This document shows, piece after piece, positions 1 to 64,000 of a stretch of 64,000 nt of DNA (its first letter is position 1; the number at the start of each line of letters is the position of its first letter). The notes beneath the pieces were generated by a model. That model was not told the origin of the DNA. It made no database searches and worked only from the letters and a program-made list of their open reading frames with translations. The position numbers and the translations under genes are program-made. This stretch comes from Actinomadura sp. NBRC 104412 (GTDB lineage: Bacteria; Actinomycetota; Actinomycetes; Streptosporangiales; Streptosporangiaceae): positions 124,001 to 188,000 of the forward strand of contig NZ_BSTM01000012.1 in assembly GCF_030269515.1 (NCBI RefSeq). The letters are read 5' to 3'.

Positions 1-1
1 C

Positions 2-1414
2 CTGCAAACGCACGCCGTCGTCGAAGGCACCCTCTGCTACACCGGCGACCTGTCATCCCCCGGGGAGAAGGTCTACACGCTGGACTACTACCTGCGGCTG
101 GCGGAAGAACTCGTCGAAGCGGGCGTCCACGTACTGTGCATCAAGGACATGGCCGGGCTGCTCAGGGCCCCGGCCGCCCGCACTCTCGTCACGGCGTTGC
201 GCGAACGGTTCGACCAGCCCGTCCACCTCCACACGCACGACACCGCGGGAGGGCAGCTCGCGACATACCTCGCCGCCATCGACGCGGGCGTCGACGCCGT
301 GGACGGGGCCGCGTCCCCACTCGCGGGCACCACAAGCCAGCCACCGCTCCAGGCCATCGTGGCGCACACCGACTTCACCGAACGCTCCACAGGGATCGAC
401 CTGGACGCGCTCACCGCCATGGAGCCGTACTGGGAAGCGGTGCGCAAGATGTACGCGCCGTTCGAGATGGGCCTGCCCTCACCCACCGGACGGGTGTACC
501 GGCACGAGATCCCCGGCGGCCAGCTTTCCAACCTCCGCCAGCAGGCCGTCGCGCTCGGCCTCGGCGACCGGTTCGAGGAGGTCGAACGGCTCTACGAGGC
601 CGCCGACCGGATCCTCGGCCGGCTGGTCAAGGTCACCCCGTCCAGCAAGGTCGTCGGCGACCTCGCCCTCCATCTCGTCGCCGCCGGCGCCGACCCCGAG
701 GACTTCGCCGCCAACCCCGGCCGGTACGACGTCCCGGACAGCGTGATCGGCTTCCTCAACGGCGAACTGGGCGACCCGCCCGGAGGCTGGCCCGAGCCGT
801 TCCGGACACGGGCCCTGACAGGACGCCGCCACACCCCCGCCCGCGCCGAACTCACCGGCGACGAGGAGAAGGCACTCGCCGGCCCCGACGTCCGCGACAC
901 CCTCGACCGGCTCCTGTTCCCCGGGCCCGCCAAGGACTACCGCGAATCCCGCGCCGCCTACGGCGACCTCTCGGTGCTGCCCACCGGGGCGTTCCTGTAC
1001 GGGCTGCGCCCAGGCCACGAGATCTCCTTCGACCTGGAACCGGGCGTCAGGGTGCTGGCCGGGCTCGAAGCCGTCGGCGAGATCGACGAGGCCGGCGTCC
1101 GGCAGGTCATCTGCACCGTCAACGGGCAGCTCCGCACCCTGGCCGTACGCGACCGCTCCGTCGTGTCGGACGCCCCGCCCGTCGAACGCGCCGACCCGTC
1201 CGAACCGGGCCACGTGCCCGCGCCGTTCGACGGGTCCGTCACGTTGCGCGTGGCCAAGGGCGATCAGGTCGAGGCGGGCGACGTGGTCGCCACCATCGAA
1301 GCGATGAAGATGGAAGCCTCGATCACCGCCCCCATCGCCGGAACCGTCACCAGGCTGGCCGTACCCGAGGCGACCCAGGCCCAGGCAGGGGACCTGCTGG
1401 TAGTGATCTCCTGA
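2..1414 (+). CDS. pyc: pyruvate carboxylase, C-terminal part (gene begins before the window)
   Basis: Carboxylates pyruvate to oxaloacetate in the cytoplasm (anaplerosis). The reading frame is open from base 2, so only about the last 470 residues are present. It opens inside the carboxyltransferase barrel (VEGTLCYTGDL, then CIKDMAGLL and HTHDTAGG with the metal-binding histidines). It continues through the PC/OADA conserved region and ends in a biotinyl domain with EAMKMEAS; the biotinylated Lys codon is at 1307-1309. The barrel, linker and biotinyl order is that of single-chain pyruvate carboxylase. Oxaloacetate decarboxylase alpha chains share it but are unlikely in an aerobic actinomycete. 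The biotin carboxylase half must lie left of the window. Confidence 0.95.
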   Translation: MQTHAVVEGTLCYTGDLSSPGEKVYTLDYYLRLAEELVEAGVHVLCIKDMAGLLRAPAARTLVTALRERFDQPVHLHTHDTAGGQLATYLAAIDAGVDAVDGAASPLAGTTSQPPLQAIVAHTDFTERSTGIDLDALTAMEPYWEAVRKMYAPFEMGLPSPTGRVYRHEIPGGQLSNLRQQAVALGLGDRFEEVERLYEAADRILGRLVKVTPSSKVVGDLALHLVAAGADPEDFAANPGRYDVPDSVIGFLNGELGDPPGGWPEPFRTRALTGRRHTPARAELTGDEEKALAGPDVRDTLDRLLFPGPAKDYRESRAAYGDLSVLPTGAFLYGLRPGHEISFDLEPGVRVLAGLEAVGEIDEAGVRQVICTVNGQLRTLAVRDRSVVSDAPPVERADPSEPGHVPAPFDGSVTLRVAKGDQVEAGDVVATIEAMKMEASITAPIAGTVTRLAVPEATQAQAGDLLVVIS

Positions 1415-1592
1415 CGGCCCCATGTCCGCCGTTGGGGGCTTCGGGTCTCTTGTTGCGGTTCGGGGGTTGGGTTGTTGCCTTGGCGGCTACATCTTTGCGG
1501 GTTGCCGATCTCCTTCGCGGGTCTGATGACACCATGGGTGGTGCCCGAGAAGACTGATTTCGGGTACTTGGTGTGCACGAGAAAGTGATGGG

Positions 1593-2933
1593 ATGGCGGC
1601 GGTCAGGCGGGGTGCGGGGGGCGCTCGGGATCGGGTCCGGTTCACCGCGGTCGTGGCGGCGCTGGTCTTCGGGTCGAGCGCGGGCGCGGCCGTGAGCCCG
1701 AGCGTGGAGGGCCAGGTCAAGCAGGCCGTTGTCGCCTCGTACCGGCAGCCCTATGTCGACCCACAGGTCGGCTCGTATGACAAGGAGAAGCTGCGCGTCA
1801 CCCTGGACGCGACCCATGCGGCGGGCATGTACGGCCTGTACTCGGCCGTGCGCCATGACGCGGACTCCTGGAGCGGTGCGGCCGGGGTCGCGGATGTGCG
1901 TACCGAACGCCCCGTACGGGCGGGCATGGAACACCGGGTGGGGAGCGTCACCAAGACGTTCATCGCTACGGCCGTGCTCAAGCTGGTCGAGCAAGGGCGT
2001 GTCCAGCTTGATGCTCCCATCGGGGACTACCTGCCGGAGACGGTGCCCGGTGCGCGCGGGCGGCAGATCACCGTGCGGATGCTGCTCAACCACACCAGCG
2101 GGATCGCCGACTACATCGTGTACGTGTTCCCGTCCCTGCGGAGTCTGTCGCCCAGGAGCCTGGATGGGGGGCGCCTCGACACCCTGCGTCCGGCGCAGCT
2201 CGCCGCCTGGGGTCTGGCAGGGCCGCCCACCAACTCTCCAGGGGCGTCCTGGTCGTACTCCAACACCAACTACGTCATTCTCGGGCTGCTGCTGGAGAAG
2301 GTGACCGGGGTCAAGGCCGAGACCTTCATCGACCGGAACGTCATCAAGCCGGCGGGGCTGAAGCACACCTATTTCCCTCGGACGCCCTATGTGGAGCGGG
2401 CGCACTCCCGGCAGTACGAGTCGCTGTACGGCTACGCCGACCCGCCCCGTGAGTACAGCGTCTACAACATGTCCTGGGCCGGTACGGCGGGTGCGCTGGT
2501 GTCCACCATGGATGACCTCAACCGCTTCTACCGTGCTCTGCTCACGGGCAGGCTGATCGGGACGGGCGCCCTGACCGAGATGCTGCGGACCGTCCCTGTG
2601 CGGGACCCCAGCGGCACCACCGTGCTGAACTACGGGCTCGGCCTGTACGCGCTCGATCTTCCTTGCGGCAGGTTCTGGGGCCATGACGGGGTTGTCTTCG
2701 GGGCGGGCACGCAGGCACTGTCCAGCCCTGATGGCCGCCGACAGGTGGCGATCGGCTTCAACCGCACCAAGTACCAGAAGCTGAACGGGCAGGGCATGCC
2801 GGTGCCGCACGCCATCGACAACGCATTGGGCGCGCACATCGCACAAGCCCTCTGCGGAGGCCGCGGTACGTTCGCCGTGCCCGACCGTCCCCCGATCCCG
2901 CCGCTGCCCCTGGAGTTCCTGGCTTCGCGCTAG
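1593..2933 (+). CDS. secreted serine hydrolase, beta-lactamase / D-Ala-D-Ala carboxypeptidase family
   Basis: 446 residues. A twin-Arg-poor signal peptide (basic start, hydrophobic stretch about residues 17-33, Ala-rich end) indicates export. The three class C beta-lactamase / Streptomyces R61 carboxypeptidase motifs are present: S118-V-T-K121 (nucleophile and general base), Y222-S-N224 and H364-D-G366 in place of KTG. The family covers DD-carboxypeptidases, esterases and D-aminopeptidases, so the substrate is unknown; a cell-wall peptide is the likeliest. It converges with the threonine dehydratase gene: their stop codons overlap by 4 bp (2930-2933). The ATG at 1593 follows a purine-rich stretch but has no strong Shine-Dalgarno. 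Confidence 0.88.
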   Translation: MAAVRRGAGGARDRVRFTAVVAALVFGSSAGAAVSPSVEGQVKQAVVASYRQPYVDPQVGSYDKEKLRVTLDATHAAGMYGLYSAVRHDADSWSGAAGVADVRTERPVRAGMEHRVGSVTKTFIATAVLKLVEQGRVQLDAPIGDYLPETVPGARGRQITVRMLLNHTSGIADYIVYVFPSLRSLSPRSLDGGRLDTLRPAQLAAWGLAGPPTNSPGASWSYSNTNYVILGLLLEKVTGVKAETFIDRNVIKPAGLKHTYFPRTPYVERAHSRQYESLYGYADPPREYSVYNMSWAGTAGALVSTMDDLNRFYRALLTGRLIGTGALTEMLRTVPVRDPSGTTVLNYGLGLYALDLPCGRFWGHDGVVFGAGTQALSSPDGRRQVAIGFNRTKYQKLNGQGMPVPHAIDNALGAHIAQALCGGRGTFAVPDRPPIPPLPLEFLASR

Positions 2934-3880
2934 GCCAGGTCGTCGGGACTGGTGTTGGCGCCGCACAGCAGGACCGCGACACGTTCGCCTTCGGCCGGGC
3001 GGTACGCGCCGCTGGCGAGCGCGGCGGCAGCGGCGGCGCCGCTGGGCTCCACCACCAGGCGGTACTCCTCCCAGAGGCGGCGGCGGGTCGCGCTGATCGC
3101 CTCATCGGTGACCAGCACGGAACGGACGCCCGCCCGCGTCACGGCGGCGTAGGGGATCTCCCCGAGACGGCTGGCCCCGAGCGCATCCGCCGCCACCCCC
3201 GACACCTCCACGTGCACGGGTTTCCCGGCCTGTAGTGCCGCGTTCAGTGTGGGGGCGGTATGGGGCTCCACGCTCACGACGTCGGCCCTTCCGTCCAGGG
3301 CGGTGGCGACCCCGGCGATCAGCCCGCCGCCTCCGACCGCGACCAGGACGGTGTCGATCTCACCCTTGGTCTGCTCCATCAGCTCCAAGGCGATGGTGCC
3401 CGCACCCGCGCACATCTCGGGCTGGTCGTAGGGGTGGCAGAAGAGAGCCCCCGTGTCCTTCTGGCGCTTGATGGCGGCCTCGTAGGCGTCGGCGTACTTC
3501 ACCCCGACCTGAACCACAGTCGCACCGAGAGCGCGCAGCCTCGCCACCTTCACGGCAGGCGCGGTCTCCGGCACGTACACCTCGGCCTTGGCGCCCACCT
3601 GTGAGGCGGCGTACGCGAAGGCCAGGCCCGCGTTCCCGCCGGACGCCGCGACGATCCCCGCCTCCGGGAGCTCGTCCGCCTCAAGCGCGGCCAGGATGCG
3701 GTTGAACGCCCCCCTTGCCTTGAAGGAGCCCGTGTGCTGGGTGTGCTCCAGCTTCCACCACATCGTGCCTGCCAGATTCCGGGGCACGAACGCCGCCAGG
3801 TCGAGCCGCATCACGGGCGTCCTCCGGACATGGCCCGCGATCCGCCGCGCCGCATCCCGGACGTCCGAAACGTCGATCAT
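2930..3880 (-). CDS. threonine/serine dehydratase-type PLP enzyme
   Basis: 316 residues, fold type II PLP enzyme that probably deaminates L-threonine or L-serine to the 2-oxo acid. The PLP lysine is K54 in GSFKARGAF. The glycine-rich phosphate-binding loop GGGGLIAG lies at about 178-185, and SGGNAG at about 80-85 contacts the substrate carboxylate. There is no C-terminal ACT domain, so it resembles the catabolic/short form rather than biosynthetic IlvA. Its ATG overlaps the TGA of the upstream sigma factor gene (ATGA, 3877-3880), implying translational coupling. A racemase or a more specialised ammonia-lyase is possible. Confidence 0.88.
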   Translation of the reverse strand: MIDVSDVRDAARRIAGHVRRTPVMRLDLAAFVPRNLAGTMWWKLEHTQHTGSFKARGAFNRILAALEADELPEAGIVAASGGNAGLAFAYAASQVGAKAEVYVPETAPAVKVARLRALGATVVQVGVKYADAYEAAIKRQKDTGALFCHPYDQPEMCAGAGTIALELMEQTKGEIDTVLVAVGGGGLIAGVATALDGRADVVSVEPHTAPTLNAALQAGKPVHVEVSGVAADALGASRLGEIPYAAVTRAGVRSVLVTDEAISATRRRLWEEYRLVVEPSGAAAAAALASGAYRPAEGERVAVLLCGANTSPDDLA

Positions 3881-5163
3881 GTCAACCTCTCACTCGCCGC
3901 CCTCTTCTCAAGGACGGCCCGTTCGGCGGCGTTGCGGGTCAGGGACGCCGCGCGGGCGAACTCGGCCTGCGCCTCCGCGTACCGGCCCAACCTGGACAGC
4001 AGGTCACCGCGCACGCTCGGCAGCAGATGGTACTTCTTGAGCGCGGGCTCGTCCGCCAGCGCGTCCACGGCTTGCAGGCCCTTCTCCGGGCCCTCCGCCA
4101 TGCCGATCGCGACGGCGCGGTTCAGCTCCACGATGGGGGACGGGGCGACCCGCGCGAGGATCCCGTACAGCGCCGCGATCCGCGCCCAGTCGGTCTCCTC
4201 GGCGGTGGACGCCTGCGCGTGGCACGCGGCGATCGCGGCCTGGAGCACGTATCGGCCGGGCGGGCCGCCGAGCTTCTCGGCGCGCAGCAGCGCCGCGTAC
4301 CCCCGGCTGATCAGCAGCCGATCCCACAGCCCGCGGTTCTGCTCCAGGATCGGGACGGGCGCGCCGTCCGGACCGGTGCGGGCCCGCGACCGGGACGCCT
4401 GGATCTCCATCAGCGCGACCAGCCCGTGGACCTCGGCCTCCTCCGGCGCGAGCCCGGCCAGCAGCCGGCCGAGGCGCAGCGCCTCCTGGCACAGGTCGGT
4501 CCGGATGAGGTCGTCGCCCGCGGTCGCCGCGTACCCCTCGTTGAAGATCAGGTAGATGACTTCCAGCACCGACGACAGCCGTTCCGCGCGGTCCTCGCCC
4601 TCCGGCACCTCGAACGGGACGCCCGCCTCCGACAGGGTGCGCTTGGCCCGCACGATCCGCTGCGCGACGGTCGGCTCGGGAACGAGGAACGCCCGCGCGA
4701 TCTCGTCGGTGGCCAGCCCGCCCAGCATCCGCAGCGTCAGCGCGATCCGCGCCGCGGCGGGCAGCACCGGATGGCAGGCGGTGAAGATCAGCCGGAGCAC
4801 GTCGTCCTCGATGCGGTCCTCGTCCAGGACGGCGTCGACGTCCGCGCCGGGACCCACGGCCCCGCCGGTCTCCTGGCGGTGGCCGATCTCCTCCAGCTTG
4901 CGTTCGAGCGTCCGGTCCCGGCGGATCCGGTCCACGGCACGGCGCTTGGCGATGGTCATCAGCCAGGCCCCCGGATTGTCCGGGACGCCGGTCCGCGGCC
5001 ACTGCTCCAGCGCCGTGACCAGCGCGTCCTGCGCCAGTTCCTCGGCGAGCCCGACATCGCGCACCATCCGGGCGACCCCGCCGATGATCCGGGCGGACTC
5101 CAGCCGCCACACCGCGTCGACGGTCCGGTGGACGTCGGGACGGCCGGGATCGGTGATGCTCAC
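3877..5163 (-). CDS. ECF RNA polymerase sigma factor with C-terminal TPR-like extension (ECF42-like)
   Basis: About 428 residues. Sigma region 2 is at the N-terminus (EELAQDALVTALEQWP, then GAWLMTIAKRRAVDRIRR) and region 4 near 130-175 (GLATDEIARAFLVPEPTVAQR). A long helical C-terminal half with a TPR-like last part (LGRYAEAQAEFARAA) makes it more than twice the length of a simple ECF factor. This architecture beside a YCII/DGPF protein is the published hallmark of the ECF42 group, where the C-terminal extension rather than an anti-sigma factor controls activity. I take GTG 5163 as the start; the alternative GTG at 5187 lies inside a 15-bp inverted repeat and would add eight residues. Confidence 0.9.
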   Translation of the reverse strand: MSITDPGRPDVHRTVDAVWRLESARIIGGVARMVRDVGLAEELAQDALVTALEQWPRTGVPDNPGAWLMTIAKRRAVDRIRRDRTLERKLEEIGHRQETGGAVGPGADVDAVLDEDRIEDDVLRLIFTACHPVLPAAARIALTLRMLGGLATDEIARAFLVPEPTVAQRIVRAKRTLSEAGVPFEVPEGEDRAERLSSVLEVIYLIFNEGYAATAGDDLIRTDLCQEALRLGRLLAGLAPEEAEVHGLVALMEIQASRSRARTGPDGAPVPILEQNRGLWDRLLISRGYAALLRAEKLGGPPGRYVLQAAIAACHAQASTAEETDWARIAALYGILARVAPSPIVELNRAVAIGMAEGPEKGLQAVDALADEPALKKYHLLPSVRGDLLSRLGRYAEAQAEFARAASLTRNAAERAVLEKRAASERLT

Positions 5164-5183
5164 GCCGACGATGAGAGCAAACA

Positions 5184-5220
5184 CCACGGCCCCGGCGCAA
5201 ACCGCGCGCCGGGGCCGTGG
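5184..5220 (-). terminator. 15-bp perfect hairpin between the DGPF and sigma factor genes
   Basis: Arms CCACGGCCCCGGCGC (5184-5198) and its exact reverse complement (5206-5220) flank a 7-nt loop. It starts 13 nt after the DGPF stop codon and ends 21 nt before the chosen sigma start, so leftward read-through RNA would fold here. No T tract follows. It may be a partial terminator or attenuator setting the sigma:DGPF ratio, or an RNA-stability element. Confidence 0.6.
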
Positions 5221-5232
5221 GATGCCCGTGGA

Positions 5233-5577
5233 TCACTGCCCGGGAGTGTCCTCGGGGCCGAAGACCTGCTGGATCACGCCCTCGCCGTCGCCGACGATGG
5301 ACCAGAACCGCTTGGACAGCTCGATGGCCTCCTCCTTGCTGCGCACCTCGATCAGCGCGAAGCCCACCACGACCTCCTTGGCCTCGGTGTAGGGGCCATC
5401 GGTGACGGTGATCTTGCCGCCGGAGGACCTGATGGTGGTGGCCCGCGGGTCCAGCCCGCCGGTGGCCAGCAGCACCCCGGACTTGCTCATCTCCTCGATG
5501 AACCGGCCCATCTCCTCGGCCTGCACGGCGTCCGGCTCGCCGCCCGCGGTGTCGGTCGTCATCATCATGAACCGCAT
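5233..5577 (-). CDS. YCII-related / DGPF domain protein, partner of the ECF42-like sigma factor
   Basis: 114 residues from ATG 5577, which has AGGAGAG about 4 nt upstream; an in-frame ATG at 5622 lacks such a site. The chain starts MRFMMMTTD and contains VTDGPYTEAKEVVVGF, whose DGPF-like segment (DGPYTE) defines this YCII-related family. The fold is a small ferredoxin-like dimer. Such proteins are genetically tied to ECF42 sigma factors in actinobacteria and are often part of their regulon; enzymatic activity is unproven. It is followed by a hairpin and then the sigma gene in the same direction. Confidence 0.88.
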   Translation of the reverse strand: MRFMMMTTDTAGGEPDAVQAEEMGRFIEEMSKSGVLLATGGLDPRATTIRSSGGKITVTDGPYTEAKEVVVGFALIEVRSKEEAIELSKRFWSIVGDGEGVIQQVFGPEDTPGQ

Positions 5578-5910
5578 CGTCTCTCCTCTGCCGTCGAGGG
5601 GCCCTTCCGGCCTCCCGTTCACCCACGCGTCGAACGCGGGACGGCCCGATCGACAACCCCCGAGGTGATTTTCCCGAATTTTTCCAGACGAGCTTCCTGG
5701 GGAGGGGTCTACGAGGGGTTTCCCTAGGTGGTGTAAGGAGTGCTTGCCCCCGGACGTCCCGGAGGGGGGAACCGGTCCCCTCGTCGAGGGTCGGCGAGCG
5801 TCCCGGCGCTTGCGGATTCTTTACGGGGACCTTCCGGTGTATTCGCCGCTGTTTCCCGGGCGGTCCCGATTCGCTTTCCCGTTGCGGTGGCGGGCGGCTA
5901 TCGTGCGTGG

Positions 5911-8900
5911 ATGCTCTTCGGGGTGCTGGGTCCGCTGGCGGTGTGGACCGACGCTGGCGAGCCCGTGGCGGTGCCCGGGCTGAAGGTGCGTGCCCTCCTG
6001 GCCGACCTGCTGCTCAACGAGGGGCGGCCGGTGCCCGCCGACCGGCTGATCGACGACCTGTGGGGGGACGAGCCGCCCGGCGACCCGCCCGCCGCGCTGT
6101 CGGCGAAGGTGTCGCAGCTACGCCGCGTGCTGGAGGACGCCGAGCCCGGCGCCCGCTCGCTGGTCGCCACCGGTCCCGCCGGCTACGCGCTGGACGTCGA
6201 CCCCGAGCGTGTGGACGCGCATCGCTTCCAGGCCGTCACCGCGCAGGCCCGTACGGCGATGGACCAGCTCGCCCGCGCGGAGCTGCTCGCCGAGGCGCTG
6301 GAGATGTGGCGGGGCGCGGCGCTGGCCGACCTCGCCGACGAGCCGTTCACCCGTGCCGCGATCGCCCGCCTTGAGGAGCTGCGCCTCACCACCCTGGAAG
6401 ATCACGCGGAGCTGCGGCTGGAACTGGGCGAGCATGGCGCCCTGGCCGCAGAGCTGGGCGCGCTGCTCGCCGACCACCCGCTCCGGGAACGGCTGCGCGC
6501 CACGCACATGCGCGCCCTCTACCGTTCGGGACGGCGGAGCGAGGCGCTGGAGAGCTACGAGCGGCTGCGCACGCTGCTGTCGGACGAGCTGGGTCTGGAC
6601 CCGGGCGCCGAACTGGTCGCGCTGCACCAGTCGATCCTCGTCCAGGCCCCGGAGCTGGACGTGCCAGCGCCCGCGCACGTCGCCGTCGCCGCGCCCGCCG
6701 ACCGTCCCCGCACGAACCTGCCCAAGCCGGCATCCGAGCTGATCGGCCGGGACGACGCCGTCGCCGAGGTCCGCGCGCGCCTGGGCTCGGACCGGCTGGT
6801 CACGCTCACCGGTCCGGGGGGCGTCGGCAAGACCCGGCTCGCGGTCGAGGCGGCGTCGGACGTCCCGGACGCGGCGGACGTGTGGATGGTGGAGCTGGCC
6901 GCCTTCGACCGGTCCGCCACGGCCGACGAGCTCGTCGACGGCGTCCTGAGGGTCCTGGACATACGCGACCAAAGGACGCAGGACCCGCCGCACCGGCGGG
7001 TCGCCGAGGCGGTCGGCGGACGGCCGTTCCTGCTCGTCCTGGACAACTGCGAGCATGTCGTCGATCAGGTCGCCGGGCTGGTGCGGCGGCTGCTCGACGA
7101 CGTCCCCGGCCTGCGCGTGCTGGCGACGAGCCGGGAGCCGCTGGGGCTGGCGGGCGAGGTGGTGTGGAACGTGCCGCCGCTGGACGTCCCGGACCCCGTC
7201 CCGTCCGAGGGGTCGGGGCGGCCCGGTCCCGATCCGGCCGGGCTGGAACGTTCAAGCGCGGTCCGGCTGTTCGTGGCGAGGGCCGCGGCGGCGGCGCGGG
7301 ACTTCCGGCTGGACGACGATTCCGCCGCCGCGGTCGCCGCGCTCTGCCGCCGCCTTGACGGGATTCCGCTCGCCCTGGAGCTGGCCGCCACCCGCGTCCG
7401 GTCGCTGGGGGTGCACGGGCTGGTGTCGCGGCTGGACGACCGGTTCAGGCTGCCGGCCACCGGGCATCGCGGCGCCCCGCGGTGGCAGCGCACCCTCACC
7501 GCGGTGATCGAGTGGAGCTGGGAGCTGCTGTCCGAGCCGGAGCGCGCCGTGCTGCGCCGCCTGTCCGCGCATGCCGGCGGCTGCACGCTGGAGGCCGCCG
7601 AGGCGGTGTGCGCGGGCGACGACATCCCCGTCTTCGACGTGCTCGACCTGCTGGTGAAGCTGGTCGACAGGTCCCTGGTGGTGATGACCGACGAGCCCGG
7701 GGGGCCGCGCTACCGGATGCCGGAGCCGGTCGCCGCCTACTGCGCCGACCGGCTGGCGGAGGCGGGCGAGCGCGAGGAGACGCTGGAGCGCCACCACCGG
7801 TACTACGTCGAGCTGGCCGAGCGCGCCGAGCCGTACCTGTTCGGCCGCGACCAGGATTACTACCTCCGGCTGCTGGACAGCGAGGCCGCCAACTTCCGCG
7901 TCGCGCTGGACGGCCCGGACGGTCTGCGCCTCGCCAATGCGCTCACCTGGTACTGGTTCCTGAGGCGACGCCTGTCGGAGGCCGTACGGTCCCTGGACGC
8001 GGCCATGACCATCGGCGGCGTCCCGGCCGCGCTCGCCCGCGCGAAGGCGTGGCGGGCCGGGTTCGGGATCCTCCTGGGAGACGCCGACTGGCACGCGCGG
8101 CGCGCCGAGGCGCTGGCCGTCCTGGACCAGACCGCCCCGTTCCACCGGGCCCGCGCCCAGTGGTTCCTGGCGTTCGTCGGCGGGGACCTGGAGGACCTCA
8201 ACGCCGGCGAGCGGCTCGCCGACGTGGCGCTGGAGACGTTCCACGAGCACGGCGACCTGTGGGGCGAGGCCGCCACGCTGATCCTGAGGGCGCGGCACGC
8301 GCACGCGCGCGGCGAGCCCGCCGCCCTGGAACGCGAGGGCGAGCGCGCCGCGCGGCTGTTCGGCAAGCTCGGTGACCGCTGGGGCCAGCTCCAGGCGGCC
8401 GAGTGGCTCGCCGCCTACGCCGAGCTGACCGGTGACTACGAACGTGCCGACGCGCTGCAGCGGGACGGCCTTCGCATGGCCGAGGAACTGCACCTGTGGC
8501 CGGACGTCGCGATGCGGCAGGCATGGCTGGGCTGGATCGCCTTGCAGCGGGGCCGGTTCGCCGAGGCCCGCACCTACTGCGAGCAGGTGCAGAGCGCGCC
8601 CCACTCGCCGGCCCAGGTCTTCACCGAGATCGTCCAGGGCTTCGTCGCCCGTTACGAGGGCGACCCGGATGAGGCGGAGTCCCGGCTGAAGGCTCTGCTG
8701 GAGACCGTGCGGGAGGAGGACGGCGCCCAGCCGCCCCTCTTCCTTCCGCTGCTCTACGTGGGGCTTGGGCACGCGGCCGAGCTGCGCGGCGACCTGGAGC
8801 GCTCCGTCGATCTGCACCGCCGTGCCCTGTCCGTCGCCCTCCAACTGGAGGCACCCCGCGACATGGCGTTCTCCCTTGAGGGTTTGGCCAGCGTGCTGAG

Positions 8901-9126
8901 CATCGCCGGGCATCCTGAGTGCTCCGCCCGCTTCCTGGGTGCCGCCATGGCCGTCCGCCGCACGTCCGGCCTGACACCGGGCCCGGCCGAACGGTCCGAC
9001 ATCGCCCGTACCGAGTCGCGGCTCCGGGAGGCCATGGCCGCCGCCGCCATGGAGACCACTCTGAACGCGGGTGCCACCCTCGCCCCGGAGACCTGCCTGA
9101 ACGAGGCCGGCACCATCGCCCTCTGA
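5911..9126 (+). CDS. SARP-type transcriptional regulator with STAND ATPase and TPR domains (AfsR-like)
   Basis: 1071 residues from ATG 5911 (MLFGVLGPLAV). The ORF is open upstream to 5740, but similarity to SARPs begins here. Order: OmpR-type winged helix about 1-95, bacterial transcriptional activation domain about 100-250, NB-ARC ATPase about 275-560 with P-loop GPGGVGKTR and Walker B LLVLDNCEH, then TPR-like helices to the end. SARPs activate biosynthetic clusters; large AfsR-like ones use the ATPase as a switch. It is the first of three STAND proteins around the leftward triad at 11426-14192. No clear Shine-Dalgarno precedes the ATG, so translation may be leaderless. Confidence 0.88.
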   Translation: MLFGVLGPLAVWTDAGEPVAVPGLKVRALLADLLLNEGRPVPADRLIDDLWGDEPPGDPPAALSAKVSQLRRVLEDAEPGARSLVATGPAGYALDVDPERVDAHRFQAVTAQARTAMDQLARAELLAEALEMWRGAALADLADEPFTRAAIARLEELRLTTLEDHAELRLELGEHGALAAELGALLADHPLRERLRATHMRALYRSGRRSEALESYERLRTLLSDELGLDPGAELVALHQSILVQAPELDVPAPAHVAVAAPADRPRTNLPKPASELIGRDDAVAEVRARLGSDRLVTLTGPGGVGKTRLAVEAASDVPDAADVWMVELAAFDRSATADELVDGVLRVLDIRDQRTQDPPHRRVAEAVGGRPFLLVLDNCEHVVDQVAGLVRRLLDDVPGLRVLATSREPLGLAGEVVWNVPPLDVPDPVPSEGSGRPGPDPAGLERSSAVRLFVARAAAAARDFRLDDDSAAAVAALCRRLDGIPLALELAATRVRSLGVHGLVSRLDDRFRLPATGHRGAPRWQRTLTAVIEWSWELLSEPERAVLRRLSAHAGGCTLEAAEAVCAGDDIPVFDVLDLLVKLVDRSLVVMTDEPGGPRYRMPEPVAAYCADRLAEAGEREETLERHHRYYVELAERAEPYLFGRDQDYYLRLLDSEAANFRVALDGPDGLRLANALTWYWFLRRRLSEAVRSLDAAMTIGGVPAALARAKAWRAGFGILLGDADWHARRAEALAVLDQTAPFHRARAQWFLAFVGGDLEDLNAGERLADVALETFHEHGDLWGEAATLILRARHAHARGEPAALEREGERAARLFGKLGDRWGQLQAAEWLAAYAELTGDYERADALQRDGLRMAEELHLWPDVAMRQAWLGWIALQRGRFAEARTYCEQVQSAPHSPAQVFTEIVQGFVARYEGDPDEAESRLKALLETVREEDGAQPPLFLPLLYVGLGHAAELRGDLERSVDLHRRALSVALQLEAPRDMAFSLEGLASVLSIAGHPECSARFLGAAMAVRRTSGLTPGPAERSDIARTESRLREAMAAAAMETTLNAGATLAPETCLNEAGTIAL

Positions 9127-9284
9127 CCGTATTCCGGTAAATGCGCGCTGTGAATGCGCTTGCTGCATTGTCCGGGATTCTCTCTTGACGACGGGTTTCA
9201 GGCCGGGTAAAGATCCTGGGAAACATGCGGAAATCGCCGCCCCGATCCGCCAGGATGTTGGCCTCGTAGGGGCGGCGAGCAAGG

Positions 9285-11408
9285 GTGTGGATGAGCTGGA
9301 ATCCGGGCGGCGGCGCCCGCGGGCATGTCAACGAGATGGGCGGCACGACCGCAGGGCCGGTTTTCCAGGCCCGGGACGTGCGCGGCGATGTCCATGTCCA
9401 TGGCGGTGGGATTCCCCTGCCGATTCCACGGCAACTGCCCCGTCCCGGCATTCTGGTAAATCGCCAAGAGGCGCTGGCGGCGCTGGACCGGATGGTGTCC
9501 GGGCATGGGCTGGTGGTCGTGACCGGACAGGCCGGGATCGGGAAGACCGCCCTCGTCCTGCACTGGGCGCGCGGCCGTCTCGAAGACTTTCCCGACGGCC
9601 AGCTCTATGCCGACCTGCACGGCCATGCGGGCACGGAACCCGCGCCCCCGGCCGAGGTGCTGGGGCGTTTCATCCGTTCGCTCGGCATCCCCGGCGAGCA
9701 CGTGCCCGCGGGCCTGGGGGAGCGCGCCGCGCTGTTCCGGTCGCTGGTGGCGGGGAGGCGGCTGCTGGTCGTCCTGGACGACGCGTACTCGGCGGCACAG
9801 GTCGTGCCGCTGCTGCCCGGCGGGCCGGGGGCCGCCGCCGTGGTGACGAGCCGGTGGCGGCTGGCCGGGCTGATGATGCGCGGCGCGGGCGTGGTGCGGC
9901 TCGGCCCGCTGGGCGAGGGCGCGGCGCTCGACCTGCTGGGAACCGCGCTGGGCAGCGAACGCGTCGGGCGCCACCGTGAGAAGGCGGGCGAGCTGGTGGA
10001 GCTGTGCGCCCGGTCGCCGCTGGCGCTGAGCGTGGCGGCGGCCCGGCTGGCCGCCCGTCCCGGCTGGTCCCTGGACGACCTGGTGCGCGACCTCGCCGAC
10101 GAGCGGCGGCGGCTCTCGGCGCTGGCGGTCCCGGACGCGGGGGACGAGATGACGATCAGAGCGGCCCTGGAGCTGTCCTACCGCGGCCTGCCGGACAGGG
10201 CGGGGCGGCTCTACCGGTCGCTCGGGCTCTTCCCCGGCACGGCGTTCGACGCCCGCATGGCGGCGGCCCTGTCCGGGGAACCGCTGCCGGACGCGCGTGA
10301 CCTCCTCGGCGTCCTCGACGCCGCCAACCTGCTCGAACACCTACCGGGCGACCGCTACCGGCTGCACGCTCTCGCCCGGCTGCACGCCATGGACACCGTA
10401 CGCGAGCACGACCCGCCGGACGCGCGCGCCGACGCGGTCCGCCGGCTGGTCGAGTGGACGCTCGCGGCCGTGCTCGCGGCCAATGACGCCGCCGCCCCGT
10501 ACCGGAGGCTTCCCGGCCCTCCGGACGCGCCGCCGGGGCCGCCCGAGTTCGCCGACGCCGCCGGGGCGCTGGACTGGCTTGAGCAGGAGTTCCCCACGGT
10601 CAGGGCGGTGGCCAGGCGCGCCCGTGAATCCGGCCTCGACCGTGCGGCGTACCTGCTGGTGGACGCGGCCTGGCCGCTGTTCCTGCACCGGGGCCAGCAC
10701 GCCGAAAGGCTCGACTTCGACCGGGTCGGCCTGGCCGCGGCCCGCGCGCTGGGGGATCGGTACGCCGAGGCCAAGATGCTCAACCGGACCGGCCTGGCCC
10801 TGCGCGCGCTGGGCCGCCCGGACGCGGCGGCCGACGATCTCCGGGAGGCGCTCGCCTTATGGCGGCGGCTGGGCGAGCGGTCCCGTGCCGCCGGTACGCG
10901 GCGCCGCCTCGGCCTGCTCGCGTTCGACCGCGGTGACATGGCCGGGGCGGTCGCCGAGTTCGGCGCCGCCCTGGAGGAGTACCGGGCCGCCGGGGACGAC
11001 CGGCATGTGGCCCTCACCCTGTGCGACCTGGGCGCCGCGCTCATCAGGGACGGCCGTGCGGACGCGGCCGTCCGGGACCTGGGCGAGGCCGAGCGGTTGC
11101 TGTCGGGAACCGGGGACGACGCCTACAACCAGGCCCGCGTGCTCGTGCTCCTCGGCCAGGCACACGCCTCACGCGCGGACCCGGCCACCGCCGAGGACCT
11201 GGTCGTCCGCGGGCTGGAGGGGATGCGGGCGATCGGATCGGCCATCGGCGAGGCGGACGCGCTGCACGTCCTCGGCGATCTCGCGCTCCAGCGGGACCGG
11301 GTCGCCGAGGCCCGCGAGCGTTACGAGCAGGCCCGGTCGATCCTGGCCGGCGCGGGCGCGCCGACCAGGATCCTCGACCGGCGGCTCGCCGACCTCGGCG
11401 GCCCGTGA
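9285..11408 (+). CDS. STAND (NB-ARC) ATPase with C-terminal TPR repeats, no DNA-binding domain
   Basis: 707 residues from GTG 9285; ATG 9291 or 9336 are alternatives. The N-terminus has VFQARDVRGDVHVHGG, a short motif I recall at the front of many actinobacterial STAND proteins, instead of a SARP winged helix. The NTPase has P-loop TGQAGIGKTAL (about 80-92) and Walker B LLVVLDDAYSA. Winged-helix and linker regions follow, then TPR-like repeats from about residue 470. STAND proteins couple ligand sensing to nucleotide-driven assembly; no effector domain is visible, so it may act on the neighbouring SARPs or on an unseen partner. It converges with the PfkB kinase gene 17 bp downstream. Confidence 0.82.
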   Translation: MWMSWNPGGGARGHVNEMGGTTAGPVFQARDVRGDVHVHGGGIPLPIPRQLPRPGILVNRQEALAALDRMVSGHGLVVVTGQAGIGKTALVLHWARGRLEDFPDGQLYADLHGHAGTEPAPPAEVLGRFIRSLGIPGEHVPAGLGERAALFRSLVAGRRLLVVLDDAYSAAQVVPLLPGGPGAAAVVTSRWRLAGLMMRGAGVVRLGPLGEGAALDLLGTALGSERVGRHREKAGELVELCARSPLALSVAAARLAARPGWSLDDLVRDLADERRRLSALAVPDAGDEMTIRAALELSYRGLPDRAGRLYRSLGLFPGTAFDARMAAALSGEPLPDARDLLGVLDAANLLEHLPGDRYRLHALARLHAMDTVREHDPPDARADAVRRLVEWTLAAVLAANDAAAPYRRLPGPPDAPPGPPEFADAAGALDWLEQEFPTVRAVARRARESGLDRAAYLLVDAAWPLFLHRGQHAERLDFDRVGLAAARALGDRYAEAKMLNRTGLALRALGRPDAAADDLREALALWRRLGERSRAAGTRRRLGLLAFDRGDMAGAVAEFGAALEEYRAAGDDRHVALTLCDLGAALIRDGRADAAVRDLGEAERLLSGTGDDAYNQARVLVLLGQAHASRADPATAEDLVVRGLEGMRAIGSAIGEADALHVLGDLALQRDRVAEARERYEQARSILAGAGAPTRILDRRLADLGGP

Positions 11409-11425
11409 CCGGAGACGCGACCGGA

Positions 11426-12355
11426 TCAGCCGTCCCAGCGTCCCCAGGTGACGGGCGGGGCCGCGGCGGCGCGCAGCGCGGCCAGCTCGGCACGGGTCAG
11501 CGACACCGAGGCCGGCAGCCGGTGGCCGACCTTCCAGCCCGCGTGGAGCACGCCGTCCCGCAGCGCCGCGCCCGCGTCGCCGTGCCGGCACCAGCCGTCC
11601 AGGAACGTCGCGAACAGCGCGTCGCCCGCCCCCGAGGTGTTGACGACCCCGGCGGGCGCGACCGCCGGCACCTCGACGAGCCGGCCGTCGCGGAGCCCGG
11701 CCAGCGCGCCCCGCGCGCCCATGCCGACGCCCGCCACCTCGCACCGCGGGTAGCGGCGCAGCAGGTCCGCCACCCAGGCACGTGGATCGCCCAGCCGCTC
11801 GTGGCTGCAGAACACGATCCGCGCCCGTTCCAGCCAGGGACGGTTGTACTCGCCGGCGGGATCGTCGATCAGGTGGACGTCCACCGCGATCGGGATCCCC
11901 AGCGTGTCCGCCCGGGGCAGCAGCGGCCGGACGAACTTGGCGTTGGTCAGCACCAGCAGGTCCGCTCCACGGGCCTGCTCGCGCAGCACCTCGAAGGGAT
12001 ACTCCACCCGGTCCAGCGCCGTGAGATGCGGCATCCCCATCCGCCGCCCGGACGGATCCACCAGCACCACGCCGAGCGAGGACGACGGCGACTCGACGAC
12101 GCCCGGACCGCTCAGCCCGTCCCGCCTGAGCTCCGCCCGGATCGCCTCGCCCGCGGTGTCCCGCCCGACCAGCGTGCACAGGCGCACGTCGTTGCCGAGG
12201 GCGCGGTGGACGCGGGCGATGTGCGACGCCACCCCGGCCGTCCCGCTGCGCGCCCATCCCGGCTTGGCCGAGGGCTCGTAGGTGACGGGGAAGCCGCGCA
12301 CGTTGACGGAGATGTAGAGGCTGACCACGCCCGCGACCAGCACCGTGGGGCTCAT
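11426..12355 (-). CDS. PfkB-family carbohydrate (ribokinase-type) kinase
   Basis: 309 residues. It carries the C-terminal PfkB signature with the catalytic aspartate in NTSGAGDALFATFL and the N-terminal substrate half (GTAGVASHIARVHRALG, then LCTLVGRDTAG). Such kinases phosphorylate a sugar, nucleoside or sugar phosphate with ATP; the substrate cannot be read from sequence. It is the last gene of a leftward triad and its ATG overlaps the TGA of the preceding gene (ATGA, 12352-12355). The GT-B protein upstream suggests it could prepare a sugar phosphate for a glycan or nucleotide-sugar pathway, which is inference. Confidence 0.85.
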   Translation of the reverse strand: MSPTVLVAGVVSLYISVNVRGFPVTYEPSAKPGWARSGTAGVASHIARVHRALGNDVRLCTLVGRDTAGEAIRAELRRDGLSGPGVVESPSSSLGVVLVDPSGRRMGMPHLTALDRVEYPFEVLREQARGADLLVLTNAKFVRPLLPRADTLGIPIAVDVHLIDDPAGEYNRPWLERARIVFCSHERLGDPRAWVADLLRRYPRCEVAGVGMGARGALAGLRDGRLVEVPAVAPAGVVNTSGAGDALFATFLDGWCRHGDAGAALRDGVLHAGWKVGHRLPASVSLTRAELAALRAAAAPPVTWGRWDG

Positions 12356-12972
12356 GACGCGGCCTCCTGGTTCGCCGCTCGCACCTGGACGCCGCCGGAG
12401 ACGAGCAGCTTCCCCGTTCCGCCGCGTTCCGGCACGCCCAGCCCGCCGATGATGAGCACCGAACGGCACAGCTCGCCCGTCGCGAGGCCCGCCGCCGCCC
12501 AGCCGTACAGGAACGAGCCCGCGATCGCCGCCCACGGACCACGGACCCCCTCCCCGCAGGACAGGGTGAACAGGCGGAACCCGGTCCCGGACGCGCCCGC
12601 GTCCCGCACCGCGGCCGTGTGGCCGCACGGAGCCGCGCCCGCCGCGACATGGCAGCCGGGATAGCGCTCCAGCAGCGCGGCGAGCCGTCCCGGCGGCCCG
12701 GGGAGCCCGTCCACCAGCACGTCCGCGACCTCCGCCGCGTGCGTCCTGTGGACGGCGGTCACATGGACGTCCGCGAAGTCCAGCGGCCCCGGCGCGCCGC
12801 CGCGGACCGGCCCGTCGCCGAGCACCATCAGCCGCGGTTCGCGCAGCGGCCCGCCGCGCGGGATCACCAGGACGGCGGCCGGCCGTCCGTCGGGGTGCCG
12901 CGTCCCCTCCCTGGTGAGCGCGAGCGACCGGTCGATCCGGAACAGCCGCGTGGACACCAGCGCGCCGGTCAT
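12352..12972 (-). CDS. conserved-looking protein of unknown function, middle gene of the triad
   Basis: 206 residues; I do not recognise a family. It has a basic N-terminal part (STRLFRIDRSLALTREGTRH) and a central HRTHAAEVADVLVDGLPG. The Cys/Gly-rich segment CGEGVRGPWAAIAGSFLYGWAAAG, shown here only as its key parts CGEGVRGPW and SFLYGW, precedes a C-terminal LIIGGLGVPERGGTGKLLV. The strength of the case is its placement: it starts with an ATGA overlap on the GT-B gene and ends with an ATGA overlap into the PfkB gene, so all three are probably made in fixed ratio. No signal peptide or clear membrane span is present. Confidence 0.75.
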   Translation of the reverse strand: MTGALVSTRLFRIDRSLALTREGTRHPDGRPAAVLVIPRGGPLREPRLMVLGDGPVRGGAPGPLDFADVHVTAVHRTHAAEVADVLVDGLPGPPGRLAALLERYPGCHVAAGAAPCGHTAAVRDAGASGTGFRLFTLSCGEGVRGPWAAIAGSFLYGWAAAGLATGELCRSVLIIGGLGVPERGGTGKLLVSGGVQVRAANQEAAS

Positions 12973-14192
12973 CGTCCACCACCCGCCCGGCTCACCAGGA
13001 AGGGCGGCGGGACGGGACGCGGGCCCGGCACCGCCGCGGGACGCCGCAGCCGCAGCAGCCGGTAGATCAGCCGTTGCAGGTTGCGGTCGAACCGGCCGGG
13101 CTCGGAGGTGATCCGCTCCACCACGGCCCGGTACCGCTCCGGCGTGAACCCGTCCGCGGCCCGGAGCAGTTGCCGCCGCAGCGAGCCACGGCCGGAGACG
13201 CGCGGCGCCACCGCGCCCAGCAGCGCCTGCGCCGAGTCGGGGTTGACCTCCGAGCCCGGGAACCCGCCTAACAGCACGGGCGCCCCGGTCACCGCCGCAT
13301 AAGTAGTTACTGACCCGTGGTCTCCGATGACCCAGTCGGCCGCCGCCAGCACGGCCCGCCAGTCCGCCTCGGGCGGCACCAGGCTCAGGCCCCGCCGCAG
13401 GCAGTCGGCCAGCCACGACCGCACCTGGAACTCGCCGTGGCCGTGCCAGGCGTTCGGGTGCAGGAGCGTCACCACCTGGAACTCCTCTTCGGGGAGTTCG
13501 GAGAGCAGCCGCGGCCACAGGTCCGGGCGGCTGCCCAGCAGCGACCGCGGCCCCCAGGTCGAGGCGACCACCACGAGCTTGCGCCCGTCGCCCACCCCGA
13601 GCGCCATCTTGTAGAGGGGGCGCCGGTCGAGGCTGGCGCGCAGCCGGTCGTGGCACGGGTCGCCCACGACCGACGCCACCGCGAGCGCCTCCGGGCACGA
13701 CCGGGCCAGCTCCCGGCGGTCGTCCCGGTGCGCCAGCACCAGCGCCGCCGGGACGAGCGCGCCGTCGTGGACGAGGCGCTGCGCGTCCAGCCCGTACACC
13801 AGACGCGCACCGGCGGCGCGCCCGGCACGGCGGCTCACCAGCTTGCCGTGCCCCGCGCCGTGCGGCATCACGATCAGGGGCGCGCGCACCCGGTGCACCC
13901 CGCCGTGGCTCGCCGCGATCGCGAGGTCGAAGGTGGTGCTTGTGGCCTGGTCCCAGGGCATCCGCGCCGCCCCGAGCCCGCTGAGGAACTCCGGCACCCC
14001 CGAACCGAACTCGTCGGGCGCCTGGGTGAAGTACACCTGGATCCGGAGATCGTTCTCCAGTACGCCGACGGCGTCCAGCAGCCGCTGCCCCGAGGTCACG
14101 GTGTGCACGACCACCAGCACGCTCTTGCATGTCCGCCGGGTGGCCCATCGATCGGCCTCCGGGCCGATCGGCCCCCGGCGCCATTCGCTCAC
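12969..14192 (-). CDS. GT-B-fold protein resembling CDP-glycerol glycerophosphotransferases (first gene of the triad)
   Basis: About 407 residues. The N-terminal half has SVLVVVHTVTSGQRLLDAV and MPHGAGHGKLVSRR. The C-terminal half has a nucleotide-sugar-site-like stretch (VVASTWGPRSLLG, LLHPNAW, then ADWVIGDHGSVTTYAAVTG with GAPVLLGGFPGSE). DHGSVTTYA at the second Rossmann half is typical of teichoic-acid glycerophosphotransferases and related GT-B enzymes. I choose GTG 14192 because AAAGGG lies 6 nt upstream; ATG 14198 would sit directly on that site. It leads the triad and diverges from the SARP gene at 14444 across a 250-bp promoter region. Actual donor and acceptor are unknown. Confidence 0.75.
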   Translation of the reverse strand: MSEWRRGPIGPEADRWATRRTCKSVLVVVHTVTSGQRLLDAVGVLENDLRIQVYFTQAPDEFGSGVPEFLSGLGAARMPWDQATSTTFDLAIAASHGGVHRVRAPLIVMPHGAGHGKLVSRRAGRAAGARLVYGLDAQRLVHDGALVPAALVLAHRDDRRELARSCPEALAVASVVGDPCHDRLRASLDRRPLYKMALGVGDGRKLVVVASTWGPRSLLGSRPDLWPRLLSELPEEEFQVVTLLHPNAWHGHGEFQVRSWLADCLRRGLSLVPPEADWRAVLAAADWVIGDHGSVTTYAAVTGAPVLLGGFPGSEVNPDSAQALLGAVAPRVSGRGSLRRQLLRAADGFTPERYRAVVERITSEPGRFDRNLQRLIYRLLRLRRPAAVPGPRPVPPPFLVSRAGGGR

Positions 14193-14443
14193 GGACATCC
14201 CTTTCGTGCCCCCTTTGGCCTTGCAGGAGTTGACTGTCCGAAACGCGACCCCGTCAGGAGCATCGGCGACCGACCTTGCGGCATCCCTTGCGGTCCTCCT
14301 TGCGGTGTCGGCGCAGGTGGTGAACGTGGCCCCGGGAAATTCTCCGAATTTGGGGCGATAACGCCGGGCATGCTCTGGAAATCACCCTTTGACGCTGAGA
14401 TGATCTGCGTGTCAAGGGCCCCTCCCGTCACCAGGGGGAGTGG

Positions 14444-17400
14444 ATGGAGTTCCGCATCCTCGGCCCGCTGGAGATGTGGGCGGGCGAGCGCCGCCGGCCC
14501 CTGGGGTACGCGCGGGAACGGCGGCTCCTGGCGATCCTCCTGATGTCACCCGGCAAGCCGGTCGCGACGGAGGCGCTGATCCAGCGGGTCTGGGACGGAG
14601 ACCCGCCCGACCGCGCCAGGGACCGGCTCTACCCGCACATGACCCGCCTCCGGGGCCGCTTGGCCGACCTGGGCGACGTGCGGCTGGAGAGCCGTTCCGG
14701 CGGCTACGTCCTGGAGGTCGACCGGTCGCGGATCGACTACCACCTCTTCCGCGACCTGCGGAGCCAGGCCCGCTCCATGGCAGAGACCGGCGACCGGGAG
14801 TACGCGCTGCGGCTGCTGCGCGACGCCACCGCCCTGTGGCGTGGCGAACCGCTCGACGGGGTGGACGGGACCTGGGCCGAGCAGCGCCGCCAGAGCATCC
14901 GGGACGAGCTGCTCGCCGCCACCCGGGAACGCCTGGAGCTCGAACTGGAGCTGGAGAACCGTCCCGACCTCACCACCGAGCTGAACGACCTGCTCGTCCA
15001 GTTCCCGCACGACGAGAAGCTCGCCGAGCTGCTGATGCTCGCCCTGCACCGGACGGGCCGGTCCGCCGAGGCGCTGCGGGCCTACGACCGGTTCCGCCGG
15101 CTGCTGGACGAGTCCATCGGCACCATGCCGGGACAGGAGCTACGGGAGCTGCACCGGCGGATCCTCAACGACGACCCCGCGCTCATGGCGCCGCCGCGCC
15201 CGCCCGAACGGCGGTCACCGCCCAGCGACCTGCCGCCCGACACCCACACCTTCACCGGACGCGAGGCCGAGTTCGGCGAGCTGATGCGCCTCGCCGCGGA
15301 GAGGTCGGACGCCGTCACCGTCGTGGCCATCTCCGGCATGCCGGGCGTGGGGAAGACGACGCTGGCCGTCCGGCTGGCCCGGCGCCTCGCCCCCGAGCAC
15401 CCGGACGGCCAGATCTTCCTCCATCTGCGCGCGCACGATCCCGGCCAGGAGCCGATGGAGCCCATCGCCGCGCTCGACCGGCTGCTGCGTTCCCTGCGCG
15501 TGCCGCAACACCTGATACCGAACGATCTCGACGGCAGGTCCGCGCTGTGGCGCACCGAGACCTCGCGGCGCCGGCTGCTGCTGGTGCTGGACGACGCGCT
15601 GGACACCGACCAGGTCAGGCCGCTGCTGCCCGGCGCGCCCGGATGCCTGGTCGTGGTCACCGGCCGACGCCGGCTGGTCGGCCTGGACGCCGTCCGGCCG
15701 CTCACGCTGCACCCGCTGCCCCCTGAGGACTCCGCGCTTCTCCTGGCCAGGGTCGCCGGGCCGAGGGTGACACCGGGCGCCCCCGGCGTCGACACGGTCA
15801 CCAGGCTGTGCGGTCACCTGCCGCTCGCGTTGCAGATGGTCGGCCTTCGCCTGAGGCACCGCGAGAGCTGGACCGCCGTGGACCTGGCGGAGTCGCTCGG
15901 CGAAGGGCGCAGGCTGGAGCGGCTGCGGGCCGAGAACCGTGAGGTCGCGGCGGCGTTCCGGCTGTCGGTCGAGGGACTGGACGCCGCCGCGCGGCAGGCG
16001 TTCCTGCTGCTGGGGCTGTATCCCGGCGCCGAGGTGACGGCGGACGCCCTGGCCGTGATGTTGGGCGGCGAACGATCCGGGGCCGAGGCGTGCCTGGAGC
16101 TCCTGCACGACCACAGTCTGATCATCGAGCCGAGCCCCGGCCGCTACCGGTTCCACGACCTTCTGCGCGAGTACGCGCGGGACCTCGCCGGACGGGAACC
16201 GTCCCTCGACCGGGACGTGGCTTTGGACCGGTTGATCGACCACTGCCTGGCCACCGCCGACCGTGCCGACCGGATCCTGTTCCCGTGGTCCTCGCGCCCT
16301 CCGGTCGAGGTCCGTTCACCCGGCATGGACGGATTCTCCCTGGACAGCGAGGAGGACGCGCGGTCCTGGTTCGAGGCCGAACTGGAGAACCTGATCGGCG
16401 TGGCGCGCTTCGCCGCCGACGAGGGCCGCCCCCGGCGTGCGGGCCTGCTGGCCAGGGCACTGGAGCGCTTCCTGGAGGACACCGGGCGCTGGTCGGACGC
16501 CGTGCGGCTGCACACCACCGCGGTGGAGGCATGGCGGCGGGTCGGCGATCGGAGATCCCTGGCCCGCGCCCTGCTGGACCTGGGCCACGTCCGCTGGAGG
16601 ACGGGCCGTTACGAGGACGCCCTGGCGGCGGCGACGGAGGCCCTGCACACCTCCCGCGCGGTCGGCGACGACGCCCTGGCCGCCGAGTCCCTGGACCTGC
16701 ACGGCAGGATTCACTACACCCGCTCGGAGTTCGACGTCGCCGTCGGGTACTACGAGCAGGCGCTCGTCCTCCGGCGGGAGGCGGGCGACCGTTCGGGCGA
16801 GGCCCATCTCCTCAGCCACCTGGGCATCGTGCTCTACCATCTCGGCCGCTATCCCGAGGCGATGGAGCGCATGGCCCTGTCCCTGACGCTGACCGAGGAG
16901 GCGGGCGACGTCCGCGGCCGTCAGATGGCCCTCAACAACGCCGCGGAGATCGAGTACAGGCTCGGGCTGTACGACGTGGCGCTCCGGCACTACGAGCAGG
17001 TCGCGGAGATCGGCGAGCTCAGCCGCCAGCACCAGGCCGTCTGGTGCAACAACATCGCGACCATCTACAGCAGGACGCAACGCCCGGCCGAGGCCATCAC
17101 CCAGTATCGCCGAGCGATCGCTATTTATACCGAAATTGGCGACAGGCGGGGTGAAACCGACTCGCTCAACGGGATCGGCGCCTGCTATGCCCAGATGGGA
17201 CGGGACGGCGAGGCGTTCATCCACCATCAGAAAGCCTTGCGGCTCGCCCGGGAGATCTCCGAGAAGTACGAGCAGAGCTGGGCGCTGCGGGGCATCGGTG
17301 AGGTCCATCATCGGGCCGGACGGCACGGTCAGGCGCTGAGCCTTTTCGACGAGGCGCTGGTAATTGCACGGTCAATAGGTGACACGTTCCAAGAGGCGCG

Positions 17401-17563
17401 CGTACTGGAAAGCATGGGTGAGGCCATCGCCCGCCTCCACGGCCCCGCCGAGGCCGAGGCGGCCTTCGGACAGGCCCTTGAGCTGTACGAATCACTCGGC
17501 GTCCCCGAGGCGGAGGCGCTACGTCAACGCCTCGCCGACCCGCCGGACGCGGCGGGATCGTGA
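14444..17563 (+). CDS. second SARP-STAND-TPR regulator (AfsR-like), divergent from the triad
   Basis: 1039 residues. Winged helix about 1-90 (MEFRILGPLEMW, RLLAILLMSPGKPV), activation domain about 95-245, NB-ARC ATPase about 270-560 with P-loop SGMPGVGKTTLA and Walker B LLLVLDDALDTDQ, then at least six TPR-like repeats with the GxxxxAxxxYxxAL pattern to residue about 1030. GGGGGAG lies 5 nt before the ATG. Position and divergence make it the natural candidate activator of the triad at 11426-14192, and possibly of the peptide gene at 17709. It differs from the SARP at 5911 in domain spacing and is not a recent duplicate. Confidence 0.9.
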   Translation: MEFRILGPLEMWAGERRRPLGYARERRLLAILLMSPGKPVATEALIQRVWDGDPPDRARDRLYPHMTRLRGRLADLGDVRLESRSGGYVLEVDRSRIDYHLFRDLRSQARSMAETGDREYALRLLRDATALWRGEPLDGVDGTWAEQRRQSIRDELLAATRERLELELELENRPDLTTELNDLLVQFPHDEKLAELLMLALHRTGRSAEALRAYDRFRRLLDESIGTMPGQELRELHRRILNDDPALMAPPRPPERRSPPSDLPPDTHTFTGREAEFGELMRLAAERSDAVTVVAISGMPGVGKTTLAVRLARRLAPEHPDGQIFLHLRAHDPGQEPMEPIAALDRLLRSLRVPQHLIPNDLDGRSALWRTETSRRRLLLVLDDALDTDQVRPLLPGAPGCLVVVTGRRRLVGLDAVRPLTLHPLPPEDSALLLARVAGPRVTPGAPGVDTVTRLCGHLPLALQMVGLRLRHRESWTAVDLAESLGEGRRLERLRAENREVAAAFRLSVEGLDAAARQAFLLLGLYPGAEVTADALAVMLGGERSGAEACLELLHDHSLIIEPSPGRYRFHDLLREYARDLAGREPSLDRDVALDRLIDHCLATADRADRILFPWSSRPPVEVRSPGMDGFSLDSEEDARSWFEAELENLIGVARFAADEGRPRRAGLLARALERFLEDTGRWSDAVRLHTTAVEAWRRVGDRRSLARALLDLGHVRWRTGRYEDALAAATEALHTSRAVGDDALAAESLDLHGRIHYTRSEFDVAVGYYEQALVLRREAGDRSGEAHLLSHLGIVLYHLGRYPEAMERMALSLTLTEEAGDVRGRQMALNNAAEIEYRLGLYDVALRHYEQVAEIGELSRQHQAVWCNNIATIYSRTQRPAEAITQYRRAIAIYTEIGDRRGETDSLNGIGACYAQMGRDGEAFIHHQKALRLAREISEKYEQSWALRGIGEVHHRAGRHGQALSLFDEALVIARSIGDTFQEARVLESMGEAIARLHGPAEAEAAFGQALELYESLGVPEAEALRQRLADPPDAAGS

Positions 17564-17708
17564 ACGCGAATCCGATTCGCCTCACGAACTTCGCACCTCT
17601 TCGCCAAGATCCCGGCGCGGCACCATGATCGCCTGATAGCGTCTTTGGTGTTCGCCCCGCCATTTCGGTAATGGGCGATTTGTTCAACTTCTCTTGAGAA
17701 GGAGTCCC

Positions 17709-17795
17709 GTGAAAGATAAATTGCTTCATATCGCTCTGATCACCGGAATGTTCATGCTGGCCGCCGCCAGCGTGATGGAAGCTGTCCAGGCATGA
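17709..17795 (+). CDS. 28-residue hydrophobic peptide with strong ribosome binding site
   Basis: GTG start 5 nt after GAGAAGGAG (17695-17703), one of the best Shine-Dalgarno sequences in the window. The peptide has a charged start (KDK) and a single hydrophobic stretch (LLHIALITGMFMLAAAS), ending MEAVQA before TGA. The first codons (AAA GAT AAA TTG CTT CAT) are AT-rich and unlike the surrounding genes. A terminator with a T tail follows 37 nt after the stop. It could be a signal-peptide-like pheromone precursor, a small membrane protein or a leader; no family is recognised. Confidence 0.55.
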   Translation: MKDKLLHIALITGMFMLAAASVMEAVQA

Positions 17796-17832
17796 ACCTC
17801 CTGCCATAAGGGTCTCCGGTGGCAGAGATCTC

Positions 17833-17866
17833 AGGGCCGGGTGGACGAGTCGCCCGGCCCTCTTTT
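17833..17866 (+). terminator. intrinsic terminator after the small peptide gene
   Basis: Stem AGGGCCGGG (17833-17841) pairs with CCCGGCCCT (17853-17861) around an 11-nt loop, followed by CTTTTC. It is placed to stop rightward transcription from the SARP and peptide genes before the convergent tetR-type gene. Confidence 0.8.
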
Positions 17867-17880
17867 CGTGCGCGCGAAGT

Positions 17881-18483
17881 TCAGACCTGGCGGCTGGGGT
17901 CGCGGGGGAGGGCGGCGAGCTGGGCGCGGACGGCGGCGGTGGTGCGTTCCGTGTCGCCGGTGGCCAGGAGGTCGAGCATCGCTCCGCGGAGCACGGCCAG
18001 GACGAGCGTGCGGTGGTGCAGGGCGGTGTCGGTGTCGCGCTCCTCGGGCCGCTGGGTTCGCGCCAGGACCGCCAGCCAGTCGTTCACCGTCTCGGAGGCG
18101 AACCCGCCCCAGGGGCCGTGCGCGTCCAGGAGCGAGCGGCTGTAGCCCTCGACCCACAGGGCGAGCAACGACCGGTGCTCGGGGGCCGCCAGCCAGGACC
18201 ACACCTCCTCGGCGGCCATCGCCAGCCCGATCGCCTCCTCTCCGGTCAGGTCGCGGAGGCGGTCGAGCAGGGCCAGCTCGTCCCTGCGGGCGCGTGCCAG
18301 GAGGGCACGGACGAGGCCGTCCTTGCTGCCGAACAGATAGAGCAGCACGCGCGGGCTGGAACCGATCGCCGTGGCCAGGGGCCGCAGGGACAGCTCCGAC
18401 AGGCCGTGCTCCAACGCGTAGCGGTAGGCGCGTTCGAGCAGCTCGGTCTGGCGTGCCGAAGGGACGGGCTCATCGCTGGACAT
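17881..18483 (-). CDS. TetR family transcriptional repressor
   Basis: 200 residues. The N-terminal TetR helix-turn-helix is clear (LLERAYRYALEHGLSELSLRPLA, in part ELSLRPLATAIGSSPRVLLYLF), followed by an all-helical ligand domain. It diverges from the acetyltransferase gene at 18543 with only 59 bp between start codons. A perfect palindrome sits in that gap (18505-18524). The usual arrangement is autorepression plus repression of the neighbour. The ligand is unknown. Confidence 0.9.
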   Translation of the reverse strand: MSSDEPVPSARQTELLERAYRYALEHGLSELSLRPLATAIGSSPRVLLYLFGSKDGLVRALLARARRDELALLDRLRDLTGEEAIGLAMAAEEVWSWLAAPEHRSLLALWVEGYSRSLLDAHGPWGGFASETVNDWLAVLARTQRPEERDTDTALHHRTLVLAVLRGAMLDLLATGDTERTTAAVRAQLAALPRDPSRQV

Positions 18484-18504
18484 GGGTGTTACCCTAACAG
18501 CCGT

Positions 18505-18524
18505 ACTGAAACGAGTGTTTCAGT
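18505..18524. promoter_or_regulatory. palindromic operator between tetR-type gene and GNAT gene
   Basis: ACTGAAAC-GAGT-GTTTCAGT: two 8-bp arms with a 4-bp spacer, perfect dyad symmetry. The size is typical of TetR operators. It lies 22 bp before the TetR start and 19 bp before the GNAT start, so it could cover both promoters. Confidence 0.7.
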
Positions 18525-18542
18525 GGCGGAGGAGGATGCGCG

Positions 18543-19052
18543 ATGCGGACGACCGAGAGGACACAGGCCACGCTGCGGCGGCTGGGCGAGCCGGGGGACC
18601 TCGGCTGGGTGGTCATGGCCCACGGTGAGCTCTACGCCACCGAGTACGGATGGAACACCGACTTCGAGGCCCTGGTGGGGCGGATCGTCGCCGACTACGC
18701 CGGCGAAGGGGGCGACGAGCGGCGGGCCGCCTGGATCGCCGAACTCGACGGCCGCCGGGTGGGGTGTGTCTTCTGCGTGCCCGCCGGCGAGGAGGACGGG
18801 AAGACGGCCAAGCTCCGCCTCCTGCTGGTCGACCCGTCCGCCCGCGGCAACGGCATCGGCTCGCGCCTGGTCGAAGAGTGCCTGAACTACGCCAAGGAGG
18901 CCGGCTACCGGGACATCACCCTGTGGACGAATGACGTCCTGGTCTCGGCCCGCCGCATCTACCAGGCGCACGGCTTCCAGCTCGTGGACGAGGAGCCCCA
19001 CCACAGCTTCGGCAAGGACCTGGTGGGCCAGAACTGGTCCCGTCCCCTCTGA
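18543..19052 (+). CDS. GNAT family N-acetyltransferase
   Basis: 169 residues. Acetyl-CoA-binding motif A is visible as LRLLLVDPSARGNGIGSRLVE (core RGNGIGSRL at about 102-110), preceded by AWIAELDGRRVGCVF and followed by the motif B strand YRDITLWTND and ARRIYQAHGF. It carries an extra N-terminal segment with MAHGELYATEYGW, as in the MarR-GNAT subgroup but without the MarR domain. GGAGGAGG lies 7 nt upstream of the ATG. Probably controlled by the divergent TetR protein. Substrate unknown. Confidence 0.88.
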   Translation: MRTTERTQATLRRLGEPGDLGWVVMAHGELYATEYGWNTDFEALVGRIVADYAGEGGDERRAAWIAELDGRRVGCVFCVPAGEEDGKTAKLRLLLVDPSARGNGIGSRLVEECLNYAKEAGYRDITLWTNDVLVSARRIYQAHGFQLVDEEPHHSFGKDLVGQNWSRPL

Positions 19053-19186
19053 CGGGGCGCTCTGACGGGGAGCCCTTAGCGATCTCCGCGCGCCGCAGTG
19101 GCGCTTGTCACGTGGCCGCAGTGTCACAACGCCCCGTTCTGCCCGGTCTTGATGTGTGAGAGGGGCAGTCCGAAGGGGGGCGTGAC

Positions 19187-20557
19187 ATGAGGACGGGAAA
19201 GAGACCGGGGACCGAGAGCGGCGGCCCGCTCGGTCGCGTGATCCGGCGCACCGAAAGCGATCATTGGAGCTTTCTGTTCGCGCAGATCGCCGTCCATTCG
19301 TTCATCGTGCTGCTGGTCACCGGGGCGTTCCTGACGTTCTTCTACGAACCCGACCTGTCGCGGACCACCTATGACGGCCCGTACGGCTCGCTGCGCGGGG
19401 TGGAGGTCAGCAGGGCCTACGACTCCACCCTGGAGATCGGCTTCGAGGTGCGCGGCGGGATGCTCATGCGGCAGATCCACCACTGGGCCGCGCTGATCTT
19501 CCCGGCGGCCATCTGCTGCCAGCTTCTGCGGATGTTCTTCACCGGGGCGTTCCGCCGCCCGCGCCACCTGAACTGGCTGGTGTGGGTCGGCCTGCTGATC
19601 CTGGCGCTGGCCGCGGGCGTGACCGGGACCGTCCTGCCCGACGACATGCTGTCGGGCGGCAGCCTCGGCCTCATCCAGGGCGTCACCCAGTCCATCCCGG
19701 TCATCGGCACGGGCGTGGCGTACCTGTTGTTCGGCTCCGACATTCCCGGGGACGACATCATCCCGCGCATGTACTGGGCGCACCTCCTGCCGATCCCCGT
19801 GGCCATCGCGGGGCTGTGCCTGCTGCGCCGCAGGCTGGTCGGGCGCTTCGGGCACACCCGCTTCCAGGACTCACGCCCCGCCGGCCGGCGCCTCGGGCGT
19901 CTTCGTTCGGCGGCGATCCTGCTGTACGTGTGCGGGGTGCTGGCGCTGCTGGGCACCGTCGCCCAGATCAACCCGATCTGGCTGTACGGGCCCTTCGAGC
20001 CCGGGGCGATCACCTCGGGGGCGGTCCCCGGCTGGTACATGGGGTTCCTCGACGGGGCGATACGGATCATGCCGGGCTGGGAGGTCACCGTCGCGGGACA
20101 TCCCGTCACCTTCGCGGTGCTGGTGCCCGCTCTCATCGTCCCCGGCGCGTTCTTCACCGTCCTGGCCGCCTACCCGTGGATCGAACGGCGGTTCACCGGC
20201 GACCATCGGTTGCACCACCTGCTGGACCGGCCGCGCGACCACGCCGTCCGCACCGGGCTGGGCGCCGCGGGGATCGCCTTCTACGGGCTGCTGTGGGCCG
20301 CCGCGGCCAACGACCAGATCGCCCACACCTTCCACCTGTCGCTGTTCGCCGTGACCTGGTTCTTCCGTGTCGCGGTCCTCGCCGGGCCGGTGCTGGCGTT
20401 CGTGCTCACCCGCTGGATCTGCCTCGCGCTCACCGCCCGCGAGTGGGAGGAGAGCCGGCACGGCTACGAGACCGGCCGGATCGTGATGAGCGCGGACGGC
20501 GCGTACGGCGAGATTCACGCCCCGGTCGAGGCCCCGCGTGAGCTCGCGCGCAACTGA
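19187..20557 (+). CDS. orphan QcrB-like cytochrome b, lacking the second-heme ligands
   Basis: 456 residues with about eight to nine membrane spans and clear QcrB landmarks: RQIHHWAAL (helix B), PDDMLSG, SIPVIG, IIPRMYWAH (helix D) and a Qo-like PGWYMGFLDGAIR. The family needs two His per heme, 14 residues apart on helices B and D. H98 and H199 are kept, but the partners are Q112 and L213/R214, so the high-potential heme bH cannot bind normally. The Qo-site acidic residue of PEWY/PDWY is Gly282. No qcrA or qcrC is adjacent. It is a divergent paralogue, probably a one-heme electron carrier or a non-respiratory membrane protein. The ATG follows AAGGGGGG. Confidence 0.85.
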   Translation: MRTGKRPGTESGGPLGRVIRRTESDHWSFLFAQIAVHSFIVLLVTGAFLTFFYEPDLSRTTYDGPYGSLRGVEVSRAYDSTLEIGFEVRGGMLMRQIHHWAALIFPAAICCQLLRMFFTGAFRRPRHLNWLVWVGLLILALAAGVTGTVLPDDMLSGGSLGLIQGVTQSIPVIGTGVAYLLFGSDIPGDDIIPRMYWAHLLPIPVAIAGLCLLRRRLVGRFGHTRFQDSRPAGRRLGRLRSAAILLYVCGVLALLGTVAQINPIWLYGPFEPGAITSGAVPGWYMGFLDGAIRIMPGWEVTVAGHPVTFAVLVPALIVPGAFFTVLAAYPWIERRFTGDHRLHHLLDRPRDHAVRTGLGAAGIAFYGLLWAAAANDQIAHTFHLSLFAVTWFFRVAVLAGPVLAFVLTRWICLALTAREWEESRHGYETGRIVMSADGAYGEIHAPVEAPRELARN

Positions 20558-20593
20558 CGAGGCCGCGCACCGGAGGAACATTGGAGGAAGCAG

Positions 20594-20627
20594 AAGGGCC
20601 GGGCACCCGAGGGTGTGCCCGGCCCTT
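20594..20627. terminator. bidirectional terminator between convergent cytochrome b and LLM genes
   Basis: Perfect 13-bp stem AAGGGCCGGGCAC / GTGCCCGGCCCTT around an 8-nt loop, located 36 bp after the cytochrome b stop and 24 bp after the LLM stop. The A/T ends make it usable from both sides. Confidence 0.8.
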
Positions 20628-20651
20628 ACGCCGTCAGCGGGGTTGGACGCC

Positions 20652-21701
20652 TTACTTGAAGGCGGGCATCAGCTCGTCGTGGATCAGGCGGAGCTGGCCG
20701 TCGACGTCCGGGACGCCGCTGAGGTCGCGGCCGGTGAACTGCTTGACCAGGCCCGCGTCCGTGATGGCGCAGATCATGTGGTTGACGCCGGTGGGCGCGA
20801 TATCGCTCTCGATCTTGGCGCGGACCTCCTCGGGGGTGCCCGCGAGGGAGAGCTTCTCGGTGATCTCCGGGGTGGTCAGCTCGATGGCCTTGGCCAGGTC
20901 GCCGGCGCCGATGGCCTCGATGATCGGGGTCATGTCCGCCGGGTTCACGCCGTTGCGCTCAAGCTGCTCGGCCGGCATCGCCGAGGCGTACAGGCCGACC
21001 ATGCTCCGGGCCGCCTCCTTGGCCGCGGCCGAGTCCGGTCCGACGGCGAAGACCACCCAGGCGCCGATGTCGAGCGACCGCCAGTCCTTTCCCGCGCGCT
21101 CGGCGCCGGCCTTGAAGTGCTCGACCGCGTACTCGTACGCGTTGCGCGAGTAGCTGAGCGCGTGGTGGACGCCGTCCGACAGCTCACCGGCCGCCTCGAA
21201 CGACTTCGGCCCGCGCATCGCGCCGATCTTGACGGGCAGGTGCTCCTGGACGGGACGGGCGAAGGTGAACAGGCCCTCGTAGGAGTAGAACTCGCCGTCG
21301 CGGGTGATGGCGCCCTCGTCCAGCAGGGTGCGGACGACCGCGGTGGCCTCCTTCACCCGGGTGAGCGGCTTGGTCTTCGCCCAGTCGATCTTGTACTGGG
21401 CCAGCACCCCGAAGTTGCCGGAGCCCAGGACCACCTCGGCGCGGCCGCCGGTGAGCTCGTCCAGCGTGGCGGCGGCCTGCGCGATCAGTGAGGGCTCGCG
21501 CAGGGTGACCGCCGACACCGACGGGCCGAGACGGATCTGGGAGGTGTTCGCGGCGGCCGCCGCGAACAGCAGCCACAGGTCCTTGTGCCACGGCTCGTCG
21601 GCCGCGTACACCGCGTAGAACCCGAGCTCGTCGGCGAGCTTGATGGAGGCCAGCGAGTCCGCGACGGGGTAGTCGGGAAGCATGGCATAGCTGAACTTCA
21701 C
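20652..21701 (-). CDS. LLM-class flavin/F420-dependent oxidoreductase
   Basis: 349 residues from GTG 21701, preceded by AAGGAG nine bases upstream. A luciferase-like TIM barrel is indicated by MKFSYAMLPDYPVADSL with LADELGFYAVYAADEPW, by IRLGPSVSAVTLREP, by LDELTGGRAEVVLGSGN and by LPVKIGAMRGPKSFE. Many such actinobacterial proteins use coenzyme F420 to move hydride to or from alcohols, imines or sugar phosphates. This chain resembles the methylene-H4MPT reductase/FGD branch, but its substrate cannot be assigned. It stands alone, closed by a terminator downstream. Confidence 0.88.
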   Translation of the reverse strand: MKFSYAMLPDYPVADSLASIKLADELGFYAVYAADEPWHKDLWLLFAAAAANTSQIRLGPSVSAVTLREPSLIAQAAATLDELTGGRAEVVLGSGNFGVLAQYKIDWAKTKPLTRVKEATAVVRTLLDEGAITRDGEFYSYEGLFTFARPVQEHLPVKIGAMRGPKSFEAAGELSDGVHHALSYSRNAYEYAVEHFKAGAERAGKDWRSLDIGAWVVFAVGPDSAAAKEAARSMVGLYASAMPAEQLERNGVNPADMTPIIEAIGAGDLAKAIELTTPEITEKLSLAGTPEEVRAKIESDIAPTGVNHMICAITDAGLVKQFTGRDLSGVPDVDGQLRLIHDELMPAFK

Positions 21702-21798
21702 GAGAAACGTCTCCTTGTGGTGTGTGCGCCTTCGCACACGGTTGGGGGATGTGGGAGATCGGATGTGCTGCGGTCTGGCTGGGCGGCCCCTTCCTGCT

Positions 21799-22995
21799 TT
21801 ATCCCTTGATTTCAGCCCAGGCCTGAGTCCAGCGTGAGTAGTCCACGCAGTTGTCGCCACGGGAATCGCCACATGCGGTCACGGGCGTCTTCCAGAAGGC
21901 GATCTTCTTGTAGAAGGCGGCGTCGCCCACCTTGTACTCAGCGCAGAACCCCTTCTCGGTGTACCGGCACGCCTTGGGGTTCGCGGCGGCCTGGCCGAAC
22001 CACTGGGCGACCTGGGCCTGCACCCTCGGCGTGGTGATCCAGTTCATCCACCGGTACATGCAGTTCGGATGGCGTGCCCGGGACGAGATCATCCACGTGT
22101 CGGACCAGCCGGTGGCGCCCTCGGCGGGCAGCACCGTCTCGACGGGCGCGCCCTCGGCCTTGGCCAGCGAGGCGATCACCTGCCAGGTGGTGCCGGCATG
22201 GCTGTCCCCGATCTTGAAGGACTGCACCGAGTCGGCGTAGCTGTGCCAGTACTGCCCGATGTTGGTGCGCATCTGGCGCAGCAGGTCGACGGCCGCGTCG
22301 AACTGCTCCTCGGTCAGCTCGTACGGGTCGGTGATCTTGAGATCGGGGCGGTGCGTCCTGAGGTACAGCGCGGCGTCGGCGATGTAGATCGGCGAGTCGT
22401 AGGCCGTGATGTTCCCCGCCGCGGGGGAGTTCCGCTCGAACACGACGTCCCACGACGTCGGCGGGCGCGGCAGCTTGTCCTTGCGGTACATCAGGTAGTT
22501 GGCGCCGTAACCGTGCGGGACGCCGTACATCTGACCGCCGACGGAGTTGTACGGCTGCTCCTTCAGGAAGTCGGCGATGTCGGGATAGTTGCTGAGCAGG
22601 GAGGTGTTCACCGGCGCCACGTCACCGCCGTAGATGAGGCGGACGCTGGCGTCGCCGGACGCCGACACGCCGTCGTAGCGGCCCGTCTTCATCAGCGCCA
22701 CCATCGAGTCGGAGGTGTCGGCCACCTTGGTCGTCACCTTGCAGCCGGTGGCCCGCTCGAACGGGGTCACCCAGTCGACCTTCGGGTCGGTGCTGCCGTC
22801 CTCGGCGTACCCCGTCCAGGCGACCAGGTTCAGCCGCCCCTCGGTGGCGCCGATGACCTGCTGCGCCGGGATCTGCGGCAGCGAGGTGCGGGCGGCGTTG
22901 GAGGAGTCGCTGCATCCGGCGGCCAGGGCCGCGGTGACCGCGGCCGCCGCGGCCACCACCGGCAGCCGCCGGCGCCCGCCGGGAGGTCCGTCCAT
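21799..22995 (-). CDS. extracellular solute-binding lipoprotein, spermidine/putrescine (PotD)-like
   Basis: 398 residues from ATG 22995; ATG 23022 would add nine. A lipoprotein signal peptide ends in the lipobox LAAGC, so the mature protein would be anchored outside the membrane. The body matches class-1 solute-binding proteins of the polyamine type: VTPFERATGCKV, SASGDASVRLIYGG, YGVPHGYGANYLMYRKD, and DTWMISSRA followed by YRWMNWI. No permease or ATPase gene is nearby, so it must work with a transporter encoded elsewhere or act as a sensor component. It diverges from the conservon kinase gene across 172 bp. Confidence 0.87.
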   Translation of the reverse strand: MDGPPGGRRRLPVVAAAAAVTAALAAGCSDSSNAARTSLPQIPAQQVIGATEGRLNLVAWTGYAEDGSTDPKVDWVTPFERATGCKVTTKVADTSDSMVALMKTGRYDGVSASGDASVRLIYGGDVAPVNTSLLSNYPDIADFLKEQPYNSVGGQMYGVPHGYGANYLMYRKDKLPRPPTSWDVVFERNSPAAGNITAYDSPIYIADAALYLRTHRPDLKITDPYELTEEQFDAAVDLLRQMRTNIGQYWHSYADSVQSFKIGDSHAGTTWQVIASLAKAEGAPVETVLPAEGATGWSDTWMISSRARHPNCMYRWMNWITTPRVQAQVAQWFGQAAANPKACRYTEKGFCAEYKVGDAAFYKKIAFWKTPVTACGDSRGDNCVDYSRWTQAWAEIKG

Positions 22996-23167
22996 GGTCA
23001 CTCTCTGCCTGTTGAAGATCACGCTCGCGGATTGTAGGCCCGTGGATACCGCTCATGCCCAGCGAATCCGAATGATTCAGATCTCTCTCCACAACCCGCC
23101 CAAATGATCAGTTGGAGCTGTACCCTCTCTGCGATCAGTGACCGTCGGCTAACGGAGAGCGGCCTCA

Positions 23168-25885
23168 GTGCGATCTAAGGACCGTCGAATGGGTTCACGC
23201 ATCAGTCATCGGCGTCCTCGACCGGGAACCGGGCGGTTCAGGACGGTACGTTTCAAGGTCACGGCGCTGGTCCTGGTGTCCCTGGTGTCGCTGTCGGTGC
23301 TGTGGGCGTTCGCGGCCAGCGTGACCTTGGGAGAGGGCCTCAACCTGCGGAACGTCGAGACGGTCCAGGACCATTTCGAGTACCCGTCGGGCGCCCTCGG
23401 CAGCTCCCTTCAGGCCGAACGCCGCGCGACCATGGTCTACCTGGGCAGCAGAACGCCCGGGGACCTGGCGGTGATGGAGGCGGCGCGGCTGGTCACCGAC
23501 CGGCAGGCCGATCTGTTCCGGCGGCTGGCCAGCGACAAGGACGCGCTGGACGACGCGCCCGCCCAGACCCGCCAGCTCGCCGGCACCATCATCAGCGGGC
23601 TGAACGGGCTGGGTGCCAAGCGGACGGCCATCGACGGCGGGCGCACGTCCCGCACACAGGCGTTCACCGACTACAGCGGGCTGATCGGCAACATCGGAAC
23701 CCTCCAGGGGACGCTGTCCACGCTGAGCAACGCCGAGGTCGCCAAGGACTCCCGGACGCTGGTCGCGCTGGCCCGTGCCCGTGAGGCGCTGTCGCAGGAG
23801 GACGCGCTGCTCGCGGGCGTCCTGGCGTCCGGCCGCTTCACCCGGGCCGAGCACGCCGAGTTCGTCAAGCTGGTCGGCACGCAGCGGTCGCTCTACAACA
23901 TCGCCGCGCCGGAGCTGCGCCCGGGTGACCAGGCGTACTACCGCCGGGTGACCACGACCGAGGAGTACAACCGGCTCCGCACGCTGGAGAACCAGTTCGT
24001 CAACGCCCCGGCGCTCCCCAGGGCCGGGGACGACACCCCGGTGCTGTGGAAGACGACGCTGGAGTCCAACCTCACCCGGCTGCGCGGCCTGGAGCTGTCG
24101 CTGGCGGCCGCCTCCGAGTCGCGCGCCCGCCCCATCTCCGACGCCATCATCCTGCGGGTCGCCGCGGCCGGCGTGCTGGGCCTGTTCGCGGTCGTGCTGT
24201 CGGTGACGCTGGCGACCTGGGCCGCGCGCTCGGTCATCCGCGACCTGAACGCGCTGAAGCGGGAGGCGCTCGACCTGGCCAGCTCCCGGCTGCCGAACGT
24301 CATCCAGCGGCTGCGCCGGGGAGAGGATGTGGACGTCGCCGCCGAGGCGCCGCCGCTGTCGTTCGCCACCGAGGAGATCGACCAGGTCGGCCAGGCGTTC
24401 AACGCCGCGCGCCGCACCGCGATCGCCGGAGCGGTCGACGAGGCGGGGCTGCGCCGCGGCATCAGCGACGTGTTCGTCAACCTGGCCCGCCGCAGCCAGA
24501 CGCTGCTGCACCGGCAGCTCAAGCTGCTGGACGCCATGGAGCGCCGGATCACCGAGCCGGACGACCTGGAGGACCTGTTCCGCATCGACCACCTGGCCAC
24601 CCGCATGCGCCGCCACGCGGAGGGCCTCATCATCCTCTCGGGCCAGGCGCCGGGACGCGGCTGGCGCAACCCGGTCGCGGTCATCGACGTGGCCCGCGCC
24701 GCCGCCTCCGAGGTGGAGGACTACACCAGGGTCACGGTCGCGCCCATGTCGCAGGCGGCCATCGCGGGCGTCGCCGTCGCCGACGTCATCCACCTGCTGG
24801 CCGAGCTGATCGAGAACGCGTGCTCGTTCTCGCCGCCGCACACCACCGTGCAGGTGACCGGGCAGGCCGTCGCGCGCGGCTTCACCCTGGAGATCGAGGA
24901 CCGCGGGCTGAGCATGGACGAGGCGAGCCTGGCCGCGGCGAACGAGCGGCTGGCCAACCCGCCGGAGTTCGACCTGTCCGACAGCGCCCAGCTCGGCCTG
25001 TTCGTGGTGGGACGGCTGGCGCGGCGGCACGGGATCCGGGTGACGCTGCGCACCTCGCCGTTCGGCGGGATGAGCGCCGTGGTGCTGATCCCCGACGACA
25101 TCGTCGTGCACGGCGACGGCGAGGGCTACGAGCTGGACGGGGCCGAGGCGCGGCTGGCGCTCACCCGGCGCAGCGAGGACGCGTTGGTTCCGGTCGGGGT
25201 GGTCCGCGGCGGCCAGGGTGGCTACGGTGGCGCGGACAGGAACGCGCTGCCCGCCGACTCCGGCGGGTCGGTGCTGCGCCTGCACTCCAACGAACCGGAA
25301 CCTCCTCGCGGTGCCCGGCACCGCAGGAAGCAGGGGGAAGCGCCGCCACCCATGCCCGATCCGTACGCTCCCGGCAGTCCCACCGACAGCACCGGCCCCC
25401 TCCCCGCCCACACGACGGGGCCGCTCCCGCCCGTCCAGCACGACACCAACGCGCCGCCGTCATCGCCTCTGCCGATGAGCCCGCGTTCCTCCACACCGCC
25501 CACCGGGACGCCCACGCAAGGCACGCCGAGGCCGGGTGCGTACGGGCCGGAACCCGTGCCGGAGGCGGCGCCGTCCCGTCCCGTGCAGGAACTGCGCCCG
25601 GAACGTGAACGCAGACCGGGAGGCGGCGGCACCGGGCCGCTGCGGCGGCCGCCGGGAGGCGCCGGGCGCGGCCGCGGAGGGCGGCCCGACCTGCCCAGGC
25701 GGGTGCGGCAGGCCAACCTCGCCCCGCAGTTGCGCGAGGAGCCGTCCGGCGAGCCCGTCGCCGAGCAGCCGCCGCCGCGCGCCGAGCGCTCTCCGGAGGA
25801 GCTGCGCTCGATGATGTCCTCCATCCAGCGCGGCACGCGGCGCGGTCGCACCGAGTCGACGATCGAGTTCGACGAGGGGTCGTGA
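23168..25885 (+). CDS. conservon sensor histidine kinase with nitrate/nitrite-sensing-type domain (CvnA-like)
   Basis: 905 residues from GTG 23168 (GGAGAG upstream; ATG 23189 also possible). A basic start is followed by membrane span one (about 29-50), an extracytoplasmic all-helical NIT-type domain, span two (about 325-350), a HAMP-like linker and a DHp-like helix pair with LLHRQLKLLDAMERR. A HATPase_c domain follows, with N-box ELIENACSFSPPHT and LGLFVVGRLARRHG. About 230 residues of Pro/Gly/Arg-rich tail close it. It heads a conservon that passes signals to a small GTPase. A DUF742 gene follows 7 bp later. Confidence 0.9.
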   Translation: MRSKDRRMGSRISHRRPRPGTGRFRTVRFKVTALVLVSLVSLSVLWAFAASVTLGEGLNLRNVETVQDHFEYPSGALGSSLQAERRATMVYLGSRTPGDLAVMEAARLVTDRQADLFRRLASDKDALDDAPAQTRQLAGTIISGLNGLGAKRTAIDGGRTSRTQAFTDYSGLIGNIGTLQGTLSTLSNAEVAKDSRTLVALARAREALSQEDALLAGVLASGRFTRAEHAEFVKLVGTQRSLYNIAAPELRPGDQAYYRRVTTTEEYNRLRTLENQFVNAPALPRAGDDTPVLWKTTLESNLTRLRGLELSLAAASESRARPISDAIILRVAAAGVLGLFAVVLSVTLATWAARSVIRDLNALKREALDLASSRLPNVIQRLRRGEDVDVAAEAPPLSFATEEIDQVGQAFNAARRTAIAGAVDEAGLRRGISDVFVNLARRSQTLLHRQLKLLDAMERRITEPDDLEDLFRIDHLATRMRRHAEGLIILSGQAPGRGWRNPVAVIDVARAAASEVEDYTRVTVAPMSQAAIAGVAVADVIHLLAELIENACSFSPPHTTVQVTGQAVARGFTLEIEDRGLSMDEASLAAANERLANPPEFDLSDSAQLGLFVVGRLARRHGIRVTLRTSPFGGMSAVVLIPDDIVVHGDGEGYELDGAEARLALTRRSEDALVPVGVVRGGQGGYGGADRNALPADSGGSVLRLHSNEPEPPRGARHRRKQGEAPPPMPDPYAPGSPTDSTGPLPAHTTGPLPPVQHDTNAPPSSPLPMSPRSSTPPTGTPTQGTPRPGAYGPEPVPEAAPSRPVQELRPERERRPGGGGTGPLRRPPGGAGRGRGGRPDLPRRVRQANLAPQLREEPSGEPVAEQPPPRAERSPEELRSMMSSIQRGTRRGRTESTIEFDEGS

Positions 25886-25892
25886 CGGGGCG

Positions 25893-26273
25893 ATGAGCGG
25901 CCCAGGAAACGAATGGCTCGACGAGGAGGCCGGGCCCCTCGTCCGCTCGTACGCGCTGACCCGCGGCCGGGCCAGGCCCAGGACCGACGGCGAGGGTTTC
26001 GAGATGATCGCGATCATCGCCACGGTGGCCACCCCGGCCGGCGCCTCTCCCGACATCGGGCCCGAGCACCTGTCGATCATCGATCTGTGCATGCGGCCCC
26101 ACTCCGTGGCGGAGGTGTCCGCCCGGCTGGGGCTGCCGCTGGTGGTGGTGCGGGTGCTGCTGGGCGACCTGCTCGCCCACCGGCTGATCGCGGTACGGCG
26201 CCCGCAACAGGAAAGCCCCACTGTGACCGAACATCTGCTCAGGGAAGTGCTCCATGGACTCGAGGCGCTCTGA
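25893..26273 (+). CDS. DUF742 protein of the conservon (CvnC-like)
   Basis: 126 residues: LVRSYALTRGRARP at the start, FEMIAIIATV, LSIIDLCMRPHSVAEVSARL (core MRPHSVAEVSARL) and LGDLLAHRLIAV, all DUF742 hallmarks. The second half looks like a winged helix. In conservons the DUF742 protein interacts with the GTPase and the kinase. It sits directly between kinase and GTPase genes; its last 20 bp overlap the GTPase start. The roadblock/LC7 gene that normally precedes it is absent. Confidence 0.9.
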   Translation: MSGPGNEWLDEEAGPLVRSYALTRGRARPRTDGEGFEMIAIIATVATPAGASPDIGPEHLSIIDLCMRPHSVAEVSARLGLPLVVVRVLLGDLLAHRLIAVRRPQQESPTVTEHLLREVLHGLEAL

Positions 26274-26916
26274 CGCCCCCTCCGACCACGCGTCCGAGGG
26301 GGCGGGCGGTCCATCAGCCGGTGGCGGCGCGGCGGCCATGCCGCTCGCGGTCAAGATCCTGGTCGCCGGGGGCTTCGGGGTCGGCAAGACCACCTTCGTC
26401 GGCGCGGTCAGCGAGATCCGCCCGTTGCAGACCGAGGAGGTGCTGACCGAACAGAGCGTCGGGGTGGACGACATCTCCGGGGTGGACCGCAAAACGACCA
26501 CGACCGTCGCCATGGACTTCGGCCGCATCACGATCAGGGAGGGGCTGATCCTCTACCTGTTCGGCACGCCCGGCCAGGACCGGTTCTGGTTCATGTGGGA
26601 CGAGCTGTCGCATGGCGCGCTCGGGGCGATCGTCCTGGCCGACACCCGCAGGCTGGCCGACTGCTTCCCCGCCGTGGACTACTTCGAGAACCGCGGGCTG
26701 CCGTTCATCATCGGCGTGAACTGCTTCGAGGACGGCTACGAGTACACCGCGACGGAGATCCGGGAGGCGCTGGACCTGAACCCGGCGACCCCGGTGGTGC
26801 TGTGCGACGCGCGCCGCCGCGAGTCCGCGAAGGCCGTGCTGACGTCCCTGGTCAAGTATCTGATCTCGGTGAACGACGAGGAGCGGGCGGCGCAGACCGC
26901 GGGCCGGTACGGCTGA
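26254..26916 (+). CDS. small Ras-like GTPase of the conservon (CvnD-like)
   Basis: 220 residues. P-loop AGGFGVGKTTFVG, a switch I region with KTTTTVAMDFGRI, switch II FGTPGQDRFWFMW, and NCFEDG in place of the NKxD guanine-specificity motif, as in this prokaryotic MglA-like family. An extra 28-residue Ser/Gly-rich leader precedes MPLAVKILV, so ATG 26338 is an alternative start. It is translated from within the DUF742 gene (20-bp overlap). It should act as the nucleotide switch of the conservon at the inner membrane face. No cytochrome P450 gene (CvnE) follows. Confidence 0.92.
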   Translation: MDSRRSDAPSDHASEGAGGPSAGGGAAAMPLAVKILVAGGFGVGKTTFVGAVSEIRPLQTEEVLTEQSVGVDDISGVDRKTTTTVAMDFGRITIREGLILYLFGTPGQDRFWFMWDELSHGALGAIVLADTRRLADCFPAVDYFENRGLPFIIGVNCFEDGYEYTATEIREALDLNPATPVVLCDARRRESAKAVLTSLVKYLISVNDEERAAQTAGRYG

Positions 26917-26927
26917 CCCGGGGGGCG

Positions 26928-26970
26928 CCGGGCTCAGTGTCACCGGGCTCAGTGTCACCGGGCTCAGTGG
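26928..26970. repeat. 15-bp tandem repeat, 2.8 copies
   Basis: Unit CCGGGCTCAGTGTCA repeated head to tail twice plus 13 bp (the last base differs). It lies 12 bp after the conservon GTPase stop; the third copy contains the stop codon of the small leftward gene at 26964. Probably replication slippage. Confidence 0.8.
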
Positions 26971-27212
26971 GCCCAGGCCCAGTCGTCGGACTCGTCGGGA
27001 TCGGGGCAGGCCGCCGCGTAGGCCGTTCTCGCCGCGTATGCGGCGTGCCGGGCGAGCTGCCCGTCGATGGCGCGCAGCAGGGCGCCATCGGGCGGCGACT
27101 CCCGGCACAGCGCCGCGCGCAGGTCCTCCAGCTCGTCCGGGACCATGGCGCGCAGCGGCTTGGAGATCCAGCCGGGAGGGAACGGGGCGTGCTTCGGCGG
27201 CGACCCCCTCAT
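26964..27212 (-). CDS. small protein of unknown function
   Basis: 82 residues from ATG 27212; the frame is open further upstream. Composition looks coding: PPGWISKPLRAMVPDELEDL, a Leu/Ala-rich helix (ALLRAIDGQLARHAAYAARTA) and an acidic, Trp-containing end (PDPDESDDWAWAH). No family recognised, no signal peptide. It converges with the conservon GTPase gene. Evidence is limited to codon pattern and amphipathic content. Confidence 0.45.
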   Translation of the reverse strand: MRGSPPKHAPFPPGWISKPLRAMVPDELEDLRAALCRESPPDGALLRAIDGQLARHAAYAARTAYAAACPDPDESDDWAWAH

Positions 27213-27334
27213 CGCGCACCCGCTTGTCGCGCTCTTCGCACTCGTCGCATGTCGTGCGGTCCTTCGCTGGATGGGGGACGGGGGCGGCACGCCCGTAGCG
27301 GCGCGCCACCCCCGTCCTCGGTCGGGAACGACCG

Positions 27335-27961
27335 TCAGGGGAACAGCGGAGTGTTCTTGCCGACGTTCAGCGGAAGCCCGGTGTCCGGCTGCTTCAGGCC
27401 GAGCTGACCCTGCTGCCCCTGCTGGCCCTGCTGGCCGGGCTGGCCGGGCTGCTGCCCCTGCTGCTGGGGCGTGGTGTGCTGCTGGGGCGCCCCCGGCTGC
27501 TGTTGGGGAGCCGCATACTGGTCGTCCGAGTCCGAGTCCGAGTTCGAGTACTGCTCCTCGGTGTACTGCTGCTGCTGTCCCTGGGTCTGGTACTGGAGCG
27601 CCTGGAGGAGCTGGCCGGTGATGGCGCTGGCCAGGGCCTGGTCGAGCCCACCGATCGGCCCCGGGCTGCCCGGCGCGGTACGGGCGCCGTCGTCGTTGTA
27701 GTTGATCTCGGACGGCGGCTGCTGGAGCATGCCGCCCTGCTGGTTCAGCCCCCTCGGGGTGCCGAGGCCGTTCTGGGCGCCGTCCAGGACGGGCAGGCCC
27801 GAGCCGCCGGAGCCCAGCGAGCCGAGCAGGCCGCCGACCGGGTCGGGATTGGCGGGAACGCTCCGTGTCTCGGCGTTGGCGGAGCCGAGGCCGGCCCCGA
27901 TGGCCGCGACGCCCGCGGCCACCACGATGGTGCGGCCGACGTGCCTGGTCCAGTTGCGCAT
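27335..27961 (-). CDS. secreted Gln/Gly-rich protein of unknown function
   Basis: 208 residues. A signal peptide is evident (MRNWTRHVGRTIVVAAGVAA, cut after about SANA). The mature part has GLL/GSLGSGGSG turns, then a long Gln-rich low-complexity region with SNSDSDSDD and repeated GQQ triplets, and ends LPLNVGKNTPLFP. CAAGGAGAAGAAGG sits just before the ATG. It could be a surface or matrix protein; the composition allows no function call. Same direction as the secreted/anchored protein at 28152, which may be co-transcribed. Confidence 0.75.
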   Translation of the reverse strand: MRNWTRHVGRTIVVAAGVAAIGAGLGSANAETRSVPANPDPVGGLLGSLGSGGSGLPVLDGAQNGLGTPRGLNQQGGMLQQPPSEINYNDDGARTAPGSPGPIGGLDQALASAITGQLLQALQYQTQGQQQQYTEEQYSNSDSDSDDQYAAPQQQPGAPQQHTTPQQQGQQPGQPGQQGQQGQQGQLGLKQPDTGLPLNVGKNTPLFP

Positions 27962-28151
27962 CCTTCTTCTCCTTGTTCGGGTGTGCGGTTGACGCGCGAG
28001 GGCGTCCTGTGCGCCGGTCGGCGGGCACTGCCGCCCGCGGCCGGATCGGGAACGAGATGTTGTGGGCGCTGGAGCGCCGTGCGCCGCGGTGTCCGTGCCC
28101 TCCCGGCGAGGGCGGGGCGCGGGCCGGGCGCGGGGCCGGCCGCGGCCGGTT

Positions 28152-28985
28152 CTAATCGGGGACGACCGTGGGCCGCTCGGGCGAGGAACCGTCCTTCAGC
28201 ACCGTGGCCGGCGGGGTCCGCACGCCCATGACGGCCGGTGCGGCGTGGACAAGGGACGGCGGCGGGCCCGCCACGGGACCGGGTGCCTGCCCGGCTTGCG
28301 GTGCCACGCCGCTGAGGTCGTCCTGGCTGGTCGGAAGGTCGGGTCGGGGGACGGGCGTGCCGTGCCCGGCGCACATGTCGCACCTGCCGGTCGTGGCCGT
28401 CCCGGGACGGAGAAGGCGGGGATCGGGCGTGCCGCGCCCGGTGTCGCGGTCATCGGGCGCCGGGACACCGGTGCCGGCGACGTCCGCAGTGGGTGACGCC
28501 GGGACGCCGGCTGCCGACAGGAGCCGCTTCTCTTGCGACGTGAGCGCGGAGAGCAGCCGGTCCGCCGAAGCCGTCACCGGCGCCGTGTCCTTTCCGAGCG
28601 ACCCCGTGCGTTCGGTCAGCCCGGTGCGTTCGGTCGGCCCGGTGCGTCCGGTGACGCCGGTGAGCGCGGGACGCGGCGCGGGGTCGGCGGGACCGAGCGC
28701 GCGCCCGGCGATGCCGCCGAGGTCGCGCACCGGTCCGTCGAGTCGCCGCACCGTGTCACCGAGCCCTCCGTGAGCGTCGGCGGACGCCTGCTGGCCCGCC
28801 AGAGCGGACAGCACGAGCCATCCCGCCAGGGCGAGCCCGCCGATGAGCACCGTTCTGAGCGCCGTTCGCAGCAGCGCCCCGGCCGGCCGCGAGAGACCCG
28901 CCCGCCCGCGGAAGGCGGGCAGGCGGGCAGGCGGCGTGCGATCCGGGGGCAGGTGACCCCCGTCGTGGATCGGTGCCGGCTGCAT
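28152..28985 (-). CDS. membrane-anchored or secreted Pro/Gly-rich protein of unknown function
   Basis: 277 residues. A 38-residue basic, Pro-rich start precedes one hydrophobic stretch (TVLIGGLALAGWLVLSALAG), which would act as an uncleaved anchor or late signal. Outside, it has a short TG-rich repeat (GRTGPTERTGLTERTG), a possible helical hairpin (ADRLLSALTSQEKRLLSAAG) and a lone CDMC pair in a disordered tail. GGGGAG precedes the ATG. No family recognised. The CxxC could bind metal or form a disulfide. Confidence 0.65.
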   Translation of the reverse strand: MQPAPIHDGGHLPPDRTPPARLPAFRGRAGLSRPAGALLRTALRTVLIGGLALAGWLVLSALAGQQASADAHGGLGDTVRRLDGPVRDLGGIAGRALGPADPAPRPALTGVTGRTGPTERTGLTERTGSLGKDTAPVTASADRLLSALTSQEKRLLSAAGVPASPTADVAGTGVPAPDDRDTGRGTPDPRLLRPGTATTGRCDMCAGHGTPVPRPDLPTSQDDLSGVAPQAGQAPGPVAGPPPSLVHAAPAVMGVRTPPATVLKDGSSPERPTVVPD

Positions 28986-29070
28986 CGCGGATCTCCCCGA
29001 GACCAGAAGTCGATAACGCTCCGCGACACTAGCAACACCCTGCGTGGTGACCCGGGTCGCGATGCGGGAT

Positions 29071-30339
29071 CTACGAAGGCTTTACCGGAACCTTCGGCGC
29101 CGCTTGTGAACCCGCGGCGGTGTGCCCCGCGTCGCTGCCCCCGTTCACCCGCGCGCCGAGACGGGTCGCGATGTGCGCGGCGATGCGGCGGGCGGCGAAG
29201 TCGGCGCCGTGCACGAACCGCATGACGGGGCCGAAGCTCGCCGCCGCCGCGAGCCCGGTGAAGTAGAGGCCCGGGACGGAGCTCTGGAAGTTCCGGCCCA
29301 GCACCGGGGTGCGCAGCTTGACGCGCACCCCCGAGCTCAGCTCGGGCGCGAGGATCGTGACGCGGTCGAGGTCGGGGACGTACCCGGTGGCGGCGATGAC
29401 GTGGTCGACGCGGTGCTCCCAGCGGTACCCCTCGTCCCCCGCCGTGGTGAGGACGGCCCGTCCGCCCTCCTCGTCCGCCGAGATGACGACCCGTCCGGTC
29501 AACACCTCGATCCGATGGTCGAGCCGCTCCTTCAGCCACCATGCCCCGGCCGGGCCGAGGGTGGTGCGCACCAGGTGGCGGCGGGTCGCGTCGGGCAGCA
29601 GGCGGGTCGCCCACGGATGCTCCGACCACAGCCAGGTGCGGTAGCCGCGGCCCAGCCCCGAGTGCGGCCCGCGCAGCAGCCGGTTGACGATCGACGGCGA
29701 CGAGGCGGGCACCGAGTTCCAGGCCAGCCGCGGGGTGCGCGCGATGACCTGCGGATGCGCGCCCGCGTCGGCGAGCAGCACGGCCGTCTCCAGCGCGGAC
29801 TGGCCCGCGCCCACCACGGCGACCTCCTTGCCCTTGAAGTCGTCGAGGTCGCGGTGGGCGACGGTGTGGGTGCCCAGTTCGGCGGGCAGCGTCGCCAGCG
29901 TGGAGGGCGTGTAGGCGAACGGCCGCACGCCGACGGCAACGACGACGGTGCGCGCCTGCGCGACCTCCCCGGTGGAGAGGGTGACCGCGTACCGGCCCCG
30001 CGCCCGCTCGATGCGCAGCACCTCGGCGTGCTCCGTGTACGGGACGAGGTGCTCGGCGAACCAGCGCCCGTACTCGACGAACGTCGAGACCGGGATGGGG
30101 CGTCCGGTACGCCAGCCAGGGTGCAGATCGGTGAACCGGGCGCCCGCGATGGGGGCGCCGAGGCTGGAGGCGAACGGTTCGGACTTGAGGAACATGCCGG
30201 GCGGGACGCAGGCGTCCCAGAACTCCATCGGCGTCCCGATGACGCGGACGTCCAGGCCGTGGTGCCGAAGGTGCGCCGCCGTCGAGAGGCCGTAGGGCCC
30301 TGCCCCGACGACGAGCGCGTCGGCGATCGAGTCGTTCAT
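29071..30339 (-). CDS. FAD/NAD(P)-dependent monooxygenase-type oxidoreductase
   Basis: 422 residues. An N-terminal FAD-binding Rossmann motif (ALVVGAGPYGLSTAAHL) and a second NAD(P) motif (VAVVGAGQSALETAVLLAD, core GAGQSALETA) are arranged as in flavin-containing monooxygenases and ornithine/lysine N-hydroxylases. The C-terminal ATGYVPDL is the family's ATG motif. GGGGG sits 8 nt before the ATG. It follows the ATP-grasp gene by 48 bp in the same direction, at the left end of the polysaccharide locus. It may oxidise an amine or a sugar substituent. Confidence 0.85.
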   Translation of the reverse strand: MNDSIADALVVGAGPYGLSTAAHLRHHGLDVRVIGTPMEFWDACVPPGMFLKSEPFASSLGAPIAGARFTDLHPGWRTGRPIPVSTFVEYGRWFAEHLVPYTEHAEVLRIERARGRYAVTLSTGEVAQARTVVVAVGVRPFAYTPSTLATLPAELGTHTVAHRDLDDFKGKEVAVVGAGQSALETAVLLADAGAHPQVIARTPRLAWNSVPASSPSIVNRLLRGPHSGLGRGYRTWLWSEHPWATRLLPDATRRHLVRTTLGPAGAWWLKERLDHRIEVLTGRVVISADEEGGRAVLTTAGDEGYRWEHRVDHVIAATGYVPDLDRVTILAPELSSGVRVKLRTPVLGRNFQSSVPGLYFTGLAAAASFGPVMRFVHGADFAARRIAAHIATRLGARVNGGSDAGHTAAGSQAAPKVPVKPS

Positions 30340-30387
30340 GTCGCGTACCCCCGTTGCGATGTGGTGCCCGTGCTGTACGGGCGGCGG

Positions 30388-31659
30388 TCAGCCCTTCCCG
30401 CGGCCGGTGACGACGCTCCGCATCCCCAGGGCCATGACACGCATCCCCAGGGACAGGAACGGCAGGGGGTCGTCGGCGGCGAACCAAGCCGGCTCGGCCG
30501 TCGTGCGCAACGCGCGGTAGACCTTGCGGCAGGACGCGGCCCGCGGGCCAGGGCGGGTGAGGGTGTGGTGCAGGAACTGGTGCTCGACCAGAAGCGTGCG
30601 CCCGTACCGGGGCCGCGCCGTGGGCACGTCGCGGCCGGAGCGCTCCAGGTGGAGGGCGCGGACCAGGTCGAGGCCGCCGGCGTCGTGGAACAGCCGGAAT
30701 TGGGCGCCGAGCCTGGGGTTGAAGTCGAGCAGGCGGTAGGTGCCGGTGACGGTGTCGAACCGGAAGTCCAGGTCGACGATGCCGCGGACGCCGAGCATCG
30801 TGACGATCTTGTGGGCCAGGCCCTCCAGCACGGGGTTGAGCACCCACTCCCCGGCGACGGTGTGGCCCGCCTCCGGCGGATGCGCGAGGTGCTTGCGTCC
30901 CGTGCCGCCGAACACGCAGTTCTGGTCGCGGTCGAAGTGGCCGTGGAAGAACCAGTCGCCGCCGTCCGGCGGGATGCGGCGCTGCAGGATGAGCGGCCCC
31001 GCGTCCGCGCAGGGCTCCGTCCCGGCCAGGTCGAAGAGCCGGTGGACGGCGGCGGCGCGGTCGAGCACCACGGTGCTGCGATGGCCGCGCGGCAGCAGCC
31101 ACGGCCGTGACCACTTGGCGACCAGCGGCAGGCCCAGGTGCGCGACGGCCTCGTCCAGCTCGGCGCGCGAGCCGGGCAGGACGCTTTCGGGGCAGTCGAT
31201 GCCGTACCTGTCGCACTGCGCGAGCAGCACGGACTTGTCGGCGACCCGGGCCGGGGCGCCGGGCTCCTGTTCGGGGAAGTCGAAGGCGGGGGACAGGTCG
31301 TGCGCCTGCTCCGCAATGAAGATCGCGCCCGCGTCGTCCAGCGGCACCAGCAGCGGGCGGACCCCCGGACGCGTGGCCGCCCGGGCGGCGACGCGGTGGA
31401 GATGCTCGGTCAGCGCGCCGGGATCGCGCCGGGGCGACGGGCCCCAGGGATGGCGCCCGCGCAGGTGACGGGAGTGCGCCGCCGGGACGAGACGGTCTTC
31501 GAGCAGGGCGTGGACGGGTACGCCCGCCCGGCCGAGAGACCGGATCGCGCCCAGCGTGCCGTGGTGGAACGGGTTGCGGTCGGTGCGCAGCAGCACGACC
31601 GGCAGGCTCCGGTCGAGCGCCGGCGGGTCGCGGTCGGGACGGGACGGCATCGCCCTCAC
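30388..31659 (-). CDS. ATP-grasp ligase (carboxylate-amine ligase type)
   Basis: 423 residues. The ATP-grasp fold is seen in the pre-fold (PVVLLRTDRNPFHHGTLGAIRSLG, core RNPFHHGTLG), the central ADKSVLLAQCDRYGIDCPES with PLVAKW (nucleotide-binding Lys), and the C-terminal metal site GIVDLDFRFD with LLDFNPRLGAQFRLF. Such enzymes join a carboxylate to an amine or thiol through an acyl phosphate. The neighbours (flavin monooxygenase, glycan genes) suggest decoration of a sugar or a lipid precursor. Start is GTG 31659 or ATG 31650; neither has a standout ribosome site. Confidence 0.85.
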   Translation of the reverse strand: MRAMPSRPDRDPPALDRSLPVVLLRTDRNPFHHGTLGAIRSLGRAGVPVHALLEDRLVPAAHSRHLRGRHPWGPSPRRDPGALTEHLHRVAARAATRPGVRPLLVPLDDAGAIFIAEQAHDLSPAFDFPEQEPGAPARVADKSVLLAQCDRYGIDCPESVLPGSRAELDEAVAHLGLPLVAKWSRPWLLPRGHRSTVVLDRAAAVHRLFDLAGTEPCADAGPLILQRRIPPDGGDWFFHGHFDRDQNCVFGGTGRKHLAHPPEAGHTVAGEWVLNPVLEGLAHKIVTMLGVRGIVDLDFRFDTVTGTYRLLDFNPRLGAQFRLFHDAGGLDLVRALHLERSGRDVPTARPRYGRTLLVEHQFLHHTLTRPGPRAASCRKVYRALRTTAEPAWFAADDPLPFLSLGMRVMALGMRSVVTGRGKG

Positions 31660-31791
31660 GGCCCCTTGTCGACCGGGTGGAACGGCGTGCGGGCAGGCAT
31701 GATCGAAAGGCTCCTCAGGACGAGGTAAATTCTGGCGCCGGTCGCGTGTGATCGTCCGTTACCGGGTGTGTTCGGCACGAATACTGTACGC

Positions 31792-32868
31792 ATGGAAACC
31801 GGTGCAGGCCATTGTTCCCGGCGGCCATTCGGATATGCGCGCCGCAGATCTCGCATCCGATTTTTCAGCCGTCCGATGACGGCCCTTTCCGTTGCCGTTG
31901 CGCTGGCGGTGGCGGTGGTGGTCGGCGCATGGGCCGACGGGTCCCGTTCGTACGGGGAATGGCATCGGTACGGGGAATGGCATCAAGGCGCCGCGCTGGG
32001 GATCTTCGTCGGCTCTGGGCCCGATGCTCTGGTAAGAGTCGACTCCTTCGGCCGGTGGCTGGGCCGCCCCGTCACCGTCGGGCACACCTACCTGCCGGGC
32101 GACACCTGGTCGGGCATCGAGGGGCCGGAGGGGCTGATACGGCCGTGGGCGCGGTGGCGGCGCGCCGACCCGGCCAGGATGCTGGTGATCAACGTGCCGA
32201 TGGCCGCGCCGAACGAGGCGGGCATGCCGGACGCGATGGTGGCCTCGTTCCTGCGCGGCGGCGCCTCCGGCTCCTACGACCGGCACTACCGTGTGCTGGC
32301 GGAACGGCTGGTCGCGGAGGGCGCCCAAGACGCGATCCTGGTGCTGGGGTGGGAGATGAACGGCGCCTTCTACAGCGGCCGGTGCGGCCCCGACCCGGAG
32401 GCGTGGAAGGCGTACTGGCGGCGGATCGTGGCCGCGATGCGGGGTGTGCAGGGGGCGCGCTTCCGGTTCGACTTCACCTTCACGCGCGGGCGCGACGCGG
32501 TGCCGTGGGCCCATTGCTACCCGGGTGACGACGTCGTCGACATCATCGGGTCCGACAGTTACGACCAGCCGAAGGGCGCGACGTTCGAGCAGCATGTGCG
32601 GGAGCCGTTCGGCCTCCAGGAGCACGCGGAATTCGCGACGCGGCACGGCAAGCCCATGTCCTTCCCGGAATGGGGATTGTTTCGCAACTCCGACAATCCC
32701 GATTATATCCGGGGAATGCATAAATGGATATCCGCGCACAATGTGCTCTACCAGACGATCACGGATTACTGCCCGCACGGCATCTGGCGGTGCGGCGCGA
32801 ATCCCCGTTCGGCCGCCGCCTACCGGGAGTTGTTCGGCGCGAATCCGGCCCGTTCGGCGGGTTCCTGA
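31792..32868 (+). CDS. exported GH26-type glycoside hydrolase (mannanase-like)
   Basis: About 358 residues from ATG 31792; GTG 31768 and ATG 31876 are alternatives. A basic stretch then a hydrophobic signal/anchor (MTALSVAVALAVAVVVGAWA) point outside. The TIM barrel has the acid/base Glu in VLGWEMNGAFYSG and the likely nucleophile Glu in MSFPEWGLF, as in GH26. It is the only rightward gene in the polysaccharide locus, and its last 49 bp overlap the end of the leftward GT4 gene at 32820. It may trim or release the glycan made by its neighbours. A short tandem repeat encodes YGEWH twice near residues 53-63. Confidence 0.8.
   Translation: METGAGHCSRRPFGYARRRSRIRFFSRPMTALSVAVALAVAVVVGAWADGSRSYGEWHRYGEWHQGAALGIFVGSGPDALVRVDSFGRWLGRPVTVGHTYLPGDTWSGIEGPEGLIRPWARWRRADPARMLVINVPMAAPNEAGMPDAMVASFLRGGASGSYDRHYRVLAERLVAEGAQDAILVLGWEMNGAFYSGRCGPDPEAWKAYWRRIVAAMRGVQGARFRFDFTFTRGRDAVPWAHCYPGDDVVDIIGSDSYDQPKGATFEQHVREPFGLQEHAEFATRHGKPMSFPEWGLFRNSDNPDYIRGMHKWISAHNVLYQTITDYCPHGIWRCGANPRSAAAYRELFGANPARSAGS
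31951..31984. repeat. 18-bp-period tandem duplication inside the GH26 gene
   Basis: TACGGGGAATGGCATC occurs at 31951-31966 and again at 31969-31984, giving a doubled YGEWH just after the signal anchor. Confidence 0.8.
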
Positions 32869-33998
32869 AACTGGTTCTCGCCGGTGGCGACCCCGGCGGT
32901 GAGGGCGGCCAGCCGCGCCAGCGTGAGCGACAGGTCGTACCGTGCCGCCGTCCCCGCCGCCGCCCGCCCCTCCGCGTCGGTCTCGGCGGGACGCGACAGC
33001 CTGTGAACGATCGCGGCGGCCAGCGCCCCGGCGTCACACGGCGGTACGGCCGCCCCCACTCCGTCTTGGACGACCTCCGCGAGTCCCGGGATGTCGCTGC
33101 ACACCAGGGAACGGCCACGGGCCAGCGCCTCCAGCGCGACTAAGGGAAGGCCCTCCCAGCGAGAGGGCACGACCACCACGTGAGCGGCGGCCAGCCAGTC
33201 CCTCGTGTCCGGAACCGCGGGAACGAGCAACACGCCGTCCCCATCACGCACCTGAAGCCGCAACATCCCATCGCCGTCACCGACAAGGGCCAGCAGCGCG
33301 TGCGGGCACTGCTCCCTGACCGTCGCCCAAGCCTCAAGGAGGATGTCCTGGCCCTTCTGCCGCGTGACACGTCCAACGCACACCGCCAGCGGCACGTCCT
33401 GCGGCACCCCGAGTGCGGCACGGGCCGCACGGCGGTCGTCGTCATCCGCCGGAGTGAACCTGCTGAGGTCCACTCCGTTGCGTATGAGCCGGTAGGGGCC
33501 ATGAACCCCGGCGGCTTGGCCCTGGTGCAGTTCTCCTGCGCCTACACAGATGAGCGCGTCCGTGCGCCGACGCGCCGCGTACCGCTCCCACAGCAGGACG
33601 GCCTTCGCCCGCGGACCTGTGGCGGCGAGCCAGGACCACCCGTGCGGCTGGAAGATGGTCGGCGTCCCGTCCGCATAGTGGGGGAGGCGCCCGGCAAGGC
33701 CAGCCTTGGACGAATGCAGGTGCAGCACATCGGGTGCCAGTCGCCGCACGATCGACCAGAGGTCGCGGGCTTCCCGTAACGTGGACAGGCCAGGCGAACG
33801 CCCGGCATGCCAGGGCAACTGCAATACACCGGAGGCTTTCACACTCGCAGCAAGGTCGCCCTGAGGAGGACACGCCACCGCGACCTCCCAGCCACGCCGC
33901 ATCTGGTCGGCGGCTATGTTGGCCACGCACACCGCCACGCCGCCCGCCACGGGCTGACTGACATGAAGCACACGCACAGGCAAGATTGGCTCAGCCAT
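32820..33998 (-). CDS. GT4-family glycosyltransferase
   Basis: 392 residues from ATG 33998. GT-B fold: N-terminal VLHVSQPVAGGVAVCVANIA (core PVAGGVAVCV), middle HLHSSKAGLAGR and QPHGWSW, C-terminal donor site CVGRVTRQKGQDILLEAW (core GRVTRQKGQ), then VPSRWEGLPLVALEALARG with the E-x7-E motif. The family is retaining and uses nucleotide sugars. Its start overlaps the TGA of the small ORF upstream by 8 bp. It is the last gene of the leftward glycan chain; its 3' end overlaps the GH26 gene by 49 bp. Confidence 0.9.
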   Translation of the reverse strand: MAEPILPVRVLHVSQPVAGGVAVCVANIAADQMRRGWEVAVACPPQGDLAASVKASGVLQLPWHAGRSPGLSTLREARDLWSIVRRLAPDVLHLHSSKAGLAGRLPHYADGTPTIFQPHGWSWLAATGPRAKAVLLWERYAARRRTDALICVGAGELHQGQAAGVHGPYRLIRNGVDLSRFTPADDDDRRAARAALGVPQDVPLAVCVGRVTRQKGQDILLEAWATVREQCPHALLALVGDGDGMLRLQVRDGDGVLLVPAVPDTRDWLAAAHVVVVPSRWEGLPLVALEALARGRSLVCSDIPGLAEVVQDGVGAAVPPCDAGALAAAIVHRLSRPAETDAEGRAAAGTAARYDLSLTLARLAALTAGVATGENQFQEPAERAGFAPNNSR

Positions 33999-34218
33999 GG
34001 TTCGGTCCCGCGTGGCCGAGGTGGTGTTTACGGGTGGCACTCAGCCTTGCGTGGCAGCGGTCGGCTGCGGCGGGCCTGGTTAAGACCGGGACGCCCGCCA
34101 GCGCGGCGTCGCGGTACACGTCCACCTGCCAGCCCGAGTGGCCGACATGGACGCCGGTATTGGCATCGACATGGACGCCGGCATGGGCGTCGCCGGGGTT
34201 GAGCTCGATACGCGTCAC
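33991..34218 (-). CDS. small coupled ORF of unknown function between Wzz-like and GT4 genes
   Basis: 75 residues. Its GTG overlaps the stop of the Wzz-like gene (GTGA) and its TGA overlaps the GT4 start (ATGGCTGA), so it bridges two coupled genes without a gap. It contains a near repeat (AGVHVDANTGVHVGHSGW) and YRDAALAGVPVLTRPAAADR. No family recognised. It may be a real small protein or only a translational bridge that delivers ribosomes to the GT4 gene. Confidence 0.5.
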   Translation of the reverse strand: MTRIELNPGDAHAGVHVDANTGVHVGHSGWQVDVYRDAALAGVPVLTRPAAADRCHARLSATRKHHLGHAGPNHG

Positions 34219-34898
34219 TTCTTGGCCTCCGCGTAGTCCTCCTGCGAAGAAGCAGGGGGAGGGACCTGCGCGGTCTTCGGCGCCTGCGTCGGCTGCTGTG
34301 CCTGCATGTACTCGCGCCACGCGCGGATGTGCGAGGTCAGGCCCGTGGCGGCCACCAGTCCGGCGAGCAGCAGGCCCGTGGCGGTGCCCACCGCCACGCT
34401 CATCGTCAGGTTGGGAGCGCTAGGCGCGATGGGCGCCTCGGCTTGCGTCATGAGTGCGACGCGTACCCCTGTCTCCTGCTGGTGTGCGGTGCCGTATCGG
34501 ACGAGCGCGTCGGCGGCAGCGTTGGCGTACTCGGCCGCACGCACCGGCGTGTCCGCCGTACCGGTGAGCCGCACGAGCGGAGCGTCGGGCGAGGAGGACG
34601 CCTGGAGGTTCCTGCGGGCGCGTTCCCGTTCCGAGGGCGGCAGGCCCTTGGACGACCAGGCCAGCGTCTCCGGCAGGGGAGCCAGCCGCGTGTACGCCTG
34701 CGCGAACTGCACCGCGGCTATGCCCGCGTCCGGCTGGCCGATGACGAGCACGAACGCCGTGGCCGTGTACGAGGGGGGCTTGAAGAGCCCGTAACCGAGC
34801 CCGCCGAGGAAGCCGACGAGGACGATCGCCAGGATCGCCGCGAACCGGCGGGCGGATCTGGCGAGCGGGGCGGGAACGGAAGGGCGGAACTTCGACAT
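34215..34898 (-). CDS. Wzz/YveK-like chain-length determinant membrane protein
   Basis: 227 residues from ATG 34898. Two membrane spans (about 19-41, FAAILAIVLVGFLGGLGYGL, and about 166-187) bracket an external domain beginning with PPSYTATAFVLV, as in Wzz-domain polysaccharide co-polymerases. The cytoplasmic Gln/Pro tail (QAQQPTQAPKTAQVPPP) has no Tyr-kinase domain. It would set glycan length together with the Wzy-like polymerase. It lies 52 bp after the GT4 gene at 34951, the only gap in the leftward chain. Confidence 0.8.
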   Translation of the reverse strand: MSKFRPSVPAPLARSARRFAAILAIVLVGFLGGLGYGLFKPPSYTATAFVLVIGQPDAGIAAVQFAQAYTRLAPLPETLAWSSKGLPPSERERARRNLQASSSPDAPLVRLTGTADTPVRAAEYANAAADALVRYGTAHQQETGVRVALMTQAEAPIAPSAPNLTMSVAVGTATGLLLAGLVAATGLTSHIRAWREYMQAQQPTQAPKTAQVPPPASSQEDYAEAKK

Positions 34899-34950
34899 GG
34901 TCAGGGCCTTTCGTTGGAGTGAAGGTGGGTGCGGTGAGGCGGCGGGCGCG

Positions 34951-36093
34951 TCACGTCGTGGCGAGCACTCCGCCGGTCGCGGGACGGACGGCCGCGGGTC
35001 CGTCCCGGTAGAGGTCGACGAGCCTGGCCGCGTGCGACTCGGCGGAGTAGTGGCGCGCGACCGGCGGAAGGGGAAGCCGGAAATGCCCGTGACGCTCCAG
35101 GTCACCGAGCGCCCAGCTCCATGCCGCGGCCTCGGTGGGCAGTCTCCGCGCGCCCGGCGACAGCCGCGAAGGCAGGTCGTCCAGGGCGGGGCAGGTCGTG
35201 TAGAGGACGGGCAACCCGGAGACCAGCGCCTCCAGGACCCCCACCCCGAACGTCTCCTGGGTGGACGGGGCCGCGTAGGCGTCCATGGCGGCGAGCATCC
35301 CGGCGACCCCGGTCGTCTCGCCCGCGAACACCACGCGCCCCGCGACGCCGAGCCGCCAGGCCAGGTTTTCCAGCGCCGGCCGTTCCGGGCCGTCCCCGAC
35401 GATGAGCAGCCAGGTCCGGGCCCATCCGTCCATGCCGGCGAACGCTTGGAGCAGCAGGTCGATGCGCTTGGTCGGCACCAGGCGGCCGGCCGTGCCGATG
35501 ACGAACTCGTCCGGTTCGACGCCGAGCGCCTGGCGCGCCGCCACGCGGCGCGTCCGGTCGAAGGCGAACGCGGACACGTCCACGCAGTTAGGAATGGAGA
35601 CCAGGCGTTCGGGCCGTACGCCCCACGCGAGAAGCCGCCGGGCCACGGTCGGGGAGACCGCGACCGTGGCGGCGCCGAGGCGTTCCGTCGCCATGTAGAG
35701 CATGCGCACGCCGCGTGTCGTGCGGCGTCCTTCGATGTGGCCGTCCCCAAGGGAGTGTTCGGTGGCGACGATGAGGGGTGCTCCGGCAAGGTGAGCCGCG
35801 ATCCGTCCAAAGACACAGGCCCGGTACAAGTGGGTGTGCACGACGTCGTACCGTCCGCGCCGGATGAGCTGTACGAGCCTTGGCAGCGCCCCGAGGTCAC
35901 GGTTGCTCCGCATGCCGACCTCGTGGACGGGAACGCCCTCAGCCTTCACGTCCTCACCGATGGGACCCGTGCAGGTGAGCACCGCGACTTCTGACTCGAC
36001 GCGATGCGGGGGCATGTGCCGTAGGAGCAGCGCCAGTTGCCGTTCCGCACCGCCATGCCCCAGGCCGGTGATGATGTGCAGAACCCGTGTCAT
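34951..36093 (-). CDS. GT4-family glycosyltransferase
   Basis: 380 residues from ATG 36093, which overlaps the deacetylase stop (ATGA). Motifs: VLHIITGLGHGGAERQLALL (core GLGHGGAERQ), VHTHLYRACVFGR, the donor-side GTAGRLVPTKRIDLLLQAF (core GRLVPTKR), GDGPERP and APSTQETFGVGVLEALVSG with the E-x7-E pair. The N-terminal GGAE loop is typical of GT4 enzymes acting on polyprenyl-linked acceptors. It probably adds a sugar to the lipid-linked repeat started by the priming transferase at 39618. Confidence 0.92.
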   Translation of the reverse strand: MTRVLHIITGLGHGGAERQLALLLRHMPPHRVESEVAVLTCTGPIGEDVKAEGVPVHEVGMRSNRDLGALPRLVQLIRRGRYDVVHTHLYRACVFGRIAAHLAGAPLIVATEHSLGDGHIEGRRTTRGVRMLYMATERLGAATVAVSPTVARRLLAWGVRPERLVSIPNCVDVSAFAFDRTRRVAARQALGVEPDEFVIGTAGRLVPTKRIDLLLQAFAGMDGWARTWLLIVGDGPERPALENLAWRLGVAGRVVFAGETTGVAGMLAAMDAYAAPSTQETFGVGVLEALVSGLPVLYTTCPALDDLPSRLSPGARRLPTEAAAWSWALGDLERHGHFRLPLPPVARHYSAESHAARLVDLYRDGPAAVRPATGGVLATT

Positions 36094-36821
36094 ACGCGCA
36101 CCAGCCACTGCAACTCGTGCCGTACGACCTTGGCGCGCAGCCGAAGTCTCCGGTCGCGTTCACCGATATAGGTACGGGCGAGCGCGTAACGGCCCGGCTC
36201 ACTGGGACGGATCGCGCACGCGTAGTCGTACCTGGCGCGCTTGACCTCCTCTGCGTCGCGCGGACTGACGTCCCCATACGGGTAGGCGAAGCCCGTCACA
36301 GGCCGCTGCACGATGTCCTCAAGGATGAGCCGGCTGTTGCGCAACTCGTCCCGTACCGCCTCTGTGGACGCATCGGGAAGCGACACGTGGCGCACCCCGT
36401 GCGAGGCCACCTCCATGCCGTAGTCGGCGACCGCCTTGAGCTGGTCCTCGGTCATCAGGGACTTGGCTGGGCCGGTGTCCCAGCTGTTGAACGTCCCCAC
36501 GTTCCCGGCGACCACGAAGACCGTGGCGGTGAAGCCGAACCGCATCAGCGCCGGCACCGCGCGGGTGGCGAAGTCCGCGTAGCCGTCGTCGAAGGTGAGC
36601 CCCACCAGCCCGCGCGTCCCGCCCTTGGCGTGCGCGTCCAGGAGCTCCCTGACGCTGACGCCGCGCAGCCCGCGGGTGTGCAACCAGCGCAACTGCTGCT
36701 CGAAACGCTCCGGTGTCACCGTCACCAGATGCGGGTCCTGCTCATAGTGGTCGACCGAGTGGTACATCAGGACCATCGGCATGGTCGTGATGGGATGGCC
36801 AAAGGTTTCAGGATCGTTCAC
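36090..36821 (-). CDS. polysaccharide deacetylase (CE4 / NodB homology)
   Basis: 243 residues from GTG 36821 (GGGAG upstream; GTGA overlap with the flippase gene). CE4 motifs: MVLMYHSVD, metal-binding TFDDGYADF, SHGVRHVSL (the H-x3-H pair) and FAYPYGDVS. It removes N- or O-acetyl groups from a glycan with a divalent metal. No signal peptide is seen, so it should act in the cytoplasm on the lipid-linked intermediate. Location within the chain ties it to this polysaccharide. Confidence 0.9.
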   Translation of the reverse strand: MNDPETFGHPITTMPMVLMYHSVDHYEQDPHLVTVTPERFEQQLRWLHTRGLRGVSVRELLDAHAKGGTRGLVGLTFDDGYADFATRAVPALMRFGFTATVFVVAGNVGTFNSWDTGPAKSLMTEDQLKAVADYGMEVASHGVRHVSLPDASTEAVRDELRNSRLILEDIVQRPVTGFAYPYGDVSPRDAEEVKRARYDYACAIRPSEPGRYALARTYIGERDRRLRLRAKVVRHELQWLVRV

Positions 36822-38341
36822 GATGTCTCCCTCTTGGGACGACGCCTGCCGAGGACGAGCGCCGCGGCGTAGACGGCCGTCACGGCGGCGCCTCCCGCGA
36901 CGAGCTGGACGAGCGGAGGGGCGGAGGCGATGGCGGGACCGCGGGTGACCGCCAGACCGGCCAGGCAGGCGGCGCACGCGGCGGCGAACAGCGTCCCGAC
37001 GTCACGGCCGACGGCGCGGAACGAGATCGGCGCCACCCGCTTGCGCAGCACCACCAGCAGCGTCAGCGCGGCGACGGTGATCCCCGTGGCGTTCGCGGCG
37101 GCCAGCGCGGGAGTGCCCACCGTGCCGGCGAGGGCGGCGCCGAGCACGGCGGTGACGGCCAGGCCCCCGGCCATCGCCAGCATCGGGTGCCAGACGGGAC
37201 GGCTCGCCGCGAAGAACGCCCTCGCGGAGAGGCCCATCATGGCCTGGCCCCAGACGCCCAGCATGTAGACGCGCAGCACCAGCGCCGTGCGGTCCGCGTC
37301 GTCCGCGGTGAACCGGCCGTGCTGGAACAGCAGCTCGATGACCTGCGGCGCGAGCGCCACCAGCGCGGCGGTCGCGTACAGCACGACGCCGCTGACGACG
37401 ACCAGGTCGGACTCGACGCGGCGGCGCACCTGGTCCCGGTCGCCCCCGGCGGACGCGCGCGCCAGCCGGGGGAAGGTCACCGTCACCAGCAGCAGCGAGG
37501 CCACCATCGGCACCTGGCCGACCTTCTGCGCGTAGTTGAGATGCGAGATCGACCCGGCGGCGAGCCCGGAGCCGAGGAACCGCTCGACCAGCACCTGCGA
37601 CTGCCTGGTGAGCGTGTAGAGCACGACGGCCACCGCCGCGCCCAGCACCCCGTCCCCGACCGAGGGACGGGCCGCGGGCCGCGAGCCGCGCAGGCAGCGC
37701 AGGAACGCCGGCGCCTGGACGACGATCATCAGCAGGCCGCCGCAGGCCACGCCCAGCGCCGCGCTGGTGATCCCCAGCGGCGCCGCGAACGCGGCGATCA
37801 TTGTCAGGATGCCCGCGTTGTAGGCCAGGTAGATCGCGGCGGGCGGGCCGAAGCGGTGGTGCGCCCGCAGCGTCGCGCTCATGAACCCCGCGACACCGAA
37901 GGCGAGCACGGTCAGCGCGGTCAGCCGCACACAGCGCGCCGCCGGGCCCGGCTCGTCGAGTCCGGGGGCGAGCAGGCCCACCAGGTGCGGCGCCGCCAGC
38001 GCGATCGCCACCGTGACGGCCGCCAGCGCGGCGGCCAGCCGGGGCAGGAGGGACAGCACCAGCGGCCGCACCCCGTCGGGCTCCCGCAGCATCCGGGTCA
38101 CGACCGGCACCATCACCAGCGCCATGGCGTCCTCGATCAGCAGCGGTGACACCGTCTCCGGGATCGTCCAGGCGACCAGGAAGGCGTCGGTGCCGCTTCC
38201 GGCCCCGAACCGGTGCGCCATGACCAGGTCGCGCAGGAACCCCAGGGCCGTGCCGCCGCCGACGAGCACCGCGGTCAGCAGGGTCGCGCGGCGGATCGAG
38301 GTGTCGTCGCGCGCGGGTCGCGTCCCGGCGGTGGCCGTCAT
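36818..38341 (-). CDS. MurJ/MviN-like flippase (Wzx role)
   Basis: 507 residues, about 14 membrane spans. MOP-superfamily, MurJ branch: GFLRDLVMAHRFGAGSGTDAFLVA (core RDLVMAHRFGAG), the SHLNYAQKVGQVPM segment and LLFQHGRFTADDADRTA. The Arg- and Asp-containing early motifs match lipid II-type flippases. Within this locus it most likely moves undecaprenyl-linked repeat units outward, not peptidoglycan precursors. Start overlaps the polymerase stop (ATGA, 38338-38341) and its end overlaps the deacetylase start. Confidence 0.88.
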   Translation of the reverse strand: MTATAGTRPARDDTSIRRATLLTAVLVGGGTALGFLRDLVMAHRFGAGSGTDAFLVAWTIPETVSPLLIEDAMALVMVPVVTRMLREPDGVRPLVLSLLPRLAAALAAVTVAIALAAPHLVGLLAPGLDEPGPAARCVRLTALTVLAFGVAGFMSATLRAHHRFGPPAAIYLAYNAGILTMIAAFAAPLGITSAALGVACGGLLMIVVQAPAFLRCLRGSRPAARPSVGDGVLGAAVAVVLYTLTRQSQVLVERFLGSGLAAGSISHLNYAQKVGQVPMVASLLLVTVTFPRLARASAGGDRDQVRRRVESDLVVVSGVVLYATAALVALAPQVIELLFQHGRFTADDADRTALVLRVYMLGVWGQAMMGLSARAFFAASRPVWHPMLAMAGGLAVTAVLGAALAGTVGTPALAAANATGITVAALTLLVVLRKRVAPISFRAVGRDVGTLFAAACAACLAGLAVTRGPAIASAPPLVQLVAGGAAVTAVYAAALVLGRRRPKRETS

Positions 38342-39621
38342 GCCTGTGCGCTCCCCGGACGCCGCCACACCGTGGGACCGGCCGCGATCAGCCCGATCAC
38401 GATGGAGACCAGGACGCTGCCCGCGCCGCCCAGGTCCGAGTACAGGAAGTCGATCAGTAGCGCGGTGAGGAGGCCGGCCGAGGCCAGCCACAGCGGGTCG
38501 CGCGGTGACCGGTGCGCGCACACGCCGTACAGCAGCGTCCCGAACAGGGTCAGCAGCCCGGCCAGCCCCAGCACGCCCTGCTCGGACAGGAACAGCATGT
38601 ACTGGTTGTGCGGCGACAGCAGCGGCTGGCGGCGGTAGCCGCTGTCGTCGGCGACCTCGCCCGCCGACGACAGCTCGATCGGGGCGTAGGTGTCGCGGTA
38701 GGCGGGGAAGTTCTTCACGCCGACGCCGGTGATGGGATGGTCCTGCCACATCCCGGACGCGGCCGTCCACAGGCTGTAGCGGTCCACGACGGACTGGTCG
38801 GGCGCGTCGGTGATGTCGGCCAGCGACCGGGTCCTGTCGGCCAGCATGTCGAAACCGGGCCCGACACCCAGGCCGCCGGCCAGGACGATCAGCAGCGACA
38901 CGGCGGTCACCGCCGTCCACAGGGCCAGCCGCACGCTGTAGGCGAACAGGACCAGCACCGCCGCCGCGCCGATGGCGATCCAGGCTCCCCGGCTGAGCCC
39001 CAGCGCCAGCGCCGCGGCCAGCACGAGCAGCGCCGCGGGCGCGAGGAGACGCAGCCGCCACGGCCCGGCCAGCAGGAACGACAGCGTGATGACCAGTGCG
39101 AGCCCGGCGACGACCGACAGGGCCATCACGTCGGTCCCGCCGAACGTGCCGACCGCCCGCACGTTCTCCCCGGCGTAGGAGGCGCCGTTGCCGGTGCGCG
39201 CCTGCCAGATGCCGTAGCACCCCTCGATCAGCCCGGCCGCCACCACGCCGCCCGCGGCGATCAGGGCGTCCCGCCGGTCCCTGACCAGGATCAGCACCGC
39301 CAGCGGCACCAGCACGAACAACTGCACGACCCGGATGAAGCCCGGCAGGCTCGCCGTGATGTCGGGCGAGCAGAGCGTGGCGAGCCCCGCCGCGACGACG
39401 AGCGGCCCGAACGCCCACAGCGCGCGGCGCGGCGGCGCGGACACCCCGCTGAGGACGGCCACCGTCGCGGCGAACACCAGCAGCAGGCCGGCGACGTCGG
39501 AGGGATGCACCTGGACGCCTACCCGCGCGCCCGTCTCGGCCAGGGGTCCTTCCGGGACGCACACCGTGAGGACGGCGGCGGCCACCAGCAGGCCCGGCCG
39601 CAGGGGCGACGCCCCCGTCAC
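38338..39621 (-). CDS. O-antigen polymerase/ligase-like membrane protein (Wzy role)
   Basis: 427 residues from GTG 39621, about ten to twelve membrane spans. The large external loop carries the Wzy_C/WaaL landmarks DHPITGVGVKNFP and SPHNQYMLFLSEQG. This family polymerises lipid-linked repeat units or transfers glycans to lipid. With a flippase, priming transferase and Wzz-like protein adjacent, polymerase is the natural reading. GTGA overlap with the priming transferase gene and ATGA overlap with the flippase gene. Confidence 0.88.
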   Translation of the reverse strand: MTGASPLRPGLLVAAAVLTVCVPEGPLAETGARVGVQVHPSDVAGLLLVFAATVAVLSGVSAPPRRALWAFGPLVVAAGLATLCSPDITASLPGFIRVVQLFVLVPLAVLILVRDRRDALIAAGGVVAAGLIEGCYGIWQARTGNGASYAGENVRAVGTFGGTDVMALSVVAGLALVITLSFLLAGPWRLRLLAPAALLVLAAALALGLSRGAWIAIGAAAVLVLFAYSVRLALWTAVTAVSLLIVLAGGLGVGPGFDMLADRTRSLADITDAPDQSVVDRYSLWTAASGMWQDHPITGVGVKNFPAYRDTYAPIELSSAGEVADDSGYRRQPLLSPHNQYMLFLSEQGVLGLAGLLTLFGTLLYGVCAHRSPRDPLWLASAGLLTALLIDFLYSDLGGAGSVLVSIVIGLIAAGPTVWRRPGSAQA

Positions 39622-41066
39622 CGGGGGTCCTTCGCCAGCACGGCGCGGACGGTCAGCAGCAGGATCTTCAGGTCGCGGCCGAACGACCAGGTGTCGATGT
39701 AGCGGTTGTCGTACCTGGCCCGCAGCTCGATGGAGGTGTCGCCGCGCAGCCCGTTCACCTGGGACCATCCGGTGATGCCCGCGGGCATCCGGTGCCGCAG
39801 CCCGTACTCCGGGCAGCTCTCGGAGAACAGCCGGACGAAGTGCGGCCGTTCGGGGCGCGGGCCGACCAGGCTCATGTCGCCGCGGATGACGTTCCACAAC
39901 TGCGGCAGCTCGTCCAGCGAGGTCGTGCGCAGGAACCGGCCCACCGGGCCGATCCGCGCGTCCCCGTCCACCGACCAGCGGGTGTCGGCCTCGTGGTCGT
40001 CGGCGGGACGCAGCGAGCGGAACTTCAGCAGGACGAACTGCCGCCCGCCGCGTCCGATCCTGCGCTGCCGGAACAGCACGCCGGGACCGCCTTCGATCCG
40101 TACCGCGAGCGCGCAGGCCAGCAGGACCGGCAGGGAGACCAGCAGCGCGGCGCCGGCGGCGACCACGTCGAAGAGCCGTTTGGCGGCGTGGGCCGCGCGT
40201 TCGCCCCGCCGCGGTCCGAGGCGGAGGAGGGGCAGCCCGGCCAGGTGCTCGATCCTCCCGCCCGAGACCAGGACGTCCGTCGTGGACAGGACGAGCAGGG
40301 TCTCGGCGGGCAGTGCCAGGGACGCGCGGACCACGGGCTCCAGGAGCGGGCGCTGTACGTCCTCCGCGCAGACCACGATGGTGACGCCGCCGGGGTGGGG
40401 GCTGAGGGAGCGCACCGCCTCCGGCAGGTCCTGCGGGCGGCCGAGCACCGGGAGTTCGGGTACGGGCGGGTCGTCCGGGTCGCCGGTGAGGATCTGGCCG
40501 GCCGGCGCGAGCCCGACGTCGCGGCGCCGCAGCAGGAGGCCCGCGACCTCGGCCGCGGTGGTGCCGGTGCCGACGACGATGGCGGGACGCGGCACCCGGC
40601 GGCGGCGCCGATGGGTGCGCAGCGCCGCGTAGACGAGCACCCGTCCCGACCCGGAGAACGCGCACCCCAGGAAGGTCGTCCACAGCCACAGCAGGACGGC
40701 CGGGCGCACCGCCGCGTGCGGGATGCCGCCCAGCGCCAGCGCGGCGACGAGCGCGGAACGGAGGAGCAGCGCGGGAAGGTCGTCCAGGAGGGAGGCCGCG
40801 CGGCGGAACCGGTACAGGCCACCGGCGGCGTTGAACGCCACGAACACCACGGCCGCGACCGCCGCGACCGCCCCGGGGGAGGGCCACGCCACGAGCGTCA
40901 CCGCGACCGCCATGGCCGACGCGTCGGCCATGGCGAGAACGGGCGCGAACAGCGCCGGGAGAACCCGGGGACGGGCGAGCCGTCCGGTGCGAGGCCGTCG
41001 GGCACGGGGTGCCGGAACGGTCTGCGGCAGGCCGATGACGGGAGTGCTAAGCCCCTGAGAGCCCAT
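39618..41066 (-). CDS. polyprenyl-phosphate phosphoglycosyl transferase (priming enzyme, WcaJ/WbaP type)
   Basis: 482 residues. Four N-terminal membrane spans, a CoA-binding-like Rossmann middle (AIVVGTGTTAAEVAGLLL) and the C-terminal catalytic domain with KRLFDVVAAGAALL, DELPQLWNVIRGDMSLVGPRP (core DMSLVGPRPE) and GITGWSQVNGLRG. It moves a hexose-1-phosphate from a nucleotide sugar to undecaprenyl phosphate, starting the repeat unit. First gene of the leftward chain; GAGAAAGGA precedes the ATG. The promoter must lie in 41067-41366. Confidence 0.93.
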   Translation of the reverse strand: MGSQGLSTPVIGLPQTVPAPRARRPRTGRLARPRVLPALFAPVLAMADASAMAVAVTLVAWPSPGAVAAVAAVVFVAFNAAGGLYRFRRAASLLDDLPALLLRSALVAALALGGIPHAAVRPAVLLWLWTTFLGCAFSGSGRVLVYAALRTHRRRRRVPRPAIVVGTGTTAAEVAGLLLRRRDVGLAPAGQILTGDPDDPPVPELPVLGRPQDLPEAVRSLSPHPGGVTIVVCAEDVQRPLLEPVVRASLALPAETLLVLSTTDVLVSGGRIEHLAGLPLLRLGPRRGERAAHAAKRLFDVVAAGAALLVSLPVLLACALAVRIEGGPGVLFRQRRIGRGGRQFVLLKFRSLRPADDHEADTRWSVDGDARIGPVGRFLRTTSLDELPQLWNVIRGDMSLVGPRPERPHFVRLFSESCPEYGLRHRMPAGITGWSQVNGLRGDTSIELRARYDNRYIDTWSFGRDLKILLLTVRAVLAKDPR

Positions 41067-41366
41067 CCGGTCGTCCTTTCTCAGAGGGCCGGCAACGCCT
41101 TTCTGATCAAGAAGTCTGACCCGCGGTCACCCGTCCGCCAGGAGACTCCACAGCTCATCAGCAGGGGATTTAAGAAAGGAGGACGCGCGCTTGGAAATGG
41201 CGGCGCAACGCCAATGACCGGCGATGCCGCCGGAATGCGATGATCATGAACAGCGCCCGTTCGCGGACGGCCTCTTGGGCATCAAATGGACGAAAATTGA
41301 GCCGCCGTCGCGTGGAATGAGGCGCCTTCGCGGGAATTCGCGGGCGCGGCCGCGCCCCCGCCGCGG
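41067..41366. other. 300-bp intergenic region upstream of the polysaccharide operon
   Basis: It should hold the promoter of the leftward glycan chain and the end signal of the CYTH-like gene. A 16-bp palindrome GGGCGCGGCCGCGCCC at 41342-41357 lies just past that gene's stop and may terminate it. An AAAGGAGG at about 41177-41184 precedes an eight-codon rightward ORF with a TTG start; no rightward gene follows. No larger gene seen. Confidence 0.6.
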
Positions 41367-43331
41367 TCAGATCATGTTCAGCAGGACGGCCAGGGTGTGC
41401 GCCTTGGAACCGCCGATCGCCAGATCCTTGGCCGCGTAGCCGAACAGGTGGTGCATCATCCGGTCGCGCAGCTCCTGGAACTGCGTGTAGTCGGGCTTCT
41501 CGAACAGGGCGGGGTCGTCCAGGTCGGCCGGGACGTGGTACGGCCTGGTCACCAGGACACGCCGCCGCGACGCCGCACCGGCCCCGTTGCTCAGGCCGGC
41601 CCCGTTGCTCTGGCCGGACCCGTTGTTCTGGTCAGGGGCTCTCTCCCGCGTGGCCGCTGTGGCGCCCAGGGCCGCGAGGCCGGCGCCCCCGGTGAGCGGG
41701 CCGGACGACGAGGCGCCGCCGCGGAACAGCCCCGGGTGGGCGATGCCGAACGCGACCGTGTGGATGGTGCGGGAGCGTCCCGTCACCGGGTCCGTGCCCG
41801 TGGCGCTGTCGACGCTGAGGTCGATCGTCGTGGAGTGGTCCAGCTCGAAGGAGTAGCGCACCCGCTGCGCGGTGATGAACAGCCGCGGCGCCACGTCCTC
41901 CCAGTCCTTCGGGTCGGCGCCGGGCCTACGGCCGAGGCCGTCGGCCAGGATGCGGGCGAACGCGTTGTCGATGGTGTCGTCGGCGAGGAAGGCGCGCAGC
42001 CGGGAGGGGTGGGCGTGCTCGATCAGGTGCACATGCGCGGCCAGCCTGATCCGCTCCCCGGGCGCCCCGGGCTTGCTCACGCTGCGGCCCTTCACGGTGA
42101 ACAGGAACGCGCCGGGCTCGTCGTTGCCCAGTCGGCGGCGCCGCAGCACGATCGCGTTCCGCAGCAGGGTGAGCCCGGGAACGTCGTAGTAGATGTCGGT
42201 GCACCTGCGGACGTCCTCGGCCGACATCAGGCGGATGCCCAGCGCCTTGAGGTCGTCGGGCCGGGCGTAGAGCGCGCGCAGCTTGGCGACGACGGAGACG
42301 TGGTGCTCGCCGGTGATGAGGAACTCCGACTCGGCCTCCAGCGAGGTGGTCATCTCCATGCCCGGCTGGAGCAGGTCCTTGAAGGCGCGGTAGACCGGAC
42401 GGGACTCGCGGAGGGGCTCGCCCGTGCTCCACGCGGACTTGCGGACCGACTCCGACTCCTTGAGGTCGTCGATGGTGATCGGCCGCAGGTCGATGCGGCC
42501 CGAGCCGTTCTTTTGCTCGGTCCCGCCGCTGTAGTACGCGGGCGCGTTGGGCCCGTTCTTGTTGTCCCACCATTCGGCGCGGATGCCCGCCTGCGGCAGG
42601 GCCCGCAGGACGGCGTCCCGCACCGGCGACCCCGTGGGGCGCCGCAGGTCGAGCAGCCTGGCCAGTTGGTTCCAGGTGTAGGACGCGGAGAAGGTGCACA
42701 CGTTCTGGTCGGGCGGCGGGGTCAGCACGATCACGGTGTCCAGGTCGCGGCCGTCCGGCGCCTCCAGCGTCACCGGGATCAGGTCGTGCGGCACCGCGAC
42801 GTGCTTCAGGTTCGACAGCACCGTGACCTGGAAGCTCAGCCCGTCCTCGTTGACGCTGTAGCCGTTGACGATCAGCCGGGCCAGGTCCGTGAAGCGGTGG
42901 TCCCGCGAGTACAGCGGCGGGGTCACGGTGGGACGGTTGGACAGGTCGGTCCCGAAGACCCGCTCCCGCGCGCGCTCGCGCATCCGGCGCAGGTAGGCGG
43001 GCGTGCGCTTGGCCTCCTGCTGGACGGGGTCGGGCGCGGCGGCGTCCGGGTGGACGGCGTGGCCGGGCTCGCGTCCCGGGGCGACGGGGCCGGCGGTCAT
43101 CGACGGCGGCGCCGGGTCGGTGGGCGGTTCCGGGACGACCGCGCGCCGCCGGTACACCGTCATCCCGCTGATGGGGTCGGGAACGCCCGCGCAGCGGTAG
43201 TAGACGTAGCCGTTCGGCTTGACCTCCGATCCCGTGATCACGGTGTCGCCCGCCGCGGGGGTCCACACCTCGGTGCCTTCGGGGAGCGGCGGGTTGGTCC
43301 CGTCCACCGGCACGGGTGCGGGTGTCGACAT
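41367..43331 (-). CDS. large protein with CYTH/VTC-like (triphosphate tunnel) domain
   Basis: 654 residues. The N-terminal third (WTPAAGDTV, NGYVYYRCAG, then a Pro-rich linker) and the region about 150-270 are not recognised. At about 335-520 a CYTH-like pattern appears: LEAESEFLI, DIYYDVPGLTLLRNAIVLRRRR (core LLRNAIVLRRRR), FLFTVKGRSVS, QRVRYSFELD and TTIDLSVDSA. These match alternating strands with basic and acidic side chains lining a tunnel. CYTH enzymes cleave or make triphosphates or polyphosphate, or bind them. A Gly/Asn repeat (NGAGLSNGAG) precedes the C-terminal segment. GGGAGG sits before the ATG. It is oriented with the polysaccharide operon but separated from it. Confidence 0.7.
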   Translation of the reverse strand: MSTPAPVPVDGTNPPLPEGTEVWTPAAGDTVITGSEVKPNGYVYYRCAGVPDPISGMTVYRRRAVVPEPPTDPAPPSMTAGPVAPGREPGHAVHPDAAAPDPVQQEAKRTPAYLRRMRERARERVFGTDLSNRPTVTPPLYSRDHRFTDLARLIVNGYSVNEDGLSFQVTVLSNLKHVAVPHDLIPVTLEAPDGRDLDTVIVLTPPPDQNVCTFSASYTWNQLARLLDLRRPTGSPVRDAVLRALPQAGIRAEWWDNKNGPNAPAYYSGGTEQKNGSGRIDLRPITIDDLKESESVRKSAWSTGEPLRESRPVYRAFKDLLQPGMEMTTSLEAESEFLITGEHHVSVVAKLRALYARPDDLKALGIRLMSAEDVRRCTDIYYDVPGLTLLRNAIVLRRRRLGNDEPGAFLFTVKGRSVSKPGAPGERIRLAAHVHLIEHAHPSRLRAFLADDTIDNAFARILADGLGRRPGADPKDWEDVAPRLFITAQRVRYSFELDHSTTIDLSVDSATGTDPVTGRSRTIHTVAFGIAHPGLFRGGASSSGPLTGGAGLAALGATAATRERAPDQNNGSGQSNGAGLSNGAGAASRRRVLVTRPYHVPADLDDPALFEKPDYTQFQELRDRMMHHLFGYAAKDLAIGGSKAHTLAVLLNMI

Positions 43332-43787
43332 GGTTTCCTCCCGATCGATCGAGGAGCCTCCGCGCGGCCGATGTGGCCGCCGCGCGAAGGACCTTGCCGG
43401 GGAGCGGCCCGTCCCTGACGCTCCACGGTGACCTTCAGAAAACCTGCGGAAAGGGGCCGGGGTTCTCCGGGCCCGGTACTCACGCCGCCCTCGCGGGCGC
43501 CGATTCGTTCCGCGCTTCCAGTCTTGCCCAGGACGGCCGCCGGGTCGCCGTTCCGGGAGCCCGTCGGCCGGTTCCGGCCGCCTGGTAACCCGTCCTGTAA
43601 AGGCCGTTTACGGCGGTGGAATGCGACAGTAAAGGGCCTTTGGCGGCGTGACGGCTTTCCCTGGTCGGAGTTCGGGACTGGCCGGATCCTCCGGAAGAAT
43701 GACATTTTGTCCACTGTTGCCGCCGGGCGGGCCGGTGGAGAGTGGTCGTCGCCCCGAGACACTCCCCCGTCCCGTCCTGGAGGTCAG
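43332..43787. other. 456-bp divergent intergenic region with two similar palindromic boxes
   Basis: It separates the leftward CYTH-like gene from the rightward MFS gene. Boxes GTAAAGGCCGTTTAC (43597-43611) and GTAAAGGGCCTTT (43629-43641) lie 32 bp apart, about three helical turns. Frames open across this stretch have Pro/Arg-rich, shadow-like translations; I see no gene. Confidence 0.6.
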
Positions 43788-45101
43788 GTGTTCCATCGTC
43801 GCCGTGCCTGGATCCACCGTGCCTGGATCGTCGCGGCCGTCGCGTTCGTCGCGCTGATCGGCGCGGCCGGGTTCCGTGCCGCGCCCGGCGTCATGATGGT
43901 GCCGCTCCAGGACGAGTTCGGCTGGTCGCCGGCCACGACGTCGTTCGCGGTGTCGGTGAACCTGCTCCTGTACGGGCTGATCGCGCCGTTCGCCGCCGCG
44001 CTGATGGAGCGTTTCGGGCTGCGCCGGGTGACCGCGTGCGCGCTCGTGCTGGTGGCGGCGGGCAGCGGGCTCACGGTGTTCATGACCGCGAGCTGGCAGC
44101 TCGTGTTGTGCTGGGGCGTGCTCATCGGGGTGGGCACGGGGTCGATGGCGATGGTGTTCGCCGCGACGGTGGCCGGCCGCTGGTTCGTCAGGCACCGCGG
44201 CCTGGTGCTGGGCGTGCTCACCGCGGCCGGCGCGACGGGCCAGCTCGTCTTCCTGCCGCTGATGGCCTGGCTGGCGGACCGGTACGGCTGGCGCCCGGCC
44301 TCGCTGACGATGACGGTGGCCGCGCTCGCCGTGGTGCCGCTGGTCGTGCTGGTGCTGCGGGACCGCCCCGCCGACGTGGGACTGGCCCCGTACGGGGCCA
44401 CGGAGATCGAAACGAGGCAGGAGCCGACGGGCAACGCGGCGCGGCTGGCGCTGTCGGCGCTGCGCCAGAGCCTGCGCAGCAAGGCGTTCTGGCTGCTGGC
44501 GGGCGGGTTCCTCATCTGCGGCATGTCCACCAACGGGCTGGTCAACGCCCACTTCATCCCGGCGGCGCACGACCACCACATGCCGGAGACCACCGCGGCC
44601 GGCCTGCTCGCGCTGATCGGGATCTTCGACATCGTGGGCACCGTCGGCTCCGGCTGGCTGACCGACCGGGTGGACTCCCGCAAGCTGCTGGCCTGGTACT
44701 ACGGGCTGCGGGGGCTGTCGCTGCTGGCGCTGCCCGCGCTGTTCGGCGCCTCGGTGCGGCCCAGCATGCTGGTGTTCGTGATCTTCTACGGGCTGGACTG
44801 GGTGGCCACCGTCCCGCCCACCATCGCGCTGGCCCGCGAGGTGTTCGGTCCCGTGCGCGGCACGGTCGTCTTCGGCTGGATCTTCGCCTCGCACCAGCTC
44901 GGCGCCGCGATCGCGGCGGCGGTCGCCGGGATCCTCCGCACCGAGCTCGGCTCGTACACGATGGCGTGGTGGGGCGCGGCGGTGCTGTGCCTGTTCGCCG
45001 CCGGGATGTCGATGGGCATCCGCGGCCCCGGCACGGCGGAGCCTGCTGAGCCGCCCGTGGACGCGCCGCCGCGGAAGGTGCCCTACGCGTCCGCCGGGTA
45101 G
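43788..45101 (+). CDS. major facilitator superfamily transporter
   Basis: 437 residues from GTG 43788, with GGAGG a few bases upstream. Twelve membrane spans are apparent. The loop-2/3 motif appears as AALMERFGLRRVT, and the second half repeats it as GSGWLTDRVDSRKL. DEFGWSPATTSFAVSV after span one is typical of the monocarboxylate/oxalate-formate type subgroup. The substrate is unknown. Its last 19 bp overlap the convergent small gene at 45083. Confidence 0.88.
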   Translation: MFHRRRAWIHRAWIVAAVAFVALIGAAGFRAAPGVMMVPLQDEFGWSPATTSFAVSVNLLLYGLIAPFAAALMERFGLRRVTACALVLVAAGSGLTVFMTASWQLVLCWGVLIGVGTGSMAMVFAATVAGRWFVRHRGLVLGVLTAAGATGQLVFLPLMAWLADRYGWRPASLTMTVAALAVVPLVVLVLRDRPADVGLAPYGATEIETRQEPTGNAARLALSALRQSLRSKAFWLLAGGFLICGMSTNGLVNAHFIPAAHDHHMPETTAAGLLALIGIFDIVGTVGSGWLTDRVDSRKLLAWYYGLRGLSLLALPALFGASVRPSMLVFVIFYGLDWVATVPPTIALAREVFGPVRGTVVFGWIFASHQLGAAIAAAVAGILRTELGSYTMAWWGAAVLCLFAAGMSMGIRGPGTAEPAEPPVDAPPRKVPYASAG

Positions 45102-45313
45102 GTCACGTCGATCCTCTCGGCCGGGACGCCGGTGGCGTCCCGCAGGATCCGCTGGAGCACCGGCTCGGGGACGATGCAGTCGGCGCAGCTCCCCGGGTCG
45201 GAGGTGATGACGACCCGCAGCCGGTCGCCGGACTCCTCGGCCCGCAGGTGGAAGCCGTCCGCCTCCAGGGTCGTGCGGATGGCGCGCAGGCTTTCGTCGA
45301 GTTCGATGGGCAC
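45083..45313 (-). CDS. small CxxC protein of unknown function
   Basis: 76 residues from GTG 45313, with GGAGG 6 nt upstream. Helix (DESLRAIRTTLEADGF), strands (HLRAEESGDRLRVVIT) and GSCADCIVPEPVLQRILRD with a CADC pair. The order of alpha-beta plus CxxC recalls NifU C-terminal-type scaffold domains, but the match is weak. It is followed by a short overlap with the MFS gene end. A thiol or metal role is plausible, not shown. Confidence 0.7.
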   Translation of the reverse strand: MPIELDESLRAIRTTLEADGFHLRAEESGDRLRVVITSDPGSCADCIVPEPVLQRILRDATGVPAERIDVTYPADA

Positions 45314-45400
45314 CGGTGGCCTCCAGAGCGCTCGGTCGTCCCTCCAAACATGCAACATCGAGCCTGACGACCGCAAGATGCTCTGCCGTTATTTTTGCCC

Positions 45401-46303
45401 TCAGATCCGGGCCAGGTCGGCGAGGGTGTGGTGCATGGCCAGCCGCGCGGGCTCCGGGTCCTCGGCCGCGATGATCTGCCGTACGCGGAACTCCGCCAGC
45501 GGGCCGAGCGCGTCGTACACCGCGCCGAACACGCGCCGCGCGGACGCCCGCGGCCACCGGCCCGGCAGCAGTTCGGCGGGCAGCCCGGGGTCGCCGTTCA
45601 TCAGCTCGCGCCAGTCCAGGATGAGCTCGGTACGGGCGCGCAGCGCGTCGATCGGGCTCACCGCGCCCCCGGCCGCGCGCTCCCGCCACACCTCCCAGTC
45701 GGCGATGAACCGCTCATACGCACTGCGCAGCGCGACCAGATCCCAGGCGCGGATCGGGTCGCCGCCCGCCGGGCTCGCCTCGCCGAGCGTCCCGGAGAAC
45801 AGGGTCGCCGACTCGACGCCCAGCTCGGCCAGGACCTCCCTGACCTCCTCGTCGCGGGCGTACGGGGACACCCACAGGCCGTCGTACAGCGGCGCGTACC
45901 CCAGCCATCGCAACTGCTCGCGCAGCGCGTGCCGTGCCGCGCGGCGGTTCTCGGGGACGGAGAAGGCCACCAGCGCCCAGCGTCCGTCCCAGGACCCGGC
46001 CTCGCCGGACGGGTCGGCGCCGAACGCGGCGAGGCGCCGGCCGCCCTCGGCGAAGCGCGCGCCCGACAGCGGGGTCAGCGCGTAGTACGTGCGGCGACCG
46101 CGCTTCTCCACCCGCAGAAGGCCACGCCGTGCCTGCCGGTTGAGCGCGGCGCGGGCGCCGACCTCGGTCACGCCGAACTCGCCGAGCAGCGCGACCAGCG
46201 CGGCGGACGGCAGCGCCTCGGCGCGCTCGAACCAGTAGTCCCCGAGCAGCATCATCAGGAGCCGCTGCGGGCCGCGCGCCCTGGCGGCCATGCCCGTCGT
46301 CAC
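45401..46303 (-). CDS. PaaX family transcriptional regulator
   Basis: About 300 residues from GTG 46303; ATG 46291 is equally possible. The N-terminal winged helix is seen in LLMMLLGDYWFERAEALPSA and ALVALLGEFGVTEVGARAALNRQARRGLL (core GARAALNRQARRGLL), with KRGRRTYYALT as wing. The PaaX core follows with WDGRWALVAFSVPENRR and LRWLGYAPLYDGLWVSP, and the C-terminal domain has LGPLAEFRVRQIIAAED. PaaX represses phenylacetyl-CoA catabolism in enteric bacteria; actinomycete members control varied pathways. No paa genes are in view. Confidence 0.9.
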   Translation of the reverse strand: MTTGMAARARGPQRLLMMLLGDYWFERAEALPSAALVALLGEFGVTEVGARAALNRQARRGLLRVEKRGRRTYYALTPLSGARFAEGGRRLAAFGADPSGEAGSWDGRWALVAFSVPENRRAARHALREQLRWLGYAPLYDGLWVSPYARDEEVREVLAELGVESATLFSGTLGEASPAGGDPIRAWDLVALRSAYERFIADWEVWRERAAGGAVSPIDALRARTELILDWRELMNGDPGLPAELLPGRWPRASARRVFGAVYDALGPLAEFRVRQIIAAEDPEPARLAMHHTLADLARI

Positions 46304-46423
46304 GCTGCGGAGCGTATCAGCGAAGGGGAACGAATCCCCTGACACTCGTCACCACGTTGCCGCCCATCCCGGCGCGGCCGGTGCGGCGGAACGGCGGGAC
46401 GATCGGGAGCGCCGCCTCGCCCG

Positions 46424-47371
46424 TCAGGGGGCGCTCTCCGGCGCTCCGCCGAGGGCGCCGGTGACCATCCGGGTGACCCGCTCCACGGTCTCGACCCCGG
46501 CGCCCATCGACGGATGCCGGTCGGACAGGACGGCGATCAGGTAGTCGTGGCGGGCGTCCCGTACCCGGCCGACGCTGTTGACCGTCCAGGCGCCGCCATC
46601 CGCCTTGCGGGGCAGCCAGCCGTTCTTCAGCGCGACCTCGGCGCCCTTCCCCGCGCACGCGCTCACCCCCCACGCCTGCTCCGGCGCCACGTCCGCCATC
46701 AGGCCCAGAAGGTGGCGGCGGTACGCCGCGCCGAGCGGTCCGCGCGGGCTCGCGAGCGCCGCCAGCAGCCTGACCTGGTCGGCGGCGCTGGTCGTGGTCA
46801 CGCCCCAGGCGCCGCCCGGTCCGGGTTCGGTGTCGCGCAGGCCGAGCCTCCTGTTCGCCGCGCGCAGCCCCTCGGCCCCGCCGATCAGGGACCACAGCGC
46901 GTCCGTCGCGTCGTTGTCGCTCACCTTGATCGCCTGCGCGGCGAGCGCCTTCTCGGTGGACGTGAGCGCGCGGTCGTCCCGCTGCGCCCGGAGCATCAGC
47001 GCGGCCACGACATCGACCTTGACGACGCTGGCCGTGGCGGGCCGGTGCCGCCCGCCGTAGGAGAAGGACCGGCCGGTGGTCAGATCCTTGATCGCGACCG
47101 AGAGCCGCCCGGGGCGCCCGTTCAGGTAGCGCTCCAGCGCTCGGGACAGCTCCGCGCGGTCCGCCTTCGTCAGCACGGACGCCCGCGGTGGCGTGGACGG
47201 CGTGGGGGAGTGCGAGGGCATCATCGGCACCGGATCGAGCGGAGGATCGGCGGGAGCGAGGACGAGACGATTATCCGGCAGCGGGGCCACCGAGGACGCC
47301 ACCACCACCAGGAGGCAGCCCAGCAGCGTGAGCGCGGCGGTCACCCGCGACGATCTGTGCGATCCGGTCAT
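46424..47371 (-). CDS. class A beta-lactamase-like serine hydrolase (exported)
   Basis: 315 residues from ATG 47371 (AAGG upstream). A signal or lipoprotein-like start (RVTAALTLLGCLLVVVAS) and a Pro-rich linker precede the domain. Motifs: S-V-V-K in TASVVKVDVVAAL, SDN in IKVSDNDATDALW, and KNG in ALKNGWLPR where class A enzymes have KTG. The Glu166 equivalent is not evident. This pattern is common in actinomycete proteins annotated as serine hydrolases and argues for a non-beta-lactamase role, perhaps cell-wall related. Confidence 0.82.
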   Translation of the reverse strand: MTGSHRSSRVTAALTLLGCLLVVVASSVAPLPDNRLVLAPADPPLDPVPMMPSHSPTPSTPPRASVLTKADRAELSRALERYLNGRPGRLSVAIKDLTTGRSFSYGGRHRPATASVVKVDVVAALMLRAQRDDRALTSTEKALAAQAIKVSDNDATDALWSLIGGAEGLRAANRRLGLRDTEPGPGGAWGVTTTSAADQVRLLAALASPRGPLGAAYRRHLLGLMADVAPEQAWGVSACAGKGAEVALKNGWLPRKADGGAWTVNSVGRVRDARHDYLIAVLSDRHPSMGAGVETVERVTRMVTGALGGAPESAP

Positions 47372-47486
47372 GGCGGGCATCCTTGCCATGCCGCCGTTAC
47401 CCCGGTGTTAACACCCGAGCCCGTCGGGGACACCGCTGCGCCGAGGACCTGCCGAACCGCTGCGTCAAGGGCCCGTTCCCCGGACC

Positions 47487-47516
47487 ATACACACTCGGAG
47501 CGGGTTCAGTGTGTAT
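47487..47516. promoter_or_regulatory. palindromic operator upstream of the toxin-antitoxin pair
   Basis: Arms ATACACACT (47487-47495) and AGTGTGTAT (47508-47516) are exact inverted repeats with a 12-bp spacer, ending 10 bp before the antitoxin ATG. TGTGTATCCT in the right arm could be the -10 region. RHH antitoxins normally bind such paired sites to autoregulate. Confidence 0.7.
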
Positions 47517-47526
47517 CCTTGCGCCC

Positions 47527-47754
47527 ATGGCACGTCTGAACATCACGTTGCCCGACGAGCTCGCCGCCCGCCTCCAGGGCCTGGCCGAGGAGAAGAAGAT
47601 CGCCTCGGTGTCGGGGTTCCTGGCCGAGAGCGCCCGGCTGAAGCTGGCCTACCTGGAGGACGCGGTCGCCGTCGACGACCTCTTCGGCCCGCCGGGTCCC
47701 GACGAGCAGGCCCTGGTCGACCGGCTGGTCGACCGCGGCCGCGACGTGGCGTGA
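47527..47754 (+). CDS. ribbon-helix-helix antitoxin (VapB-like)
   Basis: 75 residues. The N-terminal RHH is clear: strand RLNITLPDEL, helix AARLQGLAEEKK and helix VSGFLAESARLKLAY. The acidic C-terminal tail (DAVAVDDLFGPPGPDEQALVDRL) would wrap the toxin. No Shine-Dalgarno is visible before the ATG and the putative -10 is close, so the message may be nearly leaderless. Its TGA overlaps the toxin GTG. Confidence 0.85.
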   Translation: MARLNITLPDELAARLQGLAEEKKIASVSGFLAESARLKLAYLEDAVAVDDLFGPPGPDEQALVDRLVDRGRDVA

Positions 47755-48140
47755 TCACCGGGCACGTCTTCGACGCGACGGCCCTGCTCGATCTGGCCAC
47801 CGGCAAGACCATCTACCTGCGTGCCCGGCTGCGTGCCTCCATCGCCCAGCACGCGACGATCGTGCTGCCCGCCGCCGCCCTGGCCCGTGCGTGGCAGCTC
47901 GTCCCCGACCACGGCCGCTCGGTCCTGGAACGGCTTCCCCGCCTCCAGGTCGTCCATGTGGACGACCTCGACGAGGTCATTGCCCAGCAGACGGGGCTGC
48001 TCGCGGCCATCGCGAGCGACCTGCCCGCGGACGCGGCACAGGCCGCCTGGTCCGCGCGGTGGCGCCGCTGGCCGCTGCTCACCGCCACACCCGAGGCGTA
48101 CTCGTCCATCCCCGGCGTCCAGGTGGAGCCCATCCCGTAG
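47751..48140 (+). CDS. PIN-like toxin (VapC-like), partly degenerate active site
   Basis: 129 residues from GTG 47751 (GTGA overlap with the antitoxin gene). PIN-like start HVFDATALLDLATG with D8; the later D94 in LPADAAQAAW precedes WPLLTATPEAY, which aligns with the third and fourth PIN positions. The usual second acid (Glu about residue 40, here LPAAALARAW) and the last Asp (here TATPE) are missing. So only two of four metal-binding acids are recognisable. It may be a weak RNase or an inactive partner. Confidence 0.7.
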   Translation: MITGHVFDATALLDLATGKTIYLRARLRASIAQHATIVLPAAALARAWQLVPDHGRSVLERLPRLQVVHVDDLDEVIAQQTGLLAAIASDLPADAAQAAWSARWRRWPLLTATPEAYSSIPGVQVEPIP

Positions 48141-48155
48141 GCCGGGGACGGACGG

Positions 48156-48189
48156 GTCAGCAGCTCATCGTCGTCAGCAGCTCATCGTC
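48156..48189. repeat. 17-bp perfect tandem duplication at the dacB-type stop codon
   Basis: GTCAGCAGCTCATCGTC occurs twice head to tail (48156-48172, 48173-48189). The DD-peptidase stop codon (48174-48176) lies in the second copy. Confidence 0.85.
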
Positions 48190-49748
48190 CAGGAGCATTC
48201 GAGGTTCTGCGCGCCGGCGGGCACCCGCCGGGCGATGACGGTCCGGTCGGACGCGGGCCCGCCGGCCAGCCGGATCGCGATCCGGTCCTCGATGTCCTTG
48301 GGCGCCCCGCCCTGGTAGCCGTTGAAGACCACCGAGAAGACCAACCGCCGTCCTGAGGGGTCCCGCACGTAGCCGGACAGCGCCGTCGCGCCGGTCAGCG
48401 TGCCGGTCTTGGCGTGCACGTTACCGGCCGCCGGCGTCCCGGCCATCCGGCTCGCCAGCGTCCCGCCGACCATCGGGTCGGGGTCGCCCGCCACCGGCAG
48501 CGCGTGGTACCAGGCGGGGAACCAGCTCTTGGACTGCGCCTTCCTCAGCACCGTGGCCAGGTCGAGCGGGGTGGTCCGGTTGGAGCGGGCCAGGCCCGAG
48601 CCGTCGGTCATGTCCAGCCGCGAGGCGGGCACGCCCTGGGCCGCCAGGTACTTCTCGATCACGGGTAGCCCCGCGTCCCAGCTTCCCTCGCCGCGCTTCT
48701 CGCGGCCGATCGCCTTCACCAGGATCTCGGCCATCATGTTGTTGCTGAGCTTGAGGAACGGCGTCATGAGCCGGGACAGCGGCATGGATGAGCGGGACGC
48801 GAGCCGCTGCGCGCCGCGGGGCGTGCGGCCGGGCGAGGTCGTCCCGTCGACCCGGACGCCGCGCGCCTCCAGCGCCTTGCGGAACACGTCCGCCGCGTAC
48901 AGGGCGGGCTCCTCGACCGTGCGCAGCGCCTCGACGGCCGCGCCGCCGGACGGGTGGGAGCCGGTGATCACGAGGGTGTTCGCCCCGGCGGGCCGGTCGA
49001 TCCGCAGGGTGGACGGACTGCCCGTGGCGCCGGTGACCGCGCGGTTGTCGATCTTGACGACATCGGTCGCGGGGGTGAGCGCGACCCGGACCGGCGCGCC
49101 CTGCTCGCCCGGCGTCACCGTCACCTTGACGGTCCCGGAGTTGAACTCGTCGTCGGGCGAGATCGTCAGCGCGGAGATCTGGGCGGCGTAGGCGAAGGGG
49201 AAGTCGGTGGGGTCCCAGTCGGGGGAGGTCCGCTGGGCGTCGAACCAGGTGTCGTCGGCGATCAGGTCGCCGGTCACCCGGGTGATCCCCCGCTCGGCGA
49301 CCCGCGCGGCCAGCCGGTCGTACTCGGCGGCCCGCATCGTGGCGTCGCCGGTGCCCCGCAGGTACAGGTCGCCGTGGACGGTGGAGCCGCGGACGTTCCG
49401 CGCGTACACGCCGGTGTGGAACCGGTAGCCGGGCCCGAGGAGCGCGAGCGCCGCCACCGAGGTGTGGATCTTGTTGTTGGACGCGGGCATCAACCCGGAC
49501 GCGGGGGCGCGGGAGTACGCCACCTCGCCCGTCCTGGCATCGCTGACCAGCACCCCGACCGCGGCCCCGGCGAGCCGTTCGTCGGCCAGGATCGCATCCA
49601 GATCGGCCTTCAGATCGGTCGCCCGGACGACGCCGGGCGCGGACCGTGTTGGGACGGCGTGTGCCGCGGGCACCGCCGTCGCCACCGTGAGGGCGCTACT
49701 TCCCAGTAGCGCCGCCAGCACACCACCCAGTGAACGACGCGTGATCAT
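48174..49748 (-). CDS. dacB: D-alanyl-D-alanine carboxypeptidase/endopeptidase (PBP4, class C PBP)
   Basis: 524 residues with a signal peptide (RRSLGGVLAALLGSSALTVA). Peptidase S13 motifs: SNNK in LMPASNNKIHTSVAAL (nucleophile Ser and Lys), SNN in LKLSNNMMAEIL, and KTG in VHAKTGTLTGATALSGY. DGSGLARSNRTTP and a domain II/III insertion (LYLRGTGDATM, DDTWFD) are also typical. It trims pentapeptides and cuts DD-crosslinks outside the cell. The last codons carry Cys (CSWTMSC), which is odd, next to a tandem duplication at the stop. Confidence 0.93.
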   Translation of the reverse strand: MITRRSLGGVLAALLGSSALTVATAVPAAHAVPTRSAPGVVRATDLKADLDAILADERLAGAAVGVLVSDARTGEVAYSRAPASGLMPASNNKIHTSVAALALLGPGYRFHTGVYARNVRGSTVHGDLYLRGTGDATMRAAEYDRLAARVAERGITRVTGDLIADDTWFDAQRTSPDWDPTDFPFAYAAQISALTISPDDEFNSGTVKVTVTPGEQGAPVRVALTPATDVVKIDNRAVTGATGSPSTLRIDRPAGANTLVITGSHPSGGAAVEALRTVEEPALYAADVFRKALEARGVRVDGTTSPGRTPRGAQRLASRSSMPLSRLMTPFLKLSNNMMAEILVKAIGREKRGEGSWDAGLPVIEKYLAAQGVPASRLDMTDGSGLARSNRTTPLDLATVLRKAQSKSWFPAWYHALPVAGDPDPMVGGTLASRMAGTPAAGNVHAKTGTLTGATALSGYVRDPSGRRLVFSVVFNGYQGGAPKDIEDRIAIRLAGGPASDRTVIARRVPAGAQNLECSWTMSC

Positions 49749-49829
49749 GCCGCCGACACTAGGGGCGCGAGCCTCTCCGCGCCCGCCGTTCGACGGATGT
49801 CGTATACCGCGCGGGGCACCGCGCGACGG

Positions 49830-51086
49830 CTAGGTGGACGCGGCCGTCGCGTGGCTGGGTGAGCGCGGCGGTTCCGCCGGGGGTTCGTCCGGCTCGGGTG
49901 CGCGCCGCTCGGGCAGCACGTAGACGAACAGCGCGATCACGACGAACGAGGAGAACGCCCACCACACGTGCGTGTCGCGCCAGGCGAACTCGTCCAGGCG
50001 GGACATGTAGAGATAGCCGAACGCCGCCCACAGGCCGCTGACGGTGATGACGGGCAAGGTGCCGCGCCGCGACAGCATCAGCAGGTAGGGGATCGGCCAG
50101 AGCAGGTACTGGGTACCGAACCGGTAGGTCACGATGAGAAAGACCAGCAGCAACGCGAGGGTCAGCCTGATCGGGCCCGCCTTGCGCCACCACCACGCGG
50201 CGGCCAGCAGCCCCAGCACCAGCACCGGCATGCCGATGCTCCCGAACCCGGGCTCCACCGCCTGGCGCCCTCCGGTCACCAGCGCGGTCCACCCCCAGTC
50301 GCCGATCACCGCACGCGCCGACAGCGACTTGGCCACCGACTCGGGCAGCTCGCGCACCGGGGTGCCAAGCAACGGCACGCTGCTGACCAGGAACGCGAGC
50401 GGGACGAACGCCGTCCAGCCGAGCACGCCCAGCCGGGCCCGCCACCCGCGCGTGGTCATCAGCACGCCGGGCAGCAGCAGCGCCGCCCAGTTCGCCGTGG
50501 TCACCGACAGCCCGATGAGCAGGCCCGTCAGAGAAACGCGGCCGTTGCGGGCGGCCGGCAGGGCGGCGATCCCCAGCGCCAGCGTGATCGGCGGGAACTG
50601 GCCGTGCAGCGCGGACACCATCAGGACGGGAGGCGCGCACGCGTACTGGAAGGCGTGCCTGGCGCCGCGCCCCGGATCGCCTTCCCGGCCCTCGGTGAGC
50701 TTCGCGACAAGGGGGATCAGGGCCAGGTCGGCCAGGACGGGGACCACCCGTCCCATCACCGTCCAGGGAATTCCCAGGAAATTCCCAAGCTCCCGCATCC
50801 CGGCGAGGAGATAGGCCAGCATCGGCAGGAAGTGCCAGCCGCCTTCTCGCAGGTAGACCAGGGGATCGCGGCCGTCGAGAACGGTGTCGGCGGTGGACTT
50901 GAAGTCCTCGGCCATGTCCCAGGGCTGCCAGGGGTCCTGGACGGCGACGACCATGACCACCACCCGCAGCACCGCACCCGTTCCCAGCGCGACCACCAGC
51001 GGCGGCGCCCACCCCCCGCGGTGCGCGAGCAGGGCGAGAATAAGGCCCGCTACCAGGGGCAAGCCCATCACCAGAACATGGATCAC
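49830..51086 (-). CDS. GT-C-fold-like integral membrane protein (GT87/mannosyltransferase-like)
   Basis: 418 residues from GTG 51086, which has GGAGGGAGG seven bases upstream; ATGs at 51110/51113 lack a site. About ten membrane spans. The first external loop has WDMAEDFKSTADTVLDGRDPLVYL (core DFKSTADTVLDGRDPL), the acidic loop expected for polyprenyl-sugar-dependent GT-C enzymes. Other features are ALHGQFPPITLAL and YRFGTQYLLWPIPYLL. It diverges from the epimerase gene across 128 bp and probably belongs to the same glycan locus. Donor and acceptor unknown. Confidence 0.75.
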   Translation of the reverse strand: MIHVLVMGLPLVAGLILALLAHRGGWAPPLVVALGTGAVLRVVVMVVAVQDPWQPWDMAEDFKSTADTVLDGRDPLVYLREGGWHFLPMLAYLLAGMRELGNFLGIPWTVMGRVVPVLADLALIPLVAKLTEGREGDPGRGARHAFQYACAPPVLMVSALHGQFPPITLALGIAALPAARNGRVSLTGLLIGLSVTTANWAALLLPGVLMTTRGWRARLGVLGWTAFVPLAFLVSSVPLLGTPVRELPESVAKSLSARAVIGDWGWTALVTGGRQAVEPGFGSIGMPVLVLGLLAAAWWWRKAGPIRLTLALLLVFLIVTYRFGTQYLLWPIPYLLMLSRRGTLPVITVSGLWAAFGYLYMSRLDEFAWRDTHVWWAFSSFVVIALFVYVLPERRAPEPDEPPAEPPRSPSHATAAST

Positions 51087-51214
51087 AGGTCGTCCTCCCT
51101 CCGCGGTCATCATGCCAACGCGGGCGTCGATCGTCGATTCGCGTCTTTGGCACGCGAGACGGTCCGTTAGGGTCGGCGGTCGTAAGGGTCCACGAGTGCA
51201 GCGGGTGAACGCCG

Positions 51215-52183
51215 ATGACAGATGTGTCCATTGCCCCTTTGCCGGAACAGCGTGACGGCGGGGAGGGCACCGGTCTCGACGGCGCGCGGGTGCTGGTCAC
51301 CGGGGGATCGGGCTTCATCGGAAGCCGCCTGGTGGACGCCCTGCTGGCCGCCGGGTCCGAGGTGGTGGTCGTGGACAGGAACCCGCATCCCGATCCCGCC
51401 GTGCGCTCGGTGGTGGGCGACCTGTGCGACCCGGACGTGCGCCGCGCCGCCGTCACCGGGGACCTGGACGGGATCGTGCACCTGGCCGCGGTCACCTCGG
51501 TGCTGCGCTCGGTCGAGGACCCGGCCGGCGTCTACCGGTTGAACGTGGACGCCACGGCCGCCCTGCTGGAGCTGGCCCGCGAGTCCGGCGTCCCCCGCGT
51601 GGTGTTCGCCTCGACCAACGCGGTGACCGGCGACGTCGGCAGCACCCCGATCAGCGAGGACCTGCCGTTGCGCCCGCTCACCCCGTACGGCGCGACGAAG
51701 GCGGCCGTGGAGATGCTGCTGAGCGCGTACTCCGGCGTCTACGGCATGCGGACCTGCGCGCTGCGCTTCGCCAACGTCTACGGCCCGGGGATGAGGCACA
51801 AGGACAGCTTCGTGCCGCGCCTGATGCGGGCCGCCGCGTCCGGCACGGGCGTCCAGATCTACGGGGACGGCGAGCAACTGCGCGACTACGTCCACGTGGA
51901 CGACGTGGTGCAGGGCGTGCTGCTGGCCTGGCGCACCGGGCACATCGGCCCGCTCGTCATCGGCTCCGGGCTGTCCACCAGCGTCAACGACCTGATCGAG
52001 GCCGCCCGGGAGGTCACCGGCGCGCCGATCCCCGCCGAGCACGTCCCGGCGAAGGCGGGCGAGATGCCCGCAGTGGTGCTGGACATCACCAAGGCCCGCT
52101 CCCTGGGCTACGAGCCGAGCCACGACCTGGTGTCCGGCATGAAGACGGTCTGGCCTGACTTCGCACCCGTGGAGGTCGGATGA
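51215..52183 (+). CDS. NAD-dependent nucleotide-sugar epimerase/dehydratase (extended SDR)
   Basis: 322 residues. After a 23-residue leader, the NAD motif VLVTGGSGFIGSRLVDAL (core GGSGFIGS), VHLAAVTSVLRSVEDP, catalytic YGATKAAVE (Y-x3-K) and RFANVYGPGMRHKDSFVP are typical of UDP-glucose 4-epimerase-like enzymes. The second catalytic Ser/Thr is in VVFASTNAVTGD. It is coupled to the downstream GT2 gene by an ATGA overlap (52180-52183), so it probably supplies that enzyme's sugar donor. Confidence 0.9.
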   Translation: MTDVSIAPLPEQRDGGEGTGLDGARVLVTGGSGFIGSRLVDALLAAGSEVVVVDRNPHPDPAVRSVVGDLCDPDVRRAAVTGDLDGIVHLAAVTSVLRSVEDPAGVYRLNVDATAALLELARESGVPRVVFASTNAVTGDVGSTPISEDLPLRPLTPYGATKAAVEMLLSAYSGVYGMRTCALRFANVYGPGMRHKDSFVPRLMRAAASGTGVQIYGDGEQLRDYVHVDDVVQGVLLAWRTGHIGPLVIGSGLSTSVNDLIEAAREVTGAPIPAEHVPAKAGEMPAVVLDITKARSLGYEPSHDLVSGMKTVWPDFAPVEVG

Positions 52184-53034
52184 GCGAGGCGATCGATCCC
52201 CAGGCGGAGGCGCCCGGCGACGTCGACGAGGCGGCGCTGGCCGCCTTCACCGCCGAGTACGGGACCCGGCTGCCCCCGGTGGCGATCGTCATCGCCGCCT
52301 ACAACGAGGAACGCGGCATCGGCGCCGTCGTCGACTCCATCCCGGAGACGATCTCGGGCCATGAGGCCGCCGTGATCGTGGTGGTGGACGGCTCGACCGA
52401 CGGCACCGCCGCGATGGCCCGCAAGTACGGCGCGCTGGTATGCGACGTCCCGGTGAACCGCGGCCAGGGCGCCGCGCTGCGGCTGGGCTACCGCATCGCC
52501 CGCGAGGGCGGCGCCGAGTACATCGTGACCACCGACGCCGACGGGCAGTACGACTCGGCACAGATCCCGGTGGTGCTGGAGCCGGTGCTGCGCGGCGAGG
52601 CCGACTTCGTCACCGGCTCCCGCCGGCTGGGCCGGCAGGAGACCTACGACCGGGTCCGCCGCCTCGGCGTCCACGTGTTCGCCTGGCTGGTGAGCCGGCT
52701 GACGGGGCAGCGCATCACCGACACCACGTTCGGGATGCGCGCCATGCGCGCCGAGGTGACCGCCGCGGTCACGCTGGAGCAGCCGCAGTACCAGGCGTCC
52801 GAGCTGCTGATCGGCGTGATCTCCAGGGGCTACCGGGTGCGGGAGGTGCCGGCGACGATGCGCCGCCGCGCCGCCGGGACCACCAAGAAGGGCGGCAACC
52901 TGGTCTACGGCTACCGGTTCTCGCGGGTGGTCGTGGGGACCTGGTGGCGGGAGCGCCGCGCTAAGAGGCGCGCCACGTCCCGCCGGGGGTCGCCGGGCTC
53001 GGTGCCGTCGCCCGAGCCCGCGAAGACGAAGTAG
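52180..53034 (+). CDS. GT2-family glycosyltransferase (dolichyl-phosphate mannose synthase type)
   Basis: 284 residues. GT-A motifs: VAIVIAAYNEERGIGAVVDS (core AAYNEERGIG), VVVDGSTDGTAAMARKYGA, NRGQGAALRLGY, the metal-binding TTDADGQYDSAQIP and FVTGSRRLGRQETYDR. It lacks the C-terminal membrane spans of some family members, so it probably uses a partner; a GtrA-type gene is adjacent. It likely makes a polyprenyl-phosphate sugar. Its basic C-terminal 41 codons overlap the convergent GtrA gene by 124 bp. Confidence 0.92.
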   Translation: MSEAIDPQAEAPGDVDEAALAAFTAEYGTRLPPVAIVIAAYNEERGIGAVVDSIPETISGHEAAVIVVVDGSTDGTAAMARKYGALVCDVPVNRGQGAALRLGYRIAREGGAEYIVTTDADGQYDSAQIPVVLEPVLRGEADFVTGSRRLGRQETYDRVRRLGVHVFAWLVSRLTGQRITDTTFGMRAMRAEVTAAVTLEQPQYQASELLIGVISRGYRVREVPATMRRRAAGTTKKGGNLVYGYRFSRVVVGTWWRERRAKRRATSRRGSPGSVPSPEPAKTK

Positions 53035-53495
53035 TGGAAAACCATGAACTTCACCACGAACAGCATCCCGTAGACGGCCAGGAACACCGCCCCGACGAAC
53101 GCCACCCGCAGCATCCCGTGCTCCAGCGGCTCGAACAGCCGGGGGCCCACCCGGTGGGCCAGGCCGGTCGCCCACGCCGACAGCGCCATGGTGGCCACTG
53201 AGATCGCCCAGAAGGACAGCAGCTCGCGGGGCAGCCTCCGGCGGCCCCGCCGTCCCCAGGCCCACCGGCGGCTGAGCGAGTAGTTCACGGCCGCCCCCAC
53301 CATCCACGCGGCGATGGACGCGGCCTCCGGGCCCAGCAGCGCCAGGCCGTAGGTGAGCAGCAGCGTGGCCTCGGTGGCCACGCCCGCGATGATCGACCCG
53401 ATCGTGTACCGGGTGAAGATCAGCCGCAGCGGTCGCCCCCCGCCCGCGTCCGCGGGCCGGGGGGCGGTCGTCTGTTCCGACGCGGTGGCGGTCAT
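52911..53495 (-). CDS. GtrA-like four-span membrane protein
   Basis: 194 residues. Four membrane spans starting RYTIGSIIAGVATEATLLLTYGL (core TIGSIIAGVATEA), with AAWMVGAAVNYSLSRRWAW and VVKFMVFHYFVFAG at the end, typical of GtrA. The family helps flip polyprenyl-phosphate sugars or supports a GT2 enzyme. ATGA overlap with the methyltransferase gene upstream. The Arg-rich C-terminal tail is encoded opposite the GT2 tail (124-bp convergent overlap). Confidence 0.88.
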   Translation of the reverse strand: MTATASEQTTAPRPADAGGGRPLRLIFTRYTIGSIIAGVATEATLLLTYGLALLGPEAASIAAWMVGAAVNYSLSRRWAWGRRGRRRLPRELLSFWAISVATMALSAWATGLAHRVGPRLFEPLEHGMLRVAFVGAVFLAVYGMLFVVKFMVFHYFVFAGSGDGTEPGDPRRDVARLLARRSRHQVPTTTRENR

Positions 53496-54349
53496 CGCGC
53501 CCCCGGCCCTTCCGTGCTCGCCTCGGCGCCCGTCTCCGTGCTCGCCTTGGTGCCCGTCTCCGTGCTCGCCTCGGTGCCCGTCCCGGTGCCCGCCGGGACG
53601 CGGGCGACCGCCAGCACGGACTGGCCGAACGGGACGGGCAGCGCGCGGTCCAGCACCCGGGTGACCGGGACGATCACCCGGTCGTACAGGCCCACGGCGC
53701 CCGAGGCCGGCTTCCGCGCCCGTCCCAGGCGCATCGCCGCCCACCAGGCCAGGCCGCCGAGCAGGTTCACCGGGCGGGCCAGCTCGCAGGCCAGCCCGGC
53801 GCGCGCGATCGCGTCCCGCAGTGTCCGGGGGGTGTACCGGCGGAAGTGCCCCACCCGCCGGTCGAAGTCGCTGTAGAGGCTCTGGTAGCCGGGCACCCAC
53901 AGCACGATGCTCCCGCCCGGGACGACCGACCCGGCGAGCAGCTCCAGGACCCCGGCGTCGTCGTCGAAGTGCTCCAGCACGTTGATCGCCACGACCGACT
54001 CCACCGGCCGGTCCAGCCGGTGGCCTGCGGCCAGGTCGAACTGGCGCACCTCGATCTCCCGTGCCGCCGTCCCGTCCTCGGCGAACCGGGACTTGGCGAC
54101 GGTCACCGCGTCCGGGTCCACGTCGGTGACCACGAGCCGGTCCAGGCCGGTGAACTGCGCCGCGAACTCGCCGAGCCCCGCGCCGACCTCCAGCACGCTG
54201 CGCCCGCAATGCGGGGCGATCAGGTCGTACTGGTAGCGCCGGTAGCGGGGCTTGTCCGCGGCGCCCTCCTCGGCCGCGCCCTCGGCGGTGCGGCCGGTGG
54301 CGCGGGCGAAGGCCCCTTGTTGCTCTGCCCGGTCGTCTCGGTCGGCCAT
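53492..54349 (-). CDS. SAM-dependent methyltransferase
   Basis: 285 residues. Class I Rossmann fold: motif I SVLEVGAGLGEFAAQF (core EVGAGLGEF), motif II LVVTDVDPDAV, then VVAINVLEHFDDDAGVLELL, GSIVLWVPGYQSLYSDFDRR and GHFRRYTPRTLRDAI. The YSDFDRRVGHFRRY segment is common in glycan-cluster methyltransferases. The tail is a Thr/Glu repeat (GTEASTETGTKASTETG). It starts 4 bp after the sulfoquinovose synthase stop and overlaps GtrA (ATGA), forming a three-gene operon. It may methylate the sugar product. Confidence 0.88.
   Translation of the reverse strand: MADRDDRAEQQGAFARATGRTAEGAAEEGAADKPRYRRYQYDLIAPHCGRSVLEVGAGLGEFAAQFTGLDRLVVTDVDPDAVTVAKSRFAEDGTAAREIEVRQFDLAAGHRLDRPVESVVAINVLEHFDDDAGVLELLAGSVVPGGSIVLWVPGYQSLYSDFDRRVGHFRRYTPRTLRDAIARAGLACELARPVNLLGGLAWWAAMRLGRARKPASGAVGLYDRVIVPVTRVLDRALPVPFGQSVLAVARVPAGTGTGTEASTETGTKASTETGAEASTEGPGAR
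53511..53590. repeat. 24-bp imperfect tandem repeat in the methyltransferase 3' end
   Basis: About three copies of a unit containing GCCCGTCTCCGTGCTCGCC. They encode the Ser/Thr/Glu repeat at the C-terminus. Confidence 0.75.
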
Positions 54350-54353
54350 CCGG

Positions 54354-55909
<1,556 letters not shown>

Positions 55910-56335
55910 TCATGCCCTGGCCTTGGCCGACTTGCGCCGGTTGGCCTTCTTGATGGCCTGGACGAGCTCCTGCTTGTTCATGCTGGACCTTCCGGGGATG
56001 TCCAGCCGTTGCGCCACGTCGTACAGGTGGTTCTTGGAGGCGTTGGCGTCCACCCCGCCCGCCGCCGGGCGTGAGGTCTTCCGGCCGCCGCGCGCCTGAG
56101 GGTCGGATGGACCCTTGGCTCTCTTCGCCTTGGGCTCCCAGTGGTCCCCGACCTTCTCATGGGTGTTCTTCAGAGCGGCATAGGCCACGCGGTGGGCGCG
56201 CTGCCCGTACCCGTACTCCTTGGCGGCGGAATCGTGCGCCTTGGCGAAGGTCCGCTGCGCCTTGGTGTCCGAACGCTTGATGGTGTCGGGAAGCTCCGAC
56301 TTCTTGGCCTGACCCCGACTTGTGGTCTTGGGCAT
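55910..56335 (-). CDS. ChaB-domain protein with C-terminal Rho-N/SAP-like domain
   Basis: 141 residues, very basic. ChaB-like first half: SELPDTIKRSDTKAQRTFAKAHDSA (core LPDTIKRSDTKAQRTF), YGYGQRAHRVAYAALKN. A Lys/Arg linker follows, then a Rho-N-type helix-extended-helix (KNHLYDVAQRLDIPGRSSMNKQELVQAIKKA, core LDIPGRSSMNKQELV) likely to bind nucleic acid. ChaB-Rho_N fusions are widespread in actinobacteria without assigned function; a DNA- or RNA-binding stress role is plausible. AAGGAG precedes the ATG. Confidence 0.85.
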   Translation of the reverse strand: MPKTTSRGQAKKSELPDTIKRSDTKAQRTFAKAHDSAAKEYGYGQRAHRVAYAALKNTHEKVGDHWEPKAKRAKGPSDPQARGGRKTSRPAAGGVDANASKNHLYDVAQRLDIPGRSSMNKQELVQAIKKANRRKSAKARA

Positions 56336-56459
56336 CCCCTTGCTCCTTTCGGTGCGTTGGGTGCTTCCTTAGTTGTGGCGTTACCCCGAGCTGAGGGGAT
56401 ATGCAGGACGGGACGCATGAAAAAGGAAGCGCTCCGATCCGGGGTCCAATCCGGGGGCG

Positions 56460-57650
56460 CTAGGCCGCGACCTCCCAGGTCGTGCGGTGGCCGTAGACCT
56501 CCTCGGTGAACGAGCTCCGCGCGGCCGCCCTGAGGAACAGCGGCATGAAGGCGTCCAGGAAGAGCCGTCCGACCGGGCCCGCGGCCTTGCTGTTGTTGAT
56601 CCGCGCGGCCTGCTTGACGATCTTTTCCACCCGCGGTCGGCGCCGGCGGACGAAGTCCGGGTACGCCTCGGCGTGGGACGGCGCGTCGCGCAGGCAGCGG
56701 GCCAGGACGACGGCGTCCTCGATCGCGAGTGAGGCGCCCTGGCCCGAGCTGGGCGAGGGGGCGTGGGCGGCGTCCCCGACGGCGATCATCCGGCCGCGGT
56801 GCCAGGCGGGCAGCCGCTTGAGCAGGTGGACGGGGCTTGCCGGCATGATGTCGGCGGTCGCGGTGGCCTCCAGGATCGGCACGGCCGGCCCCGCGTCGTC
56901 GGCGAACACGCCGGCCAGCGTGCGGCGCCACTCGTCCGCGGGGATCCGCTCGACCTCGCCGCGGGCGGGCTCGGCGGGACGCGGGACGTTCGCGAACCAC
57001 CAGACCTCGCCGTCGGGCGCGACGGCGTACCCGAAGAACGCGCGCCTTCCGAAGATCATCGTGTAGGAGCCGGGCTCGGCTCCGGTGTCGACGCCGCGGG
57101 CGTAGCCGCCGAGGCTGATCAGCCCGGCGTAGGACGGTGCCGGCGCGCCCGGGTCGACCGCCCGGCGCACCGTGGAGTGGACGCCGTCGCAGCCGATGAG
57201 CAGGTCGCCGGTCGCGGTGGTGCCGTCGGCGAAGGTCGCGGTGACGGCGTCCCCGGTGTCCTCGGCCGACACCAGCCGCTTGCCGTGGACGACCTGGACG
57301 CCCCGGCGCACCGCCTCCTCGTGCAGGGCGCGGTAGAGGTCGGCGCGCCTGATCGTCATGGACGGGGCGGCGGTCGCCGAGCTGATCTTCGAGACGCCGA
57401 GCGTCCTGCCCTTGCTGCCGCGGAGGGTCAGCTCGGGGGTGGCGAAGCCGGTGGCGGTCGCCCGCCGGTCGGCGTCGATCGCCTTGAGCGCCTCGATCCC
57501 GTTGGAGCCGAGCGTGAGGAACACGCCGGCGTCGCCGTCGCCCTCGGCGCGCGCCTCGTGGACGACGGCCTCGATGCCGGCCTTCCGCAGGGCCATGGCG
57601 GTCGCCGGCCCGGCGATCCCGCCGCCGATGACCAGGGCGGTGCGGCTCAT
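56460..57650 (-). CDS. FAD-dependent monooxygenase (PHBH / aromatic hydroxylase group)
   Basis: 396 residues. FAD Rossmann motif TALVIGGGIAGPATAMALR (core GGGIAGPA), the second FAD/NADPH motif DLLIGCDGVHSTVRRAV and the GD motif MIAVGDAAHAPSPSSGQGASLA (core GDAAHAPSPSSGQG). Such enzymes hydroxylate aromatic or polyketide substrates, or inactivate drugs (TetX-like). The ATG overlaps the stop of the PadR gene upstream (ATGA, 57647-57650), and AAGGAG sits just before, so expression is tied to the regulator. Confidence 0.9.
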   Translation of the reverse strand: MSRTALVIGGGIAGPATAMALRKAGIEAVVHEARAEGDGDAGVFLTLGSNGIEALKAIDADRRATATGFATPELTLRGSKGRTLGVSKISSATAAPSMTIRRADLYRALHEEAVRRGVQVVHGKRLVSAEDTGDAVTATFADGTTATGDLLIGCDGVHSTVRRAVDPGAPAPSYAGLISLGGYARGVDTGAEPGSYTMIFGRRAFFGYAVAPDGEVWWFANVPRPAEPARGEVERIPADEWRRTLAGVFADDAGPAVPILEATATADIMPASPVHLLKRLPAWHRGRMIAVGDAAHAPSPSSGQGASLAIEDAVVLARCLRDAPSHAEAYPDFVRRRRPRVEKIVKQAARINNSKAAGPVGRLFLDAFMPLFLRAAARSSFTEEVYGHRTTWEVAA

Positions 57651-58264
57651 GATGCTCCTTCCTCTTCTTGAGGGGCGCCCTGGGAGCGATGGTGGGCCTC
57701 CCACAACGGGCCCCAGTCGTCGGTGATCCGTTCGATGAACCCGGCGACGAAGGACGCGTCGGCGTCCAGGAGCGCCAGCCGGTACTCCTCCTCGACCAGG
57801 AACAGCGGGTGGGTGCCCGCCGCCGTCGCGTCGTCGATCAGCCGCCGGATCGCGGCCCGCCGCTCGGCGAGGCGCCGCCGCCGTTCGGTCAGCAGCTCGG
57901 TCACCTCGCCCGGCGGAAGCGCGGCGATCAGCGAGAGCGCCGCGACGAAGCGCGGGTACTCGTGCGCCGGCTCGGCCACCAGCTCCCGCATCCAGTCGCG
58001 CAGCTCGGCACGGCCCTCGGCGGTGAGCGCGTAGACGGTCCGCTCGGGACGCTGCCCCTCGCGGAGCGTCTCCTGCTCGGTGATGAAGCCGGCCTTCTCG
58101 AGCTGGCGGAACACCATGTAGAGCGATCCGTGGCTGAACTTGATGCTGCGCGCGTCGTCGTTGTCGCGCATGGTCCGCGACAGCTCGTACGGATGCATGG
58201 GCCGCCGGCTCAGATACGACAGCACGGCCAGCCCCAGCAGGTTGCCGACCTTGCGCCCGGCCAT
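57647..58264 (-). CDS. PadR family transcriptional regulator
   Basis: 205 residues. PadR winged helix: LGLAVLSYLSRRPMHPYELS, IKFSHGSLYMVFRQLEKAGFI (core GSLYMVFRQLEKAG), RTVYALTAEGRAEL. A C-terminal coiled-coil dimerisation region (about 95-185) follows. PadR proteins repress adjacent enzymes and release on small aromatic or drug ligands. It is in an operon with the FAD monooxygenase and probably autoregulates through repeats at 58294-58347. Confidence 0.92.
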   Translation of the reverse strand: MAGRKVGNLLGLAVLSYLSRRPMHPYELSRTMRDNDDARSIKFSHGSLYMVFRQLEKAGFITEQETLREGQRPERTVYALTAEGRAELRDWMRELVAEPAHEYPRFVAALSLIAALPPGEVTELLTERRRRLAERRAAIRRLIDDATAAGTHPLFLVEEEYRLALLDADASFVAGFIERITDDWGPLWEAHHRSQGAPQEEEGAS

Positions 58265-58293
58265 CGCGGTCTCCTCTCGCGTCCTTCGTCATT

Positions 58294-58347
58294 ACCAACT
58301 ATCCATGTTCGACTAGTCAGAGTCAACTATTCATTGCCAACTAGTTG
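58294..58347. promoter_or_regulatory. CAACTA-type repeat cluster upstream of the PadR gene
   Basis: An unusually AT-rich stretch with CCAACTAT, GACTAGTC, TCAACTATT and CAACTAGTTG (the last a 10-bp palindrome, 58339-58348). Direct and inverted boxes of this kind are suited to PadR dimers and to the monooxygenase promoter. Confidence 0.6.
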
Positions 58348-58453
58348 CGGATGAGCTGGGGCGGAACACGCAAGTAACAGGAGTGACGGATGTCCTTAAC
58401 AAGTCCGGCATACGTTGCGATGCGCTCAACCTCCTGGAACGTAAGGCGGTCCG

Positions 58454-61294
58454 TTGCCACTCTTCACACGCCGCAGAAGACCCGCGCGGCTCCTCGCCGC
58501 GGCCCTCGCCCTCTCCTGCGTGCCCGTCGTCATGACCGGCACCGCGTCCGCAGCCCCCGGCCCGGAGGTCGCCTCCGGGCCCCGATGGTCGGTCACCCGC
58601 GTGGCGGGCGGCTTCCGGGTCACGCTCGACCTCGGGAGGCCGCTCCCCATCACCGCGTCCGCGCCCACCCTGTCGGCCGACGGCAGGCTCCTGGGCCCGG
58701 CGACCGAGTCCGCGGACGGCACGTCGCTGTCGCTCGTCACCACGGACCCCTCCGTGGCCAAGGCCCGTTCGGTCACCACCGACGCCTTCGAGACGGCGGC
58801 CGACGCCGCGCCCGCGTCCCCGGCGGCCTCACAGCGCCGGGCCAAGCCCAAGGACAAGCCCGGGACGCTCGGATCCGATCCCTCCGCCACCGGCCCCTAT
58901 CGGGTGTCCGAGGCCGTCTACACCTTCGGCGACCAGGCGATCCCGCTGCTCAACATCGGCGGGATCCGCGGCGAGCTCACCGGCAAGATCTACCTGCCGG
59001 ACGGCCGGGGCAAGAGGCCCGTCGTCGTCTTCCTGCACGGCCGGCACGCGTCCTGCTACGGACCTGGCCCGTCCAACCCGGCGCGGTGGCCCTGCCGCAC
59101 GTCCCCCGACAGCACGGCGGAGCGGTTCACCATCCCCAGCTACCTCGGCTACGACGCGCCCGCGCGGGCCCTGGCCAGTAACGGGTACGCCGTCGTCTCG
59201 ATCTCGGCCAACGCCGTCAACGCCAACGACAACCAGCTCGCCGCCGACTACGGCGCCCAGGCGCGAGGGCGGCTGGTGCTGGACACCCTGTCGATGCTGA
59301 AGAAGGCCAACGCGGGCGACCGCGTCGTCCACCACGACGCCTTCACCGGACGGGACGTCACCCTGGGCGAGGCGCTCGACGGCCCCATCACCCCGCGCGA
59401 CCTGGTGGGCCGGTTCGACCTCGGCAATGTCGGGATCATGGGCCACTCCCGCGGCGGCGAGGGTGTCGTGGCCGCCGCCACGCTCAACGACGCGCTGCCC
59501 GTCTCCCAGCAGTTCGGGATCAGGGCGGTGCTGCCGCTCGCACCCGTCGACTACGACCGGATCTCCCTGCCCAACACGGCGACGGCGACGATCCTGCCGT
59601 ACTGCGACGGCGACGTGGAGAACCTGATGGGCCAGCACATCATCGACGACTCGCGGCACAACTTCCGCGACAGCGTGCTGCGCTCGGCGGTGCTGGTGAT
59701 GGGCGCCAACCACAACTACTTCAACACGATCTGGACCCCGGGCGGCTGGCCCGCGAGCACCGGCGACGACTGGTCGTCGGCCAACAGCGACGACCCCACC
59801 TGCAACCCCGCGGCGGCCGGCACCACCAGGCTCACCGCGCCCCAGCAGGTCGAGGTCGGCACCGCCTACATCGCCGGTTTCTTCCGGCTGGTGCTGGGCG
59901 GCGAGCGGCGCTTCCAGCCGCTGCTGGACGGGTCCCGCGCGATCGCGCCCTCGGTCGCGGGGTTCGCCGACATCACCGTGGCCGCGAACCAGCCGAGCCG
60001 GTCGCGTGCCGACCTGGCCACCTTCGAGGCCCCCGATCCCGCCGTCCGGGCGTCCGGCGGCGTCACCGCCGAGGTGTGCGCCAGCATGGGCGGCCAGGGA
60101 GGCGTCACCGTCCCGCAGTCCCTGCCGTTCTGCGCCACGACCCTGGACCAGGCGGCGCTGCCGCACTGGTCGCCGGCGCTGTGGGCGTTCAACATCCCCT
60201 CGTCCCCGATGCTGCGCATGAGGTGGACGTCGCCCGGCGGGCAGGTGCGCGTCACCGTCCCGCCGTCCAAGCGCAACATCGCCCGCTACGAGCAGTTGTC
60301 GGTGAAGATGGCCGCCGACGAGTCCGTCGCGAGCGCGACCGACCTCACCGTCGGCGTCGTCGACGGCAAGGGACGCACCTGGTCCGCGCCCGTCTCCGCG
60401 CTCAACCCCGCCGCCGTCAGCAGGCTGCCCGGCACCACCCACCCGTGGCTGCGCAAGGTGATCCTGCAACAGGTGGAGATCCCGGTGTCCACGCTGTCCG
60501 GGCTCAAGGTCACCGACATCCGCGAGGTGCGGTTCACGGCGGCCACGGGCTCCGGCGGCGTCTACCTCTCCGACCTCTCGGCCGAGAACCGGGGCGTCGG
60601 CGGACGGGTGCCCGCCCGGCAGGCCACCGTCGACCTGGTGCGCGCCAACGTCGACGAGGGGTCCGGGGCGGGGACCGCCGAGGTGGCGGCGGTGCTGTCC
60701 GAGAAGGTCGGCCACCCGGTCACCGCGTACGTCAGCGTGTTCGGCTCCGCCACCGGCAAGGCCGGGGTCACGATGCGGAAGGTGACCTTCGCCCCCGGGC
60801 AGGTGTGCGTGCCCGTGCCCGTCCCGACGCTCGGGGACGCGCTGCCCAGCGCCACGCCGTCCACCTCGTTCAAGACCTCGGTGACCAACACCGCCGGCGC
60901 GGTCATGGGCGAGCGCGGGTTCAGCACGCTGACCGTCCGCGAGGACGACGGCGTCACCGGAGGCACCCCGGCCCCCGAGGTGGGCGTCCCTGGGGACGTG
61001 TGCGCGGAGTACAAGGCGTCGCTGCACCCCGGCCGGCTGAAGGTCGGCGGCACCGTGGCCCCCGGAAGGGCCGTCGCGCTCAGCGCCAAGGGCTACCGGG
61101 CCGGTGAGAGCGTCGAGTTCCGCCTGGGAACGGCGTCGCTCGGACGCGCGGTCGCCGACCGCGACGGCGAGGTCTCGTTCACCGCGACGATCCCGCCGGC
61201 CACGCCGGGCGGCGAGGCGACGCTGACCGCGACCGGAGCCGGTTCCGCCTACACCACCACGGCGAAGGTGAAGGTACGCGCGAACGTCCGATAG
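58454..61294 (+). CDS. large secreted alpha/beta-hydrolase with C-terminal beta domains
   Basis: 946 residues from TTG 58454, an uncommon start supported by TAAGG upstream and by the signal peptide that follows at once (RRRRPARLLAAALALSCVPV). An alpha/beta-hydrolase domain about 150-480 has the oxyanion strand VVVFLHGRHASCYG and the nucleophile elbow GIMGHSRGGEG. NDNQLAADYGAQARG and the His-containing MGANHNYFNT also belong to it. A middle region (about 500-700) and two beta-sandwich-like repeats follow; the last (VGGTVAPGRAVALSAKGYRAGE) is Ig-like. Likely an exported esterase or lipase. An 18-bp hairpin ends the gene. Confidence 0.85.
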   Translation: MPLFTRRRRPARLLAAALALSCVPVVMTGTASAAPGPEVASGPRWSVTRVAGGFRVTLDLGRPLPITASAPTLSADGRLLGPATESADGTSLSLVTTDPSVAKARSVTTDAFETAADAAPASPAASQRRAKPKDKPGTLGSDPSATGPYRVSEAVYTFGDQAIPLLNIGGIRGELTGKIYLPDGRGKRPVVVFLHGRHASCYGPGPSNPARWPCRTSPDSTAERFTIPSYLGYDAPARALASNGYAVVSISANAVNANDNQLAADYGAQARGRLVLDTLSMLKKANAGDRVVHHDAFTGRDVTLGEALDGPITPRDLVGRFDLGNVGIMGHSRGGEGVVAAATLNDALPVSQQFGIRAVLPLAPVDYDRISLPNTATATILPYCDGDVENLMGQHIIDDSRHNFRDSVLRSAVLVMGANHNYFNTIWTPGGWPASTGDDWSSANSDDPTCNPAAAGTTRLTAPQQVEVGTAYIAGFFRLVLGGERRFQPLLDGSRAIAPSVAGFADITVAANQPSRSRADLATFEAPDPAVRASGGVTAEVCASMGGQGGVTVPQSLPFCATTLDQAALPHWSPALWAFNIPSSPMLRMRWTSPGGQVRVTVPPSKRNIARYEQLSVKMAADESVASATDLTVGVVDGKGRTWSAPVSALNPAAVSRLPGTTHPWLRKVILQQVEIPVSTLSGLKVTDIREVRFTAATGSGGVYLSDLSAENRGVGGRVPARQATVDLVRANVDEGSGAGTAEVAAVLSEKVGHPVTAYVSVFGSATGKAGVTMRKVTFAPGQVCVPVPVPTLGDALPSATPSTSFKTSVTNTAGAVMGERGFSTLTVREDDGVTGGTPAPEVGVPGDVCAEYKASLHPGRLKVGGTVAPGRAVALSAKGYRAGESVEFRLGTASLGRAVADRDGEVSFTATIPPATPGGEATLTATGAGSAYTTTAKVKVRANVR

Positions 61295-61305
61295 CGGTAG
61301 CGAGA

Positions 61306-61349
61306 GCGGCCGTGGCCGGGGAGCCGGATCGCTCCCCGGCCACGGCCGC
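61306..61349 (+). terminator. strong terminator hairpin after the secreted hydrolase
   Basis: GCGGCCGTGGCCGGGGAG (61306-61323) and its exact reverse complement (61332-61349) form an 18-bp stem with an 8-nt loop, 12 bp after the stop codon. No T tract follows. Confidence 0.75.
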
Positions 61350-61427
61350 GCCCAGTGGGCGGGGCTCCTTCGCCAGCGCTAGAGAGTCGCCGGTGACAGT
61401 GCCGCATCACTGAGCAAGGATGGACCG

Positions 61428-62930
61428 ATGAACGCTTCGGTCGATCGTGACAGGTCCGAGTGGGACGTGATCGTCCTGGGCGGCGGCCCGGCCGGTGAGA
61501 ACGCCGCCCAGTACGCCACGCAGTTCTCCGGGCTGGACGCCGTCATCGTGGAGAACGAGCTGCTCGGCGGCGAATGCTCGTATTGGGCGTGCATGCCGAG
61601 CAAGGCGCTGCTGCGCCCGGTGGAGCTGCTCTCCACCGCACGCGACCTGCCGGGCCTGCGCGAGCTCGTCGGCGACCGCGGCCTGGACGTCGGGGCGATC
61701 CTGGAGCACCGCGACCGGGTCGTGAACCATCTGGACGACTCCGGGCAGGTCGGGTGGGCCGAGGGCATCGGCGTCGGCGTGGTGCGCGGCATGGGACGCC
61801 TCGACGGTGAACGGGCCGTGGTGGTGACAGGGCCGGACGGCGGCGAGCGGAGGCTGACGGCGCGGCACGCCGTCGTCCTGGGAACGGGAAGCCACCCCCG
61901 GATCCCGCCCGTCCCGGGGCTGCGGGAGGCGCGGCCGTGGACGTCCCGCGACGTCACCAACCTGCACGAGGTGCCGGAACGCGTCGTGGTGATCGGCGGC
62001 GGCGTGGTCGCGTGCGAGTCGGCCACCTGGCTGAGCGGCCTGGGCGTCTCCCGGGTCACGCTCGTCCATCGCGGGTCCCGGCTGCTGGGCAGGGTCGAGC
62101 CGTTCGCGGGCGAGCTGATCGCGGACGCGCTGCGCGAGCGGGGCGTCGACGTGCGCCTGGAAACCTCGGCGGCCTCGGTGCGGCGGCGCGAGGTCGCCGA
62201 GCCCGTCGAAGGCCGTGTCCACGGCGGCGAGGTGACGGTGGACCTGTCGGACGGGAGCACGGTGGTCGCGGACGAGATCGTCGTCGCGACCGGCCGCGCG
62301 CCCCGCACCGAGGGCATCGGCCTGGAGACGGTCGGCCTGGACGGCGGCGGCCCGATCGAGGTCGACGACCATCTGACCGTGACCGGCGTCGAGGGAGGCT
62401 GGCTCTACGCCATCGGCGACGTCAACGGGCGCTCCGCGCTCACCCACATGGGCAAGTACCAGGGGCGGATCGCCGGAAGCGTGATCGCCGCGCGGGCGGC
62501 GGGGCGCCCGCTGGAGGACACGCCGTTCACACCGCACGAGGACCTCGCCGACCGCGGCGCCGTCCCGCAGGTGATCTTCACCGATCCCGAGGTCGGCGCG
62601 GTCGGCCTGACCGAGGCCCAGGCCCGTGACCAGGGACTGGACGTGGAGACGGCCGAGTTCGACATGGCGAACCTGGCCGGCACCTACGTCATGCGGGAGC
62701 ACTACAAGGGGCGCGCCAAGCTCGTGGTGGACAGGTCGGCCGGCGTGGTGGTGGGCGCGACCTTCGCCGGTGGCGGCGCCGCCGAGCTGACCCATTCGGC
62801 CACGATGGCGGTCGTCGGGAAGATCCCGATCGCCGCGCTGTGGCACGCGGTGCCCAGCTTCCCCACCGTGAGCGAGGTCTGGCTCCGCCTGCTGGAGACC
62901 ATCGCCGCCAACCGCCACGGCTCGGCGTGA
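61428..62930 (+). CDS. pyridine nucleotide-disulfide oxidoreductase (dihydrolipoamide dehydrogenase/mercuric reductase type)
   Basis: 500 residues. FAD motif VIVLGGGPAGENAAQYA, redox disulfide GGECSYWACMPSKALLRP (C-x4-C), NAD(P) motif VVVIGGGVVACESATWLSG (core GGGVVACESA), second FAD site LYAIGDVNGRSALTH and a C-terminal HAVPSFPTVSEVW with the catalytic His. It lacks N-terminal metal-binding domains. The CSYWAC variant differs from the CVNVGC of lipoamide dehydrogenase, so the disulfide substrate is uncertain. It stands alone after a terminator. Confidence 0.9.
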   Translation: MNASVDRDRSEWDVIVLGGGPAGENAAQYATQFSGLDAVIVENELLGGECSYWACMPSKALLRPVELLSTARDLPGLRELVGDRGLDVGAILEHRDRVVNHLDDSGQVGWAEGIGVGVVRGMGRLDGERAVVVTGPDGGERRLTARHAVVLGTGSHPRIPPVPGLREARPWTSRDVTNLHEVPERVVVIGGGVVACESATWLSGLGVSRVTLVHRGSRLLGRVEPFAGELIADALRERGVDVRLETSAASVRRREVAEPVEGRVHGGEVTVDLSDGSTVVADEIVVATGRAPRTEGIGLETVGLDGGGPIEVDDHLTVTGVEGGWLYAIGDVNGRSALTHMGKYQGRIAGSVIAARAAGRPLEDTPFTPHEDLADRGAVPQVIFTDPEVGAVGLTEAQARDQGLDVETAEFDMANLAGTYVMREHYKGRAKLVVDRSAGVVVGATFAGGGAAELTHSATMAVVGKIPIAALWHAVPSFPTVSEVWLRLLETIAANRHGSA

Positions 62931-62972
62931 CCGTCCGGCCCGGCCCAGGGGCGCCGAGGCCCGGGACCGCGC

Positions 62973-63776
62973 TCAGGAGCGCCGGGGGAGCTCGGCGGGG
63001 TCCGGGGTCATGACGGCCAGCCGCGCGCCGGTCGGATCGGTCATGACCGCGTACCGGCCGGCGGGGATGTCGGCCGGGCCGTACTGGATGCTCGCGCCCA
63101 GGCCGGCGGCGCGGGCGGCGGCCTCGTCGCAGTCGGCGACCTGGAAGTACGGGATCCAGTGGGGCGGGACGTCCTGCGGCCACCGCTCGTCCATCCGCAC
63201 CATGCCGGCCAGCGGCCTGTCCTCGCCGAGCAGGAACTTGGTGTAGTCGCTGCCGGAGTGCTCGACGTCGATGCCCTTCCAGCCGAAGACCTCGTTGTAG
63301 TACCGGCGGGCCTGTTCGGTGTCGCGGCAGGCCAGTTCCACCCAGCACATCGCCGACGGCTCGTCCACCACGCCGGCGCCGGCCAGGTTGTACGGGGTCC
63401 ACAGCGCGAAGTCGGCGCCCTCCGGGTCGCTGCACAGCGCCATGTGCCCCAGGTTGGCGAGGTCGGCGGGCGGCGCCAGCTCCCGGCCTCCGGCCGCCCT
63501 GACGGTCTCCATCGTCGCCTGGATGTCGTCGCTGCGGAAATAGCACATCCACGACGGCGGCTGGGTGTCGTCGGCGAGCGGATGCATCCCGGCGACCTCG
63601 GGTCCCTGGATGCCGCCGAGGGTGAACATCTCGCGGTCCCCGAAGCCGGGGACGGTCATCGTGTACGCGTCCCATCCGAACAGGTCCGTGTAGAACTCCT
63701 TGGACCGCCGGGTGTCGGGGGAGTGCAGGTCGACCCAGGAAGGCCACCCGGGCGCATGGGATGTCACTTCGGGCAT
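62973..63776 (-). CDS. two-domain VOC (glyoxalase/bleomycin-resistance) family protein
   Basis: 267 residues from ATG 63776. Two tandem VOC modules: first WVDLHSPDTRRSKEFYTDLFGWDAY (core RRSKEFYTDLFGWD) to SDPEGADFALW, second WVELACRDTEQARRYYNEVFGWKG (core EQARRYYNEVFGWK) to DPTGARLAVMTPDP. This duplicated form is common in Streptomyces and relatives. Metal ligands are not complete in both halves, so it may bind a ligand rather than catalyse. Converges with the flavoprotein gene 42 bp away. Confidence 0.88.
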   Translation of the reverse strand: MPEVTSHAPGWPSWVDLHSPDTRRSKEFYTDLFGWDAYTMTVPGFGDREMFTLGGIQGPEVAGMHPLADDTQPPSWMCYFRSDDIQATMETVRAAGGRELAPPADLANLGHMALCSDPEGADFALWTPYNLAGAGVVDEPSAMCWVELACRDTEQARRYYNEVFGWKGIDVEHSGSDYTKFLLGEDRPLAGMVRMDERWPQDVPPHWIPYFQVADCDEAAARAAGLGASIQYGPADIPAGRYAVMTDPTGARLAVMTPDPAELPRRS

Positions 63777-64000
63777 GACCGGTCTCCACGGGGTTGTGCG
63801 GGAATGGGTGTCTGCCCGCCACGCTATGGAGGCTCCGGCAAACCGAGCGGCGCAGAGGATCAATGGAATCTGTTGGACATGTCCAAACCTGCGCCAGGCG
63901 CGGAGCCTCCAGGTTCGCGCGAGGTCACGAACGGCCACCCCGGGGCACGAGGCCGTGCGAGACCATCGCAGAGGAGGCACACCGCCGGGAAAGCCTCGGC
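63777..64000. other. right edge: regulatory palindrome, no certain gene
   Basis: A perfect 14-bp palindrome TTGGACATGTCCAA at 63873-63886 lies 97 bp upstream of the VOC start. An ATG inside it (63879) opens a rightward frame to the window end, but the translation is Pro/Arg-rich and unconvincing. The region may be the promoter side of the VOC gene and of a gene beyond the edge. Confidence 0.5.

What the first reader, a model, noticed from the sequence alone, without database searches (positions are those of the whole stretch)
11426..14192. Coupled triad of GT-B protein, unknown protein and PfkB kinase, wrapped by three STAND proteins
Seen: three leftward genes joined by two ATGA overlaps (12969-12972 and 12352-12355), diverging from a SARP-STAND-TPR gene and flanked by another STAND and another SARP-STAND. 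Known: SARPs activate biosynthetic clusters, and STAND ATPases act as signal switches. Inference: the triad is a small pathway that makes a phosphorylated or phosphoglycerol-like compound under STAND control. The middle protein has no family I recognise. This is my best candidate in the window for an undescribed system.
Basis: partly seen in the sequence, partly recalled or inferred. Interest (0 to 1): 0.65.

Follow-up and report, generated by a model that had tools for sequence, protein, structure and literature searches.

The report
Glycosyltransferase–dead-kinase module with NLR-like partner
The three genes are the variable arm of a widespread, apparently undescribed actinobacterial module in which a sugar-transferase-like protein, its dead-kinase partner and (here) a live kinase sit beside an NLR-like switch protein carrying an amyloid-signalling-like tag and under their own dedicated gene switch, which makes a signalling or conflict role more likely than an ordinary metabolic pathway.

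Summary
In detail: G (12969-14198), M (12352-12972) and K (11426-12355) form one leftward operon with two ATGA overlaps. The "unknown" middle protein is not familyless: it is a truncated PfkB homologue of its neighbour K (profile comparison E 2.8e-14) that lost the catalytic GxGD. G is a GT-B protein nearest TagF/TarL, with most of their motifs kept. The conserved unit is not the triad alone: in 90 of 99 loci G converges on a STAND-TPR gene (ST), including 29 of 33 in an independent sample. ST usually starts with a motif resembling bacterial amyloid-signalling (BASS/RHIM-like) sequences, also present in STAND, TIR and CHAT-like proteins and in one membrane protein elsewhere in this genome. Upstream of G lies a unique SARP-type operator (three CTTGCGG heptamers), conserved in many relatives; S2 is the likely activator. 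K is dispensable; M occurs alone, with K, or fused to G. The S1 neighbour is incidental. I read the module as a SARP-switched enzyme/pseudoenzyme unit whose product or complex is watched by, or activates, an NLR-like protein. Function is inferred; no product or effector is shown.

The parts
12969..14198 (-). G: GT-B fold protein, TagF/TarL-like (polyol-phosphate or sugar transferase)
   Evidence: AF2 pLDDT 93.8 / pTM 0.92; Foldseek TagF TM 0.61, UDP-GlcNAc 2-epimerase 0.57, MshA E 3.6e-12; profile match to PF04464 proteins E 1.1e-5; H113 51/55, G179/D180/D184 57/57, H247 53/57, D293 53/57, S296 52/57 conserved
12352..12972 (-). M: truncated PfkB homologue (pseudo-kinase), equivalent to the C-terminal half of K, GxGD lost, D-x-H retained
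   Evidence: hhalign M vs K prob 98, E 2.8e-14; AF2 pLDDT 87.6; no GAGD in M
11426..12355 (-). K: PfkB carbohydrate kinase, catalytic GAGD present, nearest solved relative acarbose kinase Mak1
   Evidence: PF00294 E 1.7e-15; 6wb4 E 2e-9; catalytic Asp 30/30
9285..11408 (+). ST: STAND (NB-ARC) + TPR protein, convergent to the operon
   Evidence: convergent in 90/99 loci
9327..9407 (+). N-terminal BASS/RHIM-like motif of ST (VNEMGGTTAGPVFQARDVRGDVHVHGG)
   Evidence: present in 57 of 90 convergent STs; whole-genome profile hit 5e-12
14444..17563 (+). S2: SARP (BTAD) + NB-ARC + TPR regulator, divergent from G
   Evidence: SARP gene next to G or beyond ST in 62 of 104 loci
14275..14305 (.). SARP-type operator: three CTTGCGG heptamers, 12-nt period (GCAAG repeats reading toward G)
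   Evidence: 0 mismatches, 0.01 expected in the window; only occurrence in the 7.85 Mb genome; conserved in relatives
14259..14264 (-). possible -10 element of the G operon (GATGCT), about 10 nt from the nearest heptamer
   Evidence: semi-conserved in the intergenic alignment; inference

Best explanation
The triad is the enzyme/pseudoenzyme arm of a conserved actinobacterial signalling or conflict module. Shown from sequence: G is a TagF/TarL-like GT-B protein with most active-site motifs kept; M is a PfkB-derived pseudo-kinase; K, when present, keeps a PfkB active site; the operon has its own SARP-type operator and usually a SARP-STAND gene (S2) nearby; and G is almost always convergent to a STAND-TPR protein, ST, mostly carrying an N-terminal motif resembling amyloid-signalling motifs. 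Inferred: S2 senses a cue and switches on G-M(-K). M binds the substrate or product and steers G. G (helped by K) transfers a phosphorylated polyol or sugar group to an acceptor. ST monitors that product or the G-M complex and, when tripped, oligomerises through its NTPase and nucleates its motif, either self-assembling or templating an effector with the same motif. In this genome the only other detected carrier is a small two-TM protein encoded elsewhere (contig C40).
For: Convergent STAND in 61/66 loci and 29/33 independent loci, against 14 such genes in this genome. A PfkB-derived partner is found first-pass in 68/99 loci, in four layouts (K+M 22, K only 7, M as its own gene 28, M fused to G 11). 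M-K homology; M never has GAGD, K has the catalytic Asp 30/30, D-x-H kept in both. G fold and motifs. Operator unique in the genome, correct strand only, 11-12 nt spacing, associated with SARP genes, Fisher p 0.003; SARP sites are heptameric direct repeats, some with three repeats (PMC10972967). ST motif; the same motif in a TIR protein (L145), a CHAT-like protein (L151), other STANDs and the two-TM protein, the pattern described for BASS motifs (PMC7889193).
Against: No product, acceptor or ligand is known. About a third of convergent STs lack a detectable motif. Most relatives with a motif-bearing ST have no second motif carrier detected (only the top 150 candidates per genome were scored), so the in-trans effector is a one-genome observation and that protein lies on another contig. 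I could not assign the motif to a numbered BASS family. PADLOC has nothing for G, M or K. G looks catalytically competent, which also suits plain biosynthesis.
Confidence: 0.45

Rival explanations
1. One reading: a small biosynthetic pathway. K phosphorylates a sugar or cyclitol, G transfers a phosphopolyol or sugar, M is an accessory subunit, and the SARP/STAND proteins are only regulators.
For: SARP operator and SARP-STAND gene; G and K active sites intact; K nearest to acarbose kinase; SARPs classically switch on biosynthetic clusters (PMC10972967).
Against: K is missing in most loci, M is catalytically dead, no other biosynthetic gene family recurs beside the core, and the most constant partner is a non-SARP STAND with an amyloid-like motif.
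Confidence: 0.3
2. An anti-phage (NLR-like) immune module: G-M is guarded bait or a sensor of a phage-altered nucleotide-sugar or surface polymer, and ST triggers cell death.
For: STAND with BASS-like motif shared with TIR, CHAT-like and TM proteins; patchy distribution (139/299 genomes of the order), up to six copies per genome, also on Streptomyces megaplasmids.
Against: No PADLOC hit; a SARP-type operator is unusual for defence genes; no defence-island test was run.
Confidence: 0.2
3. Unrelated neighbours: STAND genes are common in actinomycetes and the convergence is accidental.
For: Actinomycete genomes carry several STAND genes; the window itself has three.
Against: 90/99 convergent across many genera, including an independent sample, with 14 such genes in a 7.85 Mb genome.
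Confidence: 0.02

Closest known systems
CDP-glycerol/ribitol phosphotransferases TagF and TarL (PF04464)
   Same: GT-B fold (TM 0.61 to TagF), HG..K, GxPxxD-like, HP and xDxxS motifs
   Different: Below the Pfam cut-off (2 of 57 members match, best E 0.0015); convergent with a STAND gene; substrate unknown
PfkB/ribokinase family; acarbose kinase Mak1 (6wb4)
   Same: K: fold family, GAGD, D-x-H as in Mak1
   Different: M lacks the N-terminal half of the kinase and GxGD; K occurs only in part of the loci
Bacterial NLR amyloid signalosomes (BASS; Dyrka 2020 as reviewed in PMC7889193)
   Same: STAND with an N-terminal short RHIM-like motif that also occurs in TIR, CHAT-like and small TM proteins
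   Different: No motif-bearing effector adjacent; the neighbours are G/M/K; motif not assigned to a BASS family and no fibril data
Large SARPs / AfsR (PMC10972967)
   Same: S2 architecture BTAD-NB-ARC-TPR; heptameric direct repeats upstream of the target operon
   Different: Far below the NCBIfam AfsR cut-off (568 vs 1430 bits); repeat CTTGCGG differs from the AfsR site CGTT(T/C)ATCG
STAND ternary and conflict systems of multicellular bacteria (PMC7159879, PMC8195603)
   Same: STAND-centred, multicellular actinobacteria, enzyme domains as sensors or effectors
   Different: Searching those texts for PfkB (first) and GT-B, SARP and AfsR (second) found no system with this gene set

Membership tests
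PfkB carbohydrate kinases (K) | PfkB profile and GxGD catalytic motif | tested here: met
   PF00294 57.6 bits vs cut-off 25.8; Asp 30/30
PfkB carbohydrate kinases (M as an active member) | Complete fold and GxGD motif | tested here: not met
   N-terminal half missing, GAGD absent; homologous but not an active member
Glyphos_transf PF04464 (G) | Score above the Pfam gathering cut-off | tested here: not met
   P0003 0 families; 2/57 members at E 0.0015
Glyphos_transf PF04464 (G) | GT-B fold with HG, GxPxxD, HP and xDxxS motifs | tested here: met
   remote homologue, substrate untested
BASS amyloid signalosome (ST) | Short motif at the N-terminus of an NLR/STAND | tested here: met
BASS amyloid signalosome (ST) | Same motif in an effector encoded by an adjacent gene | tested here: not met
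   no other ORF in the locus carries it; one TM protein elsewhere in the genome does
BASS amyloid signalosome (ST) | Motif forms amyloid and cross-seeds | not testable with these tools
   needs peptides
Large SARP (S2) | BTAD + NB-ARC + TPR | tested here: met
Large SARP (S2) | Binds heptameric direct repeats upstream of its target | tested here: inconclusive
   operator found and associated with SARP genes; binding not shown
AfsR equivalog | NCBIfam NF053617 cut-off 1430 bits | tested here: not met
   568 bits for S2

The most novel reading that the evidence does not exclude
A new class of bacterial NLR-type signalling module in which a teichoic-acid-synthase-like transferase, held by a pseudo-kinase derived from a sugar kinase, is the input of an amyloid-nucleating STAND switch, with the whole unit armed by its own SARP operator.
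Probability: 0.3. Interest if true: 0.8.

Novelty: new variant of a known kind. Interest (0 to 1): 0.55.

Why it matters
The roles of bacterial NLR-like STAND proteins with amyloid-type motifs are largely unknown (PMC7889193 calls the biological role a major blind spot). Here such a protein has a defined, conserved enzymatic partner and a dedicated promoter, so its input can be tested. The case also shows a sugar kinase turning into a regulatory pseudoenzyme in natural steps (full kinase only, kinase plus pseudo-kinase, pseudo-kinase only, fused to the transferase), and gives likely identities to proteins that curated family libraries do not name.

Tried and rejected
Three-STAND wrap: S1 (5740-9126) is not conserved next to ST elsewhere; dropped. 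M as a new fold: Foldseek found nothing significant, but the sequence profile showed PfkB ancestry. First operator searches at 11-nt spacing missed the window array, whose period is 12; repeated with the right spacing. A motif-bearing effector inside the loci: none found. Known defence system: no PADLOC hit for G, M or K. RNA element at 4-20 kb: no Rfam hit. Plasmid neighbourhoods were uninformative (one partly annotated, one with no annotation). Literature searches with STAND/GT/PfkB/SARP terms found no description. Iterated M profile found 24 of the 31 missing partners, but it includes G-tail sequence from fusions, so only the first-pass 68/99 is claimed.

Full report
Check of the observation. 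The three leftward genes are present and translationally coupled. The start of G is more likely ATG 14198 than 14192. Domain scans give PfkB for K, nothing for M and G, and STAND/TPR, with or without BTAD, for the three neighbours.

Conservation. G relatives were fetched by protein scans and wider regions, gene-called and clustered. G is nearly always followed by a convergent STAND-TPR gene. A second sample, drawn from 299 genomes of the order (139 have G, 36 of 62 genera, up to six copies), was fetched for an independent test and scored with profiles. After removing duplicates, a convergent STAND is present in 61/66 and 29/33 loci. This genome has only 14 P0005-like places, so chance is excluded. 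S1 does not recur; S2-type SARP-STAND genes sit either divergent from G or beyond ST. In the first 40 relatives, all 13 genomes with a strong ST-motif hit also have G; part of that motif profile came from these loci.

The middle protein. M matches the C-terminal half of K: hhalign probability 98, E 2.8e-14, and reciprocal profile hits. All 30 K proteins keep the catalytic Asp; no M keeps GAGD; the D-x-H motif is kept in both and is also seen in acarbose kinase, the nearest solved relative of K. M is predicted with good confidence (pLDDT 87.6), but Foldseek has no significant match; acarbose kinase has the highest probability (0.38) among the matches shown. M-like domains occur as separate small genes or as C-terminal extensions of G in loci without K. 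The partner, where it can be detected, is always PfkB-derived, while kinase activity is optional. Some Actinomadura loci also have tandem G genes; the first copy has lost the PHGA histidine in the four aligned, a second enzyme/pseudoenzyme pair.

G. The model (pLDDT 93.8) is GT-B, nearest to TagF, TarL, UDP-GlcNAc 2-epimerases and MshA. Profile comparison with PF04464 proteins gives E 1.1e-5 and aligns GDPxxDR with GYPRND and GDHGS with TDYSS. It does not reach the Pfam cut-off, so I call it TagF-like, not a member.

ST motif. The N-terminus of ST carries N-x3-G-x3-G-x2-VQARDI-x-GG-x-H-x-H, found in 57 of 90 convergent STs. A published BASS3 example is VDLRDAKGVQVGDGNVQINRF (PMC8086366); the resemblance is in layout, not a formal family match. 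The motif also occurs in other STANDs, a TIR protein, a CHAT-like protein and, in this genome, at the C-terminus of a two-TM protein on contig C40. Related two-TM proteins occur in 16 of 59 relatives, some fused to STAND domains. This matches the published picture of BASS motifs on NLRs, BELL, CHAT and TIR proteins (PMC7889193). No motif-bearing effector is adjacent.

Control. Three CTTGCGG heptamers lie at 14275-14305 between G and S2 (0.01 expected in the window) and nowhere else in the 7.85 Mb genome. Relatives conserve the array while the flanks drift, including Streptomyces loci where S2 sits on the other side of ST. Repeats occur only in the G orientation (38 of 104 upstream regions, 0 on the reverse strand, 0.1 in shuffles) with 11 or 12 nt spacing, and they associate with SARP genes (p 0.003; related loci are not fully independent). 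Known SARP sites are heptameric direct repeats, sometimes three, with 4-15 nt spacers (PMC10972967). S2 is therefore the likely activator of G-M-K; binding is inferred.

Verdict. The anatomy is firm; the mechanism is inference. I favour a SARP-armed enzyme/pseudoenzyme unit coupled to an NLR-like switch over a free-standing pathway, because the STAND partner is the most constant element and the kinase is dispensable.

Noticed in passing
L126/L170 (own genome C40:24024-24341): Small two-TM protein with the ST-type motif at its C-terminus; the only other significant motif carrier found in this genome.
   Followed up: partly
L145 (G008:C44), L151 (G022:C55): A TIR protein and a CHAT-like protein carry the same motif as ST.
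   Followed up: partly
L091, L092, L095, L098: Tandem G genes; the first copy has lost the PHGA histidine (pseudo-G).
   Followed up: partly
L178, L179, L184: The two-TM domain (GLDxADKxASVxGA) is fused to the N-terminus of STAND/NACHT proteins; free copies have variable amyloid-like C-terminal repeats.
   Followed up: partly
window 4027-5727 +: Long ORF antisense to an ECF sigma factor gene (3877-5187, DUF6596); probably spurious.
   Followed up: partly
own genome C40:42064-42417: Partial PF04464 match 18 kb from the motif-bearing two-TM gene; may be coincidence.
   Followed up: no
window 23276-25885 +: Histidine-kinase-like protein with a nitrate/nitrite sensing (NIT) domain.
   Followed up: no

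Follow-up and report, generated by a model that had tools for sequence, protein, structure and literature searches.

When a cytochrome b gene lies away from the other qcr genes and appears to have lost the ligands of one of its hemes, the question is whether its product can still take part in quinol oxidation and, if not, what it might do instead. That two b hemes span the membrane is regarded as fundamental to cytochromes b of the bc type. The gene considered here is located in a 64,000-nucleotide stretch of contig NZ_BSTM01000012.1 (hereafter the window) from the soil actinobacterium Actinomadura sp. NBRC 104412. The initial annotation had described its product as a paralogue which lacks both heme bH ligands and the acidic residue of the Qo site, and which is not a working Q-cycle subunit and may be a one-heme membrane electron carrier.

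The product was assigned to the cytochrome b family by Pfam and NCBIfam. It matched the actinobacterial QcrB family NF050120 over its full length, scoring 534.9 bits vs. a cut-off of 500 (residues 17–449), and the best solved chain was QcrB of Corynebacterium glutamicum (383 bits, residues 15–447), the identity to solved actinobacterial QcrB chains amounting to 43–45%. Distant matches to cytochrome b6 (PetB) and to ExtP-type proteins stayed far below the respective cut-offs (104 of 325 bits and 111 of 290 bits). While an earlier structure model was weak (pLDDT 64.9), the AlphaFold2 model used here, built with 41 related sequences, reached a mean pLDDT of 82.5. It showed the multi-helix cytochrome b fold with Z-scores of 43–45 against the six best solved mycobacterial or corynebacterial QcrB chains, e.g., 44.0 for 7q21_B (rmsd 3.3 over 432 residues) and 45.1 for 9gy6_B (rmsd 2.4 over 424 residues). 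The gene product is a whole cytochrome b and no fragment. Its C-terminal tail belongs to a short type: after the HGxExG motif, a median of 30 residues follows in the 75-member clade defined below (11–63; 73 of 75 measurable), compared to 95 residues in other QcrBs (61–128 apart from a single value of 650; measurable in 72 of 77).

The coordinates of the gene, its diagnostic residues and its surroundings are listed in Table 1. The column counts compare the 75 clade members, the window protein included, with 77 other QcrBs. The latter were gathered because they resembled the query or NF050120, and a few of them are nearly identical to one another; the seed alignment consisted of the most similar rows, picked when the ligand pattern was already known.

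Table 1. Features of the bH-less cytochrome b gene and its surroundings (window positions; residue counts for the clade and for other QcrBs)
Feature	Position	Strand	Details
SARP/AfsR-like regulator	14444–17563		BTAD, NB-ARC and TPR repeats; 1039 aa
GNAT acetyltransferase, upstream neighbour	18543–19052	+	Pfam; no recurrent neighbour in relatives
bH-less QcrB paralogue	19187–20557	+	456 aa; ORF open and complete
Ala32, helix A, bH side	19280–19282	+	clade A 52, G 21, C 1, gap 1; others G 77/77
Gly46, helix A, bL side, kept	19322–19324	+	clade 74/75, one gap; others 77/77
His98, helix B, heme bL ligand, kept	19478–19480	+	clade 75/75; others 77/77
Gln112, helix-B heme bH ligand position	19520–19522	+	clade Q 64, H 10, L 1; others H 77/77
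Trp133, helix C, bH-side Gly position, 14 residues before Gly147	19583–19585	+	clade W 75/75; others G 77/77
Gly147, helix C, bL side, kept	19625–19627	+	clade 75/75; others 77/77
Thr148, in place of the Qo hydrogen-bonding Tyr (C. glutamicum Tyr153)	19628–19630	+	clade N 44, T 17, G 12, H 2; others Y 77/77
His199, helix D, heme bL ligand, kept	19781–19783	+	clade 75/75; others 77/77
Arg214, helix-D heme bH ligand position	19826–19828	+	clade R 72, G 2, L 1; others H 77/77
Qo motif Pro281-Gly282-Trp283-Tyr284 (PGWY)	20027–20038	+	P, W, Y 75/75; position 282 clade D 58, G 17, others D 77/77
Luciferase-like (F420-type) oxidoreductase, downstream, convergent	20652–21872	-	Pfam/NCBIfam; not recurring; alternative called start 21701
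Extracellular solute-binding protein	21799–23022	-	
Consecutive genes for a nitrate-sensing (NIT) histidine-kinase-like, a DUF742 and an ATP-binding protein	23276–26916		arrangement as in conservon-type operons

The bis-His pair for heme bL is present as His98 and His199, which are kept throughout the clade, as the initial annotation had read for the window protein. The corresponding pair for heme bH is absent. Gln112 was correctly recognized as standing at the lost helix-B ligand, but the helix-D ligand had been placed at Leu213, 14 residues after His199. Leu is indeed found there; however, the spacing of the helix-D histidines in actinobacterial QcrBs is 15, as given by ungapped alignments to the Corynebacterium and Mycobacterium chains and by the His present in this column in all 77 other QcrBs, so the lost ligand aligns with Arg214. 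Cytochrome b6 has the same helix-D spacing of 15. In a large subgroup of the clade, the alignments show a helix D that is one residue shorter, with Arg at +14. Both lost ligands belong to heme bH. Their columns are occupied by His in every other QcrB; in the clade, the histidines occur together in none of the 75 members and singly in 10 of them. No alternative histidine turned up at the bH positions, either in the alignments to solved chains or in the columns of the 75 and 77 sequences.

Besides the ligands, glycines of cytochrome b pack against the hemes and give them room. Both types of position are altered on the bH side, where each of the helices A to D carries an exchange: Ala32 and Trp133 stand in place of Gly, and Gln112 and Arg214 in place of His. 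Trp133, which we assigned to the heme bH site by alignment and by its 14-residue spacing to Gly147, is found in every member, including the 10 with a helix-B His, and is thus the strongest sign of a closed bH cavity. From these residues, the heme bH site looks filled and abolished and the bL pocket intact. The helix-B His of the 10 members does speak against a strictly bL-only clade, as a heme held by one ligand would be possible there if the ligands are considered alone.

The Qo motif reads PGWY in the window protein, and the loss of the Qo acid that had been claimed is real there, but it is no clade trait: only 17 of 75 members share it, and the other 58 keep Asp. What is lost in the entire clade is the Qo tyrosine, whose equivalent, Tyr153 of C. 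glutamicum QcrB, forms a hydrogen bond to an analogue of the Qo transition state and shows high conservation among actinobacteria (PMC8795186). On the Qi side, the column of the ligand Glu38 contains 55 Glu, 19 Gln and one gap, and Lys253 is replaced in 75 of 75 members (two Arg, 73 other residues), the latter column being less sure because it lies beside a gapped loop. The outer-side residues Asp302, Arg306 and Asp387 of C. glutamicum, which are part of the Rieske proton exit path (PMC8795186), correspond to Asp289, Arg293 and Asp376 and are present in all 75 members. Judged by these positions, the outer half of the protein is kept with altered Qo chemistry and the inner half is not kept. The missing bH ligands, the invariant Trp133, the lost Qo tyrosine and, with less certainty, the replaced Qi lysine lend good support to the earlier statement that this is not a working Q-cycle subunit.

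The changes proved to be common to related species, with Gln112, Arg214 and Trp133 prevailing and Gly282 confined to the smaller group mentioned above. Across the order, 71 of 345 genomes, representing 10 of 70 genera, harbour the 75 clade members; by named records, Actinomadura, Nonomuraea, Actinoallomurus, Planotetraspora and Streptosporangium are among the carriers. When 341 genomes of the family were searched with a profile of 27 members, 70 of them gave a total of 74 matches of at least 683 bits (counted by hand), and no other match exceeded 598 bits. Among the 394 genomes of a class-wide sample that included genomes of the window's family, no clade member was found outside that family; one member is known from another family of the same order (G065). 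Within the genus, carriers are patchy (13 of 65 genomes), and the nearest relative of the window protein, 76% identical, belongs to another genus (G329, locus L222). This patchy spread would fit transfer as well as many losses.

In a tree built without the trait columns from 110 of the 152 rows (thinned at 90% identity), the clade formed one side of a branch with an SH-aLRT value of 100. Trp133 needs one change on this tree, position 214 three and position 112 six, which fits a single early change to Trp133 and a helix-B His that was lost or regained several times. The dN/dS ratios after NG86, a rough method in high-G+C genes, were 0.150–0.432 in all 34 non-overlapping pairs from the clade and 0.118–0.507 for 15 pairs of other QcrBs. 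These ratios indicate purifying selection on the clade genes. The protein is kept by related species as a distinct family and is no degenerate singleton. Because the same changes recur in a clade of 75 members, chance or a sequencing error is unlikely, and we rejected both sequencing error and pseudogene status on the basis of the clade and the dN/dS ratios.

As stated in the initial annotation, neither qcrA nor qcrC occurs among the window genes; the host's qcrA and qcrC turned up on contig C3 alone. In a search of nine genomes, including seven carriers, every genome contained one qcrA locus and one qcrC locus, with qcrC matching as two pieces of one locus in three of the nine. On the basis of these nine genomes, a dedicated Rieske or cytochrome c subunit was rejected. 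The gene is not the host's sole qcrB, a point on which the earlier reading depended: one further copy directly follows a Rieske gene (L003), and another is an orphan (L002; G000:C32:38981-40300). The latter carries the ligands of both hemes and a PDWY motif and lies near genes that, as judged by eye, are TetR-like and sensor-kinase-like.

We also searched all 75 loci for an operon partner by synteny, using gene calls from a codon-usage script instead of annotation for the relatives. Apart from scattered families in at most 10 loci, no gene recurred except one for an NDH-2-like flavoprotein. At locus L190 (G229), the 10-kb stretch around the bH-less gene contains a second QcrB-like ORF, which scores 468 bits against the window protein, and tandem QcrB-like pairs about 200 bases apart, outside the clade by score, are present at G239:C1:9641266-9644087 and G220:C1:2818555-2821385 as possible dedicated pairs. 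Loci L166 and L173 share a gene family directly upstream of the bH-less gene; the L166 copy is a Dyp-type peroxidase (Pfam) with what by eye is a twin-arginine-like leader.

In 15 of the 75 loci, the NDH-2-like gene lies immediately downstream of the bH-less one in the same orientation, with gaps of -3 to 84 bases (median 27); no such gene adjoins in the remaining 60, the window included. Its product matched Pyr_redox_2 and solved NDH-2-type chains (best E-value 1.5e-35). As called, it has 338–369 aa and stops where NDH-2 chains go on, leaving it without a membrane tail, and the host's own homologue on contig C21, which is 52% identical, does go on at that point. The host gene (L229; G000:C21) adjoins an ORF that by eye resembles cytochrome bd subunit II. 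The flanking genes differ among the 15 loci. All 15 proteins are 79–99% identical to the copy at L162, so they possibly represent one lineage. A sixteenth NDH-2-like protein, only 47% identical to the L162 copy, is encoded at L214, two genes away and on the other strand.

From these data, we consider it likely that the clade consists of one-heme (bL-only) cytochromes b which are unable to run a Q cycle. Read from the sequence, the folded protein would lack heme bH and contain heme bL, i.e., a neofunctionalised QcrB paralogue would hold a single heme on the outer side of the membrane. Electrons on bL could then not cross to the inner quinone site, so the bH-less protein would not run a Q cycle by itself. 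The one-heme part of the initial proposal thus agrees with the intact bL pocket, while the carrier role is one of several possibilities.

If the protein has one heme, our tentative preference is that it serves as an outer-side redox subunit which joins the cell's single bcc complex together with the single-copy QcrA and QcrC. It may either replace QcrB or form half of a mixed dimer there, and its presence would lower or redirect quinol oxidation. We favour this reading because qcrA and qcrC are single-copy and because of a result from Streptomyces. The location of the gene can be likened to that of QcrB2 and QcrB3 of Streptomyces coelicolor (SCO7120 and SCO7236), two additional qcrB genes outside the qcr-cta cluster, and the orphan QcrB3, whose identity to QcrB is 55%, has been detected together with the bcc-aa3 supercomplex (PMC7931247). 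However, the absence of the long QcrB tail could argue against membership in the complex, the exit-path residues may owe their conservation to structural constraints, and most loci have no recurring partner gene.

Nearly as likely as a bcc subunit, if doubtful in itself, is a stand-alone one-heme, quinol-linked membrane protein, which in one lineage would be served by the adjacent, soluble NDH-2-like flavoprotein that may dock to it. The missing QcrB tail and the NDH-2-like neighbour favour such a separate protein, and the case is strengthened by the conserved order and strand of the gene pair within differing flanks and by the early end of the flavoprotein. Yet the pair is absent from most loci, its 15 copies may go back to one lineage, and a flavin on the inner side would presumably sit at a long distance from bL, which no bH would bridge.

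The mixed dimer as such, the bolder half of our preferred reading, we regard as unlikely. It would contain the bH-less protein and a canonical QcrB, and thus two bL hemes and one bH; electrons from the bH-less side would cross via a bL-bL bridge. Such a complex would be nature's version of the half-knockout bc1 made by engineering. Millisecond-scale bL-bL transfer between monomers has been demonstrated by means of fusions of b subunits with the mutations H212N or G158W (PMC4330944), and both the single-copy qcrA and qcrC loci of the nine genomes and the invariant bL pocket speak for a mixed dimer. The lost Qo tyrosine, by which the Qo site of the bH-less half is probably impaired, and again the missing tail count against it. 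We attach low probability, too, to the wider speculation that nature has built an asymmetric respiratory device from the bL-only protein, canonical QcrB, QcrA and QcrC, with one Qi site and an obligatory bL-bL bridge, or that, where the anchor-less NDH-2 gene is present, the two genes form a membrane redox module that moves no electrons across the membrane.

A heme-based or quinone-binding sensor, or an assembly factor without a role in electron transfer, appears improbable: this would agree with the loss of Qo and Qi chemistry residues from a conserved fold and outer side, but a scaffold would not need the full set of bL ligands and glycines that is kept. A decaying gene copy can practically be dismissed, because despite the lost catalytic residues and an in-frame TGA within the matched stretch of one of the 74 profile matches (G221), the other 73 are free of internal stops, dN/dS stays below 0.44 in 34 of 34 pairs and Trp133 is invariant.

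Compared to actinobacterial QcrB of the bcc-aa3 supercomplex (NF050120; PDB 7q21, 6adq, 6hwh and 7e1v), the bH-less protein shares the core fold and core length, the bL ligands and bL-side glycines, the Pro-x-Trp-Tyr of the Qo site and the outer-side exit-path residues. It differs in lacking the bH ligands and equivalents of Tyr153 and Lys253, in the Trp at the helix-C bH-side glycine, in its short C-terminus and in the position of its gene outside a qcr cluster. Another counterpart is the engineered bH knockout of Rhodobacter capsulatus bc1 (H212N; PMC4330944), likewise a cytochrome b that keeps bL without bH. That variant is a laboratory construct with one mutation, whereas the bH side of all four helices is changed here, naturally and clade-wide. 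According to the same work, laboratory bH knockouts keep bL and lose antimycin-sensitive turnover, and no complex could be obtained for the symmetric fusion knockout (PMC4330944). A His-to-Lys exchange at bH can still hold a heme (PMC4807273); in the present clade, by contrast, both bH ligands and the cavity are changed.

Our search of the open-access literature found no description of a natural bc-type cytochrome b without heme bH. A lasting natural family with bL only would allow testing what bL does in the absence of bH, and whether bL-bL transfer is put to natural use. The family also bears on the question of why genomes with a single qcrA and a single qcrC carry several qcrB genes. Finally, it contains a warning for annotation, as such proteins are automatically called bc1 subunits, and the window protein even passes a curated cut-off.
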